From an uncultured bacterium (lineage in GTDB: Bacteria; Hydrogenedentota; Hydrogenedentia; Hydrogenedentales; CAILVY01): a DNA stretch of 64,000 bases. The notes beneath the pieces are model-generated. The model saw only the letters and a list, made by a program, of their open reading frames with translations, made no database searches and had not been told where the DNA came from. Where the stretch lies: assembly GCA_937951485.1 (NCBI GenBank), contig CALEDJ010000049.1, positions 5,246 to 69,245 of the forward strand, in the 5' to 3' direction. Below are positions 1 through 64,000 of the stretch, one piece after another. How positions within the stretch are numbered: the stretch's first letter is position 1; each line of letters opens with the position of its first letter. A program made the position numbers and the translations under genes.

Positions 1-17
1 TCCAGGCGTTTTCCGCT

Positions 18-935
18 TCAAGCCTGCGGATACTTATAGCGTCCCGTATATAGATCGAACAGTGTCCGGTAGTATTTCATGAAGCGTTCGGGCTGCTCGT
101 TGTACTGGATTTCCGCGAGGCAGAACCCCCTGTAGTTGATGCCTTTCAGCAAATCGAACAGTTCCTGCCAGGGATACTGGTAAATGCCGATGTCCGTGAT
201 ATGGACCAGTGCGATCCAGTCTTTGAGCAAATCGAAATTGGTCTTGATGCTGCCCTGCGCGTCCTGTTCGCCGGTGTTGGAATTCCAGCAGACCAGTGCG
301 TTGGGGTGATCCGCTGCCAGAATCATCTTGCGGATATTCGCGGGGTCCGCTGATCCGCCGCCGCCATGCACTTCCATGCGGACCTCCACGCCGAGATCCG
401 CCGCAAACCGCGCCACTTCGCCCATCGCCTTCCCGATGCGCTCGCAGGTGATGTCCGGGTCCTCATCCGAGAAAAGCCGGTTGGGCCGCACCTTGATCCC
501 CGGCGCGCCCACATCCGCCGCCAGTTGCGCATAGGCCTTGCTGCCTTCCACATGCTCTCGCACCTCTTCCGGGTCCTTCGAATGATACTCATAAACGGAC
601 CCCAGCCCGGCGATGACGATCCCCGAATCCTCGAACATCTTGCGCACTTCCGTCCGCTGCGCCTTGCTTAGTTCCAACTCCACCCCGTGCGCGTGCGTCG
701 TGCGCAATTCCACCCCCTCCAGCCCCACCTCTTTGCAGAACCCGATCAGGCGCGGACAATCCATGTCCTTGCCCATGTTATAGGTCACCATCCCAAGTCT
801 CATGCATTGCTCCTTCGCCTCATGCGCAGCGGCGCCCGCCGCGGTCTGGCCCGACACCAGGGTCTGTCCTAATCCGGCGCCAATCCCCAGCGCCGACGAC
901 ATCTGCAGAAAGCGTCTTCGTGTAAGTTTATCCAC
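18..935 (-). CDS. Tat-exported sugar phosphate isomerase/epimerase-like TIM-barrel protein
   Basis: A 305-residue protein of the xylose-isomerase-like TIM-barrel superfamily. Members isomerise or epimerise sugars or sugar derivatives using a metal; the substrate cannot be told from sequence. I chose the GTG start at 935 because AAGGAG lies six bases upstream and because it puts a twin-arginine signal (TRRRFLQMSS) at residues 4-13; the frame stays open 18 codons further upstream without a signal. Typical barrel pieces follow: GMVTYNMGKDMD near the mature N-terminus, VEVRMEVHGG in the middle and LVHITDIG then CLAEIQYNE toward the end, with acidic and histidine residues placed as in metal-binding members. 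It is divergent from the SGNH hydrolase at 1236. Export of this family is common in planctomycete-like and Hydrogenedentes-like bacteria, probably for periplasmic sugar metabolism (inference). Confidence 0.8.
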   Translation of the reverse strand: MDKLTRRRFLQMSSALGIGAGLGQTLVSGQTAAGAAAHEAKEQCMRLGMVTYNMGKDMDCPRLIGFCKEVGLEGVELRTTHAHGVELELSKAQRTEVRKMFEDSGIVIAGLGSVYEYHSKDPEEVREHVEGSKAYAQLAADVGAPGIKVRPNRLFSDEDPDITCERIGKAMGEVARFAADLGVEVRMEVHGGGGSADPANIRKMILAADHPNALVCWNSNTGEQDAQGSIKTNFDLLKDWIALVHITDIGIYQYPWQELFDLLKGINYRGFCLAEIQYNEQPERFMKYYRTLFDLYTGRYKYPQA

Positions 936-1235
936 ATCACGCTCCTTCTCCGGGTTCTGCGCGCGGCGCCCAAGCGCCGCTGGCGGCATCCCCCGTGTCT
1001 CACCCCATCAGTCTGGGCATAACACGCGGCCATGTCAAGGAACAGCGCCGGAACGACACATCAGATAATGGACGCGCCCGACATATTCGGCGGGTATCTG
1101 CGGTCATTTTTCTATTGTTGCAAAACCCCTTTGGTGATAGAATATAGTAAAATCGTGAATTTTTTGAGAGGGAATCGGGATTGGGGGTATGTTTTGGCTA
1201 ACGGTCAACGCGGCTGCAGCGAAGAGGGGAGAACC
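936..1235. other. Divergent intergenic region
   Basis: About 300 bases between two divergently transcribed genes, which must hold both promoters. On the plus strand an AT-rich patch around 1117-1160 (TTGCAA, then TAGAAT and TATAGT) resembles a sigma-70 promoter, but the spacings (14 or 19 bases) are not good, so I do not call one. No repeat or RNA structure was recognised. Confidence 0.4.
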
Positions 1236-3725
1236 ATGTTTTTCAATCGCGCCACAACAAGCATTTGCATGATCATCGTGATGCTGGCCTTGCCCGTATT
1301 CGCCCAGGAGGTAAGTTTCGAGCGGCTTCGCGCGTTGGGCGACAGCCTGACCATCTGCACGCAGGGCGGGATCATGTCCGACCATCGCACGCAGGTCAAA
1401 AGTTGGGCGGTGTTGGTCGCGAATCAGATTGGCACACCGCTGCGGCTGCCGTTGCTCACGGAAATGAACCTGATCGGCCAGCAGCGCCGCATGGACTACC
1501 CCAATTACGGAACGATTGACGTCTATGCCTACAACGGCGTCAGCGTGGACGACACGTTCCAGAAGATCGCCCAGGAAATCCCCTGGTATCAGTTCGGCTG
1601 GAACCACAATCACCTTGAACTGATATTGGCGGGAAAAGCGGGACATTCCCTGTTGTCCGCTCTGGTCGCCGACAACCCGACCTTCGTGGTGGGCTTCCTG
1701 GGGTCGAATGATTTCATGAACCGCGTCATGGCCCGGGGCACCATCATGGAAGGGATTCCGACTTTGGGCCTGCTTGATGAAATAGACCCGCTCGACGCGC
1801 GGGGCATGCGGCCGCAACATCTGTTTTACAGTGATTTCAAAACCGTGGTCAGCGCCATCGCCGCGACCGGCGCCGGCATGTGCTTCGGCACCCTGCCCAT
1901 GCTGCCGGACATCCCGGGCATCCTGAACAAGCAGGAACTCACCGAATTCATCGGACCGAACCCCATGCCGGAGAACTGCCATACCAACTACACCGTCGCC
2001 GCTGCCGTGTACGGCGGATTGAAAGGCCCGGAAATCTTCGCCGATGACCGCAACTACTACACCCCGGCGGAATTACAGACCATCAACGACGCCATTGTGG
2101 GATATAACAACACGATTCGGGAACTGGCGGCTGACCCTGATCACCCCTTCGCCGTCGCCGAAACGCCCATCCAGATGCCGGAAATTATCCAGGGGACGCT
2201 GCGCGTCAATGGCTGGCGCATCAGCCACCGCATCTTCATTAATAACCTGGGCAAACCCCGCGCCAGCATCATGACCACCGACGGCGTGCACATGACCGAC
2301 ATCGGCAACGCCCTCTGCGCACAGGTCTATATCCGGGCCATCAACGATTACTACGGGACCAACATCCCGGAATTAACCGAGGAACAATTGACGCACATCC
2401 TCAACAACGATCCCTTCGTGGACAATGATGGCGATGGACGCATTGAAGGACTCACCTGCACCGTGCCCTTCCTGTCCCTCAATTTCGTTTATGGCAACCG
2501 CGCGACCGGCGATTCCAATGAGATTCCAAGAAACGCCAAGGTCCTTACCAGTTACGTCTCCCCCGATTACTGCGGCTGCATCGTCCCAAGCATCGAAGGG
2601 CCCGAATACTTCGAGGGACAGCAGGTGGTGTTGACCACGACAAACACCGCGCCTGACAGTTATTTCGTGCGCTGGGAGGGCGACCTGCCGGGAGGGACCA
2701 GTACGGAAAACCCACTGACGGTCGTCATGGATACGGACAAAACGATCGTCGCTGTTTTTACTTGCTCCGGCGCGGAAGGAGAAGGCGAGGGTGAAGGTGA
2801 AGGTGAAGGTGAAGGCGAGGGAGAAGGTGAAGGGGCGGAGCCTCCCGACTTGCTCGTCCTGCCGCCCATGTTGAACCTTGGCGAAGTGCCCATCGGTGAC
2901 TGCGCCTCAGGCATTTTCACCCTTACCAATAACAGCGATTCCCCAATCATTGGCGTGGCCACGGTTGACCCGCCGTTCATGCTGACCTCAGGATTCCTTC
3001 TCAATATCGCCCCCGGCCATTCGCACGAGACGACGGTCCGCTTCTGCGCAATGGAACCCGGTTTCTTCTCCCGGCATGTCCGGTTCCAATGGAATAACAA
3101 CAACCAGGAACACCTTGTCATGGCGGCGGCTGTTGAGGTGGAACCGGAGGGGGAAGGCGGCGAAGGCGAAGGCGAGGGGGAAGGCGAAGGGGATGGTGAA
3201 GGCGAAGGCGAAGGGGATGGTGAAGGCGAAGGCGAAGGGGAAGGTGAAGGGGAAGGCGAAGGCGAAGGGGAAGGCGAAGGCGAGGGGGAAGGTGAAGGCG
3301 AAGGCGAAGGCGAGGGGGAAGGTGAAGGGGAAGGCGAAGGCGAGGGAGAAGGCGAAGGGGAAGGCGAAGGCGAAGGCGAGGGAGAAGGCGAAGGGGAAGA
3401 CGAAGGCGAACCTGAGGTATACCATAGCGCGGATCAAAATGGAGACAATCGGATCAGCCTATCCGAACTCTTGCGCGTGATCCAGTTCTTCAACAGCGGC
3501 GGCTATCACTGCGCCGAGCCGCCGGAAAACACCGAGGATGGTTATGCGCCCGGCCCCAACCCCGCCCAACAATACTGTATTCCGCACGCGTCGGACTACA
3601 ATCCGCAGAATTGGCATATCAACCTTTCCGAATTGCTGCGTGTGATCCAGTTCTACAACTCCAACGGCTACCACTACTGCCCATGGGAGAGCACGGAGGA
3701 TAATTTCTGTCCGGGCTTGCCCTGA
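1236..3725 (+). CDS. Secreted SGNH/GDSL hydrolase with Gly-Glu linkers and dockerin-like C-terminal tag
   Basis: An 829-residue secreted protein. The ATG at 1236 follows AGAGGGGAG and begins a signal peptide ending near PVFAQ; the frame is open further upstream without a plausible leader. The catalytic part is an SGNH esterase/lipase: GDSL-type block ALGDSLT around residue 35, GSND in the third block, and DGVH around 349-352 supplying the Asp and His. A Listeria-Bacteroides/InlB-B-like repeat (RWEGDLPGG, then DTDKTIVAVF) follows, then a Gly-Glu linker, an ASH-like Ig domain (LNLGEVPIGD), a second linker of nearly 90 residues, and two dockerin-like repeats with conserved Cys and the ISLSELLRVIQF core. 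Likely a cell-surface or secreted deacylase acting on a polysaccharide or lipid ester (inference). The stop codon lies in a small hairpin and overlaps the convergent reading frame of the next gene. Confidence 0.85.
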   Translation: MFFNRATTSICMIIVMLALPVFAQEVSFERLRALGDSLTICTQGGIMSDHRTQVKSWAVLVANQIGTPLRLPLLTEMNLIGQQRRMDYPNYGTIDVYAYNGVSVDDTFQKIAQEIPWYQFGWNHNHLELILAGKAGHSLLSALVADNPTFVVGFLGSNDFMNRVMARGTIMEGIPTLGLLDEIDPLDARGMRPQHLFYSDFKTVVSAIAATGAGMCFGTLPMLPDIPGILNKQELTEFIGPNPMPENCHTNYTVAAAVYGGLKGPEIFADDRNYYTPAELQTINDAIVGYNNTIRELAADPDHPFAVAETPIQMPEIIQGTLRVNGWRISHRIFINNLGKPRASIMTTDGVHMTDIGNALCAQVYIRAINDYYGTNIPELTEEQLTHILNNDPFVDNDGDGRIEGLTCTVPFLSLNFVYGNRATGDSNEIPRNAKVLTSYVSPDYCGCIVPSIEGPEYFEGQQVVLTTTNTAPDSYFVRWEGDLPGGTSTENPLTVVMDTDKTIVAVFTCSGAEGEGEGEGEGEGEGEGEGEGAEPPDLLVLPPMLNLGEVPIGDCASGIFTLTNNSDSPIIGVATVDPPFMLTSGFLLNIAPGHSHETTVRFCAMEPGFFSRHVRFQWNNNNQEHLVMAAAVEVEPEGEGGEGEGEGEGEGDGEGEGEGDGEGEGEGEGEGEGEGEGEGEGEGEGEGEGEGEGEGEGEGEGEGEGEGEGEGEGEGEGEGEDEGEPEVYHSADQNGDNRISLSELLRVIQFFNSGGYHCAEPPENTEDGYAPGPNPAQQYCIPHASDYNPQNWHINLSELLRVIQFYNSNGYHYCPWESTEDNFCPGLP
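2775..2834 (+). repeat. Gly-Glu coding repeat, linker 1 of SGNH hydrolase
   Basis: Hexanucleotide-like repeat (GAR GGN)n encoding alternating Glu-Gly between the InlB-B-like repeat and the ASH-like domain. Both Glu codons and several Gly codons are mixed, so the array is degenerate at the DNA level while uniform at the protein level. Confidence 0.9.
3147..3410 (+). repeat. Gly-Glu coding repeat, linker 2 of SGNH hydrolase
   Basis: About 264 bases of (GAR GGN)n encoding a long acidic, flexible Glu-Gly linker with a few Asp substitutions, immediately before the dockerin-like tag. Longer sub-blocks (GAA GGC GAA GGG GAT GGT) repeat nearly exactly, which suggests recent slippage-type expansion. 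Confidence 0.95.
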
Positions 3726-6700
3726 AAAATTCAGGGAAGATGGGCCGGTTCCCGAGTAGTTGCTCAATCGCGCGGGCGATTTGCTCGCGGCGGCGCGTGA
3801 TGGGTTCGGGGTCAATGGTGAAGCGGGTGAGGTCCGCCGTGATCTCTTCGGGCACATCGAGCAGCGCCTCAAACCGCGCGCGATCTTCGGGCATCATTTT
3901 CCCCGCGTGCTGTTCGATCAGCCGGGCCAGCATGGCGAGGTATTCGTAATCCTCGATGCCGTCGCGAAGCATATCGAGGCGAATGCTGCCGACGGGCGGG
4001 TCGAGCACAGGCCGCGGCGGGTTGCCGTCGGCGGCGGCTTCGGGCGGATAGAGGAAGCGTCCGTCGCCGTTGCCCCAGGGGATGCGCGCGCCGGACGGCG
4101 TATCATAGCCGGAGGTCCAGCCCATGGGGTCCTCGTAGGGGTTCTGCGGATGATCGGGGTCGGGATAGGCGGCGCTGCTGGTCCAGTAATTCGTTTCCCA
4201 GATCAGGATGCCGTCAATGCGCCGTTGCCAGGTCTGCCACAGCCACACCCGCATTTCCGTGCCGGGATGATCAATGAACAGCGTCACATAGGGCGCTTTC
4301 GGCCCGGTGCAGACGTACCACCAGAACTTGTCCCCCGCCTTGCGGCGCTCCTCGGCGGCCGCCATGTCGAATTCCGGCGTGATCGGACACCAGATGTTCG
4401 GCCCGCCGATGAGTTCCGGCTCCACTTGCTCGGTGAGCATGCGCGGGATATCCGGAGCCGCTTCCTTGAGTTTTCGGAATCCGTTCATGACGAATTCGTA
4501 GTCCTTCGGGTCCGGTTCGTCGAACCAGTACACATACGCATAGTCCAGCCAGCCCTTTTCGCGAAGATGATCCTGGACGGCGCGGCAGTAGTTCGCGAAC
4601 GCCGCCTGATACTCCGGGGTGTCTTCGGAATAGCCCAGCAGGGTGGGTTCCGTGCGGGAGTGAAAGGTGCCCCCGCCCAGGCCGACGATTGGAATCCGGA
4701 AGGAATTGAAATGAAACCGGTCCATCGCCTCGGTCATGGCGGCGTCCCACGCCGCCCAGTCAATGCGCGGCACAAGTTGTTCGGGACGCAACGGCCCGCT
4801 GTCGCCCGGGGTCGGCCAGGACACCTGAAACGGGTCCAATGCAGCAGGGTCATATGGGGAAATGTGATGTGCGCTGAGGGCCTGGAGGTAAGACCGATAC
4901 ACGGCGCGCCGCTCATCTTCTTCCGTCACCCCGTGATAGCGAAACGCGAGCGGGGCGCTGAACCCGAAAGCCGTCGTGCACTGCTTGCGGTCCGGCAAGG
5001 TGAAGTCGAATACCTCCACTTCCAACGGGACCTCGGCGGCGTAACCTTCCGCGCGCAGGCGAATCGCGCCCGCGTGGCGCCCGGCCGCCGCGTCACGCGG
5101 CACATGGACCCGGACCCAGATCGGCTGATTGTGGTCCGCCTCGAGGTCTATCGGGCCGGCGAACGGCGGCAGGGGGTCCGGCCACAGCCCCACCGTGCCG
5201 ACGTAGTCCGTGGGGCGCGTCACGGGCACATAACGCACGCGCAGCACCTCGATCCGTTCTGCCGGGATGACCGACCCGCCGGGGCCGATCAAATCGCCGG
5301 CCGTCGGCAGGAACCCGCGCATGGACCGCGCCGGGCGGATCACCGCCTGCGCGGCCTCGGTTTCGTTGCGTGCGGCCTGGATGCGCATGGCGCGCCCCGC
5401 ATTCTTCGGAAGTGGCCGGGTCCGGCTCACTTTCCAACCCGACGCACACCACCACAGCCCCGCGTCTTCGCCGCTGTCCGGCAGCAATTCCCCGTAGGAA
5501 CTGTCATGGATCACAGAGACCTCCAGCGTCGTCTCCGCCCGGTAGGGCGACCCATCGCCGAGCGTAAATACCAGCCTGTTCGGCCCCGTTGCCGTGAGTT
5601 CATAGGGCACTTCCACCCGGTCGGCGTCGGTTCTGTGAACGGTATGGATCGTTTCAATGGTATGGTCCAATGATGAAACGGTCACGGTCGGGTGCAGCGC
5701 CCGCAAGGCTTCCATTGGTGTGATCCTTGCGACAAGCGCGTTCCTGCCGCCGGGTTCGGCATCGCCGAGGCCCACAATTTCTATTTCCAGATTCGGGTCG
5801 GTTTGAGACACCGCGACAAAGCGCGTCGCGCCCTGTGATTGCCCGGCATCACCGTCCAGCGTCGCCCGGCAGGTGTAGCCGTGAATCTGAAAAGAGCCCG
5901 GCTTGGATGGATGCCCCGGGCGCGACTCGGACTGTGACCGGAACCGCACCCATACGGCTCTGGCGGGCAGCATCTCCGCTGGAAGCGCAAAGGTTTCCGT
6001 GCTGACCCCGTGCATCACGCCCAGTTCCCGCCAGGTTTCCCCGTCGGCGCCCGCCTCAACCGCCAACTCCCCGCTGACATAATGGCCGAGATTCACTTCC
6101 ACCGTCGCCTCGGTCTGAGAGAATCCCGAAATCTCATGACAATACACCAGCATGCTGTCCACCCCGAAAATCAGGCGATTGGTGTTGAAGAAACATCCGA
6201 TATAGGCGAGTGGACGCGCATAGTTGGCGCAGGCGCTTTGCAGGGGCGCCGTGAATTCGTAGCGATTCCTGGAAACGCGCTCGCCCTCCCCCAGCGTCAA
6301 GCCGTTGATGCGGCGATGCACCGGCGCAACGCGCACCACCGAGATGTCGTCATACGCGACCGTGCCGTTCATCTCCCACTGCCCGAAGCGAATCCAATGC
6401 TGGCCGGTGCGCATCTCATTTGGAGTGACAAAGATGGACGAATATGGCTGCCATTCCCGCGTCAGCCCGCCCAAATCCCGGTTACAGAACACCGGCCCGC
6501 TGATGGCGCAACCGCCCGACCCGCCGTCAACGCGCCGCGCCTGAAAGCGCAGTTCATAGGTCGTAAACGGCTCAAGGGGCAGGTCCGCGGAATACCAGTA
6601 GTTACTCGTTCCCGGTCGTCCGTCTCCCGTCACGGACACCGCCCGCACCCCCTCCGCCGCCTCCATAAGCCACGCGCCCGCCCCGCCGGACAGCCTCCAC

Positions 6701-6834
6701 CCCGCCGGGTTGTCCCCGCCTTCCTCAAACGAAGGATTCGGCACATCCAGCGCCTGCGCGCCCGCCCATGCCGCCAACAGCAACACCGGCAGCCATACCG
6801 CAGGCCAATACCAGGTCTTCGTGCGATGCCACAT
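3619..6834 (-). CDS. DUF4091 / GH123-like secreted glycoside hydrolase
   Basis: A 1071-residue secreted protein. The ATG at 6834 follows a GAAAGGGA-type ribosome site and starts a signal peptide (WLPVLLLAAWAGAQA). Residues about 25-330 look like carbohydrate-binding or galactose-binding-like beta-sandwich modules (VPNPSFEEGGDNPAGWRLSG is typical). The rest matches the DUF4091 family related to GH123 N-acetylhexosaminidases: RNETEAAQAVIRP, VYWFDEPDPKDYEF near residue 768, and the signature LRDGIEDYEYLAML near 955. The substrate is unknown; hexosamine glycans are possible by family relationship. The natural C-terminus should lie near AIEQLLGNRP, but the frame runs on about 40 residues into the opposite strand of the SGNH hydrolase tag and stops only at 3619, an odd run-on end. 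Confidence 0.8.
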   Translation of the reverse strand: MWHRTKTWYWPAVWLPVLLLAAWAGAQALDVPNPSFEEGGDNPAGWRLSGGAGAWLMEAAEGVRAVSVTGDGRPGTSNYWYSADLPLEPFTTYELRFQARRVDGGSGGCAISGPVFCNRDLGGLTREWQPYSSIFVTPNEMRTGQHWIRFGQWEMNGTVAYDDISVVRVAPVHRRINGLTLGEGERVSRNRYEFTAPLQSACANYARPLAYIGCFFNTNRLIFGVDSMLVYCHEISGFSQTEATVEVNLGHYVSGELAVEAGADGETWRELGVMHGVSTETFALPAEMLPARAVWVRFRSQSESRPGHPSKPGSFQIHGYTCRATLDGDAGQSQGATRFVAVSQTDPNLEIEIVGLGDAEPGGRNALVARITPMEALRALHPTVTVSSLDHTIETIHTVHRTDADRVEVPYELTATGPNRLVFTLGDGSPYRAETTLEVSVIHDSSYGELLPDSGEDAGLWWCASGWKVSRTRPLPKNAGRAMRIQAARNETEAAQAVIRPARSMRGFLPTAGDLIGPGGSVIPAERIEVLRVRYVPVTRPTDYVGTVGLWPDPLPPFAGPIDLEADHNQPIWVRVHVPRDAAAGRHAGAIRLRAEGYAAEVPLEVEVFDFTLPDRKQCTTAFGFSAPLAFRYHGVTEEDERRAVYRSYLQALSAHHISPYDPAALDPFQVSWPTPGDSGPLRPEQLVPRIDWAAWDAAMTEAMDRFHFNSFRIPIVGLGGGTFHSRTEPTLLGYSEDTPEYQAAFANYCRAVQDHLREKGWLDYAYVYWFDEPDPKDYEFVMNGFRKLKEAAPDIPRMLTEQVEPELIGGPNIWCPITPEFDMAAAEERRKAGDKFWWYVCTGPKAPYVTLFIDHPGTEMRVWLWQTWQRRIDGILIWETNYWTSSAAYPDPDHPQNPYEDPMGWTSGYDTPSGARIPWGNGDGRFLYPPEAAADGNPPRPVLDPPVGSIRLDMLRDGIEDYEYLAMLARLIEQHAGKMMPEDRARFEALLDVPEEITADLTRFTIDPEPITRRREQIARAIEQLLGNRPIFPEFFRASPDRNYPPCSPMGSSGSRWSCRTGSHAAIRKG
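3721..3735. terminator. Small hairpin at convergent gene ends
   Basis: CCTGAA, loop AAA, TTCAGG: a perfect 6-bp stem overlapping the stop codon of the SGNH hydrolase gene (stop 3723-3725). It is short and lacks a strong T-run on the plus strand, so a terminator role is only possible. Confidence 0.35.
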
Positions 6835-6967
6835 GCTTTTTCCCTTTCTTCCAGGCGCAGTTCCGCTTGCAGCGCCCCAGCCGCCAAACTCCGGGGTCGA
6901 GCATACACGCTCCATCGCACTCCCGCAAGTCCTGCCTGCGCGGTCCGGGCAGGCGGCGCCTCTTTGG

Positions 6968-7018
6968 TTTGTCGGACCAGTCGGACCAGTCGAACCAGTC
7001 GGTCTAGTCCCGTCCAGT
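6968..7018. repeat. 9-bp tandem repeat array, left (unit GTCGGACCA)
   Basis: About five imperfect tandem units of GTCGGACCA (GTCGGACCA, GTCGGACCA, GTCGAACCA, GTCGGTCTA and a diverged tail). It is the reverse-complement orientation of the array at 7078-7125, so the two could pair as a long imperfect hairpin. Function unknown. Confidence 0.75.
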
Positions 7019-7077
7019 CTGACTGCGCAAAGAGAATTGAGATTATGATCCGATGTGACTTTGCCGCATCTTCCGAT

Positions 7078-7125
7078 TTGTCCAACTGGTCCGACCCGTC
7101 CGACTGGTCTGACCCGTCCGGTACC
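7078..7125. repeat. 9-bp tandem repeat array, right (unit GTCCGACTG/GTCCGACCC)
   Basis: Imperfect tandem units GTCCAACTG, GTCCGACCC, GTCCGACTG, GTCTGACCC, GTCCGG. A related array is present near 55408-55456, so this is a dispersed intergenic repeat family in this genome. Confidence 0.75.
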
Positions 7126-7184
7126 GCTTCGTCCCTGCTGTCCTTGCTGTCCTTGTCCTTGTTTGCACGCTTTCCCCCAACACG

Positions 7185-7212
7185 AAAGACCCCGCCCGAA
7201 GGCGGGGTCTTT
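7185..7212 (-). terminator. Rho-independent terminator after oxidoreductase gene
   Basis: Perfect 12-bp stem (AAAGACCCCGCC at 7185-7196, GGCGGGGTCTTT at 7201-7212) with a CGAA loop. It lies 24 bases beyond the stop of the minus-strand oxidoreductase gene. A- and T-runs flank both sides, so it could work in both directions. Confidence 0.85.
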
Positions 7213-7236
7213 TCTTCCGGCCTCTCAGCCAACCGC

Positions 7237-8592
7237 TCAGACGGGCAATTCCCAACCCTTGCGGTATTCTTTGCTCAGCAGCGTATTGGCGCTTGCGTCG
7301 TTTGTGATACGCATCTGTTTTACATCATACGTAATTTTCTTCTGCGCGAGCAGGGCGACATTGCCGAGGTTGGCGACTTCGGTCAGCGGCCCGGCATAGG
7401 AGAAATTCGACGCCGGCTGCTCGCCGGTCCTGATGCCGTCGAGCCAGTTGCGGTATGGATTCTCGCCGGGGATGCGCGGGATGGTCTGCGGGGGTTTCTG
7501 GTAGTCCTTCATGACCTCATCGGGCAGAAGGCGCGCCGCGCCGCCGTATTCGCCGGCGGTCAGGATGCCCCTTGTGCCGATGAACAGCGATCCGTTGTTG
7601 CCGTCGCCCAGTTTCTGGTCTTCCGGAACACCCGCGGGCCGGGGCGGCATCAGGCCGCCATCATACCAGTACACGTCCACCGGCCCCATGTCGGCGCGGG
7701 CCGGAAACTCGTACTTGATGATGGATTTCAGCGGCGGGCTGAGCGGGGTCATGCCCTCCTGTGTAATGGCTTCGATGGTAAAATGATCGGCTGCGCCAAG
7801 TTTCAACGACCAGAAGGCGGGATCCATGATATGGCAGGCCATATCGCCGATGGCGCCGCAGCCGAAATCCCACCATCCGCGCCACACCCACGGCACATAG
7901 GCCTCGTTGTACTCGCAGAAGGGGGCGGGACCGAGCCAAAGGTCCCAGTCCAGTGTTTCAGGAATGGGCTGCTTGGGCGGGCGTTCGGCCATGCCCTGCG
8001 GCCAGATGGGGCGGTTGGTCCAGATGTGCGCCTCTTTCACTTCGCCTATCGCGCCGCTCCAGAGCATTTCGCAAAGGTCGCGGACGCCATCACCGCAGTG
8101 GCCTTGGTTGCCCATCTGGGTGATGACCCCCGTCTTCTTGGCCATATTGGCGAGCAGCCGCGCCTCGGCGATGGTATGCGTCAGCGGCTTCTGCACATAC
8201 AGGTGTATGCCCAGATTCATCGCAAGATAAGCGGCGGGAGCGTGCGAATGGTCGGGCGTCGAGACGGTGCAGGCGTCAATTTCGTTGCCCATCTCGTCCA
8301 GCATCTTCCGATAATCTTTAAATTTCTTCGCGTTGGGAAGTCTGTAGAAGGCCTCCTCGGCGCGTTTCCAGTCCGGGTCACACAACGCCACGATATTCTC
8401 GTGCCGGCACGACATGATGTCGCCCATGCCTTTCCCGCCCGCGCCGATGCCGGCCACGTTGATTTTTTCATTCGGGGAAAGTTTTCCGGGCACAACCTTT
8501 GCCGTGTTGGTTTTGCAGCCCGTGATAACGGCCGCGGCCGTGGTCGTCGTGGCGGCCAGAAAAGCGCGCCGGGTCCATTGCTGCTCATTCAT
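7237..8592 (-). CDS. Exported Gfo/Idh/MocA-family oxidoreductase
   Basis: A 451-residue NAD(P)-dependent oxidoreductase of the Gfo/Idh/MocA family with an export signal. The N-terminus has a Tat-like motif (WTRRAFLAATTTTAA) followed by a possible lipobox ITGC. The Rossmann fold shows INVAGIGAGGKG near residue 48, and the family EKP motif appears as VQKPLTHT near residue 133 (Glu replaced by Gln). Downstream GNQGHCGDGVR and the large alpha/beta domain match the secreted members common in Planctomycetes, Verrucomicrobia and Hydrogenedentes; the substrate is probably a sugar or cyclitol but cannot be assigned. The gene stands alone and ends at a strong terminator. The upstream region holds a repeat element with inverted ends. 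Confidence 0.88.
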   Translation of the reverse strand: MNEQQWTRRAFLAATTTTAAAVITGCKTNTAKVVPGKLSPNEKINVAGIGAGGKGMGDIMSCRHENIVALCDPDWKRAEEAFYRLPNAKKFKDYRKMLDEMGNEIDACTVSTPDHSHAPAAYLAMNLGIHLYVQKPLTHTIAEARLLANMAKKTGVITQMGNQGHCGDGVRDLCEMLWSGAIGEVKEAHIWTNRPIWPQGMAERPPKQPIPETLDWDLWLGPAPFCEYNEAYVPWVWRGWWDFGCGAIGDMACHIMDPAFWSLKLGAADHFTIEAITQEGMTPLSPPLKSIIKYEFPARADMGPVDVYWYDGGLMPPRPAGVPEDQKLGDGNNGSLFIGTRGILTAGEYGGAARLLPDEVMKDYQKPPQTIPRIPGENPYRNWLDGIRTGEQPASNFSYAGPLTEVANLGNVALLAQKKITYDVKQMRITNDASANTLLSKEYRKGWELPV

Positions 8593-8761
8593 GTCACTGG
8601 TCCTCCACGGAACAAGTATGGTTTGCCGTTATGAACATTGTACTCACTATGAGCGTCACATCGGTCTTCCGCTGAAAAAATGGGGGCTTGCGCCGTTTTT
8701 CTTTGCACATGTGTCCAAGCATAATACATCGAAAGGCCATGAATCAATGCGTTTGGACCTC

Positions 8762-8872
8762 AGGCATTTGCGAAATGAGCATTTTTTAGCGACCCTGCGA
8801 TCGAAAACGCTTGCTGTTTCCGACAGAAATTTTTCTGATGTTCCGTGAAAAAAGCCTGTTTCGCAAATGCCT
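8762..8872. repeat. Dispersed element with 14-bp terminal inverted repeats, copy 1
   Basis: AGGCATTTGCGAAA at 8762-8775 is an exact reverse complement of TTTCGCAAATGCCT at 8859-8872, bounding about 111 bases without coding potential. A second element with the same right end and a nearly identical left end occurs at 60808-60905. The interiors are only partly alike. It resembles a REP/MITE-type non-autonomous repeat; no target-site duplication was identified. Confidence 0.6.
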
Positions 8873-8991
8873 CACCCGGACGGCAAAACGGGCTATTCAG
8901 CGAAATCAAATAAAACATCCTCGAAAATAAGATGGATGCTCGAACGCAAAGGGGTCACAAAACTCGGTTTCTCCCCTGAAAAAAGTATTCT

Positions 8992-9021
8992 ATTGACAAT
9001 TCTGTCAATAAAGTGTAAAAT
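8992..9021 (+). promoter_or_regulatory. Sigma-70-type promoter with palindromic operator, upstream of M6 protease
   Basis: -35 TTGACA at 8993-8998, exactly 17 bases, -10 TAAAAT at 9016-9021. The -35 box sits inside a dyad (ATTGACA, four bases, TGTCAAT; 8992-9009), a layout typical of a repressor site. Start of transcription would be near 9028, about 60 bases before the GTG start. Confidence 0.65.
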
Positions 9022-9086
9022 CTCTGTAAGATGAAGGGGGTAGAGAGCATAAAGGTGCGTACAATGAGTTGAGGGTTCCATAGCAC

Positions 9087-11558
9087 GTGACCGCATACCA
9101 TCTGAAAATAGGCAGGGGCGCTTCCCTACGGCGGCGGGGAGGCATCATACATTCGCAATGCAGATTCGCCGCGCTTGCCCTCACCGCGATATGGTTCTAT
9201 TCGGGCAATGCGTCGGGGGCGCCGTCCAATGCCAAACTGTGGACCTTCACCCAGCCCGATGGCACAAAATTCCAGGCGACCCTGATCGGTGACGAGTTCC
9301 ATGCATACCATGAGACGCCCAGCGGAGAATTGGTTGTCCAAGATCGGGATTCCGGCTATTGGTATTATGCCAGCCCTAAAGCCGACGGGACGCTTGAACG
9401 GACCGCCACCGTGGTGGGGCGGGCCGCGCCTCGGACAGCGGAACTCAATCGCGAACTCGAACCTTGGATGAAAGCGGTGGGCGAACTGGCCGAAGCCCGC
9501 ATGCAGGAAATGACCATCGGCTTTCTTGCAAACCAGCGCGTACCGCCGACCGGCACCCTGCAGGGTGTTATTCTCCTGGCCAATTTTGCCGACACGACCA
9601 CCACCTTCACCCAATCGGATTTTGCCAATCTGCTGAACACCCCCGGTTACAACCAGAACGGCGCGCTGGGCAGCGTCCGCGATTATTATTATGAGTGTTC
9701 CTACGGGGCGCTCACCCTGCAGTTGGATGTCTATGGATGGTTCAATCTGCCGCAGAACCGCAGTTACTATGGGGCCAATACGGGCGGGCCGGGCACCGAC
9801 ACGAGGTCTCGGCAGATGATCATTGACGTCATCAACGCCGCAAATCCCACGGTGAACTTTGCGACCTACGACGGAGACGGCGACGGCTGGGTGGATATCT
9901 TCGGCGTCATTTTCCAGGGCCAGGGAGAGGAGCAGAGCGGCGCGCCGGCGGACGCCATCTGGTCGCACCGCTGGAACTTGTCCCCCGCCATGACGGTGGA
10001 CGGCGTAAAAATTCAGGACTATTTCTGCTCCCCGGAGCGCTACTACAGCAACCTGAGCACCATCGGGGTCTTCTGCCATGAGTTGGGCCATGTTTTCAAC
10101 CTCCCGGATTTGTATGCAACGAATAACTCCTCGTTTGGGATAGGGCACTGGGGGGTGATGGGCACCGGCAACTGGTGTGGCCCGAGCAGCAACGGCGCCA
10201 AGCCGTCCCATTTCGATCCGTGGTGCAAGATGGTGCTCGGTTGGGTGACCCCCACCGTGATTACAGGTCCGCAGACAGCCATACCCCTGCCGAACTATGA
10301 TGAAAATCCGACGGTCCTGCTGATTCCAGTCGATGAGTACCGGAATGGCGAGTATTTTCTGGTCTGCAACCGCTACAAGCGCACTGGAGGAGCCGGGTCC
10401 GGCTTTGACCAGTATCTGCCGGGCAGCGGCGCGTTAATCCTCCATGTGGACGATTATGTTCCAAACAACAATACAGTGGCGTGGAAGAAAGTGGACGTGG
10501 AGGAGGCGGACGGCCTGAATCATCTGGACACAAAGGCCAACCGGGGCGACGCAGGCGACCTCTATCCCAACGGCGCCGGCGCTTTCAACGATTCCACCTC
10601 CCCGAACTCGCGGGATAACTACGGCAACATCACGGGAATCATGGTGAATACGTTTACGGGAGCGGGCACGGCCAACATGACCTGTTCGGTCACGCCGCGC
10701 GCATCCCTCAGCGGCACGCACATCGGCTACGATGAAATGGGAGCCGGAACCACTCACGGATATAATGGGAATGATTTTGGATGTGTGCGCTTTACAGCCC
10801 CTGCCGATTGCATTCTGCGACGGGTTAAGACCTATTTCACTTATACAGGAACAACCAACTACACGATTTCCATATTCAGCGGCTGGAGTGGAAGCGCGCC
10901 AACGGGTTTGTTGACTTCCCAATCCGGCACCAATACAGGCAGAGGCTACCAGGAGATCGTTCTTAGTAACCCGCAATCATTCTCCGCGGGTGCGGATTTT
11001 TATGTTCAGGTGCAATATGACTCCGGATATCTGTTTGTTTTTGTGCTTCCCTTCGGGTACACCTGGCATTGCGACCAACGCAGTTGGGTCAGCAACGACG
11101 GGACCTCATTTACGCAACTGACCCCCGCGAACAATCTCCCGTATGATCTGAATATCCGGGCAGACATCGAATTGACGGGCACGCCCGAAGTGGTATCGGT
11201 CTCGCTCAACAGCAACACCTGGAATATTGGCCCGGTTGACCTGGGCGATTCTGTCGGTCCGGTATCCTATGCCGCCACCAACGATGGCAACGTGGCCATT
11301 GACCTGAGCATCCGGGCAACGAACGGGGCGGGCGGCTGGACGCTGGCTTCCTCGCCGGGCGCCAACGCTTTTTCGGTGGGGCTGGCCAGCCCCGCAATCC
11401 CCCTGACGACATCCGACCAGACCCTGGCCACCAATGTGGCTGTGAGTGGAACCAAGACCATTGACCTGACCTACAGCGCGCCGACCAGTGACCATTTCGG
11501 CGGCGGGGTGAACCAGGAATTCACCGTGACCGTTTCGGCATCAAAACATGTGCCTTAA
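9087..11558 (+). CDS. Secreted M6-family metalloprotease
   Basis: An 823-residue secreted zinc protease of the M6 (immune inhibitor A-like) group. The start is taken as GTG 9087; the ribosome site is weak, and the signal peptide (CRFAALALTAIWFYSGNASG) begins about 25 residues in, so the true start may be slightly downstream. The zinc site is CHELGHVFNLPDLY near residue 330 (HExxH plus a downstream Asp), followed by WGVMGTGNW as the Met-turn region; DGDGDGWVDIFGVIFQG precedes it as in M6 peptidases. After a PPC- or jelly-roll-like domain (about 540-700), the last 120 residues form a beta-sandwich module about two-thirds identical to the whole mature protein encoded at 11664. It heads a probable operon of secreted proteins through 14205. 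Confidence 0.88.
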   Translation: MTAYHLKIGRGASLRRRGGIIHSQCRFAALALTAIWFYSGNASGAPSNAKLWTFTQPDGTKFQATLIGDEFHAYHETPSGELVVQDRDSGYWYYASPKADGTLERTATVVGRAAPRTAELNRELEPWMKAVGELAEARMQEMTIGFLANQRVPPTGTLQGVILLANFADTTTTFTQSDFANLLNTPGYNQNGALGSVRDYYYECSYGALTLQLDVYGWFNLPQNRSYYGANTGGPGTDTRSRQMIIDVINAANPTVNFATYDGDGDGWVDIFGVIFQGQGEEQSGAPADAIWSHRWNLSPAMTVDGVKIQDYFCSPERYYSNLSTIGVFCHELGHVFNLPDLYATNNSSFGIGHWGVMGTGNWCGPSSNGAKPSHFDPWCKMVLGWVTPTVITGPQTAIPLPNYDENPTVLLIPVDEYRNGEYFLVCNRYKRTGGAGSGFDQYLPGSGALILHVDDYVPNNNTVAWKKVDVEEADGLNHLDTKANRGDAGDLYPNGAGAFNDSTSPNSRDNYGNITGIMVNTFTGAGTANMTCSVTPRASLSGTHIGYDEMGAGTTHGYNGNDFGCVRFTAPADCILRRVKTYFTYTGTTNYTISIFSGWSGSAPTGLLTSQSGTNTGRGYQEIVLSNPQSFSAGADFYVQVQYDSGYLFVFVLPFGYTWHCDQRSWVSNDGTSFTQLTPANNLPYDLNIRADIELTGTPEVVSVSLNSNTWNIGPVDLGDSVGPVSYAATNDGNVAIDLSIRATNGAGGWTLASSPGANAFSVGLASPAIPLTTSDQTLATNVAVSGTKTIDLTYSAPTSDHFGGGVNQEFTVTVSASKHVP

Positions 11559-11663
11559 AACATGGAGAGTCCTGTCACCAGGAACAGCACGTGGCTGTCC
11601 TGAACAAGGTGAATGACAACCAGGTGAAACAGATATGACAATCATGAAACAAAGGGAAAAAAC

Positions 11664-12137
11664 ATGAGAAAAACAACCTTTCTCGCATGTGCGATGGTGC
11701 TCGGGCTTGCCGGTCACGGCTGGGCCGCGCCCTCGGACACCATCACCGTCACCGTGTCGTTGGCGGAAACGGTCTCGGTATCGCTCGACAACCATACCTG
11801 GACCATCGGCGCCATTACCCTGGGCAGTACGGCCGGCCCCGCATTGTATACGGCCACAAACAACGGCAACGTCGCCATTAATTTGACCATACGCGCCACA
11901 AACGGCGCCGGAGGCTGGACCCTGGCCCCGTCCCCGGGCCCGAATGCATTTTCGGTAACGGTGGCCAGTCCGTCCATTACCCTGAGGACCTCCGACCAAG
12001 CCCTGGCCGCCAATGTGGCGGTAGGAGGCACCAAGCCCATCTCGCTGACATACTGGACGCCCACCAGCGACACGATTGGCGGCGGGGTAAGCCAGGGTTT
12101 TTCGATCATTGTCTCGGCCACAAAGTATGTGCCGTGA
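11664..12137 (+). CDS. Small secreted protein duplicating the M6 protease C-terminal module
   Basis: A 157-residue protein with a clear signal peptide (TTFLACAMVLGLAGHGWA) and a single beta-rich domain. By eye it aligns over about 121 residues with the end of the neighbouring protease, roughly two-thirds identical, sharing IRATNGAGGWTLA, NAFSV, TSDQ, NVAV and GGGV, and ending almost identically (SATKYVP versus SASKHVP). The function is unknown. The shared WTL motif and the following gene for a two-Ig-domain protein recall WxL surface proteins and their partners in Firmicutes, but only one such motif is present, so this is an analogy. It starts 105 bases after the protease gene, with AAGGGAAAAAAC before the ATG. 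Confidence 0.75.
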   Translation: MRKTTFLACAMVLGLAGHGWAAPSDTITVTVSLAETVSVSLDNHTWTIGAITLGSTAGPALYTATNNGNVAINLTIRATNGAGGWTLAPSPGPNAFSVTVASPSITLRTSDQALAANVAVGGTKPISLTYWTPTSDTIGGGVSQGFSIIVSATKYVP

Positions 12138-12223
12138 TGCAAGCGGCTGGCCCGGCCCGGGCCACAGGGATGCCGCGCTGTGGACCAGACCGGACCCGCG
12201 AACAATCGAGGTTCAGATGGTTT

Positions 12224-13126
12224 ATGGGATACACAAATAGAATAGTACTTTATTGTTCTGTTGTACTCCTTGCTTCCATGCCAGGAGGCGCGGCGAGTCT
12301 TAAGGTGTCGCCGGCCCAATTCATGGTTCAGGAGGTGGAACCCGGAAAACTTTATGACATCTATGCAGAAACCGGACTGCGCCTCACGGTCTTCAACGAA
12401 GACGACGCACCGCGGACATGGCGGCTCTCCACGCATCGTCCCTCAGAGCGCGGACGCTGGGAGAAGGGGTACGCCGAGATCCCCGATGCCGGATGGTGCT
12501 GGTTCGGCGAGGATGCGATTACCGTATCCCCCGACAGCGCCGGATTCGGTCACCTGTTCCTGCGCATTCCCGGTGATGAAGAGTTCTACAATCAACATTG
12601 GATGGTCACCCTTCACGTGACTGGACAAAACGGAGGCCCGGGCCTTGGCCTCGCTGTGGACATTCGAATGCAGGTTGAAACGAAGAGCAGGACCGGCCTG
12701 ACCCGCCCGCCCCATGGCCCCCTGGGGCTCGAACCCGCCACCCTGCTGTTCGAGGATGTCCAGCCCGGCATGCCCCGGCGCGCATCAGTGCGCCTGTACA
12801 ATAACAGTTCCGTGAACCATACCTATGTCATCGGCTCCCTTTTTCTGGATAAAAAGCATTCGCCAAAAACATATCTGACGCAATCATACCAATTGCTGCC
12901 ACACCATGAATGGTTAAAACACGATACCGGCGTCACGGTGGAATCCGGCAGCGCCCGGACGCTGGATTTCACACTGACAATACCGGAGGAAGCGGCGCAT
13001 TTCGGCAGAAAGTGGGAAGACTGTATCCTGATTCAGCCCGACGAGGGCCTCGCCGGATTTATCCGCGTGCGGGTTGAAACCAGGCCGCCCCAGGCGACGC
13101 AACCTTTCAACGGGGGCAAGTCATGA
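12224..13126 (+). CDS. Secreted protein with two Ig-like domains
   Basis: About 300 residues. The ATG at 12224 is chosen because it begins a signal peptide (GYTNRIVLYCSVVLLASMPGGA); the frame is open back to 12134 and the ribosome site is weak. Two similar beta-sandwich domains follow, each opening alike (LKVSPAQFMVQEVEPG and LGLEPATLLFEDVQPG) and about 115 residues long, resembling COG1470/DUF916-like extracellular Ig folds. No catalytic motif is visible. Its place between the free beta-module and a tagged protein suggests a binding or assembly partner on the cell surface (inference). It overlaps the next gene by four bases (ATGA), so the two are translationally coupled. Confidence 0.7.
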   Translation: MGYTNRIVLYCSVVLLASMPGGAASLKVSPAQFMVQEVEPGKLYDIYAETGLRLTVFNEDDAPRTWRLSTHRPSERGRWEKGYAEIPDAGWCWFGEDAITVSPDSAGFGHLFLRIPGDEEFYNQHWMVTLHVTGQNGGPGLGLAVDIRMQVETKSRTGLTRPPHGPLGLEPATLLFEDVQPGMPRRASVRLYNNSSVNHTYVIGSLFLDKKHSPKTYLTQSYQLLPHHEWLKHDTGVTVESGSARTLDFTLTIPEEAAHFGRKWEDCILIQPDEGLAGFIRVRVETRPPQATQPFNGGKS

Positions 13127-14205
13127 TTTCTGCTGTCCAAACGGTCTGCATCATCTGGCTGGTGTTGGGACTGGGCCTGGAAGATACGCCCGCGCAATCT
13201 GCACCGTCTGCGGAAGCCGTCATTACCGTATCGGTCTTTCTGGAAACACCGGCATCGCCATTCCAGCCCGTGGAACCCACCGACAAATCCCAGTCCGTGT
13301 TCTTCCTCGATGCCGTTGTGAATTGCGCATCCTTAACGAGCGGCGACGAGATCGGAATCTTTGACGGCGCCCTGTGCGCAGGCGTATGGCGCGTTGACGC
13401 ATTTCCTTCCGCGACGCCCGCTACTGTCTATCTGCAATCTGCGGACCCGATAGAGGGGGTACTGCCCGGCGCGCACCCTGGAAACCCGATGCTTTTCAAG
13501 GCATGGGATTCAAGCAGCGGCACGGTGACGGTATTACACGTGACGCATGTGGTCCAGGGCGCAGATCCGCCCGTGTTCCAGGAAGGGCAGACGGTGACGC
13601 TTGCTCTGAGCAACGATGAAACCCCGCCTGTGGCGCGTTGCCGGAATATTGTGGTCGAACTGGACCTGGACGCCACGGTGACCATCACCGCCGAAGACGT
13701 GGACGACGGAAGCGCGGACAACTGCGGCATCGCCGCCATGGACGTGCAACCGAACTTCTTTACATGTGCGGAAATCGGCGCGAACACGGTTGTCCTCACC
13801 GTGACGGATACCTCGGGCAACGCCGACGTCTGCGAAGCGGTCGTGACCGTGGCAGACGTGCTGGGCGTCTGCGTCGAAGGCGAGGGAGCGCTGCCCGAAT
13901 ACCACACCGCCGACCAGAACGCCGATTATCGGATCAGCCTATCCGAGTTGCTCCGGGGCATCCAGTTCTACAATTCCGGCGGGCTCCACTGCGAGGAAGG
14001 CACAGAAGACGGCTATGCCCCGGGACCGCCGGGGGACACGGACTGCCCACCCCACGCAAGTGATTACAATCCCCAGGATTGGCGCATCAGCCTTTCCGAA
14101 CTGCTCCGGTTGATCCAGTTTTACAACAGCGGCGGCTACTACTGGTGTCCGGATGAGGGCACTGAAGACGGCTGCTGCCCGGGGCCGGGGCCGGAACCGG
14201 AATGA
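13123..14205 (+). CDS. Secreted HYR/Ig-like protein with dockerin-like tag
   Basis: A 360-residue secreted protein with an N-terminal signal (TVCIIWLVLGLGLEDTPAQ). Residues about 40-165 form an uncharacterised beta-rich domain with DEIGIFDGALCAGVW, a pattern seen in extracellular modules of large surface proteins. Residues about 165-245 look like a HYR-type Ig repeat (TPPVARCRNIVVEL, CAEIGANTVVLTVTD). A very short acidic linker (EGEG) leads to two dockerin-like repeats (RISLSELLRGIQFYNSGG and RISLSELLRLIQFYNSGG) with four-cysteine spacing. This is the shortest carrier of the tag in the window, so it shows the tag does not need a long Gly-Glu linker. No enzymatic motif was seen. Confidence 0.75.
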   Translation: MISAVQTVCIIWLVLGLGLEDTPAQSAPSAEAVITVSVFLETPASPFQPVEPTDKSQSVFFLDAVVNCASLTSGDEIGIFDGALCAGVWRVDAFPSATPATVYLQSADPIEGVLPGAHPGNPMLFKAWDSSSGTVTVLHVTHVVQGADPPVFQEGQTVTLALSNDETPPVARCRNIVVELDLDATVTITAEDVDDGSADNCGIAAMDVQPNFFTCAEIGANTVVLTVTDTSGNADVCEAVVTVADVLGVCVEGEGALPEYHTADQNADYRISLSELLRGIQFYNSGGLHCEEGTEDGYAPGPPGDTDCPPHASDYNPQDWRISLSELLRLIQFYNSGGYYWCPDEGTEDGCCPGPGPEPE

Positions 14206-14242
14206 ATCGCAAAATCGAAATAACCCAAATATCAGCCAACCC

Positions 14243-15202
14243 ATGAATAGTCGCCCCCAGATAACGGTGGTTATTTGCACAAGGAATCGTGCGGCTTCCC
14301 TTTTCGAGACCCTTCAATCACTCCAGCAGACGATAAGGGAAAATCTGCAAATAGAAATTGTTGTCGTTGATAATATGAGCGATGACAATACAGCGGAGGT
14401 GATAGACTCATTCGCTGAAAAACTGTCCATTACCCGGCTTACGGAAAAGCGGCAGGGTAAAAGTTACTGCCTGAATCGCGCCGTAAATGAGGGTCATCTG
14501 GGTGACATTGTCGCCTTTCTCGATGACGACATAACTGTTGCGGAAAACTGGTTTCAATCTGTGGCCGCATCGGTGGAGCAACACCCTGACTTTCAGATAT
14601 TCGGCGGGCGCGTGCATCTTCTTTTTCCAACGGATAATGTCCCCAGTTGGGTTATGCGCGGCGGTATCCGCTGGTGGGCGCTGTCAGGAGTGGACCGAGG
14701 CGAGGAGGACATCGAGATGGCGCCTTGGGAATGGCCATGCGGAGGTCATTTCTGGGTGCGGTCCATTGTATTTTCCGGCGGCGAACGCTTTGATCACCTT
14801 TGGGCCACGGAACCCGAGTTCGTTCTGCGGCTCAGGAATCTTGGCCATAGGAGCATGTGGGTTGGACGGGCGGTGGTGACGCATCGGGTCCAGTCGCATC
14901 TCCTTGACTATAAGAACCTGCGCCGCCGCGCAGTCAGGCTCGGTCGCGATCTGCCCCATGTTCGCAGACATCTCTCGGGAACAGATTTGGCGTCGAGGAT
15001 ACGCGCAAAAAGCACACTGCTTTGGCTGATGCTATGCGCGGGCAACTGGTGCAGACATGCGATACGCTATCTTCTCTCCTGCGCACTTTGCGCGCAGGAT
15101 GCGCGGATCGAACGGCGGCTGGTGTCTGTCATGGCAATGGCCAAGAATCTGGAATGTCTGCGCCTGGGCCTTGGCTTGGATCGCTCAAGCCGGTGGAGTT
15201 GA
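14243..15202 (+). CDS. Family 2 glycosyltransferase
   Basis: A 319-residue GT-A fold glycosyltransferase. The ATG at 14243 gives the classical opening (PQITVVICTRNRA); the longer frame overlaps the preceding gene and is arginine-rich, so it is rejected. The family features are NLQIEIVVVDNMSDDNT, GKSYCLNRAV, and the metal/nucleotide-sugar DxD region AFLDDDITV near residue 92. WPCGGHFWVRSIVF with FDHLWATEPEFVLRLRNLG follows the usual acceptor-side pattern. It lies 37 bases beyond the tagged protein gene and is convergent with the synthetase gene. The sugar and acceptor are unknown; surface glycan or glycolipid synthesis is likely. Confidence 0.88.
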   Translation: MNSRPQITVVICTRNRAASLFETLQSLQQTIRENLQIEIVVVDNMSDDNTAEVIDSFAEKLSITRLTEKRQGKSYCLNRAVNEGHLGDIVAFLDDDITVAENWFQSVAASVEQHPDFQIFGGRVHLLFPTDNVPSWVMRGGIRWWALSGVDRGEEDIEMAPWEWPCGGHFWVRSIVFSGGERFDHLWATEPEFVLRLRNLGHRSMWVGRAVVTHRVQSHLLDYKNLRRRAVRLGRDLPHVRRHLSGTDLASRIRAKSTLLWLMLCAGNWCRHAIRYLLSCALCAQDARIERRLVSVMAMAKNLECLRLGLGLDRSSRWS

Positions 15203-15206
15203 GTGC

Positions 15207-15220
15207 GAAACGAACGTTTC
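15207..15220. terminator. Hairpin between convergent genes
   Basis: GAAACG, AA, CGTTTC directly after the glycosyltransferase stop, followed by TAATCAATC. A second small dyad (GAAAC, ATC, GTTTC; 15289-15301) overlaps the synthetase stop on the other strand. Possible weak terminators for the two converging transcripts. Confidence 0.35.
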
Positions 15221-15300
15221 TAATCAATCATGATGCGTCGTTTCAGAATTCTGCGCGTGGATAATTGCCTGCCGGGTCTAAGACCAAGGAAACATCGTTT

Positions 15301-18300
15301 CTAACGGTCGCCTTTCGCCTGCACGGAACAGCATGCTTCGTGGGAGTGATCAATGCATGCCTGAAGGACTGCCGCGAGTTCGCATACATACGGGTGCAAT
15401 AACAACGTTGCATGCGACCCTTCAACTACGTGAGTCATGACTGGTTCCGAGGCGATCTTTTCCCATCCCAGTCCAGGCGTGCATTTTCCCGCCGTGGCTC
15501 TGGTGGTGATAACCGTTATGCGACCGGGATATGGTCGGCATTCGTAGGACAACATCGCGACAAGTTTTTCTTTCAATACTTTTGTCACGTGCCGCACGAA
15601 TGGATCTTCAATTAGAAATAGCCGTTTATCCCTGAAGCGCGGTTTTACAAGACCGCTTTCTTTCAGGGCAAATTGTTCGTGCATATCGAACCATGCCCAT
15701 TCCAAGTAGGTTCTCAAAGACACATCCTCCGTTCTGCAGGAAGGTCTTCCCGTCACTTTGCGCAGAGACACCTTTACACCGTCTCGCAGATACCCACAAA
15801 CCAGGGGCCACATGCGCATGACAATGACTATCTTGCTCAGCACGAGAGTACCGAATTTCCAGATTCTTGGCAGGATCGGCTCAAGGATGTCGGCATTTTG
15901 CCTGGGTACCGGCGTATCAATCAATGCCAGCAGCGCAACTTCTTCCCCGGCCTGCCTCAGTTTTTGGGCCATCTCAAAAGCAACAAGGCTTCCGAAAGAC
16001 CAGCCGCCCAGATAGTAGGGACCGTGGGGCGAAATATTGCGAATGGACTGGATATAGAGTTCCGCGATCTCCGGTATTGAAGGAAAAGAATCATGTTCTT
16101 CATCCACGCATGGGTCTTTGAGGCCATAAAAAGGCTGCTTGGAATCCATCTGACTGGCAAGCGGGCCCAGGTGGCCCGTAACAGTGCCTGCACCAACTGC
16201 CATAAAGAACGGAGGGTTTGTGCTTCCCGCGCGAAGTTGCTCGATGTACGAGTCATCCGAAGACGTGATCGCCGGAGACTCCCGCAGAACGGCGCTTTGC
16301 GTGTCGTCTATCGCCGCCGATCTTTGAGGCAAACGAGCGACGAAGCGGGCAACGGTAGGCGCTTCATACAAATCACGCACGCCAGCCTTGATATTCATTT
16401 CATGATCGATCTGGCACAGCAATTGAACGGCAAGGAGGGAGTGTCCGCCGATTTCAAAGAAATTATCGTGAATGCCCACCTTTTCGACCTGTAGAACCCG
16501 GCGCCAAAGCAGACACATCTGCGCTTCCAGATCGTTTCGAGGCTCGGCGAAAACGGCCTCCGAAACGCCTGGAGCAAGAGGCATCGCCAGCAATGCGCGA
16601 CGGTCCACTTTTTCGTTCCTGGTCAGTGGGATTGCGTCAAGAAACGCGATATCGGCAGGAATCATGTAATCAGGCAGTTTCTTCCCCAGGTACTCCTTGA
16701 GCGCATGAGCAGACGCCATTTGTCCCGGCTGCAGCACCACAAAGGCCGTCAGGCATTTATCTCCAGCGACACGTTCCCGCTGCAACACGACAACCTCTTT
16801 CACCGCGGAATGCTGAAGCAAAGTCGCTTCAATTTCCCCTGGTTCGACTCGGAAACCTCGAATCTTGATCTGGTTATCGCGACGGCCGCAGAATTCAATG
16901 TTCCCATCCGGAAGATACCGCGCCAAGTCGCCAGTCCTGTACAATCTGTTCCCTGGCTCTTCCGAAAAGGGATTCGGAATGAACTTCTCGGCTGTCAAGT
17001 CCGGCGCATTGAGATATCCCCGCGCCAAACCATCGCCGCCAATGAACAGTTCGCCTGTTACTCCAACAGGGACAGGTTGAAGCGATTGGTCCAGAATGTA
17101 CACTGAGGTATTGGCAATCGGCCTGCCTATCGAAACAGTATCCCCGACATCGGAGAGGTCTCTCATGGGGTGGCAGCATGCGAATGTGGTGGACTCCGTG
17201 GGGCCATAGCCGTTGATCAAGGTGGTGTTCCTCAAGAACTGCAAGGCGCGTCTGACGTGTGCTACGGACAAGACATCCCCCCCGGAGAGCAGTTGCCGCA
17301 CACAGGACAAGGACTCCAGGTCATGGTCCACCATCTGGTGGAATAGACCGGCTGTAAGCCAAAGGGTCGTGACCCGGTACCTTTTCACCAATGAACCGAT
17401 TTCAGCCAGGGAAAGCAATCCCGGCGGCGCCACTGCAAGCCTTCCGCCATTGAGCAGGCTTCCCCACAACTCGAAAGTGGAAGCGTCAAAAGAAAGCGGC
17501 GCCAACAACAGATGGCATTCTTCGGGGCCAAAAGACGCATAGTTGGTATTCTTCACCAATCGGACCACGCTGCGGTGTTCTACGCATACCCCCTTGGGAA
17601 CGCCCGTGGACCCCGAAGTATACATGACATACGCCAGGTCCGTTGCGGCAGGCCGTTCAGGCAGATTGTCAGGAGAAATCGCCGACAAGACATCCGATAG
17701 TCCGTCAAAAGAAAAGACCGGGCAAATATCGCCGGGAAGACGCCCTTCAAAACGATGGTCCATCAGGATCAAAACAGGCCGCGTCTCTTCAAGGATCAGA
17801 CGCATCCGGGCTTCCGGTTCGTTGGGGTCAATTGGTACATAGGCGGCCCCCGACTTGAGGATCGAGAGGACCGCCACTACGGCTTCCTTGCTCCTTTCCA
17901 TGCACAGCGCCACCAGGCCGCCCTTGAGCGCGCCTTGGCTGCGGAGAAAGCGCGCCAGACGGTTTGCATGCGCGTTCAGTTGTTCGTAGGTGACGGTTTC
18001 CTCTCCCTGGCAAAGAGCGATGGATGCGGGAAACCGTTCAGCCTGTGCTTCAAAAAGTTCCGAGATGGAAGCGTCACGTGGATACTCGCTGTAGACGCCG
18101 CGCCATTGCCGTAGAAGATGCAGGTCCTCTGCATCCAGTAGCGCCAGTTCGCCGACAGGCTTTTCGGGGGCGGTAAGCGCATCACACAGAAGATTCTGAA
18201 AGTGCCTGAAGAGCCTGTGTGCGGCATCATCATCAAAAATATGCGCCGCATACTCCAAGTCGAGCCGCAGACCCTGGTCTTCTTCGTACGGCAGCAACGT

Positions 18301-21300
18301 CAGCGGCAGTTTTGCCGTGCCATTATGCAGGGCAACAGGCGTAACATTGATGCCTTCAAAACGCCACTTGCCGCCTGGCACGGTCTGTCCCGCAACCATG
18401 CTCTGGACCAGGGGAACACTATCCGCAGTGCGACACGGGGCCAATTCCCGCACCAACAACTCAAAGGGGAGGTCCTGATGTTCCAGCGCCGCGACTGTCC
18501 CCTCTTGCACCTGGTTCACAAGCGCTTCAAACGGTATTGCAGCGGACACTGTGGTGCGCAGGACAAGCGTGTTGGCGAAAAGACCTATGATCGGCTCCAG
18601 TTCCCGACGCGACCGGCCCGCATTCACAAAACCGACCACGATATCTTCAGTGCCGGAGTAGCGGAACAGGAAGGCCTTCCATGCTGCCATAAGAACTGCA
18701 AACACCGTCGTCTTCTTGTTGCCGCACAGCGCCCGAAGAGCGCTGGTGAACCGTTGCTCCAGTCGGACGCTCAACAGCCCGCCCCTCCTGGGGCTTTCAG
18801 TTTTGGATGCCCGGCGCTTCAGAAAAATCGGTTCGGGCGTGTAGTCGCGAAGATAGTCCAACCAATAGGCCAGATTTTTTTCGAATCTCTGTTGTGCGGA
18901 CGCCGACCTTTCCCAGGCTGCGTAATCAAAATAGGTGACGGAAAGATTCGGGAGATTCGGTGTGCGCCCTTGAACAAACGCATTGTAGAACTCGGCCAAC
19001 TCTTGGAAAAACAGACTTTCCGACCAGCCGTCGAAAATGACGTGATGAATGAGTATTGCCAGGACAAACCGTTTGTCGTCCAGACGGTAAAGTTCAGCGC
19101 GCAGCAACGGACCTTGGAAAAAATCAAAGCGACAGGAAGCAAGCGCTTTCGCCCGTGAAATGGCTTTCTCATGGCGCAGTTCTTCTGCCTCTTGTGACAA
19201 GTCCATGGTCTGCAGAAGGCCCGGGCGAAAGGCGTCCGCAACCTGTGTGGCCATTCCGTCGGACTCTGCAAAATGTGACCGAAGAGCCTCATGTCGCTGC
19301 AATAGCGCGTCGAAGGACCTCGCAAGAGCCGCTTCATCCAGCGGGCCGTTCAATTCAAATACAAGCGGCACATTGTATTCCACGAGGGAAGGCGACATTT
19401 TTTCCAGGAAGTACATCCCCTCCTGCGGGTAAGACAACGGAACCGGCGCACGCTTGTCCCGGGGCGGAATATCCGGTTGAACTGCAGGCCCGGAGATCGG
19501 TCCGCTCTCCGGACCATGCTTTTCCCGCAATGCATCTGCATGTCGGGCGAGGTCCTGGATGGTAGGCCGCTTGAATACATCGCGTAACGCAATGTCCACC
19601 CCCAACCGGTCTCTGATATGAATGGCCATCTCCACCACCAGCAAGGAATGCCCGCCCAAGGAGAAGAAATCTTCCGTGATTCCAACATTGTCAATTCCAA
19701 GAATGGACTGCCAGATAGCCGCCAATACGCGTTCCGTCTCCGTCTTTGGCGCCACATATACGCGGTCTCCAAAGGAAATTCCCCAGTCAGGTACGGGAAG
19801 AGAATTCCGATCCACTTTTCCTGTCGTCGTCATCGGAAATGATTCCACGAAAACAATGGCGGCAGGAACCATGTAGTATGGCAGGCATTGCCGCAGGGCC
19901 GCGCGAATCTCCGAATCAACCGGAGGCGACTCTGCATCGGAAGGAATAACATATGCCGCGAGGCGAATATCGTCTTCGGCGACCGTGTGTACGACCACGA
20001 CGGCATCGTGGACTTCCGGAAGTGAGCGCAACGCCGCTTCAATCTCGCCTGGTTCTATGCGCAAACCCCGGATTTTTACTTGGTGATCAGTGCGTCCTAT
20101 GAAGACAAGATTATTATCCCCCTCAAGACGGCACAAGTCGCCGGTCCGATACCACGGTCCGCAAGGCGTGCCGGGAATATCCAGTGAGACAAAACGTTCG
20201 GCGGTCAGTTCAGGTTTGTTGATGTAGCCGTCAGCGACACAAAGGCCACCTACATATAGTTCTCCCACTTCCCCAGGTGCGACGGCTTGCCTTTGGTCAT
20301 TGAGCACGAGCACTTGGACGTTTGGCAAAGCCCTGCCTATGGGCACTGGATACCCATCGAATTTGCGCGGGTTTGAAATGGGGAAAAATGTTACGGCGTC
20401 CGTGCATTCCGTGGGTCCATAATAGTTGGTCAAACTTGTGCGAAACGTTTCGCGCTGCCACCACCGTCGCAGTCGGGAAAGATCCAGCGGTTCCCCCGCC
20501 AGAACCAGATGCCGCAGACGGTCGAGCCACGAAAGTTGCTCCTCCGTGGCGCGGTTGACCATCGCATAAGCGTGCGTCGGCGTGCAATTGATGATGGTGC
20601 TTCCCGTGACTGCAATTTCGCGGACAATCATTCGCGGATCAAAGTCTTCCTGTTCGGGAAGATACAAGACGCCCCCGCACACGAGAGGCGCAAAGATATT
20701 CTTTTGAGTGAGGTCAAAAGCGACCGACGTAACCAGCAGCAACGCGTCTTCAGGTCGCCACTCCAGATAGTTCACATACCAGGAAATAAGATTGTCAAAG
20801 GCGTCATGGCGGACGATTGCGCCCTTGGGGCGCCCGGTGCTGCCGGAGGTGTAAATAAGGTAGACAGGGCGACGCGCATCCAAGGCTGTTCCAGGTTCCA
20901 TATCGCTTTGGTTATGCAGCACGTCGGCCAACGCATCAAGCCTGACAACTTCCGCGGGGGTGTCCGCCAGGCCTTCCGTCAGACTGCTGACCGTAAGCAA
21001 TATTTTGGTCCCGCTATCGCGAAGCATGTATGCGAGACGATCGCGTGGATAGAGCGAATCCATTGGCAGGTAGGTCGCACCGCTCTTTTGGACCCCCAGT
21101 ATTGCAGTGATTGCCTCGATGGTGCGCCCACAATGCACGGCCACAATATCCCCCGGACCGATGCCACGCGCCAACAGAAAGTGGGCGATGCGGTTGGCGT
21201 GCCGGTTCAACGCATCATATGTGAGTGATGCCGTGCCGCGCGCGACGGCAATTGCTCCGGGCTTTCTGTGTACTTGTTTCAGAACTTGTTCGTATACGGC

Positions 21301-21306
21301 CACCAA
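15301..21306 (-). CDS. Two-module non-ribosomal peptide synthetase (A-T-C-A-T-TE)
   Basis: A 2001-residue synthetase that should join two amino acids and release the dipeptide. Start TTG at 21306 with AGGGGA upstream (GTG at 21303 also possible). Adenylation 1: IYTSGSTGRPKG near 150, NYYGPTECTD, RTGDLCRLEGD. Carrier 1: FSLGGHSLL near 553. Condensation: HHVIFDGWS near 757, so HHxxxDG is intact. Adenylation 2: MYTSGSTGVPKG near 1230, NGYGPTEST, RTGDLARYLPDG. Carrier 2: FEIGGHSLL near 1620. Thioesterase: GGWSFGS near 1769, with Asp in LIDTPVP and His in EGSHATL. By manual alignment to GrsA the second specificity code reads DAFWLGGTF(K), a valine-type code; the first reads about DLKNVAYDA(K), which I cannot assign. 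There is no starter condensation domain, epimerase, MbtH-like protein or phosphopantetheinyl transferase nearby. Confidence 0.93.
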   Translation of the reverse strand: MVAVYEQVLKQVHRKPGAIAVARGTASLTYDALNRHANRIAHFLLARGIGPGDIVAVHCGRTIEAITAILGVQKSGATYLPMDSLYPRDRLAYMLRDSGTKILLTVSSLTEGLADTPAEVVRLDALADVLHNQSDMEPGTALDARRPVYLIYTSGSTGRPKGAIVRHDAFDNLISWYVNYLEWRPEDALLLVTSVAFDLTQKNIFAPLVCGGVLYLPEQEDFDPRMIVREIAVTGSTIINCTPTHAYAMVNRATEEQLSWLDRLRHLVLAGEPLDLSRLRRWWQRETFRTSLTNYYGPTECTDAVTFFPISNPRKFDGYPVPIGRALPNVQVLVLNDQRQAVAPGEVGELYVGGLCVADGYINKPELTAERFVSLDIPGTPCGPWYRTGDLCRLEGDNNLVFIGRTDHQVKIRGLRIEPGEIEAALRSLPEVHDAVVVVHTVAEDDIRLAAYVIPSDAESPPVDSEIRAALRQCLPYYMVPAAIVFVESFPMTTTGKVDRNSLPVPDWGISFGDRVYVAPKTETERVLAAIWQSILGIDNVGITEDFFSLGGHSLLVVEMAIHIRDRLGVDIALRDVFKRPTIQDLARHADALREKHGPESGPISGPAVQPDIPPRDKRAPVPLSYPQEGMYFLEKMSPSLVEYNVPLVFELNGPLDEAALARSFDALLQRHEALRSHFAESDGMATQVADAFRPGLLQTMDLSQEAEELRHEKAISRAKALASCRFDFFQGPLLRAELYRLDDKRFVLAILIHHVIFDGWSESLFFQELAEFYNAFVQGRTPNLPNLSVTYFDYAAWERSASAQQRFEKNLAYWLDYLRDYTPEPIFLKRRASKTESPRRGGLLSVRLEQRFTSALRALCGNKKTTVFAVLMAAWKAFLFRYSGTEDIVVGFVNAGRSRRELEPIIGLFANTLVLRTTVSAAIPFEALVNQVQEGTVAALEHQDLPFELLVRELAPCRTADSVPLVQSMVAGQTVPGGKWRFEGINVTPVALHNGTAKLPLTLLPYEEDQGLRLDLEYAAHIFDDDAAHRLFRHFQNLLCDALTAPEKPVGELALLDAEDLHLLRQWRGVYSEYPRDASISELFEAQAERFPASIALCQGEETVTYEQLNAHANRLARFLRSQGALKGGLVALCMERSKEAVVAVLSILKSGAAYVPIDPNEPEARMRLILEETRPVLILMDHRFEGRLPGDICPVFSFDGLSDVLSAISPDNLPERPAATDLAYVMYTSGSTGVPKGVCVEHRSVVRLVKNTNYASFGPEECHLLLAPLSFDASTFELWGSLLNGGRLAVAPPGLLSLAEIGSLVKRYRVTTLWLTAGLFHQMVDHDLESLSCVRQLLSGGDVLSVAHVRRALQFLRNTTLINGYGPTESTTFACCHPMRDLSDVGDTVSIGRPIANTSVYILDQSLQPVPVGVTGELFIGGDGLARGYLNAPDLTAEKFIPNPFSEEPGNRLYRTGDLARYLPDGNIEFCGRRDNQIKIRGFRVEPGEIEATLLQHSAVKEVVVLQRERVAGDKCLTAFVVLQPGQMASAHALKEYLGKKLPDYMIPADIAFLDAIPLTRNEKVDRRALLAMPLAPGVSEAVFAEPRNDLEAQMCLLWRRVLQVEKVGIHDNFFEIGGHSLLAVQLLCQIDHEMNIKAGVRDLYEAPTVARFVARLPQRSAAIDDTQSAVLRESPAITSSDDSYIEQLRAGSTNPPFFMAVGAGTVTGHLGPLASQMDSKQPFYGLKDPCVDEEHDSFPSIPEIAELYIQSIRNISPHGPYYLGGWSFGSLVAFEMAQKLRQAGEEVALLALIDTPVPRQNADILEPILPRIWKFGTLVLSKIVIVMRMWPLVCGYLRDGVKVSLRKVTGRPSCRTEDVSLRTYLEWAWFDMHEQFALKESGLVKPRFRDKRLFLIEDPFVRHVTKVLKEKLVAMLSYECRPYPGRITVITTRATAGKCTPGLGWEKIASEPVMTHVVEGSHATLLLHPYVCELAAVLQACIDHSHEACCSVQAKGDR

Positions 21307-21649
21307 GCGGTCCCCTATGCTCTTGGGGCGGCTATGCGGTCTGGTTATCGTATCCTTCCTGCCGCATTTCCGGGCAGGGATCGAGATACCCCCTCAGACC
21401 GAATGGATACCACAAATCAACCCCATCTATCGCAAACAGGATTATACCTGATCTTGCGTCAAAAAAAGAATTCCAGACAGTAACGGCTTTGATCTTCTGC
21501 CCGCAGACGCGACATTCCACGAATTTGATGCGCTCTCAATAATCAGATATGCTCCGGGCAAAGTGTATCTTTGTGGCGTTCATTCTGCAGTATGGGAAAG
21601 ATTCTGAATCAGAGGGGCATCGCCAAGTTTTATTTGGAGCGGCTGTGTC
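21307..21649. other. Divergent intergenic region, NRPS / FkbM methyltransferase
   Basis: About 340 bases that must carry both promoters. On the plus strand a weak -24/-12-like match (TGGCGTTCATTCTGC, 21574-21588, G-to-G spacing 12) precedes the methyltransferase by about 60 bases; the -24 box is poor, so it is noted only. Nothing else was recognised. Confidence 0.35.
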
Positions 21650-22405
21650 ATGGGAACCAAGCGTCGTTTTCTTTACAGGTACAAATGGTTTATCCAAAAA
21701 GCCCTTATGTCGCGCGGCTATATGATTCGGAAAATTGAACACACCACCATAGCGCCGATAGATGTGTTTGATTTGGTGCTGCGTGACCGCATGTCCCGGG
21801 TCAGCGATTTCTTCTTTCTGCAAATCGGAGCGAACGACGGCGTGAGTTTCGATCCCATCCACCCGTACGTCAGGGAATTTCATTGGCGGGGAATTCTTGT
21901 TGAACCTGTCCCCTATTTGTTTCAACGCCTCAAAGCCAACTACAGCGGCGAGCCTCAACTGCGCTTCGAGCAGGCCGCCGTGGCCGAACAGGAAGGGGAA
22001 ATCACTTTTTATGCCATCCGCGACGCTTCCAATCTTCCGGCCGACATCCGGGGCCTTGGCAGTTTGAGCCGGGATGTGATCCTGGCACACAGAGCGGTTC
22101 TCCCCAACATCGAGTCGCTCATTGAGGAGATAAAGGTTCCCGCAATCACCGTTATGGGCTTGATTGCAAAACACGGGGTGGAAAAACTCGATCTGCTTCA
22201 GATTGACACCGAAGGTTATGATTATGAAGTGATCAAAATGATTGATTTCAGTCTCATCAAACCCGCGATTGTGCATTTCGAGCATGTACACCTGTCCAGC
22301 ATGGAATGGCGTGATGCGTGCGCATTGCTGGCTTCCCATGGATACCGTCTGGCGCAGGTGGGACTTGACACAGTGGCCTACCTTCAGTTTCCAACAACGG
22401 ATTGA
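21650..22405 (+). CDS. FkbM-family methyltransferase
   Basis: A 251-residue S-adenosylmethionine-dependent methyltransferase of the FkbM (Methyltransf_21) family, which O-methylates sugars, polyketides or peptides. The SAM-binding motif is FLQIGANDGVSFDP around residues 55-68, with VEPVPYLFQRLK as the acidic loop and DLLQIDTEGYDYEVIKMID as the family signature. The ATG at 21650 has GGAG ten bases upstream. It is divergent from the peptide synthetase and followed by the polysaccharide operon, so it could methylate either the peptide or a sugar residue; the sequence does not decide. The minus-strand frame covering the same stretch (21536-22339) is a shadow. Confidence 0.88.
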   Translation: MGTKRRFLYRYKWFIQKALMSRGYMIRKIEHTTIAPIDVFDLVLRDRMSRVSDFFFLQIGANDGVSFDPIHPYVREFHWRGILVEPVPYLFQRLKANYSGEPQLRFEQAAVAEQEGEITFYAIRDASNLPADIRGLGSLSRDVILAHRAVLPNIESLIEEIKVPAITVMGLIAKHGVEKLDLLQIDTEGYDYEVIKMIDFSLIKPAIVHFEHVHLSSMEWRDACALLASHGYRLAQVGLDTVAYLQFPTTD

Positions 22406-22542
22406 TTCCGGTAACGGGCATAGTTTTCTCGGGCGAAATTGAACAAACCTGTGCCCGGATATGAATCAGCGCCCTCAGGAGCGGCCTGATTGAATACCGC
22501 CTGGCGGGGCTTTTTGACCGCGCTACAGGGGAGATCGGGGGG

Positions 22543-22579
22543 TGATAAACATTTATCTCCAGGCAATAAATGTTTATCA
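22543..22579. promoter_or_regulatory. Perfect 14-bp dyad, candidate enhancer site
   Basis: TGATAAACATTTAT at 22543-22556, nine bases, then the exact reverse complement at 22566-22579. It lies about 155-190 bases upstream of the -24 element, the usual distance for a sigma-54 activator binding site. It could instead be a terminator for the methyltransferase gene, but no T-run follows directly. Confidence 0.55.
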
Positions 22580-22733
22580 GAAGTGACCAACTCTTTTTCA
22601 AAATCAGGGGACATAGTGGTCAATTTTACTCAAGGGATTCCAGCCGACCGACATGAGGGCGGAAACGTAAATTATTGATATATAGAAACTTACAATTTAT
22701 TGTCCGTTTCTTGGAGTTGTTTTGTCATCTCTT

Positions 22734-22748
22734 TGGCACAAGACTTGC
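22734..22748 (+). promoter_or_regulatory. Sigma-54 (-24/-12) promoter
   Basis: TGGCACA-AGAC-TTGC matches the consensus TGGCACG-N4-TTGC at all positions but one. The GG (22735-22736) and GC (22747-22748) are 12 bases apart as required. Transcription would start near 22760, about 70 bases before the activator gene, and read into the export genes. Confidence 0.8.
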
Positions 22749-22828
22749 GCATAGAACGGCATTGTAAGCCATCGCAGAAGGAACATGAGACGTGGGCTGC
22801 GTTCCGCGATCGAAAGAGGAGATTTCCA

Positions 22829-23875
22829 GTGTCCGCTAAAGCGTGCTTGGACAAAACGTTTGAAGCGCAGATCATGACGCCGATGCACGAGCGACTCTTG
22901 GGAAACAACCCGCGCATCCGCGAAATCAACGAATTCATCCGTGAATTGGCCCGGACAAACCTGACGGTTTTCGTGACAGGGGAAACGGGGACCGGCAAGG
23001 ATATCGTCGCCACTTTGATTCACAACCGTTCCACGCGCGCCAACAGGCCATTCATCAAGATCAATTTTCCCAGTATTCCGGAAAGCATCCTGGAAAACGA
23101 ACTTTTCGGTCATGAACGGGGCGCGTTCACCGGCGCGCACAGTTCCCGTCCCGGACGCCTTGAATTGGCCCGCGACGGCACCATTTTCCTGGATGAAATC
23201 TCGGAAGTGCCGTTGTACGTGCAGAGTAAACTGATCCATGTGCTGGACAAAGAACCCTTCATGCGGATCGGCGGGACGCGCTCCATCACGATGAAGGCAC
23301 GGATCGTGGCCGCAGCAAACATGGGATTGGATGAATCGGTCGCCCAGGGGCGCCTGCATTCGGACGTTGCATTCCGTCTCCGGGAAGCGGTGATTGACCT
23401 TCCGCCCCTGCGGGAGCGCCCGGATGATATTCCCCTGCTTGCAGAGCATTTCAACTACCACGCCTGCAAAATGCTCGGCAAGGACTATCAACGATTAAAC
23501 CAGGAAGTTGTGGAATACCTCAAGACCCTGCCCTGGCCCGGCAATGTGCGCGAACTCGCCGGCCGAATCAAGGAATTCATCACCACCGGCTCTTACAATG
23601 CGCTCTTCGGGCAGGAAAACGACAGGGGTGACGGGGGGGGCAATGGAAGAAGGAATCTGGAGGATGTTGCTTCTTCCTTGTCAGGGCTGGTGGAGAAGCG
23701 GTTCATGTCACTCAATGAAGCGCGCCGCATGGCGGCGGAACAGGCGGAACGGTCGCTCATCGAAGCGACATTGCGATACACGCTTTGGAATCGGCGCAAG
23801 GCCGCAAAACTTCTGAACACAAGTTACAGTTCCCTGTTGCGGCGTATTGACCGATACAAAATCGGAAGGGTGTAA
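22829..23875 (+). CDS. Sigma-54-dependent transcriptional activator without receiver domain
   Basis: A 348-residue enhancer-binding protein with only a central AAA+ domain and a C-terminal Fis-type helix-turn-helix, like PspF. The GTG at 22829 is preceded by AGAGGAGA and is preferred over the longer open frame. Walker A is GETGTGKD near residue 51, the sigma-54 contact loop is GAFTGA near 97, Walker B is FLDEISE near 120, and the R-finger region is PLRERPDDIPLL. The DNA-binding helix is WNRRKAAKLLNTSYSSLLRR at the end. With no sensory domain it must be controlled by abundance or a partner protein. It is the first gene of the polysaccharide operon and sits behind its own sigma-54 promoter, suggesting positive autoregulation (inference). 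A glycine-rich stretch (about residues 265-275) separates AAA+ and DNA-binding parts. Confidence 0.92.
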   Translation: MSAKACLDKTFEAQIMTPMHERLLGNNPRIREINEFIRELARTNLTVFVTGETGTGKDIVATLIHNRSTRANRPFIKINFPSIPESILENELFGHERGAFTGAHSSRPGRLELARDGTIFLDEISEVPLYVQSKLIHVLDKEPFMRIGGTRSITMKARIVAAANMGLDESVAQGRLHSDVAFRLREAVIDLPPLRERPDDIPLLAEHFNYHACKMLGKDYQRLNQEVVEYLKTLPWPGNVRELAGRIKEFITTGSYNALFGQENDRGDGGGNGRRNLEDVASSLSGLVEKRFMSLNEARRMAAEQAERSLIEATLRYTLWNRRKAAKLLNTSYSSLLRRIDRYKIGRV

Positions 23876-23904
23876 ATTCACTATTATTGAGAGGAGGATG
23901 GGCG

Positions 23905-25155
23905 GTGTTAGTAAGAGCATTCATTTCAACGGCTTGTACGGGAGCGCTTCTGCTAGGGTTGTGCGCACTTTCCGGGTGCGCCACCACTCCCGCTCCGGAC
24001 GCACTGAACGAAAATGCAGGCGCCTCCGATGCCGAGACCATCGGCGAAGCGGTCGTCGTCCCCACGGAGACGCTCAAGGAAGGGGCGGGCGTCGCACCGC
24101 AGGACTCCCCGCCGCCGGAACAACCTGAACCGGATGTGGACCTGGCGTACCGAATCACGCCGGGAGACATGCTGAGTTTCCGTTCGTTCGACGATGAAAA
24201 ACTGAGCATGCAGACGGTGGTACGCTATGACGGCTGCATCTCCCTGCAGATGATACCGGACCTGCACGTGGCGGGCCTTTCCCGGGAAGAGGCGGAAGAG
24301 GCCATCCGTGAGGCCTACTCCACCCTTTATGTGGACCCGCAACTGACGCTGACCATTATGGACGCCAAAGGAAAGGTGTTCACCGTGCTTGGTGAAGTGG
24401 CCCGACCGGCGGAATACCCCTACACCCGCCCAATCAGCCTGTTGGATGCGATCTCCGCCGCAGGCGGCATGCGGGTGAATCAGCGCAGCGGCGACTCGTA
24501 TATCGGCGGGCAGGGCCAGCTCGTCAAGGCCTTCATCATTCGCGAGCACAGCGGGGAACGTCAGGTAATGGATTTCGATCTCCGCAATTTCCGACACTCC
24601 GGCCCCCATCCATCCGATGCCAGGGTGCTGCCCGGCGATATCGTTTACGTGCCGGAAAGCCAGAACCTGGTCTATCTGCTCGGCGAAGTGGGCAGGGCCA
24701 ACGTATATGCCATTACGGAAGGGCTGACCCTGCTGCGGCTCCTGGCCTTCGCCAGCGGTTTCCAGGAGTCCACCGCGCGGCTGCGCCATGTGCTGCTGCT
24801 CCGCGAAATCAACGAAACAGAAACGAAAATCATGGTGGCGGACGTCCGTCACATCATAAAGACCGGCCAGGATGTGCTGCTGGAGCCGGGCGACGTCATC
24901 TATGTGCCCCGCAAACGCCTGGTGAACGCGCGAGAGTTTGTGCAACAGGCCACAGGCACCATCAGCCCGATCCTGAGCCTTGGGCAGCAGGTGATGAGCC
25001 TCTACACACAGGCCTATGACGCTTATTACATGAAGGACCGCATGGACCTGCTGTTCAAGAGCGGGGCCGACAGGACCAACCTGATCCTGGACAATGCGCT
25101 CAGAAACATAGCGGCGACTTCGCCGTTGCAATTTGCGCCGAGTTCGGCAAGATAG
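23905..25155 (+). CDS. Polysaccharide export outer-membrane lipoprotein (Wza-like)
   Basis: A 416-residue lipoprotein of the Wza/KpsD export channel family, which forms the outer-membrane exit for capsule or exopolysaccharide. Start GTG 23905 is chosen because AGGAGG lies seven bases upstream. The signal peptide ends in lipobox LSGC. The poly-export domain begins around residue 75 (YRITPGDMLSFRSFDDEKL) and contains HVAGLSREEAEEAI and VDPQLTLTI. Two SLBB-type domains follow (VFTVLGEVARPAEYPY and LVYLLGEVGRANVYAI). DVIYVPRKRLVNAREFVQQ near the end is typical of this family. It sits 30 bases after the activator gene and 15 before the co-polymerase, an operon for high-level polymer export. Confidence 0.92.
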   Translation: MLVRAFISTACTGALLLGLCALSGCATTPAPDALNENAGASDAETIGEAVVVPTETLKEGAGVAPQDSPPPEQPEPDVDLAYRITPGDMLSFRSFDDEKLSMQTVVRYDGCISLQMIPDLHVAGLSREEAEEAIREAYSTLYVDPQLTLTIMDAKGKVFTVLGEVARPAEYPYTRPISLLDAISAAGGMRVNQRSGDSYIGGQGQLVKAFIIREHSGERQVMDFDLRNFRHSGPHPSDARVLPGDIVYVPESQNLVYLLGEVGRANVYAITEGLTLLRLLAFASGFQESTARLRHVLLLREINETETKIMVADVRHIIKTGQDVLLEPGDVIYVPRKRLVNAREFVQQATGTISPILSLGQQVMSLYTQAYDAYYMKDRMDLLFKSGADRTNLILDNALRNIAATSPLQFAPSSAR

Positions 25156-25170
25156 GAGTTCTTATTTCTT

Positions 25171-27471
25171 ATGGGTTTCAATGACAACGGCAGATCGGTA
25201 ATTCTTGAAGCGGCCGGCGGTGGTGTGCCGCAGTTCGGGTCCATGATGGACATCAAGCGTTTCCTTTGGACTCGCGTCCCCGTCATGGTGCTTGTCGCGG
25301 TGTGCGTGGCCATCCCGGCAGTCACGGCGGCATGGTTCCTGGTGCCCGTGGGTTACACGGCAAGCGTCGAGTTGCGCTTTTTGGCCACGGCCCCCTTCGT
25401 GCTCAGTCGGGAAGATATGCAGACTCCCTACGACAAGTTCCTGAGCACCCAAATCAGCCTTATCACCGGCAACGCCATTCTCTCGCGGGTGCTGGACGTC
25501 CCGGCCATCCGGGAACTCCCGGATGTGGCCAACGCCAACGACCCCCTGGAATACCTGAAGAAGCGCGTGGCGGCGCGCGTGCAGCGGGGCAGCGAAATCG
25601 TGGCCATCACCTGCACCATGCCGGACAAAGACGCCGCGCAGCGCGTATTGCAGGAGATTGTCTCGGCGTACATGAACTATGCCATGGGCGAAGAGGCGAT
25701 TGTCGGCAGTGACCGTCTTGCAACCCTTATTAAGGAACGCGATGCGCGCCAGATCGAACTCGATGCGCAACTGAAACGCATCGGCGATCTCCAGGCCTCG
25801 CTGGGCGTGCCGATTGTGGGGCAGACACCGCTGGAAACCGGCGAAGGGCAACTGTACAACGAACGCCTCGCCAAAGCGGAAGAAGACCTCGCCAAGGCTG
25901 AGAATCAACAACGCGAAGTCCAGTCACAATTGATCCAGATTGAGGGCCTCATACGGAGCGCCGCAAAGGACGCCCCCATCTACGATTTCGGGGTGGAGGA
26001 CAGGGTAAGCAGCGACGGGCGTGTTTCCACACTCCGACAGGAAGTGGTCCGCGCACAGGCCAATGTCGCCCTTATGATCGAATCGCAACAGGAAAACTCG
26101 CCTCAAATCAAAGTGGAGCAGCGCCGCCTCAACAGCCTCAAAGACAGCGTGGCGGACTTGGAACTCCTTGTTCGTAAAGAGGCGCTCGAATCCCTGCGCA
26201 CCCAGAAGATGCTGCAACTGGCCGCCATCAGGAAGGAAGTCGAAGAAGCACAGGCGCGCGCGACCAAATTCAAGGAACTGACGGAAGGCTACAAGGAACG
26301 CCTGAAAAACACCACGGACCAGTTTGCCCAATTGGAGGACCTGAAGAGCAAGGCTGCGGAAACGCGCCGGACGCTGGAGGCCGTGCGCAACAGCATTGCG
26401 ACCATCAACGTGGAAAGCAATGCGCCGGCGCGCATCCGGCTCGCGGCCCCGGTGACGGTGCCGGGCTCCGGCCCGAATTATCTGCCGCGTGTCATGGCCA
26501 TTTTTCTGGCGCTGGCGATGAGTGCCGGCGTGGGATTCGGCGTCGGCCTTCTCCTGGAACTTGCCGACCAGCAGGTGCGCTCTTCCCGGGACCTCGCGCG
26601 CCTGACCAAAGTGCCCGTGATCGCCGCCATCCCCCACGCCAGCGAGGATGGCCTGACCGAAAAGGCCCACACGCAACTCCCCATGGAAAAAATGCCGTTT
26701 TCCATACTGGCCGATGAATACCGCCGGGTGCTGGCGCGCCTCTTGTACCCCGGGCCGGAAATGGGGAGCGCAAAATCCTTTGTGGTGGTCAGCCCTTCCC
26801 GAGGCGATGGAAAGAGCACGCTGACCACCAATCTGGGCGTCGCGCTGGCGCGCGCCGGTCGCCGGGTGCTCATTGTTGATGTGTCCTATCGGCGTCCCAC
26901 GCTGGAAAAACGTCTTGACATGCAGGAGCAGCCGGGATTGGCGGAAATCCTGAACAGAACCAGAGGCCCCGAACAGGTCATCCGATTCGCGCGCGTCCCG
27001 GGCCTCTTTGTGCTGGGTCCCGGAAAAGACACCGGCACCCTTTCCGGCAGGCTGGCCTCGCGGCGCATGGCAAGGTTCCTGAACTTCGCCGCGGAACGCT
27101 TCGACCACGTCATCATTGACACCCCGCCGTGGCTCCTGATGGCTGACGCCAAGTTGATCACGCCCCTCGTTGACGGGGTCTTTGTCGTGGTGGGATCCGG
27201 AGTATCCACGGTCGGGATGGTGAAACGCTGCCTTCAGGAATTGCAGGAGATCGGAGCGAACGTCATGGGAATTGTCTTGAACGGGGCGCGATGTACGCCG
27301 GGCGGCTACATGGCCAAGAACCGCCGCCTGTATTACGGCTATGAACACGAAGATGAACATGAGAAGCCTCTTCGCCCTTCGGAAAAATCAGCGCAACTGG
27401 TCAAACAGACGCTGGCCGAGGCGGCAACGGAGATCTCGCATACTGCGCCGTCATACAGGCCATGGACATGA
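25171..27471 (+). CDS. Polysaccharide co-polymerase / BY-kinase-like protein (Wzc-like)
   Basis: A 766-residue inner-membrane protein combining a Wzz-type chain-length domain with a cytoplasmic P-loop tyrosine-kinase-like domain. Transmembrane segments are near residues 35-60 (VPVMVLVAVCVAIPAVTAAW) and 435-465 (VMAIFLALAMSAGVGFGVGL), bracketing a long coiled-coil periplasmic part. The kinase region has Walker A SRGDGKST near 545, Walker A' LIVDVSYRRP and Walker B VIIDTPP. The A' motif of BY-kinases is normally DxDxR; here it is DVSYR, the second Asp being Ser. A short tyrosine cluster (RRLYYGYEH) and a late SYRPW are candidate phosphorylation sites. It controls polymer length with the export channel. 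Whether the kinase is active is uncertain because of the changed A' motif. Confidence 0.88.
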   Translation: MGFNDNGRSVILEAAGGGVPQFGSMMDIKRFLWTRVPVMVLVAVCVAIPAVTAAWFLVPVGYTASVELRFLATAPFVLSREDMQTPYDKFLSTQISLITGNAILSRVLDVPAIRELPDVANANDPLEYLKKRVAARVQRGSEIVAITCTMPDKDAAQRVLQEIVSAYMNYAMGEEAIVGSDRLATLIKERDARQIELDAQLKRIGDLQASLGVPIVGQTPLETGEGQLYNERLAKAEEDLAKAENQQREVQSQLIQIEGLIRSAAKDAPIYDFGVEDRVSSDGRVSTLRQEVVRAQANVALMIESQQENSPQIKVEQRRLNSLKDSVADLELLVRKEALESLRTQKMLQLAAIRKEVEEAQARATKFKELTEGYKERLKNTTDQFAQLEDLKSKAAETRRTLEAVRNSIATINVESNAPARIRLAAPVTVPGSGPNYLPRVMAIFLALAMSAGVGFGVGLLLELADQQVRSSRDLARLTKVPVIAAIPHASEDGLTEKAHTQLPMEKMPFSILADEYRRVLARLLYPGPEMGSAKSFVVVSPSRGDGKSTLTTNLGVALARAGRRVLIVDVSYRRPTLEKRLDMQEQPGLAEILNRTRGPEQVIRFARVPGLFVLGPGKDTGTLSGRLASRRMARFLNFAAERFDHVIIDTPPWLLMADAKLITPLVDGVFVVVGSGVSTVGMVKRCLQELQEIGANVMGIVLNGARCTPGGYMAKNRRLYYGYEHEDEHEKPLRPSEKSAQLVKQTLAEAATEISHTAPSYRPWT

Positions 27472-27496
27472 GACATTGTTTTTCGGGATTGCTTTA

Positions 27497-30106
27497 ATGC
27501 TGGTTTACTCGATATGGAGATCAATTGCGCGCATTGCGCTCGACATCTGTTGTTTGGGGGCAGCGTATGCATTCGCCGTGTGGGTGACGGTGGGGCCGGA
27601 TCAGTCATGGCAGGATGCCGCGCGTGTTCATGGCCTTTATTTCGCGGTCTTTGCACTCATCTGGTGTGCCACGGCATTCGATCATCGCCTTTATATGTCG
27701 CGACGCGGCGAATCGTTGACTGCCATGCTTTTCGCGGTCACCAGAGTGTATTTCATCACGGCGCTGGTAAGCGGCTTTGCACTGGCGCTCTTCCTTCGCA
27801 GCGGATACGACCGCGCGTTTTTCGTCGCGTTCGCGTTGAGCGGGCTCGTGATGATGCCGGCCGCTGTCCTGGTCTCGCGACCCGGCGTCATGGCGTTGCG
27901 CCGCCGCTACAACGTCTGCCGCGTGCTCTTTGTGGGGGCCAACGATAACGCCGCCCGCCTGGCGCGCGCCTTCCTGGGCGACGAACACCACAGTTATCTT
28001 GTGGAGGGGTTTCTGGATGATGACCCCGGTCGCGCCGCCGCCATGCAATCGGACGATTTCCCTTGGCTGGGCGGTCTGCGAAACCTCGAACAAGTGCTTG
28101 TCGAACGCATGATTGACGAGGCCTATGTGGCGCTTCCCCTCGACCAGCACTACGAAACCGTCCAGCGAATCGCGCATCTCTGTGAAACATTGGGGGTGCC
28201 CCTCCGCCTGGTGGGCGACATGTTTCCCATGCGGCTGGCCGCATGCGATGTCACGAGCATTGGAAACGTCCCGCTGCTCTCGCTCATGGCCAAGCCGCGC
28301 TATCTCTCCAGCATTCAGTTAAAACGCGCCATGGAAGCGGCCATCGCCCTGTTGCTGCTGGCGGTGTTGACGCCGCTCCTGGCGGTCATCGCAATCCTGA
28401 TTAAACTGGAATCCAGGGGGCCGGTATTGACGGCCAAGAAATCCCCGGAAAACGGCGCAGGCAATGGCTGCTTGCCGGGATTTCGCGTACACAACCTCTC
28501 TTCCGGGCCCAATCCTGAAACGGAAAAGCCCCGGTTCACACGCATCGGAGGATTCCTCCGCCGCTCCGGACTGGAAGACCTGCCGCAATTGTTCAATGTT
28601 CTGCTGGGTCAGATAAGTTATATGGGCGTGGCTGTTGCGCCCGCAAAAGCGAAGCATCCCCCCGCAAATGTCCGTGAGGCACAACGCAGCCATTTCAGAG
28701 GACAACTGGCCAGGATATTGCTGCTGGCGGGATTGGACGCATGCTGCATCATTGCCGCCTATGTCGCCGCCATCTGGCTCACCGCGCCCACACCCGAAAT
28801 CATGCGCATGAGCCTCAGCGGCAACCTGCTTTTCCTGTGCGTCCAACTGCTGGCCTGGTACGCCGCCGCGATTGACGGGCGCCTGTGGCGCTGGCGGACA
28901 GTCGAGCCAATCGGCCCGTGTGCGTCCGGGCTGCTCCGGGCGGTGGGGCAGGCGGCCCTGGTCTGCGGGTTCCTGCTCGCGATATTCATCCCCGCCGTGC
29001 CGTACACCCGGCGCTTCCTGATGATGTTCTTCATGTTGTCCTTTGCGGCGCTGCTGACATTTCGCATTGCCATCCGCTTCCTGGCGCGCGTGCTGTATCT
29101 GCTCGGCTACGGCATCCGCCGCGTGGTCGTGGTCGGCGCGAACGAGCGCACCGCCCAACTCATCGAGGCGCTGGGCGGCAAGACCCGCTTCGGCTATCAG
29201 ATTGCCGGTCTCATCGAAAATGAACAGGACCGCGCCGGCGATATATGCCATTACCATCTGCCCTACCTGGGAGATCTCGCCGCCCTGGAGGAACTCCTCA
29301 CGAAGCAGCAGGTGGACGAGGTCTATATCACCCTGCCCATCCGGTCTCATTTCGACGCCATCAAGACCATTGTCAACCGCTGCGCAGAGGCGGGAAAAAC
29401 CGTCCACATCGTCGCCAATGTGCTCCCCCTCGGTATCGCCCGGAGCAGGGCCATCATGATTCATGACATTCCCCTCATCTCCCTCTCCCCTGTGCCGGAA
29501 AACTACACGTGGCTCGCGCTGAAGCGTCTCACCGACCTGGTCGTTGCATCCGCGCTCATCGTGGTCCTGGCTCCCCTGTTCCTCATCGTCGCCCTCCTCA
29601 TCAAGTGCGACTCTTCAGGCCCGGTTTTCTTCGTCCAGGACCGCATCGGCCGGAATCACCGCCGCTTCAAAATGATCAAATTCCGGTCCATGGTCGCCAA
29701 TGCCGAGACACTCAAAAAGGACCTGATGCACCTGAACGAGGCCGACGGGCCGGTCTTCAAAATCAAGAACGACCCCCGCGTCACGCGCCTCGGCGCCATC
29801 CTCCGCAAGTACAGCATTGACGAACTGCCCCAACTCTTCAACGTCTGGCTCGGCCAGATGAGCCTCGTCGGACCACGGCCGCTCATGCCCCACGAAGTGG
29901 AAAAATTCGAGTGGTTCGAGCGCCGCCGACTCAGTGTCAAGCCAGGCATGACCGGACTCTGGCAGATCAGCGGACGCAGCGACATCCCCTTCAGCGAATG
30001 GGTCGCCATGGACCTCGCATATATTGACTCCTGGACCTTCTGGGAAGACTTCCGCATCCTCGTCAAAACCTTCAACGCCGTCATCTCAGGGCGCGGCGCC
30101 GCATAG
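27497..30106 (+). CDS. Double polyprenyl-phosphate sugar-phosphate transferase (degenerate + intact copy)
   Basis: A fused protein of about 869 residues with two copies of the large WbaP/WcaJ-type priming transferase architecture (membrane helices, Rossmann-like domain, catalytic domain). These enzymes put the first sugar phosphate on undecaprenyl phosphate. ATG 27497 is chosen 25 bases after the previous stop; there is no clear ribosome site and the upstream frame is basic and overlaps. Copy 1 (about 1-390) has helices, [17 protein letters not shown], and a shortened catalytic domain with [10 protein letters not shown]. Copy 2 (about 395-869) has [25 protein letters not shown] near 725, [10 protein letters not shown] near 773, LVGPRPLMP and [14 protein letters not shown]. 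The catalytic Asp-Glu of copy 2 is Glu-Asp in copy 1, which also lacks the GPRP and KPGMTG parts, so copy 1 is probably inactive. Confidence 0.85.
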
Positions 30107-30121
30107 GATTCACCCAAAACC

Positions 30122-31354
30122 ATGACACAACCTGCAAAAAACGGCGCAGACATGGGCGAAAGGATCAGCCTCTTCGTCTTTATCGACGCGTTCGGATGGG
30201 AACTGGTCAAATATTATCCCTTCCTCGACGACATCCTCATGGTCAAGGCCCCCATGGACACCGTGTTCGGCTACAGTTCCACCTGCATCCCCACCATCCT
30301 CACCGGCAAAATGCCCCGCGAACACGGCCACTTCGCATTCTTCACCCGCGCCAACGGCGACAACACCCCCTTCGCACGATACAAACTCCTCGCCCGCATC
30401 CCCCGCGCCATCACCCGCCGCGGACGTGTCCGCGCGCGCATGAGCAAAATCCTCAAGCCCCTCCACGGCATCACCGGATACTTCCAACTCTACAACATGC
30501 CCTTCGAGCACCTCCACCGCTTCGACTACACCGAAAAACACGACCTCTTCCAGCCCGGCGGCATCAACGGCGGCATGCCCACCATCTTCGACTACCTCCG
30601 CATCAACGACATCCCCGCACACATCGCCGACTGGCACCTCAGCGAAACACAAAACCTCGCCGCCGCCCGGCGCGCCCTCCGCAACCCGCGCATCCGATTC
30701 GCCTTCGTCTACCTCGGCGCCATGGACAGCATCCTCCACAACGAAGGCAAATTCGGCGACGGCGTCCCCAATAAAATCCGCTGGTACGGCCACGAAATCC
30801 GCCGACTCCTCGACATCGCCCGCCGGCACTACCGCGAAGTCCGCCTCTTCGTCTTCTCCGACCACGGCATGACCGACACCACCGACTGCTGCCCCCTCAT
30901 GCAACGCATCGAGCGCCTCGGCCTCGAATTCGGCCGCGACTACCTCGCCGTCTACGACTCCACCATGGCCCGCTTCTGGTTCCACACCCCCGACGCCCGA
31001 CACCGCATCACCGACGCCCTCAGCGCCGAACCCCGCGGAAGCATCCTTAGCCCCGAACAACTCGCCCGATGGGGATGCGACTTCCCCGAAAACCACTACG
31101 GCGAATGCTTCTTCCTCATGAACCCCGGCATCCTCCTCTGCCCCTCCTTCATGGGAGAAAAACCCCTCGCCGCCATGCACGGATACGACCCCCAACACCC
31201 CGACTCCACCGCCGCTTTCATGAGCAATATCCCCGACACCCCGCGCCCCCACCGCCTCGACAACATCTTCGCACTCATGCGCGACGAAGCCGACGCCATA
31301 TCCGGCGCAACCGCCACCGAAGCCGCCAAATCGTCTCAAGAGGTCGCGCCATGA
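30122..31354 (+). CDS. Alkaline-phosphatase-superfamily (type I phosphodiesterase-like) protein
   Basis: A 410-residue protein of the alkaline phosphatase / nucleotide pyrophosphatase fold. The opening [13 protein letters not shown] supplies a metal-binding Asp, [20 protein letters not shown] carries the nucleophile Ser/Thr region, and FSDHGMTDT near residue 246 gives the second metal site (Asp-His). Such proteins in polysaccharide loci may transfer or remove phospho-groups such as phosphoethanolamine or phosphoglycerol, or act as hydrolases; none has a signal peptide here, so it acts in the cytoplasm or at the inner face (inference). It starts 15 bases after the transferase and overlaps the flippase by four bases. 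Third codon positions are almost all C or A, which leaves a full-length open frame on the opposite strand. Confidence 0.8.
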
Positions 31355-32877
31355 GTTCCCTGGCATCCCCAGTTGCGGCAGAGGTGCCGGTCCAATCCCT
31401 TGGGAGACAGATAATCCTGGGCGGAGCGGTGCTGTCTGTAGCGCGCTTGATGACGCGCGCGCTGGGGGTCCTTTCCGCCCTCACCATACCCCGGTGGCTT
31501 GGCCCCGCCGAGACGGGAATATTCGCCGTCGCAATGCTGGCGATCGGCGCAATCAATGCCTTCACGGAATCCGGCCTTGTGGCCGCGTTCATCCAACGGA
31601 AAAATGATTACGACCAATATATTCTGCCCGTCCGGACCTTTAATGCACTCCGGGGCGTGGTGTTGGCGGCAATCGTTTTCTTTTGCGCGCCCTATGTCGC
31701 CCATTGGATGGACAGTCCGCGTTCGGCGGACGTGCTGCGGGTCCTCGCGATCGTTCCGCTGGCCAACGGTTTGACGCCGATGATCTGGACACTGGCCACG
31801 AAGCGGCTCCAGTTCGCAGGGCCGGCGAAATACAATGTGTTCATCACCGCCGTTAATCTCGCAATCACCATTCCCCTCGCCTGGTACCTGATGAGCGTAT
31901 GGGCGTTGGTCTGGGGAACAGTGATATCCACCCTCGTCGGCCTGGCAGTTTCCACGCTTCTGAGCCGGGAAGGACGTGGATTCACCCTCAAATGGCGTCC
32001 TCTCAAGGATTTGCGCCGCTTCGGATTCTGGATATTCCTGACTTCTATCACTGGTTACATATATATTACCGCCGGAAACTGGATGATCGGCATTTTGCTG
32101 AATGTGCAAATCCTGGCGGTTTATACCCTGGCCACAAAGTTTTGCACGTTGTTCACCAGTGAGGCCGCCGGAATCGTCAACCAGATGATGCTCCCCGTCT
32201 TCTCCCATATTCAGGACGATCTGCCCCGTTTGCGGACCGCTTTCAGGAAATCCTTTGGAACACTTTCAATGATTGTCATCGGCGTAGGCGCTTTTTTCTG
32301 CGTCGCATCGCGCGATTACTTTGTCATCGTCCTGGGCGCAAAATGGGCGGACCACACCAATCTCTTCAACAGCCTTCTCCCCTGGTTGACGATCTGGGGC
32401 ATCTGCTGGGCCTTTGCCGGCGCTCAAAGCGGCGTCTTCCAGGCGCTCGGAAAACCCAACTGGTGGCTGGCGACCACTGTCATCATGTGCATAGCAATAC
32501 TTTTGCTGACGTGGCCTGCCGTGCGACTTTGGGGCGCGCTCGGCGCGGCCGCTTTCATGGGCGGCATCGCGGCTGCGATGCAATTTATCCGCAATCTCAT
32601 TCTTGCCCGCATGCTCCAGTTGCGCTACCGCGAAGTGCTGGACCATGTCGCCACGCCCGCGTTTGCGGGAATCCTGTCGGTAACCCTCGCGACCCTGGCG
32701 CGAGGTCATCTCACTGACAACATCTGGGGACAGGCCATCCTGGCGAACAGCGTTGTTGTGACCGTTTATCTGGGGACCCTCCTGGCTTTCTCCCGCCACC
32801 TCCACCCCAATCCGTTCGAGATGCTCGCACTCTTCAGGGATACGGTCATGGCCAAATACAGGGAATGGCGTGCATAA
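31351..32877 (+). CDS. Polysaccharide flippase (Wzx/MOP family)
   Basis: A 508-residue membrane protein of the Wzx-like oligosaccharide flippase family, which turns lipid-linked repeat units from the cytoplasmic to the periplasmic face. The start ATG at 31351 overlaps the previous stop (ATGA) with AAGAGG upstream. It opens with a soluble stretch and then GRQIILGGAVLSVARLMTRA, characteristic of the family, and has about 12-14 hydrophobic segments, for example AILLLTWPAVRLWGALGAAA. WLGPAETGIFAVAMLAIGAI is a conserved second helix region. It overlaps the following FrhB-like gene by eight bases. A full-length frame from 31069 in the same register lies inside the previous gene and is not used. Confidence 0.9.
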   Translation: MSSLASPVAAEVPVQSLGRQIILGGAVLSVARLMTRALGVLSALTIPRWLGPAETGIFAVAMLAIGAINAFTESGLVAAFIQRKNDYDQYILPVRTFNALRGVVLAAIVFFCAPYVAHWMDSPRSADVLRVLAIVPLANGLTPMIWTLATKRLQFAGPAKYNVFITAVNLAITIPLAWYLMSVWALVWGTVISTLVGLAVSTLLSREGRGFTLKWRPLKDLRRFGFWIFLTSITGYIYITAGNWMIGILLNVQILAVYTLATKFCTLFTSEAAGIVNQMMLPVFSHIQDDLPRLRTAFRKSFGTLSMIVIGVGAFFCVASRDYFVIVLGAKWADHTNLFNSLLPWLTIWGICWAFAGAQSGVFQALGKPNWWLATTVIMCIAILLLTWPAVRLWGALGAAAFMGGIAAAMQFIRNLILARMLQLRYREVLDHVATPAFAGILSVTLATLARGHLTDNIWGQAILANSVVVTVYLGTLLAFSRHLHPNPFEMLALFRDTVMAKYREWRA

Positions 32878-34246
32878 AGTTCTTATGGTGATGAAATCGA
32901 AAACAGAAAAGGAAGATCGCGGCTTCGGGTTGCTTCAAAAAGAAGTCATCGATCCCGACTTGTGCTGCCGGTGCGGCACCTGTGTAGCGGTGTGCCCGGA
33001 GGACAATATCCATTTCCCCGACCCCACAGGCAAATGCCTGCCGGCGGACAAGGGAACATGCCGCGACGGGTGCGCGCTGTGCAGCAGGGCATGCCCGGGC
33101 GCGGACAGTGATATGTCCCGCTTCTGTGAACAGGCACCCGGAGATCGCGATCCGGGCTTCGGCCTGGGGCCTTACCGAGAGATATGTCTCCTGAAAGCGG
33201 CAGACCCGGCGATTCGCGCCAAGAGCACCTCAGGCGGCGCGGTGACGGCCTTGTTGACCTATTGTCTGGAACATCGCATTGTTGACGGCGTTCTGAGCGT
33301 GGGGCCGGACCCCGGAGACCCGCGCCGCAGCGCCGCCAGAATTTCCCACAGCGCCGAGGAACTTCTCCAATGCATCCAGAGCCGCTATTGCGTGGTCCCC
33401 CTCAACGCTGCGCTGCGGCAACTAAACCCCGATAAAAAATATGCGATGGCCGGCCTGCCCTGCCAGGTCGAAGGATTGATGAAACTCCGGAAGCGCAGTC
33501 CCGTCCTCGTCGAAAATGTGTCGCTTGTCCTGGGACTCTTCTGCCACTCGACCATGTATTTCGAGGCCACGGAACGCTTGCTGGAATCCGCTGCGGGAAA
33601 CGGGCATACCCGCCTTAGCGCTGTTAAATACCGAGACGGCGATTTCCCCGGGCATTTCACGGTCCACCGGGAAAACGGCAGCGAGAAGATCGCGCATCTG
33701 GACCAACTTATGGTCTATTTCGACTTTTTCTCCCTGAACCGGTGCCGCCTCTGCATGGACCATGTCGCCGCGCTCGCCGATATCAGTTTTGCGGACCCCT
33801 TCCCGTTTCTCCGCGAACTCGCGGAAAACGACCGCAAATGGACCGCGGTCGTGGCGCGCACGGAAAAGGGTTCTTCCCTGCTGGAAGCGGCCCTGGCGGA
33901 TGGCGAGTATCTCACCCGACGCGAGGTCCGGGACAACCATGTGCGGGACTGGGACCGCGGATTGCACTCCAAGCAATGGATGCATCTCCTGCAAGTCGCC
34001 TCGGACAGGCGCTTGGGCTTGGCGGTCCCCGATTTCCATGCCCCCCTGCCCCCCATAGGCTTGATTAAAGCGCTGATCAATGCCGCCAAGGCGCGGGTCT
34101 TCTTCAACATCACGCTGGGATCGGTTGAAATGCTTAAGAATGCCATGTGCAGGGATTCCCGGATGAAGACACTGAAACAGTTCAGACGATGGCGGCGCAA
34201 GCGCAACCGTTGCCGTGTGAACAACATTGAAGGCGGTGCAGGGTAA
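32870..34246 (+). CDS. FrhB/coenzyme F420 hydrogenase beta-subunit-like iron-sulfur protein
   Basis: A 458-residue protein with two N-terminal [4Fe-4S] motifs (CCRCGTCVAVCP and CRDGCALCSRACPG) followed by the FrhB N- and C-terminal domains (STSGGAVTALLTYCLEH and AMAGLPCQVEGLMKLR). True FrhB reduces coenzyme F420, but members beside pyruvyl transferase genes in polysaccharide loci are thought to work on sugar or pyruvyl modification; the exact reaction is unknown. Start GTG 32870 overlaps the flippase end; ATG 32885 or 32891 are alternatives. The next gene begins immediately after its stop codon. Cysteines at LNRCRLCMDHVA add further metal ligands. Confidence 0.85.
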   Translation: MHKVLMVMKSKTEKEDRGFGLLQKEVIDPDLCCRCGTCVAVCPEDNIHFPDPTGKCLPADKGTCRDGCALCSRACPGADSDMSRFCEQAPGDRDPGFGLGPYREICLLKAADPAIRAKSTSGGAVTALLTYCLEHRIVDGVLSVGPDPGDPRRSAARISHSAEELLQCIQSRYCVVPLNAALRQLNPDKKYAMAGLPCQVEGLMKLRKRSPVLVENVSLVLGLFCHSTMYFEATERLLESAAGNGHTRLSAVKYRDGDFPGHFTVHRENGSEKIAHLDQLMVYFDFFSLNRCRLCMDHVAALADISFADPFPFLRELAENDRKWTAVVARTEKGSSLLEAALADGEYLTRREVRDNHVRDWDRGLHSKQWMHLLQVASDRRLGLAVPDFHAPLPPIGLIKALINAAKARVFFNITLGSVEMLKNAMCRDSRMKTLKQFRRWRRKRNRCRVNNIEGGAG

Positions 34247-35476
34247 ATGCTCAGCCAGACAAGAAAGGTCAAGGTGCTATTGGGCGGCGTCCCTTTTGGC
34301 CGCGACAACATCGGCGACGAGGCCATCCTGGAGTGCTCCATCGCCCTGTTGCGGCAATACTGCCCGGAAGCGCAGATCACGGCGGCCACCGGCGATCCGG
34401 AAAACACCGCCCGGCGCCTCGGCATCAACACCTGTACTCTGATCGGCTTTCCCGGCCATGAGGATGAAGAAGAAATCGGAGCGGAACTCCAGAACCACGA
34501 TGTCTTCATCTGGTGCGGGGCGACCGGTCTGTCCGACTACCCCGAAACGCCGCTGCGAATCATGGCCATCGCGCAGCGCCTGGGAAAAAAAACCATGCTC
34601 TGGGGCGTCGGCATGAATTCGGAACTGAATCCGGCGCTGTATCGCGTCCAACCGGGCAGGCGCAGCCGTGTCTTGTCGCTTGTCAACACGCTTTCCCTGC
34701 ATGCCATAGACGCCATCCGCTGGCAGGAACGCCTGTGGGAACGCCGCGTCCACCGGAAGATTCGCGCCTGTCTCAACCGCGCCGACCTCATCGTCGTGCG
34801 CGATGCAGAAACAAAGCAGTTGCTCCAGAATATCGGCGTTGTGAATGAAATCACTGTTGGCGGCGACGCCGCCATATCGCTGGAACCCGCCCCATGGGAC
34901 GCCCTGCCCCTGGACGACGCCACCCGCGACGTCCTCCAGTCCCCCAAACGCAAACTCGGCGTCTGCATCTCCGCACAGCGCGCGGTCAGGGACAGGGCCG
35001 GGCTGATTGACTGCCTTGACCGCGTCACCGAAAACGGGTTCGCCCATATCGTTTTTATTCCCATGAACCCTGTGACGGACCGCGCCCTCATGCGCGAACT
35101 CCAACAGGCCATGAAACATCCCGAAAAAACCACTCTGCTCCACGACATCCGCGAACCCCGGCATGTCATGACCGTCGTGTCCGCCCTCGACGCCGTCCTC
35201 AGCAGCCGCCTCCATCTCCTCATCTTCGCCTCCAACGCCGCCATCCCCATGATCGCCATCGCAAGAGGGTCCAAATTCGACAACTATCTCCGGCATTATG
35301 ACCTGGCGCCGACAGGCTCCGTGGAAGCATGTGACTTTGTTGGGCTCGCGCGCAGGACAATGGAAATGACAGTGGAGGAAGAAGGATATCGCACGCGCAA
35401 TGCCGATATACACGCCAAACTCGAAAAAGAATTGAGAACCGCCGCCGCGGTATTGGCCGCCACCATACGGAAATAG
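34247..35476 (+). CDS. Polysaccharide pyruvyl transferase family protein (CsaB-like)
   Basis: A 409-residue protein of the polysaccharide pyruvyl transferase family, which adds ketal pyruvate from phosphoenolpyruvate to sugar residues. It opens with VKVLLGGVPFGRDNIGDEAI, where N-x-GDEA is the family hallmark, and has KTMLWGVGMN, ADLIVVRDAETKQLL, LGVCISAQRAV and SSRLHLLIFASNAAIPMIAI, matching the C-terminal nucleotide-binding-like half. The start is directly after the stop of the FrhB-like gene (TAAATG), implying coupling. Pairing with an FrhB-like gene is a common arrangement in exopolysaccharide loci. The finished polymer would then carry acidic pyruvate groups (inference). Confidence 0.88.
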   Translation: MLSQTRKVKVLLGGVPFGRDNIGDEAILECSIALLRQYCPEAQITAATGDPENTARRLGINTCTLIGFPGHEDEEEIGAELQNHDVFIWCGATGLSDYPETPLRIMAIAQRLGKKTMLWGVGMNSELNPALYRVQPGRRSRVLSLVNTLSLHAIDAIRWQERLWERRVHRKIRACLNRADLIVVRDAETKQLLQNIGVVNEITVGGDAAISLEPAPWDALPLDDATRDVLQSPKRKLGVCISAQRAVRDRAGLIDCLDRVTENGFAHIVFIPMNPVTDRALMRELQQAMKHPEKTTLLHDIREPRHVMTVVSALDAVLSSRLHLLIFASNAAIPMIAIARGSKFDNYLRHYDLAPTGSVEACDFVGLARRTMEMTVEEEGYRTRNADIHAKLEKELRTAAAVLAATIRK

Positions 35477-35587
35477 TGTTAAATGCGCAACATGAAGAGA
35501 AGCATCTTACGTACACATCATCGGGCATGGCGGGATTAGCATGAAAATTTTCCGATCAGAAATCATGATTCCAGGGTTGCCGCTCGC

Positions 35588-36955
35588 ATGGAAATGAAGC
35601 ATATTGTTTTTCTGGCGGGGCTTTTCCTTTGCATCCCCGCAGGTACTATCGCCGCTTCCCTTTCGCGGCGTATTCAAGCAATTGTGCTGATGGCCTGCGT
35701 TTTCTCCACAGCATTTATAGATAGTGTTGATGTAAATTTCATGGAGCGATGGTGGTACCGCGGCACCACACGCGCCATTGAGATTTCCTTTGTAGATTTT
35801 TTTGTCTCTGTCTTGTTGTTAAGCGCACTTGTTTCCGGCCTGCGCGGGAAAAGCCGCCTGTTCTGGCCTGCCGGGTTGGGATTGATGTTTGTTTTTTTTC
35901 TCTATTGCGTTTGCAGCGTCCTGCTCTCCGATCCCCGATTGTTTGGCCTGTTTGAGTTGTCGAAAATGATTCGCGGCCTTCTGGCTTTTCTCGCCATCGC
36001 GCTTTATGTGCGCACACCGCGCGATGTGTACCTGTTTATCGTTGTTATAGGGGTGGTTCTTGTTTTTGAAGGCTCTTGGGCGATTATGCAGCGCTATTTA
36101 TGGGGATATATGCGTGTCCGCGGTTCCTTTGTTCATCCAAGCGCGCTTGCCAATTATTGCTGTCTTCTGGCCCCCTTGCTGCTGGCGACCGCCTTGGCCA
36201 AAGTGAATCCGCTGGTGCAGGGCTTGTGTATTCTGGCGTGGACGCTTGCCGTTGTCGCGGCCATTCTCTCCATCACAAGAATGGCTATTATCACTCTCGT
36301 GGTCGTATCTTTCGGCATACTGGTCTTCGCACTGGCCTCTCATTTCAATCCCAAGAGGTTGTCGCTGGTGGCGCTGTTGGGCATCGTGGGATTGGGACTT
36401 TTTATCCGGGGCTACGACAGAATGATGGAGCGTCATCTGGGAATGGTGGCGCTGGAGGAAGCCGGGGTGGAAGGGGCTGGCCGCCGGGTCTATTACGCCG
36501 AAGCCCTGAACATGGCGAGCACCCATGTATTTGGCGTGGGATTGAACAATTGGTCGTGGTGGCTGAGCGAGGAAAAGGGGTATCCTTATCATAGCACCGA
36601 CGAACCGGGGGATGGATATCGGGCCGTGATGGCGCATTCCGCGTTTGCACTGGCGCTGGGGGAACTGGGCTGGCCCGGCCTGTTCATTTTTGTGGCGCTA
36701 TGGGGGCAATGGCTTTTTCTTTCCGGGCGTTTTCTTTTCGTGCCCAAACCGGACCTGTTGACCAATGTGTTGTCCGGGTGCTTTTTTTCCACCATCGCAG
36801 CCGCCTTGTCGGCGGTCACCGAGCACAATTTCAGAAGTCAGTTGTTTTTTATTGTCTTCAATATGGTGCTGGGCTTCATGGTTGGGGTGCGCAGAACGAA
36901 GATGCAAAGTGAATGTCGCCAATTCACCGTCCAGAACCTGAACCAATGGACATGA
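35588..36955 (+). CDS. O-antigen ligase/polymerase-like membrane protein (Wzy/WaaL)
   Basis: A 455-residue polytopic membrane protein with about 11-12 predicted helices and the large periplasmic loop typical of Wzy polymerases and WaaL ligases. Supporting pieces: VRGSFVHPSALANYCCLLAP, GAGRRVYYAEALNMASTHVF and FGVGLNNWSWWLSEEKG before a loop with HSAFALALGELGWPGLFIF, all typical of the O-antigen ligase domain. It probably joins repeat units in the periplasm. The ATG at 35588 is taken (35594 is possible); a 111-base gap separates it from the pyruvyl transferase and no promoter was seen there. It overlaps the next gene by four bases (ATGA at 36952). Confidence 0.87.
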   Translation: MEMKHIVFLAGLFLCIPAGTIAASLSRRIQAIVLMACVFSTAFIDSVDVNFMERWWYRGTTRAIEISFVDFFVSVLLLSALVSGLRGKSRLFWPAGLGLMFVFFLYCVCSVLLSDPRLFGLFELSKMIRGLLAFLAIALYVRTPRDVYLFIVVIGVVLVFEGSWAIMQRYLWGYMRVRGSFVHPSALANYCCLLAPLLLATALAKVNPLVQGLCILAWTLAVVAAILSITRMAIITLVVVSFGILVFALASHFNPKRLSLVALLGIVGLGLFIRGYDRMMERHLGMVALEEAGVEGAGRRVYYAEALNMASTHVFGVGLNNWSWWLSEEKGYPYHSTDEPGDGYRAVMAHSAFALALGELGWPGLFIFVALWGQWLFLSGRFLFVPKPDLLTNVLSGCFFSTIAAALSAVTEHNFRSQLFFIVFNMVLGFMVGVRRTKMQSECRQFTVQNLNQWT

Positions 36956-38223
36956 AGAGCACCATGCGTATTGTAGCCGTCCCCCGTCGCTTCGTTCATG
37001 AGGATTGGGGCGGGGTGGAGACGTATGTTCTGGAAACCGGCCAGCGGATTCAGGCCATGGGGCATCATCTGGAGGTGTTGTGCCCGGCCATTTTGACCGA
37101 CAAGATGCGGGAGGATGTCGGGGGCCTGCCGGTGACGCGCACGCCGTATTTCTACCCTTATTGGGGGCTGTCGGCCTCGGCGCGGATGCAACTGGACAAG
37201 GTGGGCGGCAATCTCTTTTCTTTTTCCTTGCTTCGGGCGTTGAAACGCATTCCGGATATAGACATCATCCACCTGCATACCGGGAAACGCTTGGGCGGCA
37301 TCGTACGGACGGTGGCGCAGCGCCGGCGGATTCCTTATGTCATCACCCTGCACGGCGGCTTCTATGACCTTCCGGACAGCGAGGTGCAGGCCATGATGGC
37401 GCCGACGCGCGGCGCGTTCGAGTGGGGGAAAGTGCTGGGCTGGTGGGTGGGGGCGCGCCGCGTACTGGATGACGCGGCGGCGGTCTTCTGCATCGGGCGG
37501 AAGGAACAGCGGGAGGTTTCGGCGCGCTTTCCCGGGAAACGGGTGGAATACATGCCGAACGGCGTACACGTGAAGCGCTTCACGCAGGGCGACGGTCCGC
37601 GTTTCCGACAGACCTGCGGTATTCCCCAAAACGCCCGCCTGCTGACGACCATCGCCCGCATCGCGCCCCCGAAGAACCAACTGCTGTTGGTTCGGGCATT
37701 GCCCGCATTGCGCCGGAAGGACCCCTCGGTCCATGTCGCCCTTGTCGGTTCTGTCAATGACCACGCTTATCATCAGGAATTGCTGCGCACCGCACGTGAA
37801 CTCGGAGTCGCCGACGCGGTGACCATCATTCCCGGTCTGCAGCCCGAAGACCCGCTGCTCGTGGACGCCTACCACGCCGCCGATGTCTTTGTGCTGCCCT
37901 CCGTCCACGAACCCTTCGGCATTGTCGTGCTCGAGGCGTGGGCCGCCGGACGACCGGTCGTCGCTGCCCGCGTAGGCGGTGTCCCCGACTTCGTGGACGA
38001 CGGTGTCAACGGCCTGCTTTTCGATCCCAGCGACCTGGAAGATTTCCTCCGCGCCTGCAACGCGCTTACGCCCGACCATGCCGCAGATCTCGTGGCTGCC
38101 GCCCGTCAAAAGGTGGACCAGTACGACTGGGATGCAAACACGGCGCGCTTGCTTCAAACCTATCTCGATGTGATCCAGGAATACGGACAAGGCCGCGAGA
38201 GAGATGATGGAAAAGTCAGGTGA
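36952..38223 (+). CDS. Family 4 glycosyltransferase
   Basis: A GT-B glycosyltransferase of about 423 residues. The start is uncertain: ATG 36952 overlaps the previous stop (ATGA), while 36946 or 36964 (with GAAGAG upstream) would also fit. The N-terminal domain has IVAVPRRFVHEDWGGVETYV and IDIIHLHTGKRLGG; the C-terminal nucleotide-sugar domain has VEYMPNGVHVKRF, RIAPPKNQLLLVRAL and the family E-x7-E motif HEPFGIVVLEAWAAG near residue 318. It is the last plus-strand gene of the polysaccharide operon and would add one sugar of the repeat unit to the lipid-linked acceptor in the cytoplasm. Confidence 0.9.
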   Translation: MKSTMRIVAVPRRFVHEDWGGVETYVLETGQRIQAMGHHLEVLCPAILTDKMREDVGGLPVTRTPYFYPYWGLSASARMQLDKVGGNLFSFSLLRALKRIPDIDIIHLHTGKRLGGIVRTVAQRRRIPYVITLHGGFYDLPDSEVQAMMAPTRGAFEWGKVLGWWVGARRVLDDAAAVFCIGRKEQREVSARFPGKRVEYMPNGVHVKRFTQGDGPRFRQTCGIPQNARLLTTIARIAPPKNQLLLVRALPALRRKDPSVHVALVGSVNDHAYHQELLRTARELGVADAVTIIPGLQPEDPLLVDAYHAADVFVLPSVHEPFGIVVLEAWAAGRPVVAARVGGVPDFVDDGVNGLLFDPSDLEDFLRACNALTPDHAADLVAAARQKVDQYDWDANTARLLQTYLDVIQEYGQGRERDDGKVR

Positions 38224-38313
38224 TGCAGGCACTCATTACGGGCAGCACGAGATGCGCCGTATGGCGTCATTAAAGATCAGAATGCCCTGATATTTCTGCA
38301 AGGTTCAGTCTTG

Positions 38314-39762
38314 TTACCACTGCCATCCGACGCGGCGCCGGAAATCGCGGAATTGGGGGAAGCGCATGAGGCGTTTGTAGACGGCGTACATGGAGGGACT
38401 GGAGCGTATCCAGGTGCCGAGGGTTTTACGGGCGATGGCAGGCAGGGTCCATTTTCCTTTGTACACTTTGTAGGCGAAGAGGAGATATTCCCGGCGGATT
38501 TGGCGTGGCGGGAAGCCGGGCAGGTTGAGGACGGGGCGGCGCCGTTCGAGAGTCATGTCCAAATCTCGGGGGATGAGGTTCATGGCGAGGCATTGGTCGT
38601 AGAGGACGGTGCCGGGGTAGGGGGTGAAGATGGAGAGGTAGTAGAAGTCGGGCACGCACTCGCGGGTGCATTGGACGGTTTCCTGGAAATCCTGCCAGGT
38701 CTCGCCCGGCAGCCCTTCGAGCACGTAGAGGCTGACCTTGAGTCCGTGGGCGCGGGCGGCGCGCACCGCGCGCAGCACGTCTTCGTTGCTGTAGCGGCGA
38801 TTGAGCACCTCGCTGCGGATGCGGGGGCTGCCGGATTCCAGACCGATGTTGACCGACGTGAAATGGGCGTTTTTGAGCGTTTCGAAAAAAGGCGCGAAAT
38901 CCTTGTTCGGCGTGATGCGGAGGTTGACGGAAAAGGTCATGGGCGCGGGACGTTTCCGGTTGAATTCGTTGAGTTGCGCGCAGAGGGCCTCGGCGTAGTC
39001 GGGCTTCGCGCCGATGGTCTCGACTTCGAAGTACACGTGCTTTACGGCGGGGTGGCGCGCGGCGAAGGCCTCCACTTCCTGAATGACGTTCTCCGGGGAC
39101 CGGAATCGCACGTATTGGCCGTCGGCCAGGGTCCGCAGTTTGTGGTTGCAGCAGTAGGTGCAACTGTAGGGGCAGCCCCGGCCCAGGAGGATGCAGGGGA
39201 CCGTGTCGGGGTCGTCCATCCATTCCAGCCACATGTCGCGGTCGGGAAGGGGCAGCGCGTCCAAATCCTGCAGAAAGGGCCGGGTCGGATTGCGCTGGAC
39301 GGCGTCGCCCTGTTTGATCCAGAGATTCGCAATCTCCGATGGCGTCCGGCCCGCTTCGAGTTGCTCCACCAGTTCCAGCATGGGGTGCTCCCCTTCGCCC
39401 ACGCACACTGCATCAAACGCGTCCTGAATCCCTTCCTGCGGATTCAGCGACACATGCGGCCCGCCCGCCACCAGGTACAGTTCGGGATGCATGCGCTTGA
39501 CGTGGGCGGCGATGTCGCGGATAAAGGGATACTCACTGAAAATGGCGGTGAATCCGACCAGGCGGGGCTGAAACGCGCGGATGGCGTCGTCAAGCACGGC
39601 GCGCGGCGTGTCCGGCGTCAACACAACCATGCGCGTCTCATGTCCGGCCTGTTTCAGGAAAGACGAGACGTAGGAAATGCCGAGGGGGATGGCGTTCTGA
39701 TCATAGAGCGGTTTTTCAATACTGCAATAGTGTTGAAAACTGGAGACGAAAAGTATCTTCAT
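38314..39762 (-). CDS. B12-binding-domain radical SAM protein
   Basis: A 482-residue radical SAM enzyme with an N-terminal cobalamin-binding-like domain (residues about 1-150: ILFVSSFQHYCS, AIPLGISYVSSFLKQAGHE, LVAGGPHVSLNPQE). The [4Fe-4S] motif CPYSCTYC (CxxxCxxC) is near residue 193 within LGRGCPYSCTYCCNHKLR, followed by VNIGLESGSPRIRSEVL, typical of the HemN/BchE-like group. Reactions in this class include methylation, thiolation and ring chemistry; the substrate is unknown. It is convergent with the polysaccharide operon and lies just downstream of a GT4 gene on the same strand (44 bases), so a role in modifying the glycan or its lipid is plausible (inference). Confidence 0.87.
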   Translation of the reverse strand: MKILFVSSFQHYCSIEKPLYDQNAIPLGISYVSSFLKQAGHETRMVVLTPDTPRAVLDDAIRAFQPRLVGFTAIFSEYPFIRDIAAHVKRMHPELYLVAGGPHVSLNPQEGIQDAFDAVCVGEGEHPMLELVEQLEAGRTPSEIANLWIKQGDAVQRNPTRPFLQDLDALPLPDRDMWLEWMDDPDTVPCILLGRGCPYSCTYCCNHKLRTLADGQYVRFRSPENVIQEVEAFAARHPAVKHVYFEVETIGAKPDYAEALCAQLNEFNRKRPAPMTFSVNLRITPNKDFAPFFETLKNAHFTSVNIGLESGSPRIRSEVLNRRYSNEDVLRAVRAARAHGLKVSLYVLEGLPGETWQDFQETVQCTRECVPDFYYLSIFTPYPGTVLYDQCLAMNLIPRDLDMTLERRRPVLNLPGFPPRQIRREYLLFAYKVYKGKWTLPAIARKTLGTWIRSSPSMYAVYKRLMRFPQFRDFRRRVGWQW

Positions 39763-39805
39763 ACATAACCTTTTTGCGACATTTCACGAAGATTCTTATC
39801 AGCGT

Positions 39806-40951
39806 TCACGTGCAGTTTATGGTGGCGATAATTTCCTTTATGGTGTCCTCCGCGGCGTGCCGCCAGTGGAACTGCGCCGCCCGGTCCAGCCCGGCGGCGA
39901 TATGCGCCGTCCGGCGTTCTGCATCGGATATCAACTCGGTCATTGCCGTGGCAATGGCGTTTTCGTCTTTTGGGTCAAAGAGGAGTGCGGCGTTGCCGGC
40001 GACTTCGGGCAGTGAGGAAATGTCCGCGCAGGCGACGGGCACGCCGCAGGCCATCGCTTCGAGGATGGGCATGCCGAAGCCTTCATAGAGCGAGGCGAAG
40101 ACGAAAAGGTCCGCGCCCCGGTAGATGTCGGGCAGGTCCCGTCCGTCCACAAATCCCGTAAAGCGGATATCCCTGCGCGCGCCGGATTCCGCGGCCGCCT
40201 GATGCACTTCCTCCGCGCGGGTCCAGTCGCTGCCCGCCAGCACAAGTTGATGCGGCAGAGCGGTGTTCTGCTTCATCTGCGTAAAAGCGCGAATGAGGCG
40301 CACATGGTTCTTGCCGGGATGTTCGATGCGGGAGATGTAGAGGATGTAGGGCGGTCGGATGCCATATTTCCCGCAGACGCGGTGCTGTGCCTCGGCCTTA
40401 TCGCCGGGGTGATAGGTGTCGCGGTCAACCCCGTGGGGGATGACGGCGATGCGACCGGCCGGTACACGGGCGAATTGGACAATGTCCCGCTTGGTGCATT
40501 CACTGACTGCAATCACTCTCGTCAGACGACGGACCAGGAACGGCAGGATGTGCCTGATGTAGAAGTCGCGCAGGGGATCATACTTTCCCGCCACATGGAT
40601 GCTTGAAAAATCGTGCACCGTGCCGACGGTTGGACATGGGAGCCGGAGGGGAAGCCGCCTGTTGGCAGCGGGCAGAAACACCGCGCCATAACGCCGCGTC
40701 CGGCATATCAGGGGCAACATTACGTTCTGCCACAGGATGTTGAGAATCGGATGTTGCCACCGCGTGCTGACTGGATAAATGGCGTAATTGTGCTGCGGCG
40801 GCAGAAAGACGCTTATTTCATCTTCATGGCCGATGACTTCAATGTGCAACTCAGGCGCCACCGCAGGGAACTCCCGCATCAGATGGATCAGATACTGCCC
40901 GATTCCCGAACGGCCTGCGTCACATGCAAACGTGACCACCCCGATTTTCAT
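39806..40951 (-). CDS. Family 4 glycosyltransferase
   Basis: A 381-residue GT-B glycosyltransferase. ATG 40951 is chosen because GGGAGA lies just upstream and it gives the classical opening KIGVVTFACDAGRSGIGQYL. Family motifs include VIAVSECTKRDIVQFARVP, IAVIPHGVDRDTYHPG, PYILYISRIEHPGKNHVRLI and YEGFGMPILEAMACGVPV near residue 287. It probably transfers a hexose in polymer repeat-unit assembly. Transcription runs toward the radical SAM gene; the promoter must lie in the large gap before 41558. Confidence 0.92.
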   Translation of the reverse strand: MKIGVVTFACDAGRSGIGQYLIHLMREFPAVAPELHIEVIGHEDEISVFLPPQHNYAIYPVSTRWQHPILNILWQNVMLPLICRTRRYGAVFLPAANRRLPLRLPCPTVGTVHDFSSIHVAGKYDPLRDFYIRHILPFLVRRLTRVIAVSECTKRDIVQFARVPAGRIAVIPHGVDRDTYHPGDKAEAQHRVCGKYGIRPPYILYISRIEHPGKNHVRLIRAFTQMKQNTALPHQLVLAGSDWTRAEEVHQAAAESGARRDIRFTGFVDGRDLPDIYRGADLFVFASLYEGFGMPILEAMACGVPVACADISSLPEVAGNAALLFDPKDENAIATAMTELISDAERRTAHIAAGLDRAAQFHWRHAAEDTIKEIIATINCT

Positions 40952-41342
40952 CCGGATTCTCCCGACGACGGCATCATATGTCAATACGTTATAAAAATGC
41001 AATCCGCATTAAATTAGAGGCATCCGTTGTTGTGGCAGCCGTTTCCTGTAAAAATCACCACACACGCCTGCACCACAAGAACAACGCAGCGCAGAAACGG
41101 GACTGAGCCGGGTGCGTCCGTCGCTGACGGACGAGAGGGGCCTGTCTTCTTTTTTTGCGCAATCAGCACAATCCCTTGGAAGCACAATGCTTTGAACGCG
41201 TGTGACGGGTACGGCGCTTCGTTTGCCCCAGTGCCGTGTGATTTCTGTTTTTCCCCTTGAATTGTCATGCTACAGCCTCCCTGATTGCCAACCGCAGGTT
41301 TTGGCAATTTGACGGATTTTGGGCGGCCGATGCGTCTTGTAC

Positions 41343-41358
41343 TGACAGATTTCTGTCA
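41343..41358. promoter_or_regulatory. Palindrome upstream of GH9 gene
   Basis: TGACAG, ATTT, CTGTCA, about 90-100 bases before the -24 element; its half-site TGACA/TGTCA also occurs in the palindrome at 8992-9009 with a different spacing. A further dyad with 8-bp arms (ATTGCCAA/TTGGCAAT) is at 41284-41308. Either could be an activator binding site. Confidence 0.4.
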
Positions 41359-41444
41359 ATCTCCGCGGCGGCGCGTCTTTCATCCGTTTTCAACATTTTA
41401 TCTAAGTCGTTCTGGCCAACAATTTATATTGTCCGGCACTGAAA

Positions 41445-41459
41445 TGGCATGCGCTTTGC
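41445..41459 (+). promoter_or_regulatory. Sigma-54-type promoter of GH9 gene
   Basis: TGGCATG-CGCT-TTGC fits the -24/-12 consensus with one change (T for C in GGCAC). GG at 41446-41447 and GC at 41458-41459 are 12 bases apart. The implied transcript starts about 85 bases before the ATG at 41558. Confidence 0.65.
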
Positions 41460-41557
41460 CTGTTCAGAAGTCGAATCAGAACGGATTCGGACAAAGGCGC
41501 ATGGAATGCCATCGATCCAGAAGGAATCAAAAAGGTGAACCCAGGAGGGTCGCAGCC

Positions 41558-44500
41558 ATGAAAAATTTCAGCGTCGTTCTTAGCGCTCCTGTTGCCATCC
41601 TGGCAATAATGATGATCACAGGTTGCCCGTCCGAGCCTGTGATGACGGTGACGCCGGAGCACGTCACAATATCGGTGGGCCGCATCGCTGTGCTGAATGT
41701 GCGGTCGCTCATCTATTCCGGCGAGTTCATATGGACCAGCAACAACCCCCAGGTGGCGACGGTGGATAACCAGGGCATTGTGAGGGGCGTGTCCGTGGGT
41801 GTGGCGGAGATAACGGTTGTGGAGCCATCAATCGGAGCATCGGCGGTCAGTACGGTCTACGTTGTCCCGAAAGAAAAAAGCGCGCTCATCTGGGATGGAG
41901 AGGCGCCCTTCAATTACTCATTCGGAAATCCGACAACAGAAAATCCTTTCCGCGGAAATTTCTGCTTCGAGGCCAATCCGGGTGTGGGGCAGCGCGCAAG
42001 AATAGAATTGCCGCGCCATTCCTGGCGTATGGATATTTCTAAATATGACGAAGTGTGGCTGTTTGTTCGGATGAGCGAGGAAGGTCGTTCTGCAAGCATG
42101 GACATCGGCGGGTGGCCGTATACCAGCAACCGGGTGGATCTGAGCGCGTATTCAGAGCAAAGAATGCTGAACACCTCCTGGCAACTTGTGCGGGTGCCCT
42201 TGAGTGCATTGAAAACCAGTGAGTATGACCTCTCAAAAGTGGAATCACTTTATTTTTATAAGGATGGCGGGAGTGTCAATTACAAGTTCTGTGTTGATGA
42301 GATATGGGCGGTATCACTTGATTCTCTCGGAACGGATGGAGGGCCGTTGATCGGTCAGTTAACCGGCCAGAATGCCGGCGAAATCCCCGTTCCAGGGTTC
42401 AGTACCCTCTCTCTGCCTGTCACCAATGTCGGAAGCGATACGCTCGAAATGCACTATGTTGAGTTTACGGGTGACGGCGCGTCCGCCTACAGTTGTTCGT
42501 TGCCCAAGGATCACATTGCGCTCGACCCGGGCGAAACCCGTTACCTGGAAATCATCTTTTCTCCTCGTGAAGCAGGATTGTTCGAGACAAGACTGGTCCT
42601 TCACCATTCCCTGACGGCCATGGGCACTACAACCTGGGTGCCGTTGCGGGGCGTTGGCATAGCGCCCAGGATGTCCTTTGGCGAGACCCGAATTGATTTC
42701 GGACACGTGGCCGTGGGTCGGTGCGTCACGCGGGTGTTGCAGATAGGGAATTCCGGCAATGCCGATTTGGTCCTGACGGATATCAACAGCAGTGGCGGTT
42801 GTTTTTCGGTTGCTCCAAACGCAGGCGTGTTGCGTCCGGGTGAAGTGTTGCATCTTACGGTAACCGCATGCCCGGAGACAACCGGTAATCTTCCTGGAAC
42901 CTTGAATTGGCTTTCCAACGACCCCAACAAGCCTCGGACCACCTTGCGGCTGACCCTTTATGGACTGGAACCGGGCAGTATCGGCAGGCTTGCTGTTTCG
43001 GTGGATGAAGTACGGTCCAGCAGTGTACGCCTCTCATGGGGAGTCTTGAATGACACAGATGAGATTCGCGTGCTGATAGGCCCCGAGCCGCCCGCGAGGC
43101 AGGAGGCCCCGCTGCCACTGCAACATGAGGTGGCACGACTTTCCGGGACGGCCAGCCGTTACGTCATTGACAATCTGGCGCCGGAGGTCAACGTTTTCAT
43201 CCGGGTTGAGGCGTTCCGGGAAGGTCGGATAATTGCAGAAAGAAACACGCATGCCCGAACGCTGGGAGGGCCTCGCGCTCCGCTTGACACACCGGTCAGA
43301 AATGTGCACATGTACGCACCGCATATTGTGCAGGTCGTCCTTGCAGACCAGCGCGTCCATTCATTCTCCGACACCTACGACTGGTATGATGGCGGGATCG
43401 ACGAAGTTGTGGGATATACGGGCGAACAATGGCAGCAGGGACCATGGACGGTCCGGCGCGCGAATGGAACTGAGATTGCGGTCTCCGCTGTCTACAGGAA
43501 CTCGATGCCCGTGGGTGACATCTACTATGAGATTGGCTGGGCAAGCAACGAAAATATCCAGTTGCACGATGTTGATCATCATCTGTTCCTGGTGCTGCGG
43601 GAAGCGGTGGGGAGTCCTGAGATATTGGAAATTCAGGGACCTTCTTTCGATTATGCAATCCTGACGGCAAATCGGCAACGGGAGACCCGCCACGCCGCTG
43701 CATATTTTCGCATGCCATTCAGTGATCGTTATCTTGAAACGCCGGTGATTCAGGTCAATCAGGTCGGATACAACCCGGCAGCCTCCATGCGGTACGCGTA
43801 TGTCTCGGGATGGATGGGGGACGGTGGTCCTCTTTCGCTCAACAACTTTCCAGGGACGGCGGATGTGGTTGTCGTTTCCGACAGTCCCATGAAGCCCCGG
43901 ACATCGCTGCCACTGCGTTTTGATATAACGCCGCGTTCAGATTTCGATGGGGAAGCCGGAACAGAGGTGAAGGAAATTGATCTGGCCGCCGTTCCCGCAT
44001 CTGAAAACGCCGTATATCATGTCCGCATCCCGGGAATCGGGGTTTCCTGGCCCACCCGTGTCAGCAGGAACGCAGTGTTTGAATCCTTTTATGTTGTTGC
44101 GCGCGGGATGTTTCACAACCGCTGGGCGGGGGACCTGCGACCGGAATTCACGGAATGGTCAAGGCCCCAGGATCACCTGACTGTTTTTACGGCGGACGTG
44201 CTGGATGACCCGTGGAAGATGTTTCCCCCCGACACGCCACAAACAGAGGAACGTCCATTGTTGGGCGGGCACCACGATGCAGGAGATTTCGACATCCGCG
44301 TTTTCCACGGTGTTGTCGCCCCTCTGCTCATGACGGCATTCGAAACCAGGCCGGAGGCCTTTACCGATGGCCAACTGGATATTCCCGAAAGCGGGAACGG
44401 CATTCCTGACTATCTTGATGAGGCGCTCTGGAGCGTCGCGGGGTGGGAACACCTTCAGGAGGCTGACGGAGGCGTACGACTTGGCGCGGAATCACATCGC

Positions 44501-45514
44501 CACCCCTATGGCATGTATCTGGCCAGTGACGATCCATTGCCTTACTGGACCTATAACCGATGCCCGATTCACACAGCGCGCGTCGCAGGCATATTCGCAC
44601 AGGCAGCGAGGCTGGTAGAACCATACGATGCGTATCGTTCGGCAATTCTGCGGCAGCGCGCTGTCAAGGCCTATGAGTATGCCGTCAACAACGGCGTAGA
44701 CGCATCCGTGGGCGGCCCCATCATGTATGCCGCGAGCGAACTGTTCCGATTGACCGGCGAAGAGCAATACAGGGAGATGGTCCATGCCACCTGGGAAGCG
44801 CACCGTCCAAGTTGGTCCGGACTTCCGAACATCTACTGGCGCGCAATCCAGTGGACAAGTTCCTTCATTAATCCCACCCAGCCCATCATGTGGGACTATC
44901 TGACCGGGTACCTTAACAGCGAATATGCCGATGCGGCGCATGTTACAGCCGCGTGGAACAACCTGATGTTTGCGCCCTCGCAGATGTTGCGTGACATGGA
45001 AACACGATATGCGCATCGCAATCTGAAGCCTGCAGGCTGGTCGCCAACGTGGGGAATGTCCACCTGTGTTGGGCAGTTTCTTTTCAAAATATATGCAGCG
45101 ATGCAACTGCATATTCTGGACCCTGTGGAATATCAGGCCGCGGTGGACGCCATCAGTCTTTCAGCAGACTATGTGCTGGGCTGCAATCCCCTTGGGCGCA
45201 CCTGGATTACCGGTCTGGGTTCCCGGCCGCCCATAACCCCCCGCCACGCCGACTCCCTTGTTTTCATTAAAAAGGGTCTGGGGCCTATGCCGGGATTGGC
45301 CGTTCCGGGGCCGTGGGAAAAACTTGATACGAATCTGAGACCGTATACCCGCTATGCCGGGCGTCTGGCATATCCAACCTATCCCGAACATCCCGTGCTG
45401 AGGCGTTATGCGGATGTGCATTGCTTCATCGCCTGCAACGAACCCGCCATCTGGCAGAATCAGGCTCCGCAGGCGCAACTGTTTGCATTCCAGTATCTGT
45501 CCAGTCTTCAGTAA
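41558..45514 (+). CDS. GH9-family glycoside hydrolase lipoprotein
   Basis: A 1318-residue surface lipoprotein. ATG 41558 has GGAGGG upstream and the signal peptide ends in lipobox ITGC. Domains in order: bacterial Ig-like group 2 (about 25-100), an uncharacterised beta-sandwich likely to bind carbohydrate, two ASH/choice-of-anchor-type Ig domains (about 270-460, IDFGHVAVGRCVTRVLQIGN), a fibronectin-III-like domain, the cellulase N-terminal Ig domain (IQVNQVGYNPAA near 740) and the GH9 alpha/alpha barrel. Catalytic residues are visible: GGHHDAGDFD near 906 (two Asp, catalytic base) and CNEPAIW near 1293 (acid Glu); GCNPLGRTWITGLG matches the family. GH9 enzymes cleave beta-1,4-glucans and related polymers. 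Next to a polysaccharide operon and behind a similar sigma-54 promoter, it may trim the exported polymer. Confidence 0.88.
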   Translation: MKNFSVVLSAPVAILAIMMITGCPSEPVMTVTPEHVTISVGRIAVLNVRSLIYSGEFIWTSNNPQVATVDNQGIVRGVSVGVAEITVVEPSIGASAVSTVYVVPKEKSALIWDGEAPFNYSFGNPTTENPFRGNFCFEANPGVGQRARIELPRHSWRMDISKYDEVWLFVRMSEEGRSASMDIGGWPYTSNRVDLSAYSEQRMLNTSWQLVRVPLSALKTSEYDLSKVESLYFYKDGGSVNYKFCVDEIWAVSLDSLGTDGGPLIGQLTGQNAGEIPVPGFSTLSLPVTNVGSDTLEMHYVEFTGDGASAYSCSLPKDHIALDPGETRYLEIIFSPREAGLFETRLVLHHSLTAMGTTTWVPLRGVGIAPRMSFGETRIDFGHVAVGRCVTRVLQIGNSGNADLVLTDINSSGGCFSVAPNAGVLRPGEVLHLTVTACPETTGNLPGTLNWLSNDPNKPRTTLRLTLYGLEPGSIGRLAVSVDEVRSSSVRLSWGVLNDTDEIRVLIGPEPPARQEAPLPLQHEVARLSGTASRYVIDNLAPEVNVFIRVEAFREGRIIAERNTHARTLGGPRAPLDTPVRNVHMYAPHIVQVVLADQRVHSFSDTYDWYDGGIDEVVGYTGEQWQQGPWTVRRANGTEIAVSAVYRNSMPVGDIYYEIGWASNENIQLHDVDHHLFLVLREAVGSPEILEIQGPSFDYAILTANRQRETRHAAAYFRMPFSDRYLETPVIQVNQVGYNPAASMRYAYVSGWMGDGGPLSLNNFPGTADVVVVSDSPMKPRTSLPLRFDITPRSDFDGEAGTEVKEIDLAAVPASENAVYHVRIPGIGVSWPTRVSRNAVFESFYVVARGMFHNRWAGDLRPEFTEWSRPQDHLTVFTADVLDDPWKMFPPDTPQTEERPLLGGHHDAGDFDIRVFHGVVAPLLMTAFETRPEAFTDGQLDIPESGNGIPDYLDEALWSVAGWEHLQEADGGVRLGAESHRHPYGMYLASDDPLPYWTYNRCPIHTARVAGIFAQAARLVEPYDAYRSAILRQRAVKAYEYAVNNGVDASVGGPIMYAASELFRLTGEEQYREMVHATWEAHRPSWSGLPNIYWRAIQWTSSFINPTQPIMWDYLTGYLNSEYADAAHVTAAWNNLMFAPSQMLRDMETRYAHRNLKPAGWSPTWGMSTCVGQFLFKIYAAMQLHILDPVEYQAAVDAISLSADYVLGCNPLGRTWITGLGSRPPITPRHADSLVFIKKGLGPMPGLAVPGPWEKLDTNLRPYTRYAGRLAYPTYPEHPVLRRYADVHCFIACNEPAIWQNQAPQAQLFAFQYLSSLQ

Positions 45515-46036
45515 TCATAGGCAAACGCTCAGAGCGTTGTATTTCAATGCTCTGGTGGAGGTTCCGTAAAAACAAGGGACAGTTCCCCGTCGGCCGTCTG
45601 CAACGGACCCGGCGGGGAACGTCCTGTTTTTGCTTTGTCGTCCTGCTGTTTTCCAAAAGCGGGCGCCGATTTTGTCCGGGAACGCTTCCGGTTTCAGGAA
45701 AAGCCGTGCATTCCCCGTGGCTGTACACCACCAGTCGGCGCGGCGTTGGGAGCATCGGCATTCGTGACGAGGGATATCAGTGTCGCAGCGCAAAGCCTTT
45801 GTCGGAGAAGATTGTGGCGTGGGAGAGCAGAAGAATTTGTTGAAAACAGCGGGGCGCAGGGGCTGCGGAAATGCTTATTGCGCCAATGCTTCCCGGAAGC
45901 GTCGTCATGGCCGGGCCTCCCGGCAGGATTCGCCTGTGCGCGGGAACCGCACACAGGGAAAGGATGTGCGAGGTGTCGGTGCGTGACGGATACGCGGCCG
46001 CATGCGTGCGAAGCGTCACGGCATCCCCAGCGGGAT
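45515..46036. other. Convergent intergenic region
   Basis: About 520 bases between the GH9 gene (plus) and the GT2 gene (minus). It starts with a small dyad (AACGCT/AGCGTT, 45524-45538) and the large terminator at 45568-45635. From 45640 to 46036 I see nothing convincing; frames there lack ribosome sites and family motifs. Confidence 0.6.
45568..45635 (+). terminator. Rho-independent terminator of GH9 gene
   Basis: A long imperfect hairpin: left arm AAAAACAAGGGACAGTTCCC and following G-C rich bases, right arm CGGGGAACGTCCTG then TTTTT. The outer A-run pairs with the T-run, as in bidirectional terminators. Confidence 0.75.
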
Positions 46037-46948
46037 TTATCCCTGATAGCGTTTCAGTATGACGCGCTGTCCTCTCTTGGCGTCCTTGTCGCCGGTGGCG
46101 AGGCGCCATTCGCCCAGTTTGTGTCCCTTGTAGTAGGCCCAATGCATCACCGCACGCCTGACAGGGATGTAGGGCAGGTCGGCAAATTCACCTTGGCGCA
46201 TGGCATACGCCCATTCCTTCAGAATGGCGGAGAATGCCCTGCCGCATTCTGCGAGCGGGTTGTTTTTATCTCCGAGAAAGAGGGCCAGCGCTTCGCCGTC
46301 ACAAAACAGACGGCCGTACAACTGCCGCAGATTATGGTTGTGGGAGTGCATCGCGAGGACATTTTTGAGATATCTGATTTTTTTCCCATTCTTCTTCGCC
46401 CAATACCCCCATTCCGTGTCTTCTGAACCCCATGCGTTTTCAAAAAACGGGTGTTCCTCCCACGCCGTTTTTCGCATGATGGAAAAAGGCGCCTCGAAGG
46501 TAATCCATGGGGGCGTGGCGTCGCTGTCCGGGAAAGCAGATTCGAGTTCGAGCCGAACCCAACTCCATGCATCCGGGCGCGCGACCTGGCGCGCATAGGC
46601 GGCCTGCACGTCAGGATCGTCCAGCGCAGCCACCAGAAGAGTCAGCGCATCGGGGGCGAGCGGGACAGTATCCGAGTTTTGAAACACGAGCCATTCCCCG
46701 CGCGCATGTGCGGCGCCCAGATTGAGGGCCTTTCCGGAAATATACTCTTCCGGCGGCATATGAATCAGGGTGCAGGGATATTTCCCGACAATTTCGAGCG
46801 TGCTGTCTGTTGATCCTGAATCAACAACAATCACTTCAAAGTCTTGATAGTCCTGCGAAAACAGCGCGGCAAGCGATTGGCCGATGACATTCTCGCAGTT
46901 CTTGGTGCGCACGATCACAGATACGCGGGGACGCTTTTCGTTCGTCAC
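46037..46948 (-). CDS. Family 2 glycosyltransferase
   Basis: A 303-residue GT-A glycosyltransferase. The opening PRVSVIVRTKNCENVIGQSL, the FEVIVVDSGSTDSTLEIV block and WLVFQNSDTVPL near residue 92 (in place of a strict DxD) are typical of rhamnosyl-/GT2 enzymes, as is ENAWGSEDTEWGYWAKKNGK downstream. It overlaps the upstream deacetylase gene by four bases (ATGA) and is the last gene of the four-gene minus-strand operon starting at 50161. It probably adds a sugar to the same or a related surface glycan. Confidence 0.9.
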   Translation of the reverse strand: MTNEKRPRVSVIVRTKNCENVIGQSLAALFSQDYQDFEVIVVDSGSTDSTLEIVGKYPCTLIHMPPEEYISGKALNLGAAHARGEWLVFQNSDTVPLAPDALTLLVAALDDPDVQAAYARQVARPDAWSWVRLELESAFPDSDATPPWITFEAPFSIMRKTAWEEHPFFENAWGSEDTEWGYWAKKNGKKIRYLKNVLAMHSHNHNLRQLYGRLFCDGEALALFLGDKNNPLAECGRAFSAILKEWAYAMRQGEFADLPYIPVRRAVMHWAYYKGHKLGEWRLATGDKDAKRGQRVILKRYQG

Positions 46949-47775
46949 AGTGCTGTGTCCTTTCTATCGTATGGCCGGCACACTTCGCCCATATGCACGG
47001 TCTGACGGGATGCGATGAATGCGAGGAGTCTCTCGAAAGACTTGAACCGGTCACAGAGGTACATGACGATGGGATGAACAAGCATATTGGACAGAATGCC
47101 TTGTTCTTCATGGTGGCGGAGTTCTTCCAGCACGCGCTCGGTCCATTCTTCGATGTAGAAGGATTCCGGGCCATAATCATCCGACCAGTTATAGCGGCGC
47201 ACCCACCAGTTTACCCACTCCGGGGTGCGCTCGGCATGGTAAAGGTGCTCGTGATCGGGCATGACATTGATAGGGAAATTGAGAATGCCGCTGTGATGCG
47301 GCACAGGCCCGATGGCGTCGCGTTTCACGCCGTCGGAACATATGGAGATATGGCATTCGTGGAGCACCTTTTCGGTGAACGGGCCATGCATATACATGTG
47401 GTTGCGCCAGGAGCAGATTCTCCGTCCGCTTTTTTTTCTGATGATGTCCACCGTTTTGCGCACGTCGCGGCGCTGATACCATTGAGGGCCGTTGTAACTG
47501 CCGTTGATCTTGTTCCAGGCGCGGTGCCACCAGTCCGGTTTGAATGCGGCATAGGTGTGACCGCCGATTTCGACCAGGGGATGGTCACAGATGGGCTTCA
47601 GATCGTCCCATTCCTCCGCGAAACATTTCCCTGTGACAAAAAACGTAACCTTGACGTTGGCTTCTTCCAGCATCTTGAGATACCGTCGGGCGACCTGCAC
47701 TTCCGTGATGTCGCAATGCGCCTGATTGCCGTTTTTCAGGCTCATGTGATGGATGTCTCCAGTCAGGCAGATCAT
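46945..47775 (-). CDS. NodB-like polysaccharide deacetylase-family protein (divergent)
   Basis: A 276-residue protein resembling polysaccharide deacetylases, which remove N- or O-acetyl groups from glycans. The first metal motif region is ICLTGDIHH, followed by VKVTFFVTGKCF, as in the family. The usual His-Ser-x-x-His metal motif appears as EIGGHTYAAF, so its second His is Ala; the Arg motif is SWRNHMYMHG. No signal peptide is visible, unlike many secreted deacetylases, which suggests a cytoplasmic substrate such as a lipid-linked sugar, or a non-catalytic role. It overlaps its neighbours by four bases on both sides. Confidence 0.75.
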   Translation of the reverse strand: MICLTGDIHHMSLKNGNQAHCDITEVQVARRYLKMLEEANVKVTFFVTGKCFAEEWDDLKPICDHPLVEIGGHTYAAFKPDWWHRAWNKINGSYNGPQWYQRRDVRKTVDIIRKKSGRRICSWRNHMYMHGPFTEKVLHECHISICSDGVKRDAIGPVPHHSGILNFPINVMPDHEHLYHAERTPEWVNWWVRRYNWSDDYGPESFYIEEWTERVLEELRHHEEQGILSNMLVHPIVMYLCDRFKSFERLLAFIASRQTVHMGEVCRPYDRKDTAL

Positions 47776-48998
47776 GGTGTCTCACCCGCTGTGAGCGGCA
47801 TGCGCCATTTTCCGGCCAGGCACAGAAAATTAGGCTCAACGATGTTTCCCCACGCATGCAGATATGCGCGGCGCAGTTCATCTCGCGCGGTGTTTTCCGC
47901 ATGGAGAAAGCGGGCCGTGAATTCCCGATAATGTTTATCATCGGGAGCGTATGCCACGGCGGGGAACAGAATGGGCAGAATGCCGCGTTTGCCAAGCACG
48001 CGATATCCAAGCCGGGGGCCGATGCCCGATGCATCGGACCATGCGCCTGGAGTCCTCAGGCAGTTGACCGCCTTCTTCGCCCAGGCCCGCAGGCTGCGCA
48101 TATCCGCATGCAAAGCGTTCCGGAACGCCGCCTCGGGGTATGCATGCCACGTCAAATCGGAGCGTCCCAGCCGTTTTCTTTCACATGCGAGGTGTATTGG
48201 TTCCAGTACCTGGCGCAATTCCGCCATCCATGCGCGCAAATCAGCAGTGCTGTACGGCGCGACATCGGGCTGAAACCTGAATTCAATCGCCATGTCATAG
48301 AGGTGACGCATCGCTTCGGGCGCTGCGGCGCTGGCGCGCATGCGTTTCTGTTTTTCCACGTAACTCCAGTGATATTTCCCTTCGAAAAAAAGGTGCGCAT
48401 CGCCGTAACCGATAATGGCTTTCATGGCGTGCTTCACGATCATTTCCCTGTCTTCGGGCGACATCGGGCGCGACGCCATGAGTTGTTCGTTGATGAGGAG
48501 CAAGGTGCCGCGGTTCACGAGCAGATTCAGAACATCCCAGGCGGGAATACGCGCCACAGCAAACTGTTTCAGTGACGGCACGAGGTCGGCATCACCCCAG
48601 ATGGTCTTGTGGCCGAATCGCATGTCATACCACATCACCAGGCTGGGCGACCGGCGAAGGCGTGTTTCGTCAACAAGAGAAAAATCAAATTCGATATGTT
48701 GTTCTCGTGTCAAGGGAAAGAGGACATTTTTCAGACGGGTTTTGAGCGCCTGCTGTTGCTTCCGGGACAGCGACCGCGTTATGACGAGAAAATCCAGATT
48801 GTTGTGAGGGTGTTCTTCGTTATCCGTCACCATCACGCCGCCCTCTCCCCTGCCATAACCACCGAGCAAAACCATTGCCCTGCATGCGGGGGGCGCGAGC
48901 ACGTCATTCGCTTTCGAGGCGATTTCACGAAGAAGGGCGGTCATCCGCTCCTCGAAAGCCGGGCTGCCGCGCACCGAAAACCGTCCCCACGGGCGCAT
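47772..48998 (-). CDS. Nucleotidyltransferase-fold protein
   Basis: About 408 residues. ATG 48998 is chosen because AAGGAGG lies eight bases upstream and it overlaps the upstream stop by one base (TAATG). Residues about 35-110 show a polymerase-beta-like nucleotidyltransferase pattern: AMVLLGGYGRGEGG, HNNLDFLVITR, then IEFDFSLVDE giving a later acidic residue. The rest is helical and lacks known motifs. Such proteins occur in glycan operons but their reaction is not established; it could transfer a nucleotidyl or phospho-group, or be a regulatory pseudo-enzyme because the first acidic pair looks reduced (Asn-Leu-Asp). Confidence 0.6.
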   Translation of the reverse strand: MRPWGRFSVRGSPAFEERMTALLREIASKANDVLAPPACRAMVLLGGYGRGEGGVMVTDNEEHPHNNLDFLVITRSLSRKQQQALKTRLKNVLFPLTREQHIEFDFSLVDETRLRRSPSLVMWYDMRFGHKTIWGDADLVPSLKQFAVARIPAWDVLNLLVNRGTLLLINEQLMASRPMSPEDREMIVKHAMKAIIGYGDAHLFFEGKYHWSYVEKQKRMRASAAAPEAMRHLYDMAIEFRFQPDVAPYSTADLRAWMAELRQVLEPIHLACERKRLGRSDLTWHAYPEAAFRNALHADMRSLRAWAKKAVNCLRTPGAWSDASGIGPRLGYRVLGKRGILPILFPAVAYAPDDKHYREFTARFLHAENTARDELRRAYLHAWGNIVEPNFLCLAGKWRMPLTAGETP

Positions 48999-50161
48999 TA
49001 TCGCGCCCTCCTTTCCAGGATTGCATGGAAACACGCCAGCAGTTCATGAACATGCTTTTCCGGCCGGAACAATTCGTGGTATTTTGTGCGTGCGTTTTCT
49101 CCCATCTTGTCCCGCAACCCATTTGTTTCGACGATGCAATCCATGGCCTGTGCCAGCGCCTGTGGATTGTTCGGGGGAACGGTCAGGCCGGTGTGGCCAT
49201 GTTCCAGCCACGTTGAGACGCCGCCGATATCTGTGGCGATTACAGGTGTCCCGTAACTCATGGCTTCCGGTCCCACCAGCGCAAACGATTCCGGTTGTCG
49301 GACAGGCAGCACCACGCAGGCGGCCCTGCGATACCAGTCGGACAAGGCCTCATGGCTGAGTCGTCCCAGGAAAATCACCCGTTCGTGCAGGCCCAATTCG
49401 TTGCACAACGCAAGGAACATGGCTTCCTGGCGGCCCTGACCGGCAATGACAAGTTTTGTCGGGCGTCTGGTCAGCGCCATCGCCCGCAAAAGCGTATCCA
49501 CGCCTTTGCTGCGCACCAGGTGCCCGACAAATAAAAACAAATCCGGCTCGCGCGCAATCCGCGCGCCATCCTGCGGCGGCAGCGCATACAGCGGAATCAC
49601 ATGGACACGGTCGGGGGGGAAACCATGTTGGATCATCAGTGCCGCCATGTAACACGAAGCCACCACCAGGGCATCAAGTCTTTTGTTTACCTTGCCAGCA
49701 GCCCGAAGCGTTCGCACAAGGCGCAGGCGAATGCCGGGAAAGGCGTCCATGCGATTGATGAATCCCAGACAGGGAAAATAGCAGCGCATCCCCATCGGTT
49801 TGTGGCATGTCCGATGTCTTATTGCCGTGTACCGGTGCTCGCGTGGACAAAACAATCGGGTGTCATGAAAGAAACGCACCGTGGGAATTCCGCTTTCAAC
49901 GATGGCTTCAATGGTTCCGAGGTTGTCAAGATGGTGGATGTAGACAAGGTCCGGCTGGATGGCCGCCACCTGGGCCTGGATAGCCGCCATGGGGAAGGCC
50001 TGGTCGAATGGCTTCACAAATTCGGTGGAGAAGGGGTGTCGGCAGTCGTACAGAAGGGAAGACTGGACGTTGTACGCCCGTAACAGGCCGGCGGTATTAG
50101 AAATATACTGTTCGCAGCCGCCAATGAAATCCGCTGCTTCATTTACCCACAACACACGCAT
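48998..50161 (-). CDS. Family 4 glycosyltransferase
   Basis: A 387-residue GT-B glycosyltransferase. The opening RVLWVNEAADFIGGCEQYI, the donor-domain pieces LFLFVGHLVRSKGVDTLL and LVIAGQGRQEAMF, and QPESFALVGPEAMSYGTPVI near residue 293 are typical. The cysteine-containing stretch RLFCPREHRYTA with CHKPMGMRCYFPC is a pattern seen in a subgroup of GT4 enzymes. It is the first gene of the minus-strand operon (50161 to 46037); a candidate sigma-70 promoter lies at 50322-50349. Confidence 0.9.
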   Translation of the reverse strand: MRVLWVNEAADFIGGCEQYISNTAGLLRAYNVQSSLLYDCRHPFSTEFVKPFDQAFPMAAIQAQVAAIQPDLVYIHHLDNLGTIEAIVESGIPTVRFFHDTRLFCPREHRYTAIRHRTCHKPMGMRCYFPCLGFINRMDAFPGIRLRLVRTLRAAGKVNKRLDALVVASCYMAALMIQHGFPPDRVHVIPLYALPPQDGARIAREPDLFLFVGHLVRSKGVDTLLRAMALTRRPTKLVIAGQGRQEAMFLALCNELGLHERVIFLGRLSHEALSDWYRRAACVVLPVRQPESFALVGPEAMSYGTPVIATDIGGVSTWLEHGHTGLTVPPNNPQALAQAMDCIVETNGLRDKMGENARTKYHELFRPEKHVHELLACFHAILERRAR

Positions 50162-50521
50162 GGGCGCATAATGCCTTTTCTTGTTTTAGTGTCACGTTGC
50201 CGCCATGGCGCCTTCGCATGTCCTGCCGCACGCCCGCACGCGGTTGCCTCAGACTGTTCCGGCTCATACCCTGGCCCGCCTTTGATACTCACACAGGTGT
50301 GTCCCCCCTCTGTGGGCAAATTCCATACCACTGTTATCCTGGTTGTCAATTGCTGTTATAGCAACCACTTAGTGTGGGAAATAATTGTTCTTTTCTGACC
50401 AACGTGTTCATTTTTGACAAACATTTGCTGCCGTGTTTCCCGCCAACCCTGCACGCGCTTGCAGTTTCCGCACTGGTGACACCCTCCGCGCAGGCAGCAC
50501 AGTCGCCCACCCAAGGGGCGG
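50162..50521. other. Intergenic region upstream of GT4 operon
   Basis: About 360 bases between two minus-strand genes. Apart from the promoter-like element at 50322-50349 I see no repeat, RNA gene or convincing coding sequence. Confidence 0.5.
50322..50349 (-). promoter_or_regulatory. Candidate sigma-70 promoter for GT4 operon
   Basis: On the minus strand TTGACA (50349-50344), 16 bases, TATGGA (50327-50322). The transcript would have a leader of about 150 bases. Confidence 0.4.
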
Positions 50522-51916
50522 CTACGATTCCCCGATGAGGTTGTACTTGGAAATACGGCGGCGGAGCGTCTGATAACTCATATTGAGTATCTGACATGCT
50601 TTTCGGCGGTTCCATTGGCATTTTTCCAGTACTTCCATAATCCGTTCGGGGCTTGGTTCCTTGGTCCCCTCCGCACCGTTTGCACTTGGGGCCGCCACGC
50701 CGGTGTCTGTGCCATGGGTGCGCTCGCCGTAGGCGTCCGGGCCGATATGCAGTTTCCCCAGGGTCAACCAGCGCTTGATGGTGCTCTCCAACTCACGCAC
50801 ATTCCCCGGCCAATGCCAGTCGCACAGGGCCGCCATCTCCTCGGGGGTGATGTCGGGCGCATTGCGCCTGTCGAGTTCGTGGTGCTTTTGCACAAAATGG
50901 CGCACCAGCAGCGGGATATCCTCTTTGCGTTCGGCAAGCGACGGCACGCGAATGCAGATTTCATTCAGCCGGAAAAAGAGGTCCTGCCGGAAAAACCGGT
51001 CCAGAATGCGTTGCTCGATGGGCGCATTGGTTGCGGCGATGATCTGCACATCCACCTTGACGGATTTTTTTCCGCCCAGTTTGGTGAATTCCTTGTGCTC
51101 GATCACCTGCAGCAATTTCGCCTGAATGCTTGGGGACACATCGCAGATTTCATCCAGGAAAATAGCCCCCTTGTCAGCAAGGATGAAACGCCCCGGCTTC
51201 GGGGCGGTCGCCCCGGTGAAGGCCCCCTTTTCATATCCGAACAGTTCACTTTCCAGCAATTGTTCGGGCAATGCGGTGCAGTTGACCTTCACGAAGGGCA
51301 TGTCCCGGCGGGGCGACAGGCGGTGGATTTCACGCGCCACCACGTCCTTGCCGACGCCGCTCTCGCCCCGAATCAGGCAATTCAGATTGGTCTGGGCCAC
51401 CTGCCGGATGACAGCACGCAATTCCTGGATGGCCTGGCTCACCCCGACGAGCAGGGAAGGTTCCTGGTCGGTGTCGCCCTCCGCCATCGGCGCGATTTTC
51501 CGGCGGGCCTTCACCGCGCGCTGCAATTCCGCGCGCACCTCTCCCAGGCTGAACGGACGCGGCAGGAAACCGGAGGCCCCCCGCTGTACGCAATCCATCA
51601 CCAGGCGCGGCGAAGCGTGCACCGACGAACACAGCACCACCGGCCTGTTGCCGGTATTCATCAACCGCGACAGCACCTCCATGGTAAACCCGGATTCCGG
51701 ACGAATCTCCATCAAAATGGAGGCGATGCCGTTGTGCTGGGCGAGTTCAATGGCCTGTTCGGGCGTCGTGGCGTTTTTGACGCGGTATCCTGAATGGGAA
51801 AGGCCGCGCTCCAGGGACCATCGCACTCCCGGATCGCTTTCCACAACCAGCACGTTGACCTCTTTCTTTTCCCTTGCGATGGATTCAGACATTCCGGAAA
51901 CGTGTGCCTGCATCAT
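50522..51916 (-). CDS. NtrC-family sigma-54 activator with degenerate receiver
   Basis: A 464-residue three-domain regulator. ATG 51916 overlaps the upstream stop by four bases (ATGA). Receiver (about 15-130): acidic pocket VLVVESDPG, but the phospho-acceptor site is ILMEIRPESG with Glu in place of Asp, and the conserved Lys is Arg (FLPRPFS). AAA+ domain: Walker A RGESGVGKD, GAFTGA loop (YEKGAFTGATAP), Walker B FLDEICD. C-terminal Fis-type helix: WNRRKACQILNMSYQTLRRR, nearly the same as that of the activator at 22829. The Glu substitution often mimics the phosphorylated state, so this activator may be constitutively competent. It is coupled to the kinase-like gene upstream. Targets are unknown; the sigma-54 promoters at 22734 and 41445 are candidates. 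Confidence 0.92.
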   Translation of the reverse strand: MMQAHVSGMSESIAREKKEVNVLVVESDPGVRWSLERGLSHSGYRVKNATTPEQAIELAQHNGIASILMEIRPESGFTMEVLSRLMNTGNRPVVLCSSVHASPRLVMDCVQRGASGFLPRPFSLGEVRAELQRAVKARRKIAPMAEGDTDQEPSLLVGVSQAIQELRAVIRQVAQTNLNCLIRGESGVGKDVVAREIHRLSPRRDMPFVKVNCTALPEQLLESELFGYEKGAFTGATAPKPGRFILADKGAIFLDEICDVSPSIQAKLLQVIEHKEFTKLGGKKSVKVDVQIIAATNAPIEQRILDRFFRQDLFFRLNEICIRVPSLAERKEDIPLLVRHFVQKHHELDRRNAPDITPEEMAALCDWHWPGNVRELESTIKRWLTLGKLHIGPDAYGERTHGTDTGVAAPSANGAEGTKEPSPERIMEVLEKCQWNRRKACQILNMSYQTLRRRISKYNLIGES

Positions 51917-53580
51917 GATACGCCTATCTCCTCCAGTTCCTGGGTTGAACTCAGCGCGTTCCTGGGAAGAATCACGCTGAATGCGCACCACCCCTCCATT
52001 TTATGCTCAATTGTCAGCGTGCCTCCGCAGCCCCGGATGGTCCGCTGCGCCATAATGAACTTCGGATGACTCCATAGGGCGGCCGGAACAAAGCGGTCCG
52101 TCACCCGACGCGCCACGCCGAATAACTCCGAACTCAACCCGTCGTAACTGACCTCAAAAAGGACCGTGTCGGCCCCGTTGTCGCGCAGCCGCAGGCAAAC
52201 TTGACGTCCGTTTTCCACCGAACGCACGGCGCTCGTGATAAGGTCCAGAAAGGTGCGCGCCAAAGCGGCGCCATTGAACAGCACGCACTCGCTGCTGGTG
52301 TGGAAATCCTTGTTGATCACGATGCCCCGCTGCTCGATCACGCCCGCCAGGAAGTCGAGCGCCTGGTCCACAAAATGTTCCAGATGCACTGTCTCCACTG
52401 TGTTCCTCTGTGGGGAGGACAAGATGCGGAGTTCCTTTAACTGTTGTCGCAGGTGTTCCACGTTTTCGTTGATAATGGCCATCCCCTCCATCCCCTCCTG
52501 CGACAGGCCGCTTTCCATCACCACATCCGCCGCCGTCCGAATCGCGGTCAACATCTGCACCATTTCCCGCGAAATGTCCAACGCCAGATTGCCGACGCTG
52601 GCCCGCCGCGCCGCGTAGTGGAACAGGCGCATTTCCTGCCATTTCGAGGCGATGATCCCGGCGCATGCGGCCAGAAACGCATCGCATTCGGCGTCCGCTT
52701 CGAAATCGCGCGGCAAGAAGAAACCCACCGTGCAATAGAGCCGCCCCAGGACCCCCTGGGGATAGGTCCGCGCTTGCCAGGCGCTTGTGTCCAACCCTAA
52801 ATGCGATTCCACCGCAGCCGCGAGGTCGCCATAGGCAGTCCCCGATCCGTCGGACATTTCCGCCGCCGGGTTGTCCGCTGACGGCTCCGCCGTCACCACC
52901 ACCGGCCTGCCATTCTCGGCGGGCGTCACCGCGATGAAGCATTCGCGCGAATGCGTGGTCGCCAACGCCACGCAGTGCAGCGGCACGCACGGCGCCAGTT
53001 TGTCAAACAGGCTCCGGAACAGCGCCTCTTCCGTATGCGCTTCCTCCGGCAGCCGGTTCAGTTGGAGCAGCACTTCCTGGCGAATATTCACCAGTTCTAT
53101 ATGACTGGCATGACGCCGCAGGTCCGCTGTCGCTTCCGCAACCCGCGTCCGCAGCAGGTCCCGTTCCTCAGCCAGCGCCTTCAGCAGTTCGTCGCGTTCA
53201 CGCGTCACCTCGTGGTGGTGCAACGCGCGCCCCAGCGCCGCCTGAAACGTGGTGAAATCCACCGGCTTCACCAGATAGTCAAATACCCCCGCCCGCATGG
53301 TTTCCACGATGGTCTCAGGGCGCGCGTCGGCCGTCAGGATGATGGGGGTACAGCACGGATTGCATTGCCGGACAATCGGCACCAGAGACAGGCCATTGCC
53401 GTCCGGTAGCCCCAAGTCAATGATGGAACACGCAAAGGCACGCTCCGCAAGCAGCGCCTTGGCTTCCCCGCACGACGCGGCCTCGGTGTAGGCATGCCCC
53501 AAACGCTCCAGCAATGCGCACACAGCGGTGCGCACCACGAGATCATCCTCTACCACCAATATGGATAAGTGAACCCCCAA
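51913..53580 (-). CDS. Receiver-GAF-pseudokinase signalling protein
   Basis: A 555-residue protein starting at TTG 53580 (GAGGGG and CGAGG upstream). The N-terminal receiver is intact: LVVEDD, phospho-acceptor Asp in SIIDLGLPDG, ILTAD, and Lys in YLVKPVD. A short coiled coil (about 125-165) leads to a GAF-like domain (about 170-310) and a histidine-kinase-like module. There the H-box reads LALDISREMVQML, Arg standing where the phospho-His should be; the N-box region is FLDLITSAVRSVENG without the usual Asn; and the ATP-lid glycine motifs are eroded (SYDGLSSELFG). It should therefore not autophosphorylate but may respond to phosphorylation of its own receiver by another kinase and pass the signal by protein contact. 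It is coupled to the sigma-54 activator. Confidence 0.82.
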   Translation of the reverse strand: MGVHLSILVVEDDLVVRTAVCALLERLGHAYTEAASCGEAKALLAERAFACSIIDLGLPDGNGLSLVPIVRQCNPCCTPIILTADARPETIVETMRAGVFDYLVKPVDFTTFQAALGRALHHHEVTRERDELLKALAEERDLLRTRVAEATADLRRHASHIELVNIRQEVLLQLNRLPEEAHTEEALFRSLFDKLAPCVPLHCVALATTHSRECFIAVTPAENGRPVVVTAEPSADNPAAEMSDGSGTAYGDLAAAVESHLGLDTSAWQARTYPQGVLGRLYCTVGFFLPRDFEADAECDAFLAACAGIIASKWQEMRLFHYAARRASVGNLALDISREMVQMLTAIRTAADVVMESGLSQEGMEGMAIINENVEHLRQQLKELRILSSPQRNTVETVHLEHFVDQALDFLAGVIEQRGIVINKDFHTSSECVLFNGAALARTFLDLITSAVRSVENGRQVCLRLRDNGADTVLFEVSYDGLSSELFGVARRVTDRFVPAALWSHPKFIMAQRTIRGCGGTLTIEHKMEGWCAFSVILPRNALSSTQELEEIGVS

Positions 53581-54614
53581 ACCTCGTATACCCCTCGGTT
53601 AATATTCGCCCCTTCTTATTAACCAAACCCTTTTCCTTCCCCTGGATGCGCCGTGCGGCCCCCAGAAGATTAATCACTTTTGAATCAAATTTTATTATAC
53701 ACCATAAACTTCCGATATGCAAGCATATTTTTCTGCCACAAGACGGTGCGATATTCCCCAGATTTGCTCGAGGAATCATACAGCCTCCGGCATTTTATGA
53801 CTTCCGACGAACCATCATGACCCCAAAAAAAGCACCGGGCGGCCGCGTAAGGGGCACAAACGCGACCGCCCCGCCCTTATGAGTTGGCAACTCACCTTGT
53901 GCTTAGAAGTTTTTCCACTGTTCCTCCAATTCATCAACATCACGCCGACCGCCGGCGCACCCACCTGTTGCCACCCTCACAAGATCGATGTTGATAATCC
54001 CGTCCGTCGCCCGTTCCGGACCGGCAACCATTCACCCGATGAAGCGTTGTGTCTTCTCTTCGTCTTCCTCGTTCCTGCAGGGAGACGCTTATTCACCTTG
54101 CTTTGCAGGCATAATTCATACCAAAGATGAACGAATACGAAAGTTCTTCTAATGGAAGAATTTATGAAGAATGACATTCTCAAATAAATTTTCCAACCAG
54201 TAAATTGTTTGTCAATCCAGCACAACACGTGACCGTTCACGTTGTCAATACACCTCTCAATACATCGGCGGATTGCGGAACAAAGCGGGGCCGGTTCCGA
54301 TGGGAGCCGATGGCACATTTCCAAATACCGCGGCTCTCCCCAAAGAGGGCGGTGCGTTCTGATGTCTCGTTTCATGGAAGCGCCGTTCGTTGGGTGGTTT
54401 GGATATCATCGAGCATGTCAGTACACAGCATATTTATGTCCACACCGACCAGACAGGATTCTTAATCGGAAAAGGACCGCCCTTTGGTTTCTGGAAAAGA
54501 CGAGGTTTTTTTTACTGGTCCCGGCTGGACATCGCCGCGCAGAGGAATGTGGTAAACTTTGGATATGCCCGGCGCGTTTGCGTACACGCCGGCATTTTCG
54601 GGACTTATTCGACG
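53581..54614. other. Long AT-richer intergenic region
   Basis: About 1030 bases between a minus-strand and a plus-strand gene, less GC-rich than its neighbours, so it may hold promoters and a decayed gene. Visible structures: a dyad TTCTTC/GAAGAA (54144-54160), two direct copies of TTGTCAAT (near 54210 and 54242) and an imperfect dyad around ACAACACGTGA (54222-54244). No frame in it has family motifs or a good ribosome site. Confidence 0.5.
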
Positions 54615-55334
54615 ATGATGAAACCCATCAAGACAGTCTGTGTTGTCTCCGACCTCCATATGTTCTGCCGCCGCTCCCAGTGGCGGGATGTCATTGACAT
54701 GATCCGGAAGGCGGCGGCGGGCGTTGATCTGTTTGTGTTCAACGGCGACACCTTCGATTTCAAGTGGACCATGCTGCGCAGCGTCGAGGAGACGGTGGAG
54801 CAGGCGGTCGCGTTTCTGCGGGAATTGGCGACCTCGTGTCCCCATACCCGGATTCACGTGAACCTCGGCAACCACGACCACGTGCAGGCGTTCATCGAGG
54901 CGCTCGATGCCCTGACCCGCGAAACGCCCAATCTCACCTGGCATCCCTATTACCTGCGCGTGGGCAACACCATGTTCCTGCACGGCGATGTGGCGCAGCG
55001 CAAGATGCGTCACCATCAACTGGAGCGGTACCGCGCCGGCTGGCTTCACCACAGAAAACAGGGCCAATGGAAAAACCGCGTCTATGACGCCCTGCTCGAA
55101 GCGGGCGCGCATGTCACCGTGTCGCGCCTGGCCTTTCCCCGGCGGCGCACCGCGCGCCTGCTCGCAGCCTACCTCAAGGACATCGGCCACGGCCCGCATA
55201 ACGGCGTGGAGCAAGTCTGCTTCGGGCACACGCACGTCCGCATGAGCGCCTACGAATACCGCGGTCTCACCTTCCACAACGGCGGCGCCCCGTTCCGCGG
55301 CATGGACTTCCACCTCATCCATGTCGAAGTCTGA
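54615..55334 (+). CDS. Metallophosphoesterase (LpxH/calcineurin-like)
   Basis: A 239-residue calcineurin-like phosphoesterase. ATG 54615 (or 54618) is chosen because the metal-site motifs begin right after it; the longer frame has no resemblance to anything. The five motifs are complete: SDLHMF, FNGDTFDF, LGNHDH, FLHGDVAQ and CFGHTHVR. In length and motif spacing it resembles UDP-2,3-diacylglucosamine hydrolase-like enzymes and general metallophosphatases, with two metal ions in the site; the substrate is unknown. It stands alone, with an attenuator-like region and a tagged-protein gene downstream. Confidence 0.85.
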   Translation: MMKPIKTVCVVSDLHMFCRRSQWRDVIDMIRKAAAGVDLFVFNGDTFDFKWTMLRSVEETVEQAVAFLRELATSCPHTRIHVNLGNHDHVQAFIEALDALTRETPNLTWHPYYLRVGNTMFLHGDVAQRKMRHHQLERYRAGWLHHRKQGQWKNRVYDALLEAGAHVTVSRLAFPRRRTARLLAAYLKDIGHGPHNGVEQVCFGHTHVRMSAYEYRGLTFHNGGAPFRGMDFHLIHVEV

Positions 55335-55407
55335 TCCGCTGCCTCCACTCCCGACCGCCCCCCGCCACACCCTGTTCGGACCACGCCCTCCAACCCATCC
55401 ACAGCGA

Positions 55408-55456
55408 TGCCTTTGTCCGACCTTTCCGACTGGTCCGACCTGTCCGATTCGTCCGA
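55408..55456. repeat. 9-bp tandem repeat array, third copy
   Basis: Units of the GTCCGACTG type: GTCCGACCT, TTCCGACTG, GTCCGACCT, GTCCGATTC, GTCCGACC. Same family and orientation as 7078-7125, 48 kb away. Confidence 0.7.
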
Positions 55457-55553
55457 CCCCGCAACGCGCGACCTAAACCGGTTTTCTCTAAAAAAACGAC
55501 CAGACCAACATTTCTGGGAATAGGGTCGAGATATTCGTTGTTTTCTTACCATT

Positions 55554-55617
55554 AAGGCCCTTGGATGACTCCGAGTTCTCCCTCGGGGCGTGAGGGGCCT
55601 TTTCCGAGGGCGTCATC
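55554..55617 (+). promoter_or_regulatory. Attenuator-like leader with two mutually exclusive folds
   Basis: Fold A: AAGGCCC (55554-55560) with GGGCCTT (55595-55601) outside CTCCGAG/CTCGGGG (55569-55575 with 55582-55588), ending in TTTT, a terminator shape. Fold B: GATGAC (55564-55569) with GTCATC (55612-55617) outside CCCTCGG (55580-55586) with CCGAGGG (55604-55610). Each fold uses bases needed by the other. Confidence 0.5.
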
Positions 55618-55693
55618 ACAATGAGGGTAGTGGAATGACGGGGTCGCGAACGTTGATACCGCCGCAAGCAGCCGGAGAGAAGGAGTGTGCAAA

Positions 55694-58600
55694 ATGATAT
55701 GGAACCTGAATTTTTGCGAAGGTGCGCATGTGGGTATGGGCCGACAATTATGTGCCGTGTTGTTGTCGTTGCTCTTAGCGTCCACGGGCGGCTGGGCGGG
55801 CGAAGGGGGCGACGGCGATGAAGACTGTGGCGGCGGCGTTGCGGTGCGGGGCCAGTTCAAGGCTAAGCATCGGCACCCGCAGGGACTGGCGGCCAGTGAT
55901 CTCCATTTCTACATGTATCAGAATGATCGGCCTGGGGTGGAGGTCATCGGGGCCAAGGCCAGTTGCGATAATTTCGGGTCCGTAGGGGTGGGCATGGACT
56001 CCGACAACGGCCGCAACCGGGGTCCGGGCGAAGGCCCGCCTTATCATGGCGCAAACGTCAACATGGAAGGCGGTTCGGTCGCTAACGGCGAGACGGTTAC
56101 GATCAATGTCACGCTGTGCATGAACGAGCGCAACATCTTGAAAATCAAGGATTTCCAATGGACCTACGACGATCAGGGGCAGCCGCCCCAGCCCCGACCC
56201 GGACGCGGCGGCTGGCGCATTCACCGGCCTTTCCCAGGCGGCGACGGCGGGGAAACCGATAATCCCAGTGGCGGAGGGCGCGGCGCGCAGGAAGGCAATG
56301 GCGGCGGCGATGGCAACTTCGTGCATTTTGTCTGCCTGGAAAATGACGACCCGACGTTGTGCATGCGGGTACGGGAACTGAAACTGCTGGCCTCGGACCA
56401 GACCTATCCCGATATCGGCGCGATTGACTGGGATGCCATTCAGCCGGTGCGGGATGTCAAGGGCCGGCCGCCAGTCATCATTCCCCCCGGTGAATCCTGG
56501 TGCTACCCGTTCTATACCACCGGCTCCTACCTTGGCGGCCACATCTACGTAAAGTATGACGCGGTATGGGAGCCGTGCGGCAAGGCGACCGGAGCAACTG
56601 GCGAAAAGGACGAAGAAGAAGACCCGGACATGATTTCCATCGGCGATCACCCCGTGGATGATCTCAGCCATGACACGGACGGCGACGGCTTGTGGGATTC
56701 CTGGGAGGAAGTCTATGGCCTGGACCCCGAAGATGACGGCACGGTGAATGTCACCAACGGGCCTCTGGGCGATCCCGACAACGATGGATTCGATAACCTG
56801 ATCGAACAGTCGGCGCTCAGCGATCCCATGGATCCATCCGATCCCGAGGGCATTCGGGAAGGGTATGATTTTTACCGTCTGGAAGGAACGGTCGTCACGA
56901 TGTTGCCGCCCCTGCCCCCGGACTTCTTCGGGCCAGGTTCAGACCCGTTTATCATTCCCGTGTCTTTTGCAGGCACCCCCGTGCCGCTGACTGCAATCCC
57001 GCCCTGTTCGGAAGGCGTCGGCGCGCCGCACGTGATAATCCATCGCCAGCAGTCCGTGCCGCTGGATGAACTGCTGGCCTTCGGGGTAACGCCCATCGAG
57101 ATCACCGCCTGCGCCATGCGGAGCACCGAACCCATTCAGGTCACCTATGAAGGCGGAGGCATGCGGTTTTTCGATGTGTTTTACAGTGTTTCCCCGGATT
57201 TTCCGCAGGATGGGCTGTTGGCATTCGAACGCACGCACGGCAATGGCGGACTCCTCAATTTCAGCATTCTGTTCAGTCCGAGACTTGAGTTCGTCGATCT
57301 GGAAGACCCCGCCAATGTCTTTGTTCTGGACGGATTTACAATGGATTTCATCGAAATTCTACAAGCGGCGAATGTTCCCTGGGAATTTGTTTCGCCCCGC
57401 TATATCTGCACCCCGTGTGCCCCGGACTTTCATCCGGGGATCCAAATGAATGGATCACTGACGCCGATTCCGGTGATCGGAATGCAAGCCCCCTATCTCT
57501 TCGCGCCCGAATGCGACCTGGCGACCTTTCAGCCCGGAGATGTCATGCCGGGCGTTGACCTGCTTTCGTCGCGACCACTGTCAGAAATCCGCTTCGGTAC
57601 ACATATCCCGCCCATTCCGGAGGATTTTTTCCATCCGGGTTCTGAACCATTTATCCCGTGGCCGTGGATTCAGTTGACCGGAGCAGGGCCCGTGAGCATC
57701 GAAGAATGCACCACCGAAACGGGCGATGCGGCGGCGGTGGTCCATCGGCGCGACCCGGCGGCGGTGGCTATCGAAGGCAGCAGCGCCACCATCCCCATCG
57801 AACTCGTGGAACTTTCACTGGTCAGCGTGACGCCTATCCGGGTGCTGGATTCCTTCTTCGACGTGTTTTTCAAGGTATCACCGGACGCCCCTTGCACCGG
57901 CACAATGACCATCACACGGACCCATCCACACGGCGGCACATTTGATGCAACGCTGTTTCTGCAGCCGGAGTTTGTTTTTGTGGAGGTCGGCAATCCCTCG
58001 AACACCCGGATATTGTTTAATCCCCGCAAATATTCTTTGCGCCTGGAATGCTCCAATATTCCCTGGAGCGATGATCCTTCCCCCCTGGGGTGGCCGCCTT
58101 GCGCCTCCAATTTCGTTCCCGGTATGGATGACCTGGGCCGCGTGCCCATTCCACTGGACAGCGTGCCATCCACCTTGACCTTTGTCGCTTCAGACCTCAT
58201 CGGCGGCGAGGGCGAGGGTGAAGGTGAAGGCGAGGGCGAGGGCGAAGGCGAAGGTGAAGGCGAAGGCGAAGGTGAAGGGGAAGGTGAGGGTGAAGGCGAG
58301 GGCGAAGGCGAGGGCGAAGGTGAAGGGGAAGGTGAAGGCGAGGGCGAGGGAGAACTGCTGTGCGAAGTCACCTTGACAGGCGCCTTGGAAGTGCCGCCCA
58401 ATCCCAGCACTGCCACCGGCGTGGCGTCGTTTGTTCGGACCGCACCGGATGAAGTGGTGCTCACGGTGATACATGACGTGAGCAGCCCAATAGGCGCCCA
58501 TATCCACATGGGCGCACCCGGCGTGAACGGCCCAATTGTCATCGGTCTGGGAGGCGGCATAAGTCCTATCGTCTTCACCATGACTCTGGCCGAATACAAC

Positions 58601-59122
58601 GTTGTCACCGCCTACGGGCATTACATCAATGTGCATAGCGGCGCATATCCCGGCGGCGAAATCCGCGCGGATTTGAATTGCCCGGCAGCAGAAGGCGAAG
58701 GCGAGGGTGAGGGCGAAGGTGAGGGTGAAGGCGAGGGTGAAGGCGAGGGTGAAGGCGAGGGCGAAGGCGAGGGTGAGGGTGAAGGCGAAGGCGAAGGCGA
58801 ATTCCACAACGCGGACCAGAACGGCGACAATCGGATCAGCCTGTCAGAACTGCTGCGGGTAATCCAGTTCTACAACAGCGGCGGCTACCACTGCGCAAGC
58901 CCGCCCGAGAGCACCGAAGACGGCTATATGCCCGGAGCGAATCCGGCGCAACAGGACTGCACGCCCCACGCCTCGGACTATAACCCCCGGAACTGGGTGA
59001 TCAGCCTCTCAGAACTCTTGCGCGTGATCCAGTTCTACAATTCGGGCGGCTATTTCTATTGCCCGGATGCCGACCCGCCGACGGAGGACGGCTTCTGCCC
59101 TGGCCCGCCGCCGGGCAGATAG
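55694..59122 (+). CDS. Large secreted CHRD-domain protein with Gly-Glu linkers and dockerin-like tag
   Basis: A 1142-residue secreted protein. ATG 55694 is chosen for its GAAGGAG site; the signal peptide proper (MGRQLCAVLLSLLLASTGGW) begins 14 codons in. After a glycine-rich N-terminal domain (about 30-300) comes a thrombospondin-type-3-like calcium-binding stretch (DTDGDGLWDSWEEVYGL, then DPDNDGFDNLIE). Two long homologous domains follow (about 395-600 and 635-830), each containing FFDVFYSVSPD/FFDVFFKVSPD and HGNGG/HPHGG; they match nothing I know. A Gly-Glu linker leads to a CHRD domain (VTLTGALEVPPNPSTATGVA, HIHMGAPGVNGPIV), then a second linker and two dockerin-like repeats. No catalytic residues are evident; an adhesive or matrix protein is plausible. 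Confidence 0.82.
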   Translation: MIWNLNFCEGAHVGMGRQLCAVLLSLLLASTGGWAGEGGDGDEDCGGGVAVRGQFKAKHRHPQGLAASDLHFYMYQNDRPGVEVIGAKASCDNFGSVGVGMDSDNGRNRGPGEGPPYHGANVNMEGGSVANGETVTINVTLCMNERNILKIKDFQWTYDDQGQPPQPRPGRGGWRIHRPFPGGDGGETDNPSGGGRGAQEGNGGGDGNFVHFVCLENDDPTLCMRVRELKLLASDQTYPDIGAIDWDAIQPVRDVKGRPPVIIPPGESWCYPFYTTGSYLGGHIYVKYDAVWEPCGKATGATGEKDEEEDPDMISIGDHPVDDLSHDTDGDGLWDSWEEVYGLDPEDDGTVNVTNGPLGDPDNDGFDNLIEQSALSDPMDPSDPEGIREGYDFYRLEGTVVTMLPPLPPDFFGPGSDPFIIPVSFAGTPVPLTAIPPCSEGVGAPHVIIHRQQSVPLDELLAFGVTPIEITACAMRSTEPIQVTYEGGGMRFFDVFYSVSPDFPQDGLLAFERTHGNGGLLNFSILFSPRLEFVDLEDPANVFVLDGFTMDFIEILQAANVPWEFVSPRYICTPCAPDFHPGIQMNGSLTPIPVIGMQAPYLFAPECDLATFQPGDVMPGVDLLSSRPLSEIRFGTHIPPIPEDFFHPGSEPFIPWPWIQLTGAGPVSIEECTTETGDAAAVVHRRDPAAVAIEGSSATIPIELVELSLVSVTPIRVLDSFFDVFFKVSPDAPCTGTMTITRTHPHGGTFDATLFLQPEFVFVEVGNPSNTRILFNPRKYSLRLECSNIPWSDDPSPLGWPPCASNFVPGMDDLGRVPIPLDSVPSTLTFVASDLIGGEGEGEGEGEGEGEGEGEGEGEGEGEGEGEGEGEGEGEGEGEGEGEGEGELLCEVTLTGALEVPPNPSTATGVASFVRTAPDEVVLTVIHDVSSPIGAHIHMGAPGVNGPIVIGLGGGISPIVFTMTLAEYNVVTAYGHYINVHSGAYPGGEIRADLNCPAAEGEGEGEGEGEGEGEGEGEGEGEGEGEGEGEGEGEGEFHNADQNGDNRISLSELLRVIQFYNSGGYHCASPPESTEDGYMPGANPAQQDCTPHASDYNPRNWVISLSELLRVIQFYNSGGYFYCPDADPPTEDGFCPGPPPGR
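58208..58354 (+). repeat. Gly-Glu coding repeat between unknown domain and CHRD
   Basis: About 147 bases of (GAR GGN)n coding for an alternating Glu-Gly linker; codons are mixed, as in the SGNH hydrolase linkers. Confidence 0.95.
58691..58801 (+). repeat. Gly-Glu coding repeat before dockerin-like tag
   Basis: About 111 bases of (GAR GGN)n directly before the tag, shorter than the 264-base linker at the same place in the SGNH hydrolase, so linker length varies between carriers. Confidence 0.95.
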
Positions 59123-59150
59123 CCGCCGCGCAATCTTTTTCGCACTTGAG

Positions 59151-59181
59151 GGCCGGCAACGCCGATAAGACGTTGCCGGCC
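59151..59181. terminator. Strong hairpin between convergent genes
   Basis: GGCCGGCAACG, nine-base loop, CGTTGCCGGCC: an 11-bp perfect stem between the converging tagged-protein and SDR genes. The T-run after it is weak (ATCGCTTTGTTG). Likely a bidirectional terminator. Confidence 0.65.
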
Positions 59182-59250
59182 ATCGCTTTGTTGTAAATAC
59201 CGCCGCACGTCGCCTTTCAGGACCGGGATGTCCGGCCTGTCAGGTCTTCC

Positions 59251-60009
59251 TCACGTTGAAGCGCCGCCGTCACAGGTAATGACCGCGCCGTTGACGTAGC
59301 CCGCCGCGTCGGACGCCAGAAACACGGCTGCGCCGACGATCTCCTCGGGTTGGGCATGGCGGCCCATGGGCGTACGCTGGATGTAGTGGTCGTGGATTTC
59401 CGGCGTGTTGATCAGCACCTGGGCGAAGCGTGTTTCCGTCAGGCCGGGGCAGATGCAGTTGCAGCGGACATTTGAGCCGCCCAGTTCCCTGGCGATCACC
59501 TTCGTCAGCATGATCACCGCCGCCTTGGTCATGGAATAGACGCCCATCATGGGCGAGGGGCTTAATCCTTCAATGGAGGCGATGTTGATGATGGCGCCGC
59601 CCTGCTGTTCCACCATCATCCGCGCCGCCCGCTGCGCCATCAGAAAATAGCCCTTGCAGTTCACCTCGAAGGTCTTGTCGAAGGCCTCTTCCGTCGCCAT
59701 GATGAACGGCCCGAAATACGGGTTGGTCGCGGCATTGTTCACGAGGATGTCCAGGCGGCCGCACTCGGATTGGATGCGCGCAAACAGGGCATCCACCTGA
59801 TCCGCCTTGCCCGCATGGCACGCCACGCCGAAGGCCCTGCCGCCCGCAGCGGTGATGGCCGCCGCCACCGCGTCCACGTTTTCCCGTTTCCTCGACGCCA
59901 CCGCCACCGTCGCGCCGCGCGCCGCAAAGGCCCGCGCAACGGCCTCGCCGATGCCCCGGCTCCCCCCGTTGACGAGCGCGACTTTCCCTTCCAGACTGAA
60001 ATCCGGCAT
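59251..60009 (-). CDS. Short-chain dehydrogenase/reductase (SDR)
   Basis: A 252-residue classical SDR. ATG 60009 is chosen with GGAGAGG upstream; the longer frame has no family resemblance. Coenzyme site: KVALVNGGSRGIGEAVA (GxxxGxG), with ASRKRENVDAV suggesting NADP preference from the Arg-Lys. Further motifs: LDILVNNAATNPYFGP and the catalytic YSMTK with upstream Ser in NIASIEGLSPSP; CPGLTETRFA follows. It resembles 3-oxoacyl-ACP reductase-like or DHRS4-like enzymes; the substrate is not determined. It is a single gene, divergent from nothing close by and convergent with the tagged-protein gene. Confidence 0.9.
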   Translation of the reverse strand: MPDFSLEGKVALVNGGSRGIGEAVARAFAARGATVAVASRKRENVDAVAAAITAAGGRAFGVACHAGKADQVDALFARIQSECGRLDILVNNAATNPYFGPFIMATEEAFDKTFEVNCKGYFLMAQRAARMMVEQQGGAIINIASIEGLSPSPMMGVYSMTKAAVIMLTKVIARELGGSNVRCNCICPGLTETRFAQVLINTPEIHDHYIQRTPMGRHAQPEEIVGAAVFLASDAAGYVNGAVITCDGGAST

Positions 60010-60214
60010 GCCTGCCTCTCCTTCCACGCGCGGTGATTGCGCCGCGCCGCGATATGGTTCGCCAATGCAAGGAAAAATGTATCCCCCCGCAAACCGTGAA
60101 TCAAGCGCGGGCAATCAAATTCCCGTGCACCATACACAACGGGCGCAAAGACACCCGCCAGTGCGCGACAAGTCCGCCATGGGCGGCTCCGGTCAGCATG
60201 GGGATAAGCAATAT

Positions 60215-60247
60215 GCCCTCTCCGGCGGCATATCCGCTGGAGAGGGC
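60215..60247 (-). terminator. Hairpin after RRM gene
   Basis: GCCCTCTCC (60215-60223) pairs with GGAGAGGGC (60239-60247), with an inner GCGG/CCGC. It lies just beyond the stop of the minus-strand RNA-binding protein gene; the T-rich stretch after it (ATATTGCTTAT) is modest. Confidence 0.65.
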
Positions 60248-60259
60248 GTCAAGCGGCAA

Positions 60260-60556
60260 TCAATAGGAAGAACGGCGCGGCGACCGGCGATCGCGGCCTC
60301 CCCGATCCCCTTCTTCCCGCGGGCGCGCTTCGTTGACCCGCAGATTACGGCCGCCGACCAGGGCGCCTTCAAGCCCTTGGATGGCAGCGCGCGCTTCGTC
60401 GTCATTGGGCATTTCGACGAAGCCAAAACCCCGCGGCCGGTTCGACTCGCGATCCATGATGATGCGGGCGGAACTGACCTCGCCGTACCGCTCAAACGCT
60501 TCGCGCAGTTCGGCTTCCGTGGTCTTGAAAGACATGTTTCCAACAAAGATGTTCAT
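60260..60556 (-). CDS. RRM-domain RNA-binding protein
   Basis: A 98-residue protein made of one RNA recognition motif and a short basic, Arg-Gly-rich tail. RNP2 is NIFVGNMSF at the start and RNP1 is RGFGFVEM near residue 43, with aromatic residues placed to stack on RNA. The tail (EGDRGGRDRRSPRRSSY) is typical of the bacterial and cyanobacterial Rbp group, often cold-induced. The ATG at 60556 has AAAGGAGA upstream. A good promoter lies about 180 bases upstream, giving a long leader, which fits post-transcriptional control (inference). Confidence 0.93.
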   Translation of the reverse strand: MNIFVGNMSFKTTEAELREAFERYGEVSSARIIMDRESNRPRGFGFVEMPNDDEARAAIQGLEGALVGGRNLRVNEARPREEGDRGGRDRRSPRRSSY

Positions 60557-60734
60557 TACCGTGTTCTCCTTTCAGGTGGGGAGTCATTTTTCTCGCGCGG
60601 GCCATCGGATTGGGTCAGTTCAAGGCAGGAGAACACTGAAGGCAAGTCGGAACGGATCTCTGTAGCGCTGAAACGACGTGACGGCACACCGTGATAATGA
60701 ATCTCCACACCAAACCAAAACAGTTACAATCGGA

Positions 60735-60763
60735 AGCATAGCATTTTTTTACGGCTATGTCAA
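60735..60763 (-). promoter_or_regulatory. Sigma-70 promoter of RRM gene
   Basis: On the minus strand TTGACA (60763-60758), exactly 17 bases, TATGCT (60740-60735). The implied leader before the ATG at 60556 is about 170 nucleotides. Confidence 0.75.
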
Positions 60764-60807
60764 TTCTGTTGATAACGGGAACAGGGACAACAATAGCGTC
60801 TGCGCCC

Positions 60808-60905
60808 AGGCATTCGCGAAGTGATCTGTTTGCGTGCTCAAGAGCGCGAAATATTTGGGATTTTTGACGGGGCTGAAGTCCTGATCGCCCATTTCGCAAA
60901 TGCCT
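60808..60905. repeat. Dispersed element with terminal inverted repeats, copy 2
   Basis: Left end AGGCATTCGCGAA (60808-60820) and right end TTTCGCAAATGCCT (60892-60905), the latter identical to the right end of the element at 8762-8872. Interior about 70 bases, non-coding. Confidence 0.6.
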
Positions 60906-60921
60906 TGCGCGGTTGCGCTGT

Positions 60922-60950
60922 TTGCATTTCTTGTATGATTGCAGTAGAAT
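60922..60950 (+). promoter_or_regulatory. Candidate promoter of yicC-gmk-rpoZ-coaBC
   Basis: TTGCAT (60922-60927), 17 bases, TAGAAT (60945-60950). The -10 is good, the -35 weak. It begins 17 bases after the repeat element. Confidence 0.4.
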
Positions 60951-61000
60951 TCATTGTTTTCCTGCACGTTTTCAGGCATCCCACGTGTTTTGAGGACCTC

Positions 61001-61879
61001 ATGGCGCACAGCATGACAGGATTCGGCCGGGCGACAGGCGCACTGGACGGCGAACGGGTGAGTGTTGAATTGAGCGGCGTGAACCACCGCTATTTTGAAT
61101 GCTCCTTCCGGTTGCCGTTCGCGTGGACCGCGCTGGAGCCGGTGCTGCGTGAGACGCTGCGCGCGGGGATTTCGCGGGGAAAGATCAGCGTGAACGTGCG
61201 CCGGCAGCAGGGCTTGGCGGGCCGCCGGACGGTGGTGTTTGATCCGGAGGCGGCGCGGGGATACCTGGAAGCGTCGCGGCAACTGGCGGCGATCATGCAC
61301 ACCGGCGAGGCGCTGTCGCTGAATACGCTGGCCGGGCTGGAAGGCGTCTTTTGCCAGGAGGAGGAGGAGGAGGACCTGGAGCATGTGCGGGAAGGGCTGA
61401 CGCCGATCTTGTGCGCTGCGCTGGACCAGTACAACGCCATGCGGGCGGTGGAGGGCGCGGCGCTCGCGCGCGACGTGGCGGAGCGGATTGCGCGCATGCG
61501 CGCGGCGCTGGAGGCGATTGCGGCGCGGCTGCCGGAGTTGTCGGCGGCCTACGAGGCGCGGCTGCGCGGGCGGCTGGCGGCATTGAACGCGGAGGCGGGC
61601 ATGCGCGAGGACCGGCTCGCCGTGGAATTGGCGCTGATGGCCGACAAAAGCGACATCCACGAAGAGGTGGTGCGCCTGAAGGCGCATTTTGAACACGTTT
61701 CGGCGTTGCTCGAATCAGACGAGCCGATTGGCCGCGAGTTGAATTTCCTGGCGCAGGAAATCCAGCGCGAGGCGACGACGCTGGCGTCCAAACTGCGGGA
61801 TATCGGCGTGGCGCGGGAAGCGATGAAGATTAAACTGGAGTTGGAAAAAATGCGCGAACAGGCGCAGAATATAGAGTGA
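61001..61879 (+). CDS. yicC: YicC-family endoribonuclease
   Basis: A 292-residue protein of the YicC/RmuC-like endoribonuclease family (YicC and YloC act on RNA). ATG 61001 has GAGG upstream and gives the signature opening AHSMTGFGRAT. NHRYFECSFRLP, ISRGKISVNVRR and the C-terminal DUF1732-type end (GRELNFLAQEIQREATTLAS, then KLELEKMREQAQNIE) are all present, and the length is that of the family. Position directly before gmk is typical. The stop overlaps the start of the next gene. Confidence 0.93.
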   Translation: MAHSMTGFGRATGALDGERVSVELSGVNHRYFECSFRLPFAWTALEPVLRETLRAGISRGKISVNVRRQQGLAGRRTVVFDPEAARGYLEASRQLAAIMHTGEALSLNTLAGLEGVFCQEEEEEDLEHVREGLTPILCAALDQYNAMRAVEGAALARDVAERIARMRAALEAIAARLPELSAAYEARLRGRLAALNAEAGMREDRLAVELALMADKSDIHEEVVRLKAHFEHVSALLESDEPIGRELNFLAQEIQREATTLASKLRDIGVAREAMKIKLELEKMREQAQNIE

Positions 61880-62481
61880 TGTCCGCCCCGCCCGCCAGAG
61901 AATACTTTGCAGTGGTCATTGCCGCGCCGTCGGGCGCGGGCAAGCGGACGGTGCTGGAGCGGGTGCGCGCGCGGGAGTCGGAGATTGCCTGGGCGGTGTC
62001 CGCGACGACGCGCCCGCCGCGTCCGGGCGAGACGGAAGGCAAGGACTATTATTTCCTCTCTCGTGCGGCGTTTGAAGAAGGCGTCGCGGCGGGCCGCTTC
62101 GTCGAGTGGGCCGAGGTGCACGGGAATCTTTACGGTACGCTGAAGAGTGAAATTGACCGATGCCGCGAGACGGAAAAAGACGTGCTGCTGGAACTGGATG
62201 TGCAGGGTATGCGCAGTTTGCGGCGGCTCGGTCATGACGTGGTGGGCGTGTTTATCGTGCCGCCCTCGATGGAGGAACTGGAGCGGCGCCTGCGCGGTCG
62301 CGGCACGGACAGCGAGGACGTAATCGCCCTGCGCCTGCAGAATGCGCGCGCGGAAATGGCCGCGCGCGGCGAGTTTGATTATATTGTGGTGAATGATGTT
62401 GTGGATCGCGCGGCGGAGGACGTGATAGCCATTCTTCGGGCGGAACGGCTTCGCGCGCGGCGGCAACGATTGTCAGGATAA
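61879..62481 (+). CDS. gmk: Guanylate kinase
   Basis: A 200-residue guanylate kinase (GMP + ATP to GDP + ADP), needed for GTP supply. The ATG at 61879 overlaps the yicC stop (TGATG). The P-loop is APSGAGKRT, where the residue after Lys is Arg instead of the Ser of E. coli (GAGKSS). GMP-site and lid motifs are present: VSATTRPPRPGE, KDYYFLSRAAFEEGV, FVEWAEVHGNLYGT and LLELDVQGMRSLRR. The length is normal. The Arg in the P-loop is unusual but the surrounding protein looks functional. Confidence 0.95.
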   Translation: MSAPPAREYFAVVIAAPSGAGKRTVLERVRARESEIAWAVSATTRPPRPGETEGKDYYFLSRAAFEEGVAAGRFVEWAEVHGNLYGTLKSEIDRCRETEKDVLLELDVQGMRSLRRLGHDVVGVFIVPPSMEELERRLRGRGTDSEDVIALRLQNARAEMAARGEFDYIVVNDVVDRAAEDVIAILRAERLRARRQRLSG

Positions 62482-62493
62482 AGGAGACCCATA

Positions 62494-62721
62494 ATGCCGA
62501 CACCGTATTCCGTGGATGATTTCAAGGACAAGATTGACAGCCTTTACCGGCTGGTGATTGTGGCGGCACGCCGCGCCAACCAGATCGCAAAAAGCGAGGC
62601 ACAATCGTTCAGCATGGCCGGGCGGCTGCGCAAGAGCACCGTCGCCGCGCTGGAGGAAGTTCTGGCCGACAAGGTCGGATATTACACCGGCAAGGAAGAC
62701 GAGGAAGATTACCTGGAGTAG
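62494..62721 (+). CDS. rpoZ: RNA polymerase omega subunit
   Basis: A 75-residue omega subunit, which helps assemble and stabilise RNA polymerase. AAGGAG lies upstream of the ATG. The family core is visible as LVIVAARRANQIAK, with the following STVAALEEVLADKV helix and an acidic C-terminus (KEDEEDYLE). The position between gmk and coaBC is the standard bacterial order and supports the call for a short protein. Confidence 0.9.
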   Translation: MPTPYSVDDFKDKIDSLYRLVIVAARRANQIAKSEAQSFSMAGRLRKSTVAALEEVLADKVGYYTGKEDEEDYLE

Positions 62722-62726
62722 CGGCG

Positions 62727-63944
62727 ATGTCCATCGCGTTTGCGGACAAGCAAATCGTGCTCGGCGTGACCGGGTCGATCGCCGCGTACAAGGCCTGTGA
62801 GATTGCGTCGCGGCTCACGGAAGAGGGCGCCGTGGTGATTCCCGCGCTCACGCGGGCCGCGCGGGAATTCGTGGCCCCGCTCAGTTTTGAGGCGATCACC
62901 GGCCGCCCCGCGATCACCGACATCTTCGCTCCCATCGCCAATCCGGAAATCGAACATATCGCCGTGGCCAGGCGCGCCCACCTCTTCCTCATTGCGCCCG
63001 CCTCGGCCAACATCCTCGCCAAGGCGGCCTGCGGCATCGCCGACGACTGGCTCAGCACCACGCTGCTGGCCACGCACGCCCCGGTGCTCTTTGCGCCGGC
63101 CATGAACGCCGCCATGTACGCCCATCCTGCGACCCAGGCAAACATCGCCACGCTGCTCGCGCGCGGCGCCCACTTCGTCGGGCCGGGCGAGGGCCGGCTC
63201 GCCTGCGGCGAGACGGGACCGGGCCGGCTCATCGAGACGCCCGTTATCCTCGAGGCGGCCTGCATCCTGCTCTCCGGCAAGAAAGACCTGGCGGGCCGCC
63301 GTGTGCTCATCACCAGCGGCGCCACCCACGAACCGATCGACCCCGTGCGCTTCATCGGCAACCGGTCGTCCGGAAAGATGGGCCGCGCGCTTGCGCTCGA
63401 AGCCCTGCGGCGCGGCGCGGAGGTGACTGTCGTCTCCGGACCCGCCCGCGTGCCGCTGCCCCATGCGGCGAAGGTGCTCTCCGTGCGCACCGCCCAAGAG
63501 ATGATCGAGGCGACCCTCGCCCATGTTGACGCCGCCGACATCTTTATCGCCGCCGCCGCCGTCGCCGACTACCGCGTCGAACACCCCGCCGACGAGAAGC
63601 ACAAGCGCAATGGCGACGCCCTGAACCTCACGCTATGCCCCAATCCCGACATCGCGGCCGCCGTCAGCGCCCGCAAGCGTCCGGAGCAGGTCACCGTGGG
63701 TTTCGCGGCGGAAACCCATGACCTGCTGGCTTATGCGCAGCGGAAACTCGAAAAGAAAAAACTCGACCTCATTGTCGCCAATCAGGTCGGCGGCGAGAAC
63801 TGCGCCTTCGGCGCAGACACCGCGTGGGCGTGGCTGATCACGCCGGGCGCACCCCCCGAACAACTCCATCTCATCACCAAAGAAGAACTCACCGAGCGCG
63901 TTTTTGACAAAATCGCCTCCATCCTGCGCACCCGAAACACCTGA
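62727..63944 (+). CDS. coaBC: Phosphopantothenoylcysteine decarboxylase / phosphopantothenate-cysteine ligase
   Basis: A 405-residue bifunctional enzyme of coenzyme A synthesis. The N-terminal flavin decarboxylase half (CoaC) has IVLGVTGSIAAYKACEIAS, the nucleotide-binding and active-site stretches IAPASANILAKAA and PAMNAAMYAHP, and GRLACGETGPGRL with the catalytic Cys. The C-terminal synthetase half (CoaB) starts near residue 190 (RRVLITSGATHEPIDPVRF, then NRSSGKMG), with AAVADYR and the Lys-rich KLEKKKLDLIVAN. It begins five bases after rpoZ. The window ends 56 bases beyond its stop. Confidence 0.97.
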   Translation: MSIAFADKQIVLGVTGSIAAYKACEIASRLTEEGAVVIPALTRAAREFVAPLSFEAITGRPAITDIFAPIANPEIEHIAVARRAHLFLIAPASANILAKAACGIADDWLSTTLLATHAPVLFAPAMNAAMYAHPATQANIATLLARGAHFVGPGEGRLACGETGPGRLIETPVILEAACILLSGKKDLAGRRVLITSGATHEPIDPVRFIGNRSSGKMGRALALEALRRGAEVTVVSGPARVPLPHAAKVLSVRTAQEMIEATLAHVDAADIFIAAAAVADYRVEHPADEKHKRNGDALNLTLCPNPDIAAAVSARKRPEQVTVGFAAETHDLLAYAQRKLEKKKLDLIVANQVGGENCAFGADTAWAWLITPGAPPEQLHLITKEELTERVFDKIASILRTRNT

Positions 63945-64000
63945 TCGGGAACCCCGCTGAGCGGTTGCGCGGCGCGGCGCCGGGGGCTGCGAAAACAGAC

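Follow-up and report, generated by a model that had tools for sequence, protein, structure and literature searches.

Within the window, the 64,000-nucleotide stretch of DNA analysed here as a whole, two adjacent genes on the minus strand encode a kinase-like protein and a transcription activator, hereafter K and R. K (51913..53580) is a pseudo-histidine kinase of 555 aa, and R (50522..51916) is an NtrC-type sigma-54 activator of 464 aa that carries a pseudo-receiver. The start of R is corrected here from 51991 to the ATG at 51916, which has GGAGGAG upstream and forms the ATGA overlap that couples R to K. A sigma-70-like promoter, TTGCAT-17 bp-TATAAT, was read by eye ahead of the pair (53694..53722, minus strand). 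Downstream of R lie glycosyltransferases and a polysaccharide deacetylase-like protein recognised by Pfam (46037..50161, minus strand); within this group, the 420-aa protein at 47772-49034 (minus strand) gave no convincing Pfam match. Very large open reading frames are also present in the window, at 15301-21306 on the minus strand (2001 aa) and at 41285-45514 on the plus strand (1409 aa, with a choice-of-anchor D domain), together with a 1145-aa frame with long Gly-Glu repeats at 55685-59122.

The domain order of K is receiver, long helix, putative GAF-like domain, DHp-like hairpin and CA-like domain. The N-terminal receiver (53236..53562, minus strand; Pfam Response_reg, 3.5e-18) is the sole confident Pfam domain of the protein, and all of its phosphorylation residues are intact, namely E11/D12, D55 (the phospho-Asp, 53416-53418), T83 and K105. 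In the kinase-like core, Arg338 (52567..52569) occupies the phospho-His site, with SREM replacing the A-H-E of the H-box, and Ser450 (52231..52233) occupies the site of the N-box Asn, with DLITSAVR replacing the N-box; downstream of the latter site, the sequence contains no D-x-G-x-G / G-x-G-x-G box. Arg at the phospho-His site, the missing N-box Asn and the eroded glycine motifs had all been described in the first-pass annotation, and all are present in the sequence. No PAS domain of K was matched in the Pfam scan.

In the AlphaFold2 model of K (mean pLDDT 82, pTM 0.42), the receiver and its long helix are followed by an alpha/beta domain, a DHp-like hairpin of two helices and a CA-like domain; how these domains pack together is unsure because of the low pTM. 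Judging from this model, the alpha/beta domain is probably GAF-like; it has no Pfam match. Foldseek matched the DHp-CA part to ZraS, RetS and the pseudokinase DivL, among others; the best fold matches of K include LvrB, a kinase under receiver control. The VIA-align list for K is filled by receivers and gives little information on the remaining domains. With these fold matches and the loss of the catalytic residues, K belongs among the pseudo-histidine kinases.

R, likewise encoded on the minus strand, begins with a pseudo-receiver (51524..51853; Pfam Response_reg match), in which Glu stands at the phospho-Asp site (GAG at 51707-51709, within LMEIRPESG) and Arg at the site of the conserved Lys (51557-51559). 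The sigma-54 AAA+ domain (50951..51451; Pfam Sigma54_activat, 1.3e-64) and a DNA-binding domain of the Fis-type HTH class (50543..50647; Pfam HTH_8, 1.3e-10) follow. The GAFTGA, Walker A and Walker B motifs are all present. The Glu and the complete AAA+ engine attributed to R earlier are both borne out. A sigma-54 AAA+ domain with GAFTGA joined to a Fis-type HTH identifies R as an NtrC-type enhancer-binding protein, and its receiver fold without the phospho-Asp identifies it as an aspartate-less pseudo-receiver protein. PADLOC matches of R were discounted, as they cover only the common AAA+/HTH part.

Across a sample of 68 genomes of the phylum, K occurs in about 30 and R in 28-29, and where both lie on one contig they are adjacent and in the same orientation. 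The His site of K is Arg or Lys in 29 of the 30 assessable proteins; one divergent copy has Gln there, and His is found in none (0/30). The N-box Asn is absent from 27/28 K proteins, the single exception being a copy with a frameshift, from an assembly that is 6% contaminated; the glycine boxes are likewise lost. Pfam, applied to 23 K orthologues, matched the receiver in 23/23 and gave weak matches to HisKA in 7 and to HATPase_c in 5. The acidic pair, Asp, Thr and Lys of the K receiver are kept in all in-frame orthologues, in agreement with the earlier claim that this receiver is the only intact phosphorylation site of the pair. In R, the phospho-Asp site is Glu in 27/27 proteins, the second acidic residue is lost (acidic in 0/27) and the Thr site is Val in 21/27, the last two losses having been missed by the first-pass annotation. 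The Arg-for-Lys replacement, which it had listed as well, is real in the window copy and peculiar to it: the conserved Lys is kept in 26/27 R proteins, and the substitution falls away as a general trait.

Between close relatives, dN/dS is 0.04-0.11 for K and R alike. Phylogenetically, the R proteins group in a single clade (100/100) that sits on a long branch; the other activators sampled from this genome, which mostly have Asp, fall outside it. With the kinase residues and the regulator phospho-Asp both missing, the pair falls outside the canonical two-component systems. In a published survey, the His is missing in 0.9% of HisKA domains and the Asp in 2.0% of receivers (PMC12632262); because both losses are that rare, yet occur in one operon in about 30 genomes, their coincidence in K-R is more than chance. 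Strain-specific decay or a sequencing error, in favour of which only aberrant copies in other genomes can be cited, the frameshifted K of genome G064 being an example, is exceedingly improbable and was rejected: the same losses recur across many genera, in about 30 genomes, under purifying selection and in open frames. Orthologues with normal His and Asp, the finding by which the earlier interpretation was to be judged wrong, were searched for, and none was found among the 30 K and 27 R proteins assessed. Collectively, these data support the conclusion that the K-R pair is without the residues for His-Asp phosphotransfer and that the loss is ancestral and maintained by purifying selection.

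In relatives, the genes around K-R encode PEP-CTERM proteins and sugar transferases for exopolysaccharide, and a further gene there is divergent from K; the product of this divergent gene (L053:7086-7721, minus strand, and its relatives) combines a coiled coil with a degenerate GGDEF-like domain. PEP-CTERM proteins are present in 27/27 K-bearing genomes vs 5/33 others of a 60-genome set (p 2.4e-12), and strong exosortase matches in 22/27 vs 4/33 of the same set. K and R themselves co-occur with p 1.5e-12; like the PEP-CTERM and exosortase comparisons, this test ignores kinship, and the p-values are too small because the genomes are related.

Promoter analysis revealed a -24/-12 element before 54 of 73 PEP-CTERM genes, vs 1 in the reversed-matrix control, at a threshold of 10 bits or more and with a matrix that approximates the published consensus. 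When spaced words were counted in the 220 bp before 52 of the sigma-54 promoters, GTCA-N4-TGAC appeared in 13 sequences, vs no word pair above 6 in shuffled sets. The refined palindrome, rTTnGTCA-N4-TGACnAAy, is present in 46/52 promoters (shuffles average 2.5), in most cases centred between -80 and -165 relative to the -24 element, and the palindromes are phased at 10.5 bp (p ~0.001). Because the motif was built on those same 52 promoters, independent sets were needed. The divergent gene beside K provides one of them: at about 14 loci it has a strong palindrome at approximately -108 to -125 together with a sigma-54 site; as a control, 418 kb of block-shuffled sequence, scanned in three passes, yielded 3 composites. 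A second is provided by EBP2, a receiver-less sigma-54 activator, which has an upstream palindrome in 18/20 relatives, usually accompanied by a sigma-54 site and usually near -145. Exact palindromes in whole genomes were found in 14/29 R-bearing vs 6/39 R-lacking genomes (p 0.006), a weak separation because single sites occur in coding DNA too. At 4786-5092 of locus L205 (G000:C38), a FlgB-like flagellar gene is divergent from the PEP-CTERM gene, and the two have one R-box in common, between sigma-54-like sites.

The same arrangement is observed on the plus strand of the window. An R-box, GTTTATCAGAAGTGACCAAC (22572..22591), is centred at -151 from the sigma-54 site of EBP2, and a second, weaker one (8.1 bits) lies at 22615..22634. 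The -24/-12 element, TTGGCACAAGACTTGCG (22733..22749), is followed by EBP2 itself (22829..23875), a predicted target of R at the head of a complete exopolysaccharide cluster (23887..38223). This cluster encodes an export protein, a Wzc-like kinase, a sugar transferase, a flippase, an FrhB-like protein, a pyruvyl transferase, Wzy and a glycosyltransferase; the genes for the FrhB-like protein and the polysaccharide pyruvyl transferase lie side by side (32870-34246 and 34247-35476). Elsewhere in this genome, both the palindrome and the sigma-54 element are present at the sole PEP-CTERM gene detected, and both lie upstream of the gene for a sugar transferase-WecG fusion in the exosortase locus, which also has PrsT-like proteins, exosortase and EpsI. 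The sites at EBP2 of the window and in this exosortase locus make up a further independent set for the motif. A further sigma-54 match in that locus (L206:8315) was discarded as internal to a PrsT-like gene. Comparison of sigma-54 promoters, which the first-pass annotation had suggested as a route to the regulon, thus led to a predicted regulon of PEP-CTERM, exosortase and exopolysaccharide genes that it had not foreseen. The predicted exopolysaccharide/PEP-CTERM regulon is strongly supported by these sequence data and is the firmest new result of the analysis.

It is less straightforward to decide which protein binds the palindrome. EBP2 is found in 31/68 genomes, with a distribution almost the same as that of K and R, and its HTH is similar to that of R; for these two reasons EBP2 may own or share the palindrome. 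If it were the owner, EBP2 would regulate itself and drive the PEP-CTERM genes, and R would control something else. It is true that EBP2 tracks the palindrome across genomes about as closely as R, and the likeness of the HTH domains fits too, but the palindromes are concentrated next to K-R, ahead of the divergent gene and the R-adjacent PEP-CTERM genes, and EBP2 has no sensory domain, as would suit a downstream relay; we regard this assignment as rather unlikely. Three PEP-CTERM genomes without a detected R bear on the same question: in G024 and G056, neither element stands before the genes examined, and in G053 the elements are weak. Genome G001, of the same family as the window, has R with Glu and has both elements, with strong palindromes before PEP-CTERM genes and EBP2. 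The pattern over these four genomes points to R, or R together with EBP2, as the putative palindrome binder, and R is probably the protein bound there.

In the G001 draft assembly, K was detected neither beside R nor elsewhere in the genome. The R orthologue, at 7731-9212 (minus strand) of L207 (G001:C123:12000-27000), adjoins sugar transferase and PEP-CTERM genes. As R, its Glu and its operator sites are kept there without a detectable K, R seems able to work alone, which suggests that one lineage can dispense with K. The reverse situation is seen in G024, where the divergent K with Gln at the His site (L062 and L204, G024:C37) has no R beside it and R was not detected in the genome.

Taking these observations together, we favour, with slightly better than even confidence, a reading in which K and R form a non-phosphorylating gate of the NifL-NifA kind over an exopolysaccharide/PEP-CTERM/exosortase regulon, the receiver of K being its only phospho-input. 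R would bind rTTnGTCA-N4-TGACnAAy upstream of sigma-54 promoters and would open them unphosphorylated, having a complete AAA+ engine and Glu fixed at the phospho-Asp site; EBP2, in the exopolysaccharide or the exosortase locus, would be one conserved target. Glu at this site acts as a phosphate mimic in many regulators, not in all (PMC12632262). K would dock on the pseudo-receiver of R via its DHp-like hairpin, most likely restraining R as NifL does NifA. Another kinase would phosphorylate the K receiver, most likely changing the long helix behind it, and this change would tighten or release the grip of K on R. Restraint by binding was chosen because, among readings that give each conserved part a role, it is the simplest, and the fold matches of K to LvrB, RetS and DivL are counted in its favour; the sign of the effect is suggested by one K-less genome, itself a draft assembly. 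Within this gate, the GAF-like domain of K may be the real input and the receiver secondary.

The opposite sign, in which Glu leaves R partly competent and K with a phosphorylated receiver binds it and completes activation, is unlikely. It would agree with the retention of K in 27/29 R-bearing genomes and with the partial activation that Glu often gives (PMC12632262), but in G001 R, its Glu and strong operator sites are all kept although K was not detected. A third arrangement would leave R constitutively active and controlled by its amount only, with K placed in the operon for co-expression and acting elsewhere, for example by partnering another kinase or by serving as the output of its own receiver. 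The sigma-70-like promoter before K-R and the persistence of the divergent K of G024 without a detected R are consistent with it; the close linkage of the two genes throughout the phylum, the ATGA coupling and the retention in K of the DHp-like hairpin, the receiver-docking element in relatives, argue against it and make it quite improbable. Returning to the gate, its extension to the whole phylum, with both phosphotransfer sites lost and an outside kinase acting through the K receiver and contact on a phosphomimetic R, which through EBP2 would drive the exopolysaccharide and PEP-CTERM genes in a cascade, is tentative and as a joint reading falls somewhat short of an even chance. The observation made in the first-pass annotation is confirmed, and its interpretation, a rewired pathway controlled by contact, is partly supported.

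Among known systems, PrsK-PrsR, the PEP-CTERM regulatory system of Proteobacteria (PMC1569441), is nearest to K-R in role. Both consist of adjacent genes for a kinase or kinase-like protein and a sigma-54 activator near exopolysaccharide genes, and in both the PEP-CTERM genes have sigma-54 promoters with an upstream activator site; RpoN dependence has been shown for a PEP-CTERM gene (PMC9850573). However, R scores 274.6 bits against the PrsR model (TIGR02915), below the cut-off of 502.6, and the PrsK model (TIGR02916) was not among the 25 of 75 matches listed. PrsK is a transmembrane kinase, whereas K is receiver-led and catalytically dead, and operator motif 1 of PrsK-PrsR ends in TTTACA about 63 bp upstream of the sigma-54 site, whereas the GTCA-N4-TGAC palindrome of K-R lies farther upstream, at about 100-150 bp. 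Membership of K-R in PrsK-PrsR was rejected on the model cut-off and the different operator.

In mechanism, a close parallel is NifL, a kinase-like protein without phosphotransferase activity that restrains NifA by proven direct contact (PMC12998174). Each system pairs such a protein with a sigma-54 activator, although NifL senses through PAS domains and NifA carries a GAF domain, where K-R has a receiver on K and a pseudo-receiver on R, and the contact proven for NifL-NifA is a prediction for K-R. In LvrB, phosphorylation of the receiver drives the central helices into a coiled coil and releases the catalytic domains (PMC13269768). K shares the layout of LvrB, with a receiver at the N-terminus and a long helix leading from it to DHp and CA; unlike LvrB, which autophosphorylates, it has neither the His nor the ATP-binding motifs. 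DivL, the dead kinase core of which reads the phosphorylated receiver DivK~P and acts on another kinase (PMC4211667), resembles K in having a kinase core without kinase activity, in line with the fold match in the DHp-CA part; K differs in carrying its own receiver and in being paired with a transcription activator. As for R, Glu is the commonest natural replacement in aspartate-less pseudo-receivers, which R resembles in being without the phospho-Asp, the second acidic residue and usually the Thr (PMC12632262). Unlike the surveyed proteins, R has a partner kinase that is itself dead and is conserved alongside it in the operon, as well as a predictable regulon. A partial literature search, with K and R compared within the phylum, found no publication describing the pair.

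How pseudo-receivers are switched on and off has been called a mystery (PMC12632262). In K-R, a natural Glu-for-Asp activator comes with a dead partner that is conserved, and both its operator and its target genes can be predicted, which opens the question to direct reporter tests. The 2006 study of PEP-CTERM found its motifs only in Proteobacteria and left other regulators still to be found (PMC1569441); R is a candidate to fill that gap, as a regulator of PEP-CTERM/exosortase genes outside Proteobacteria.
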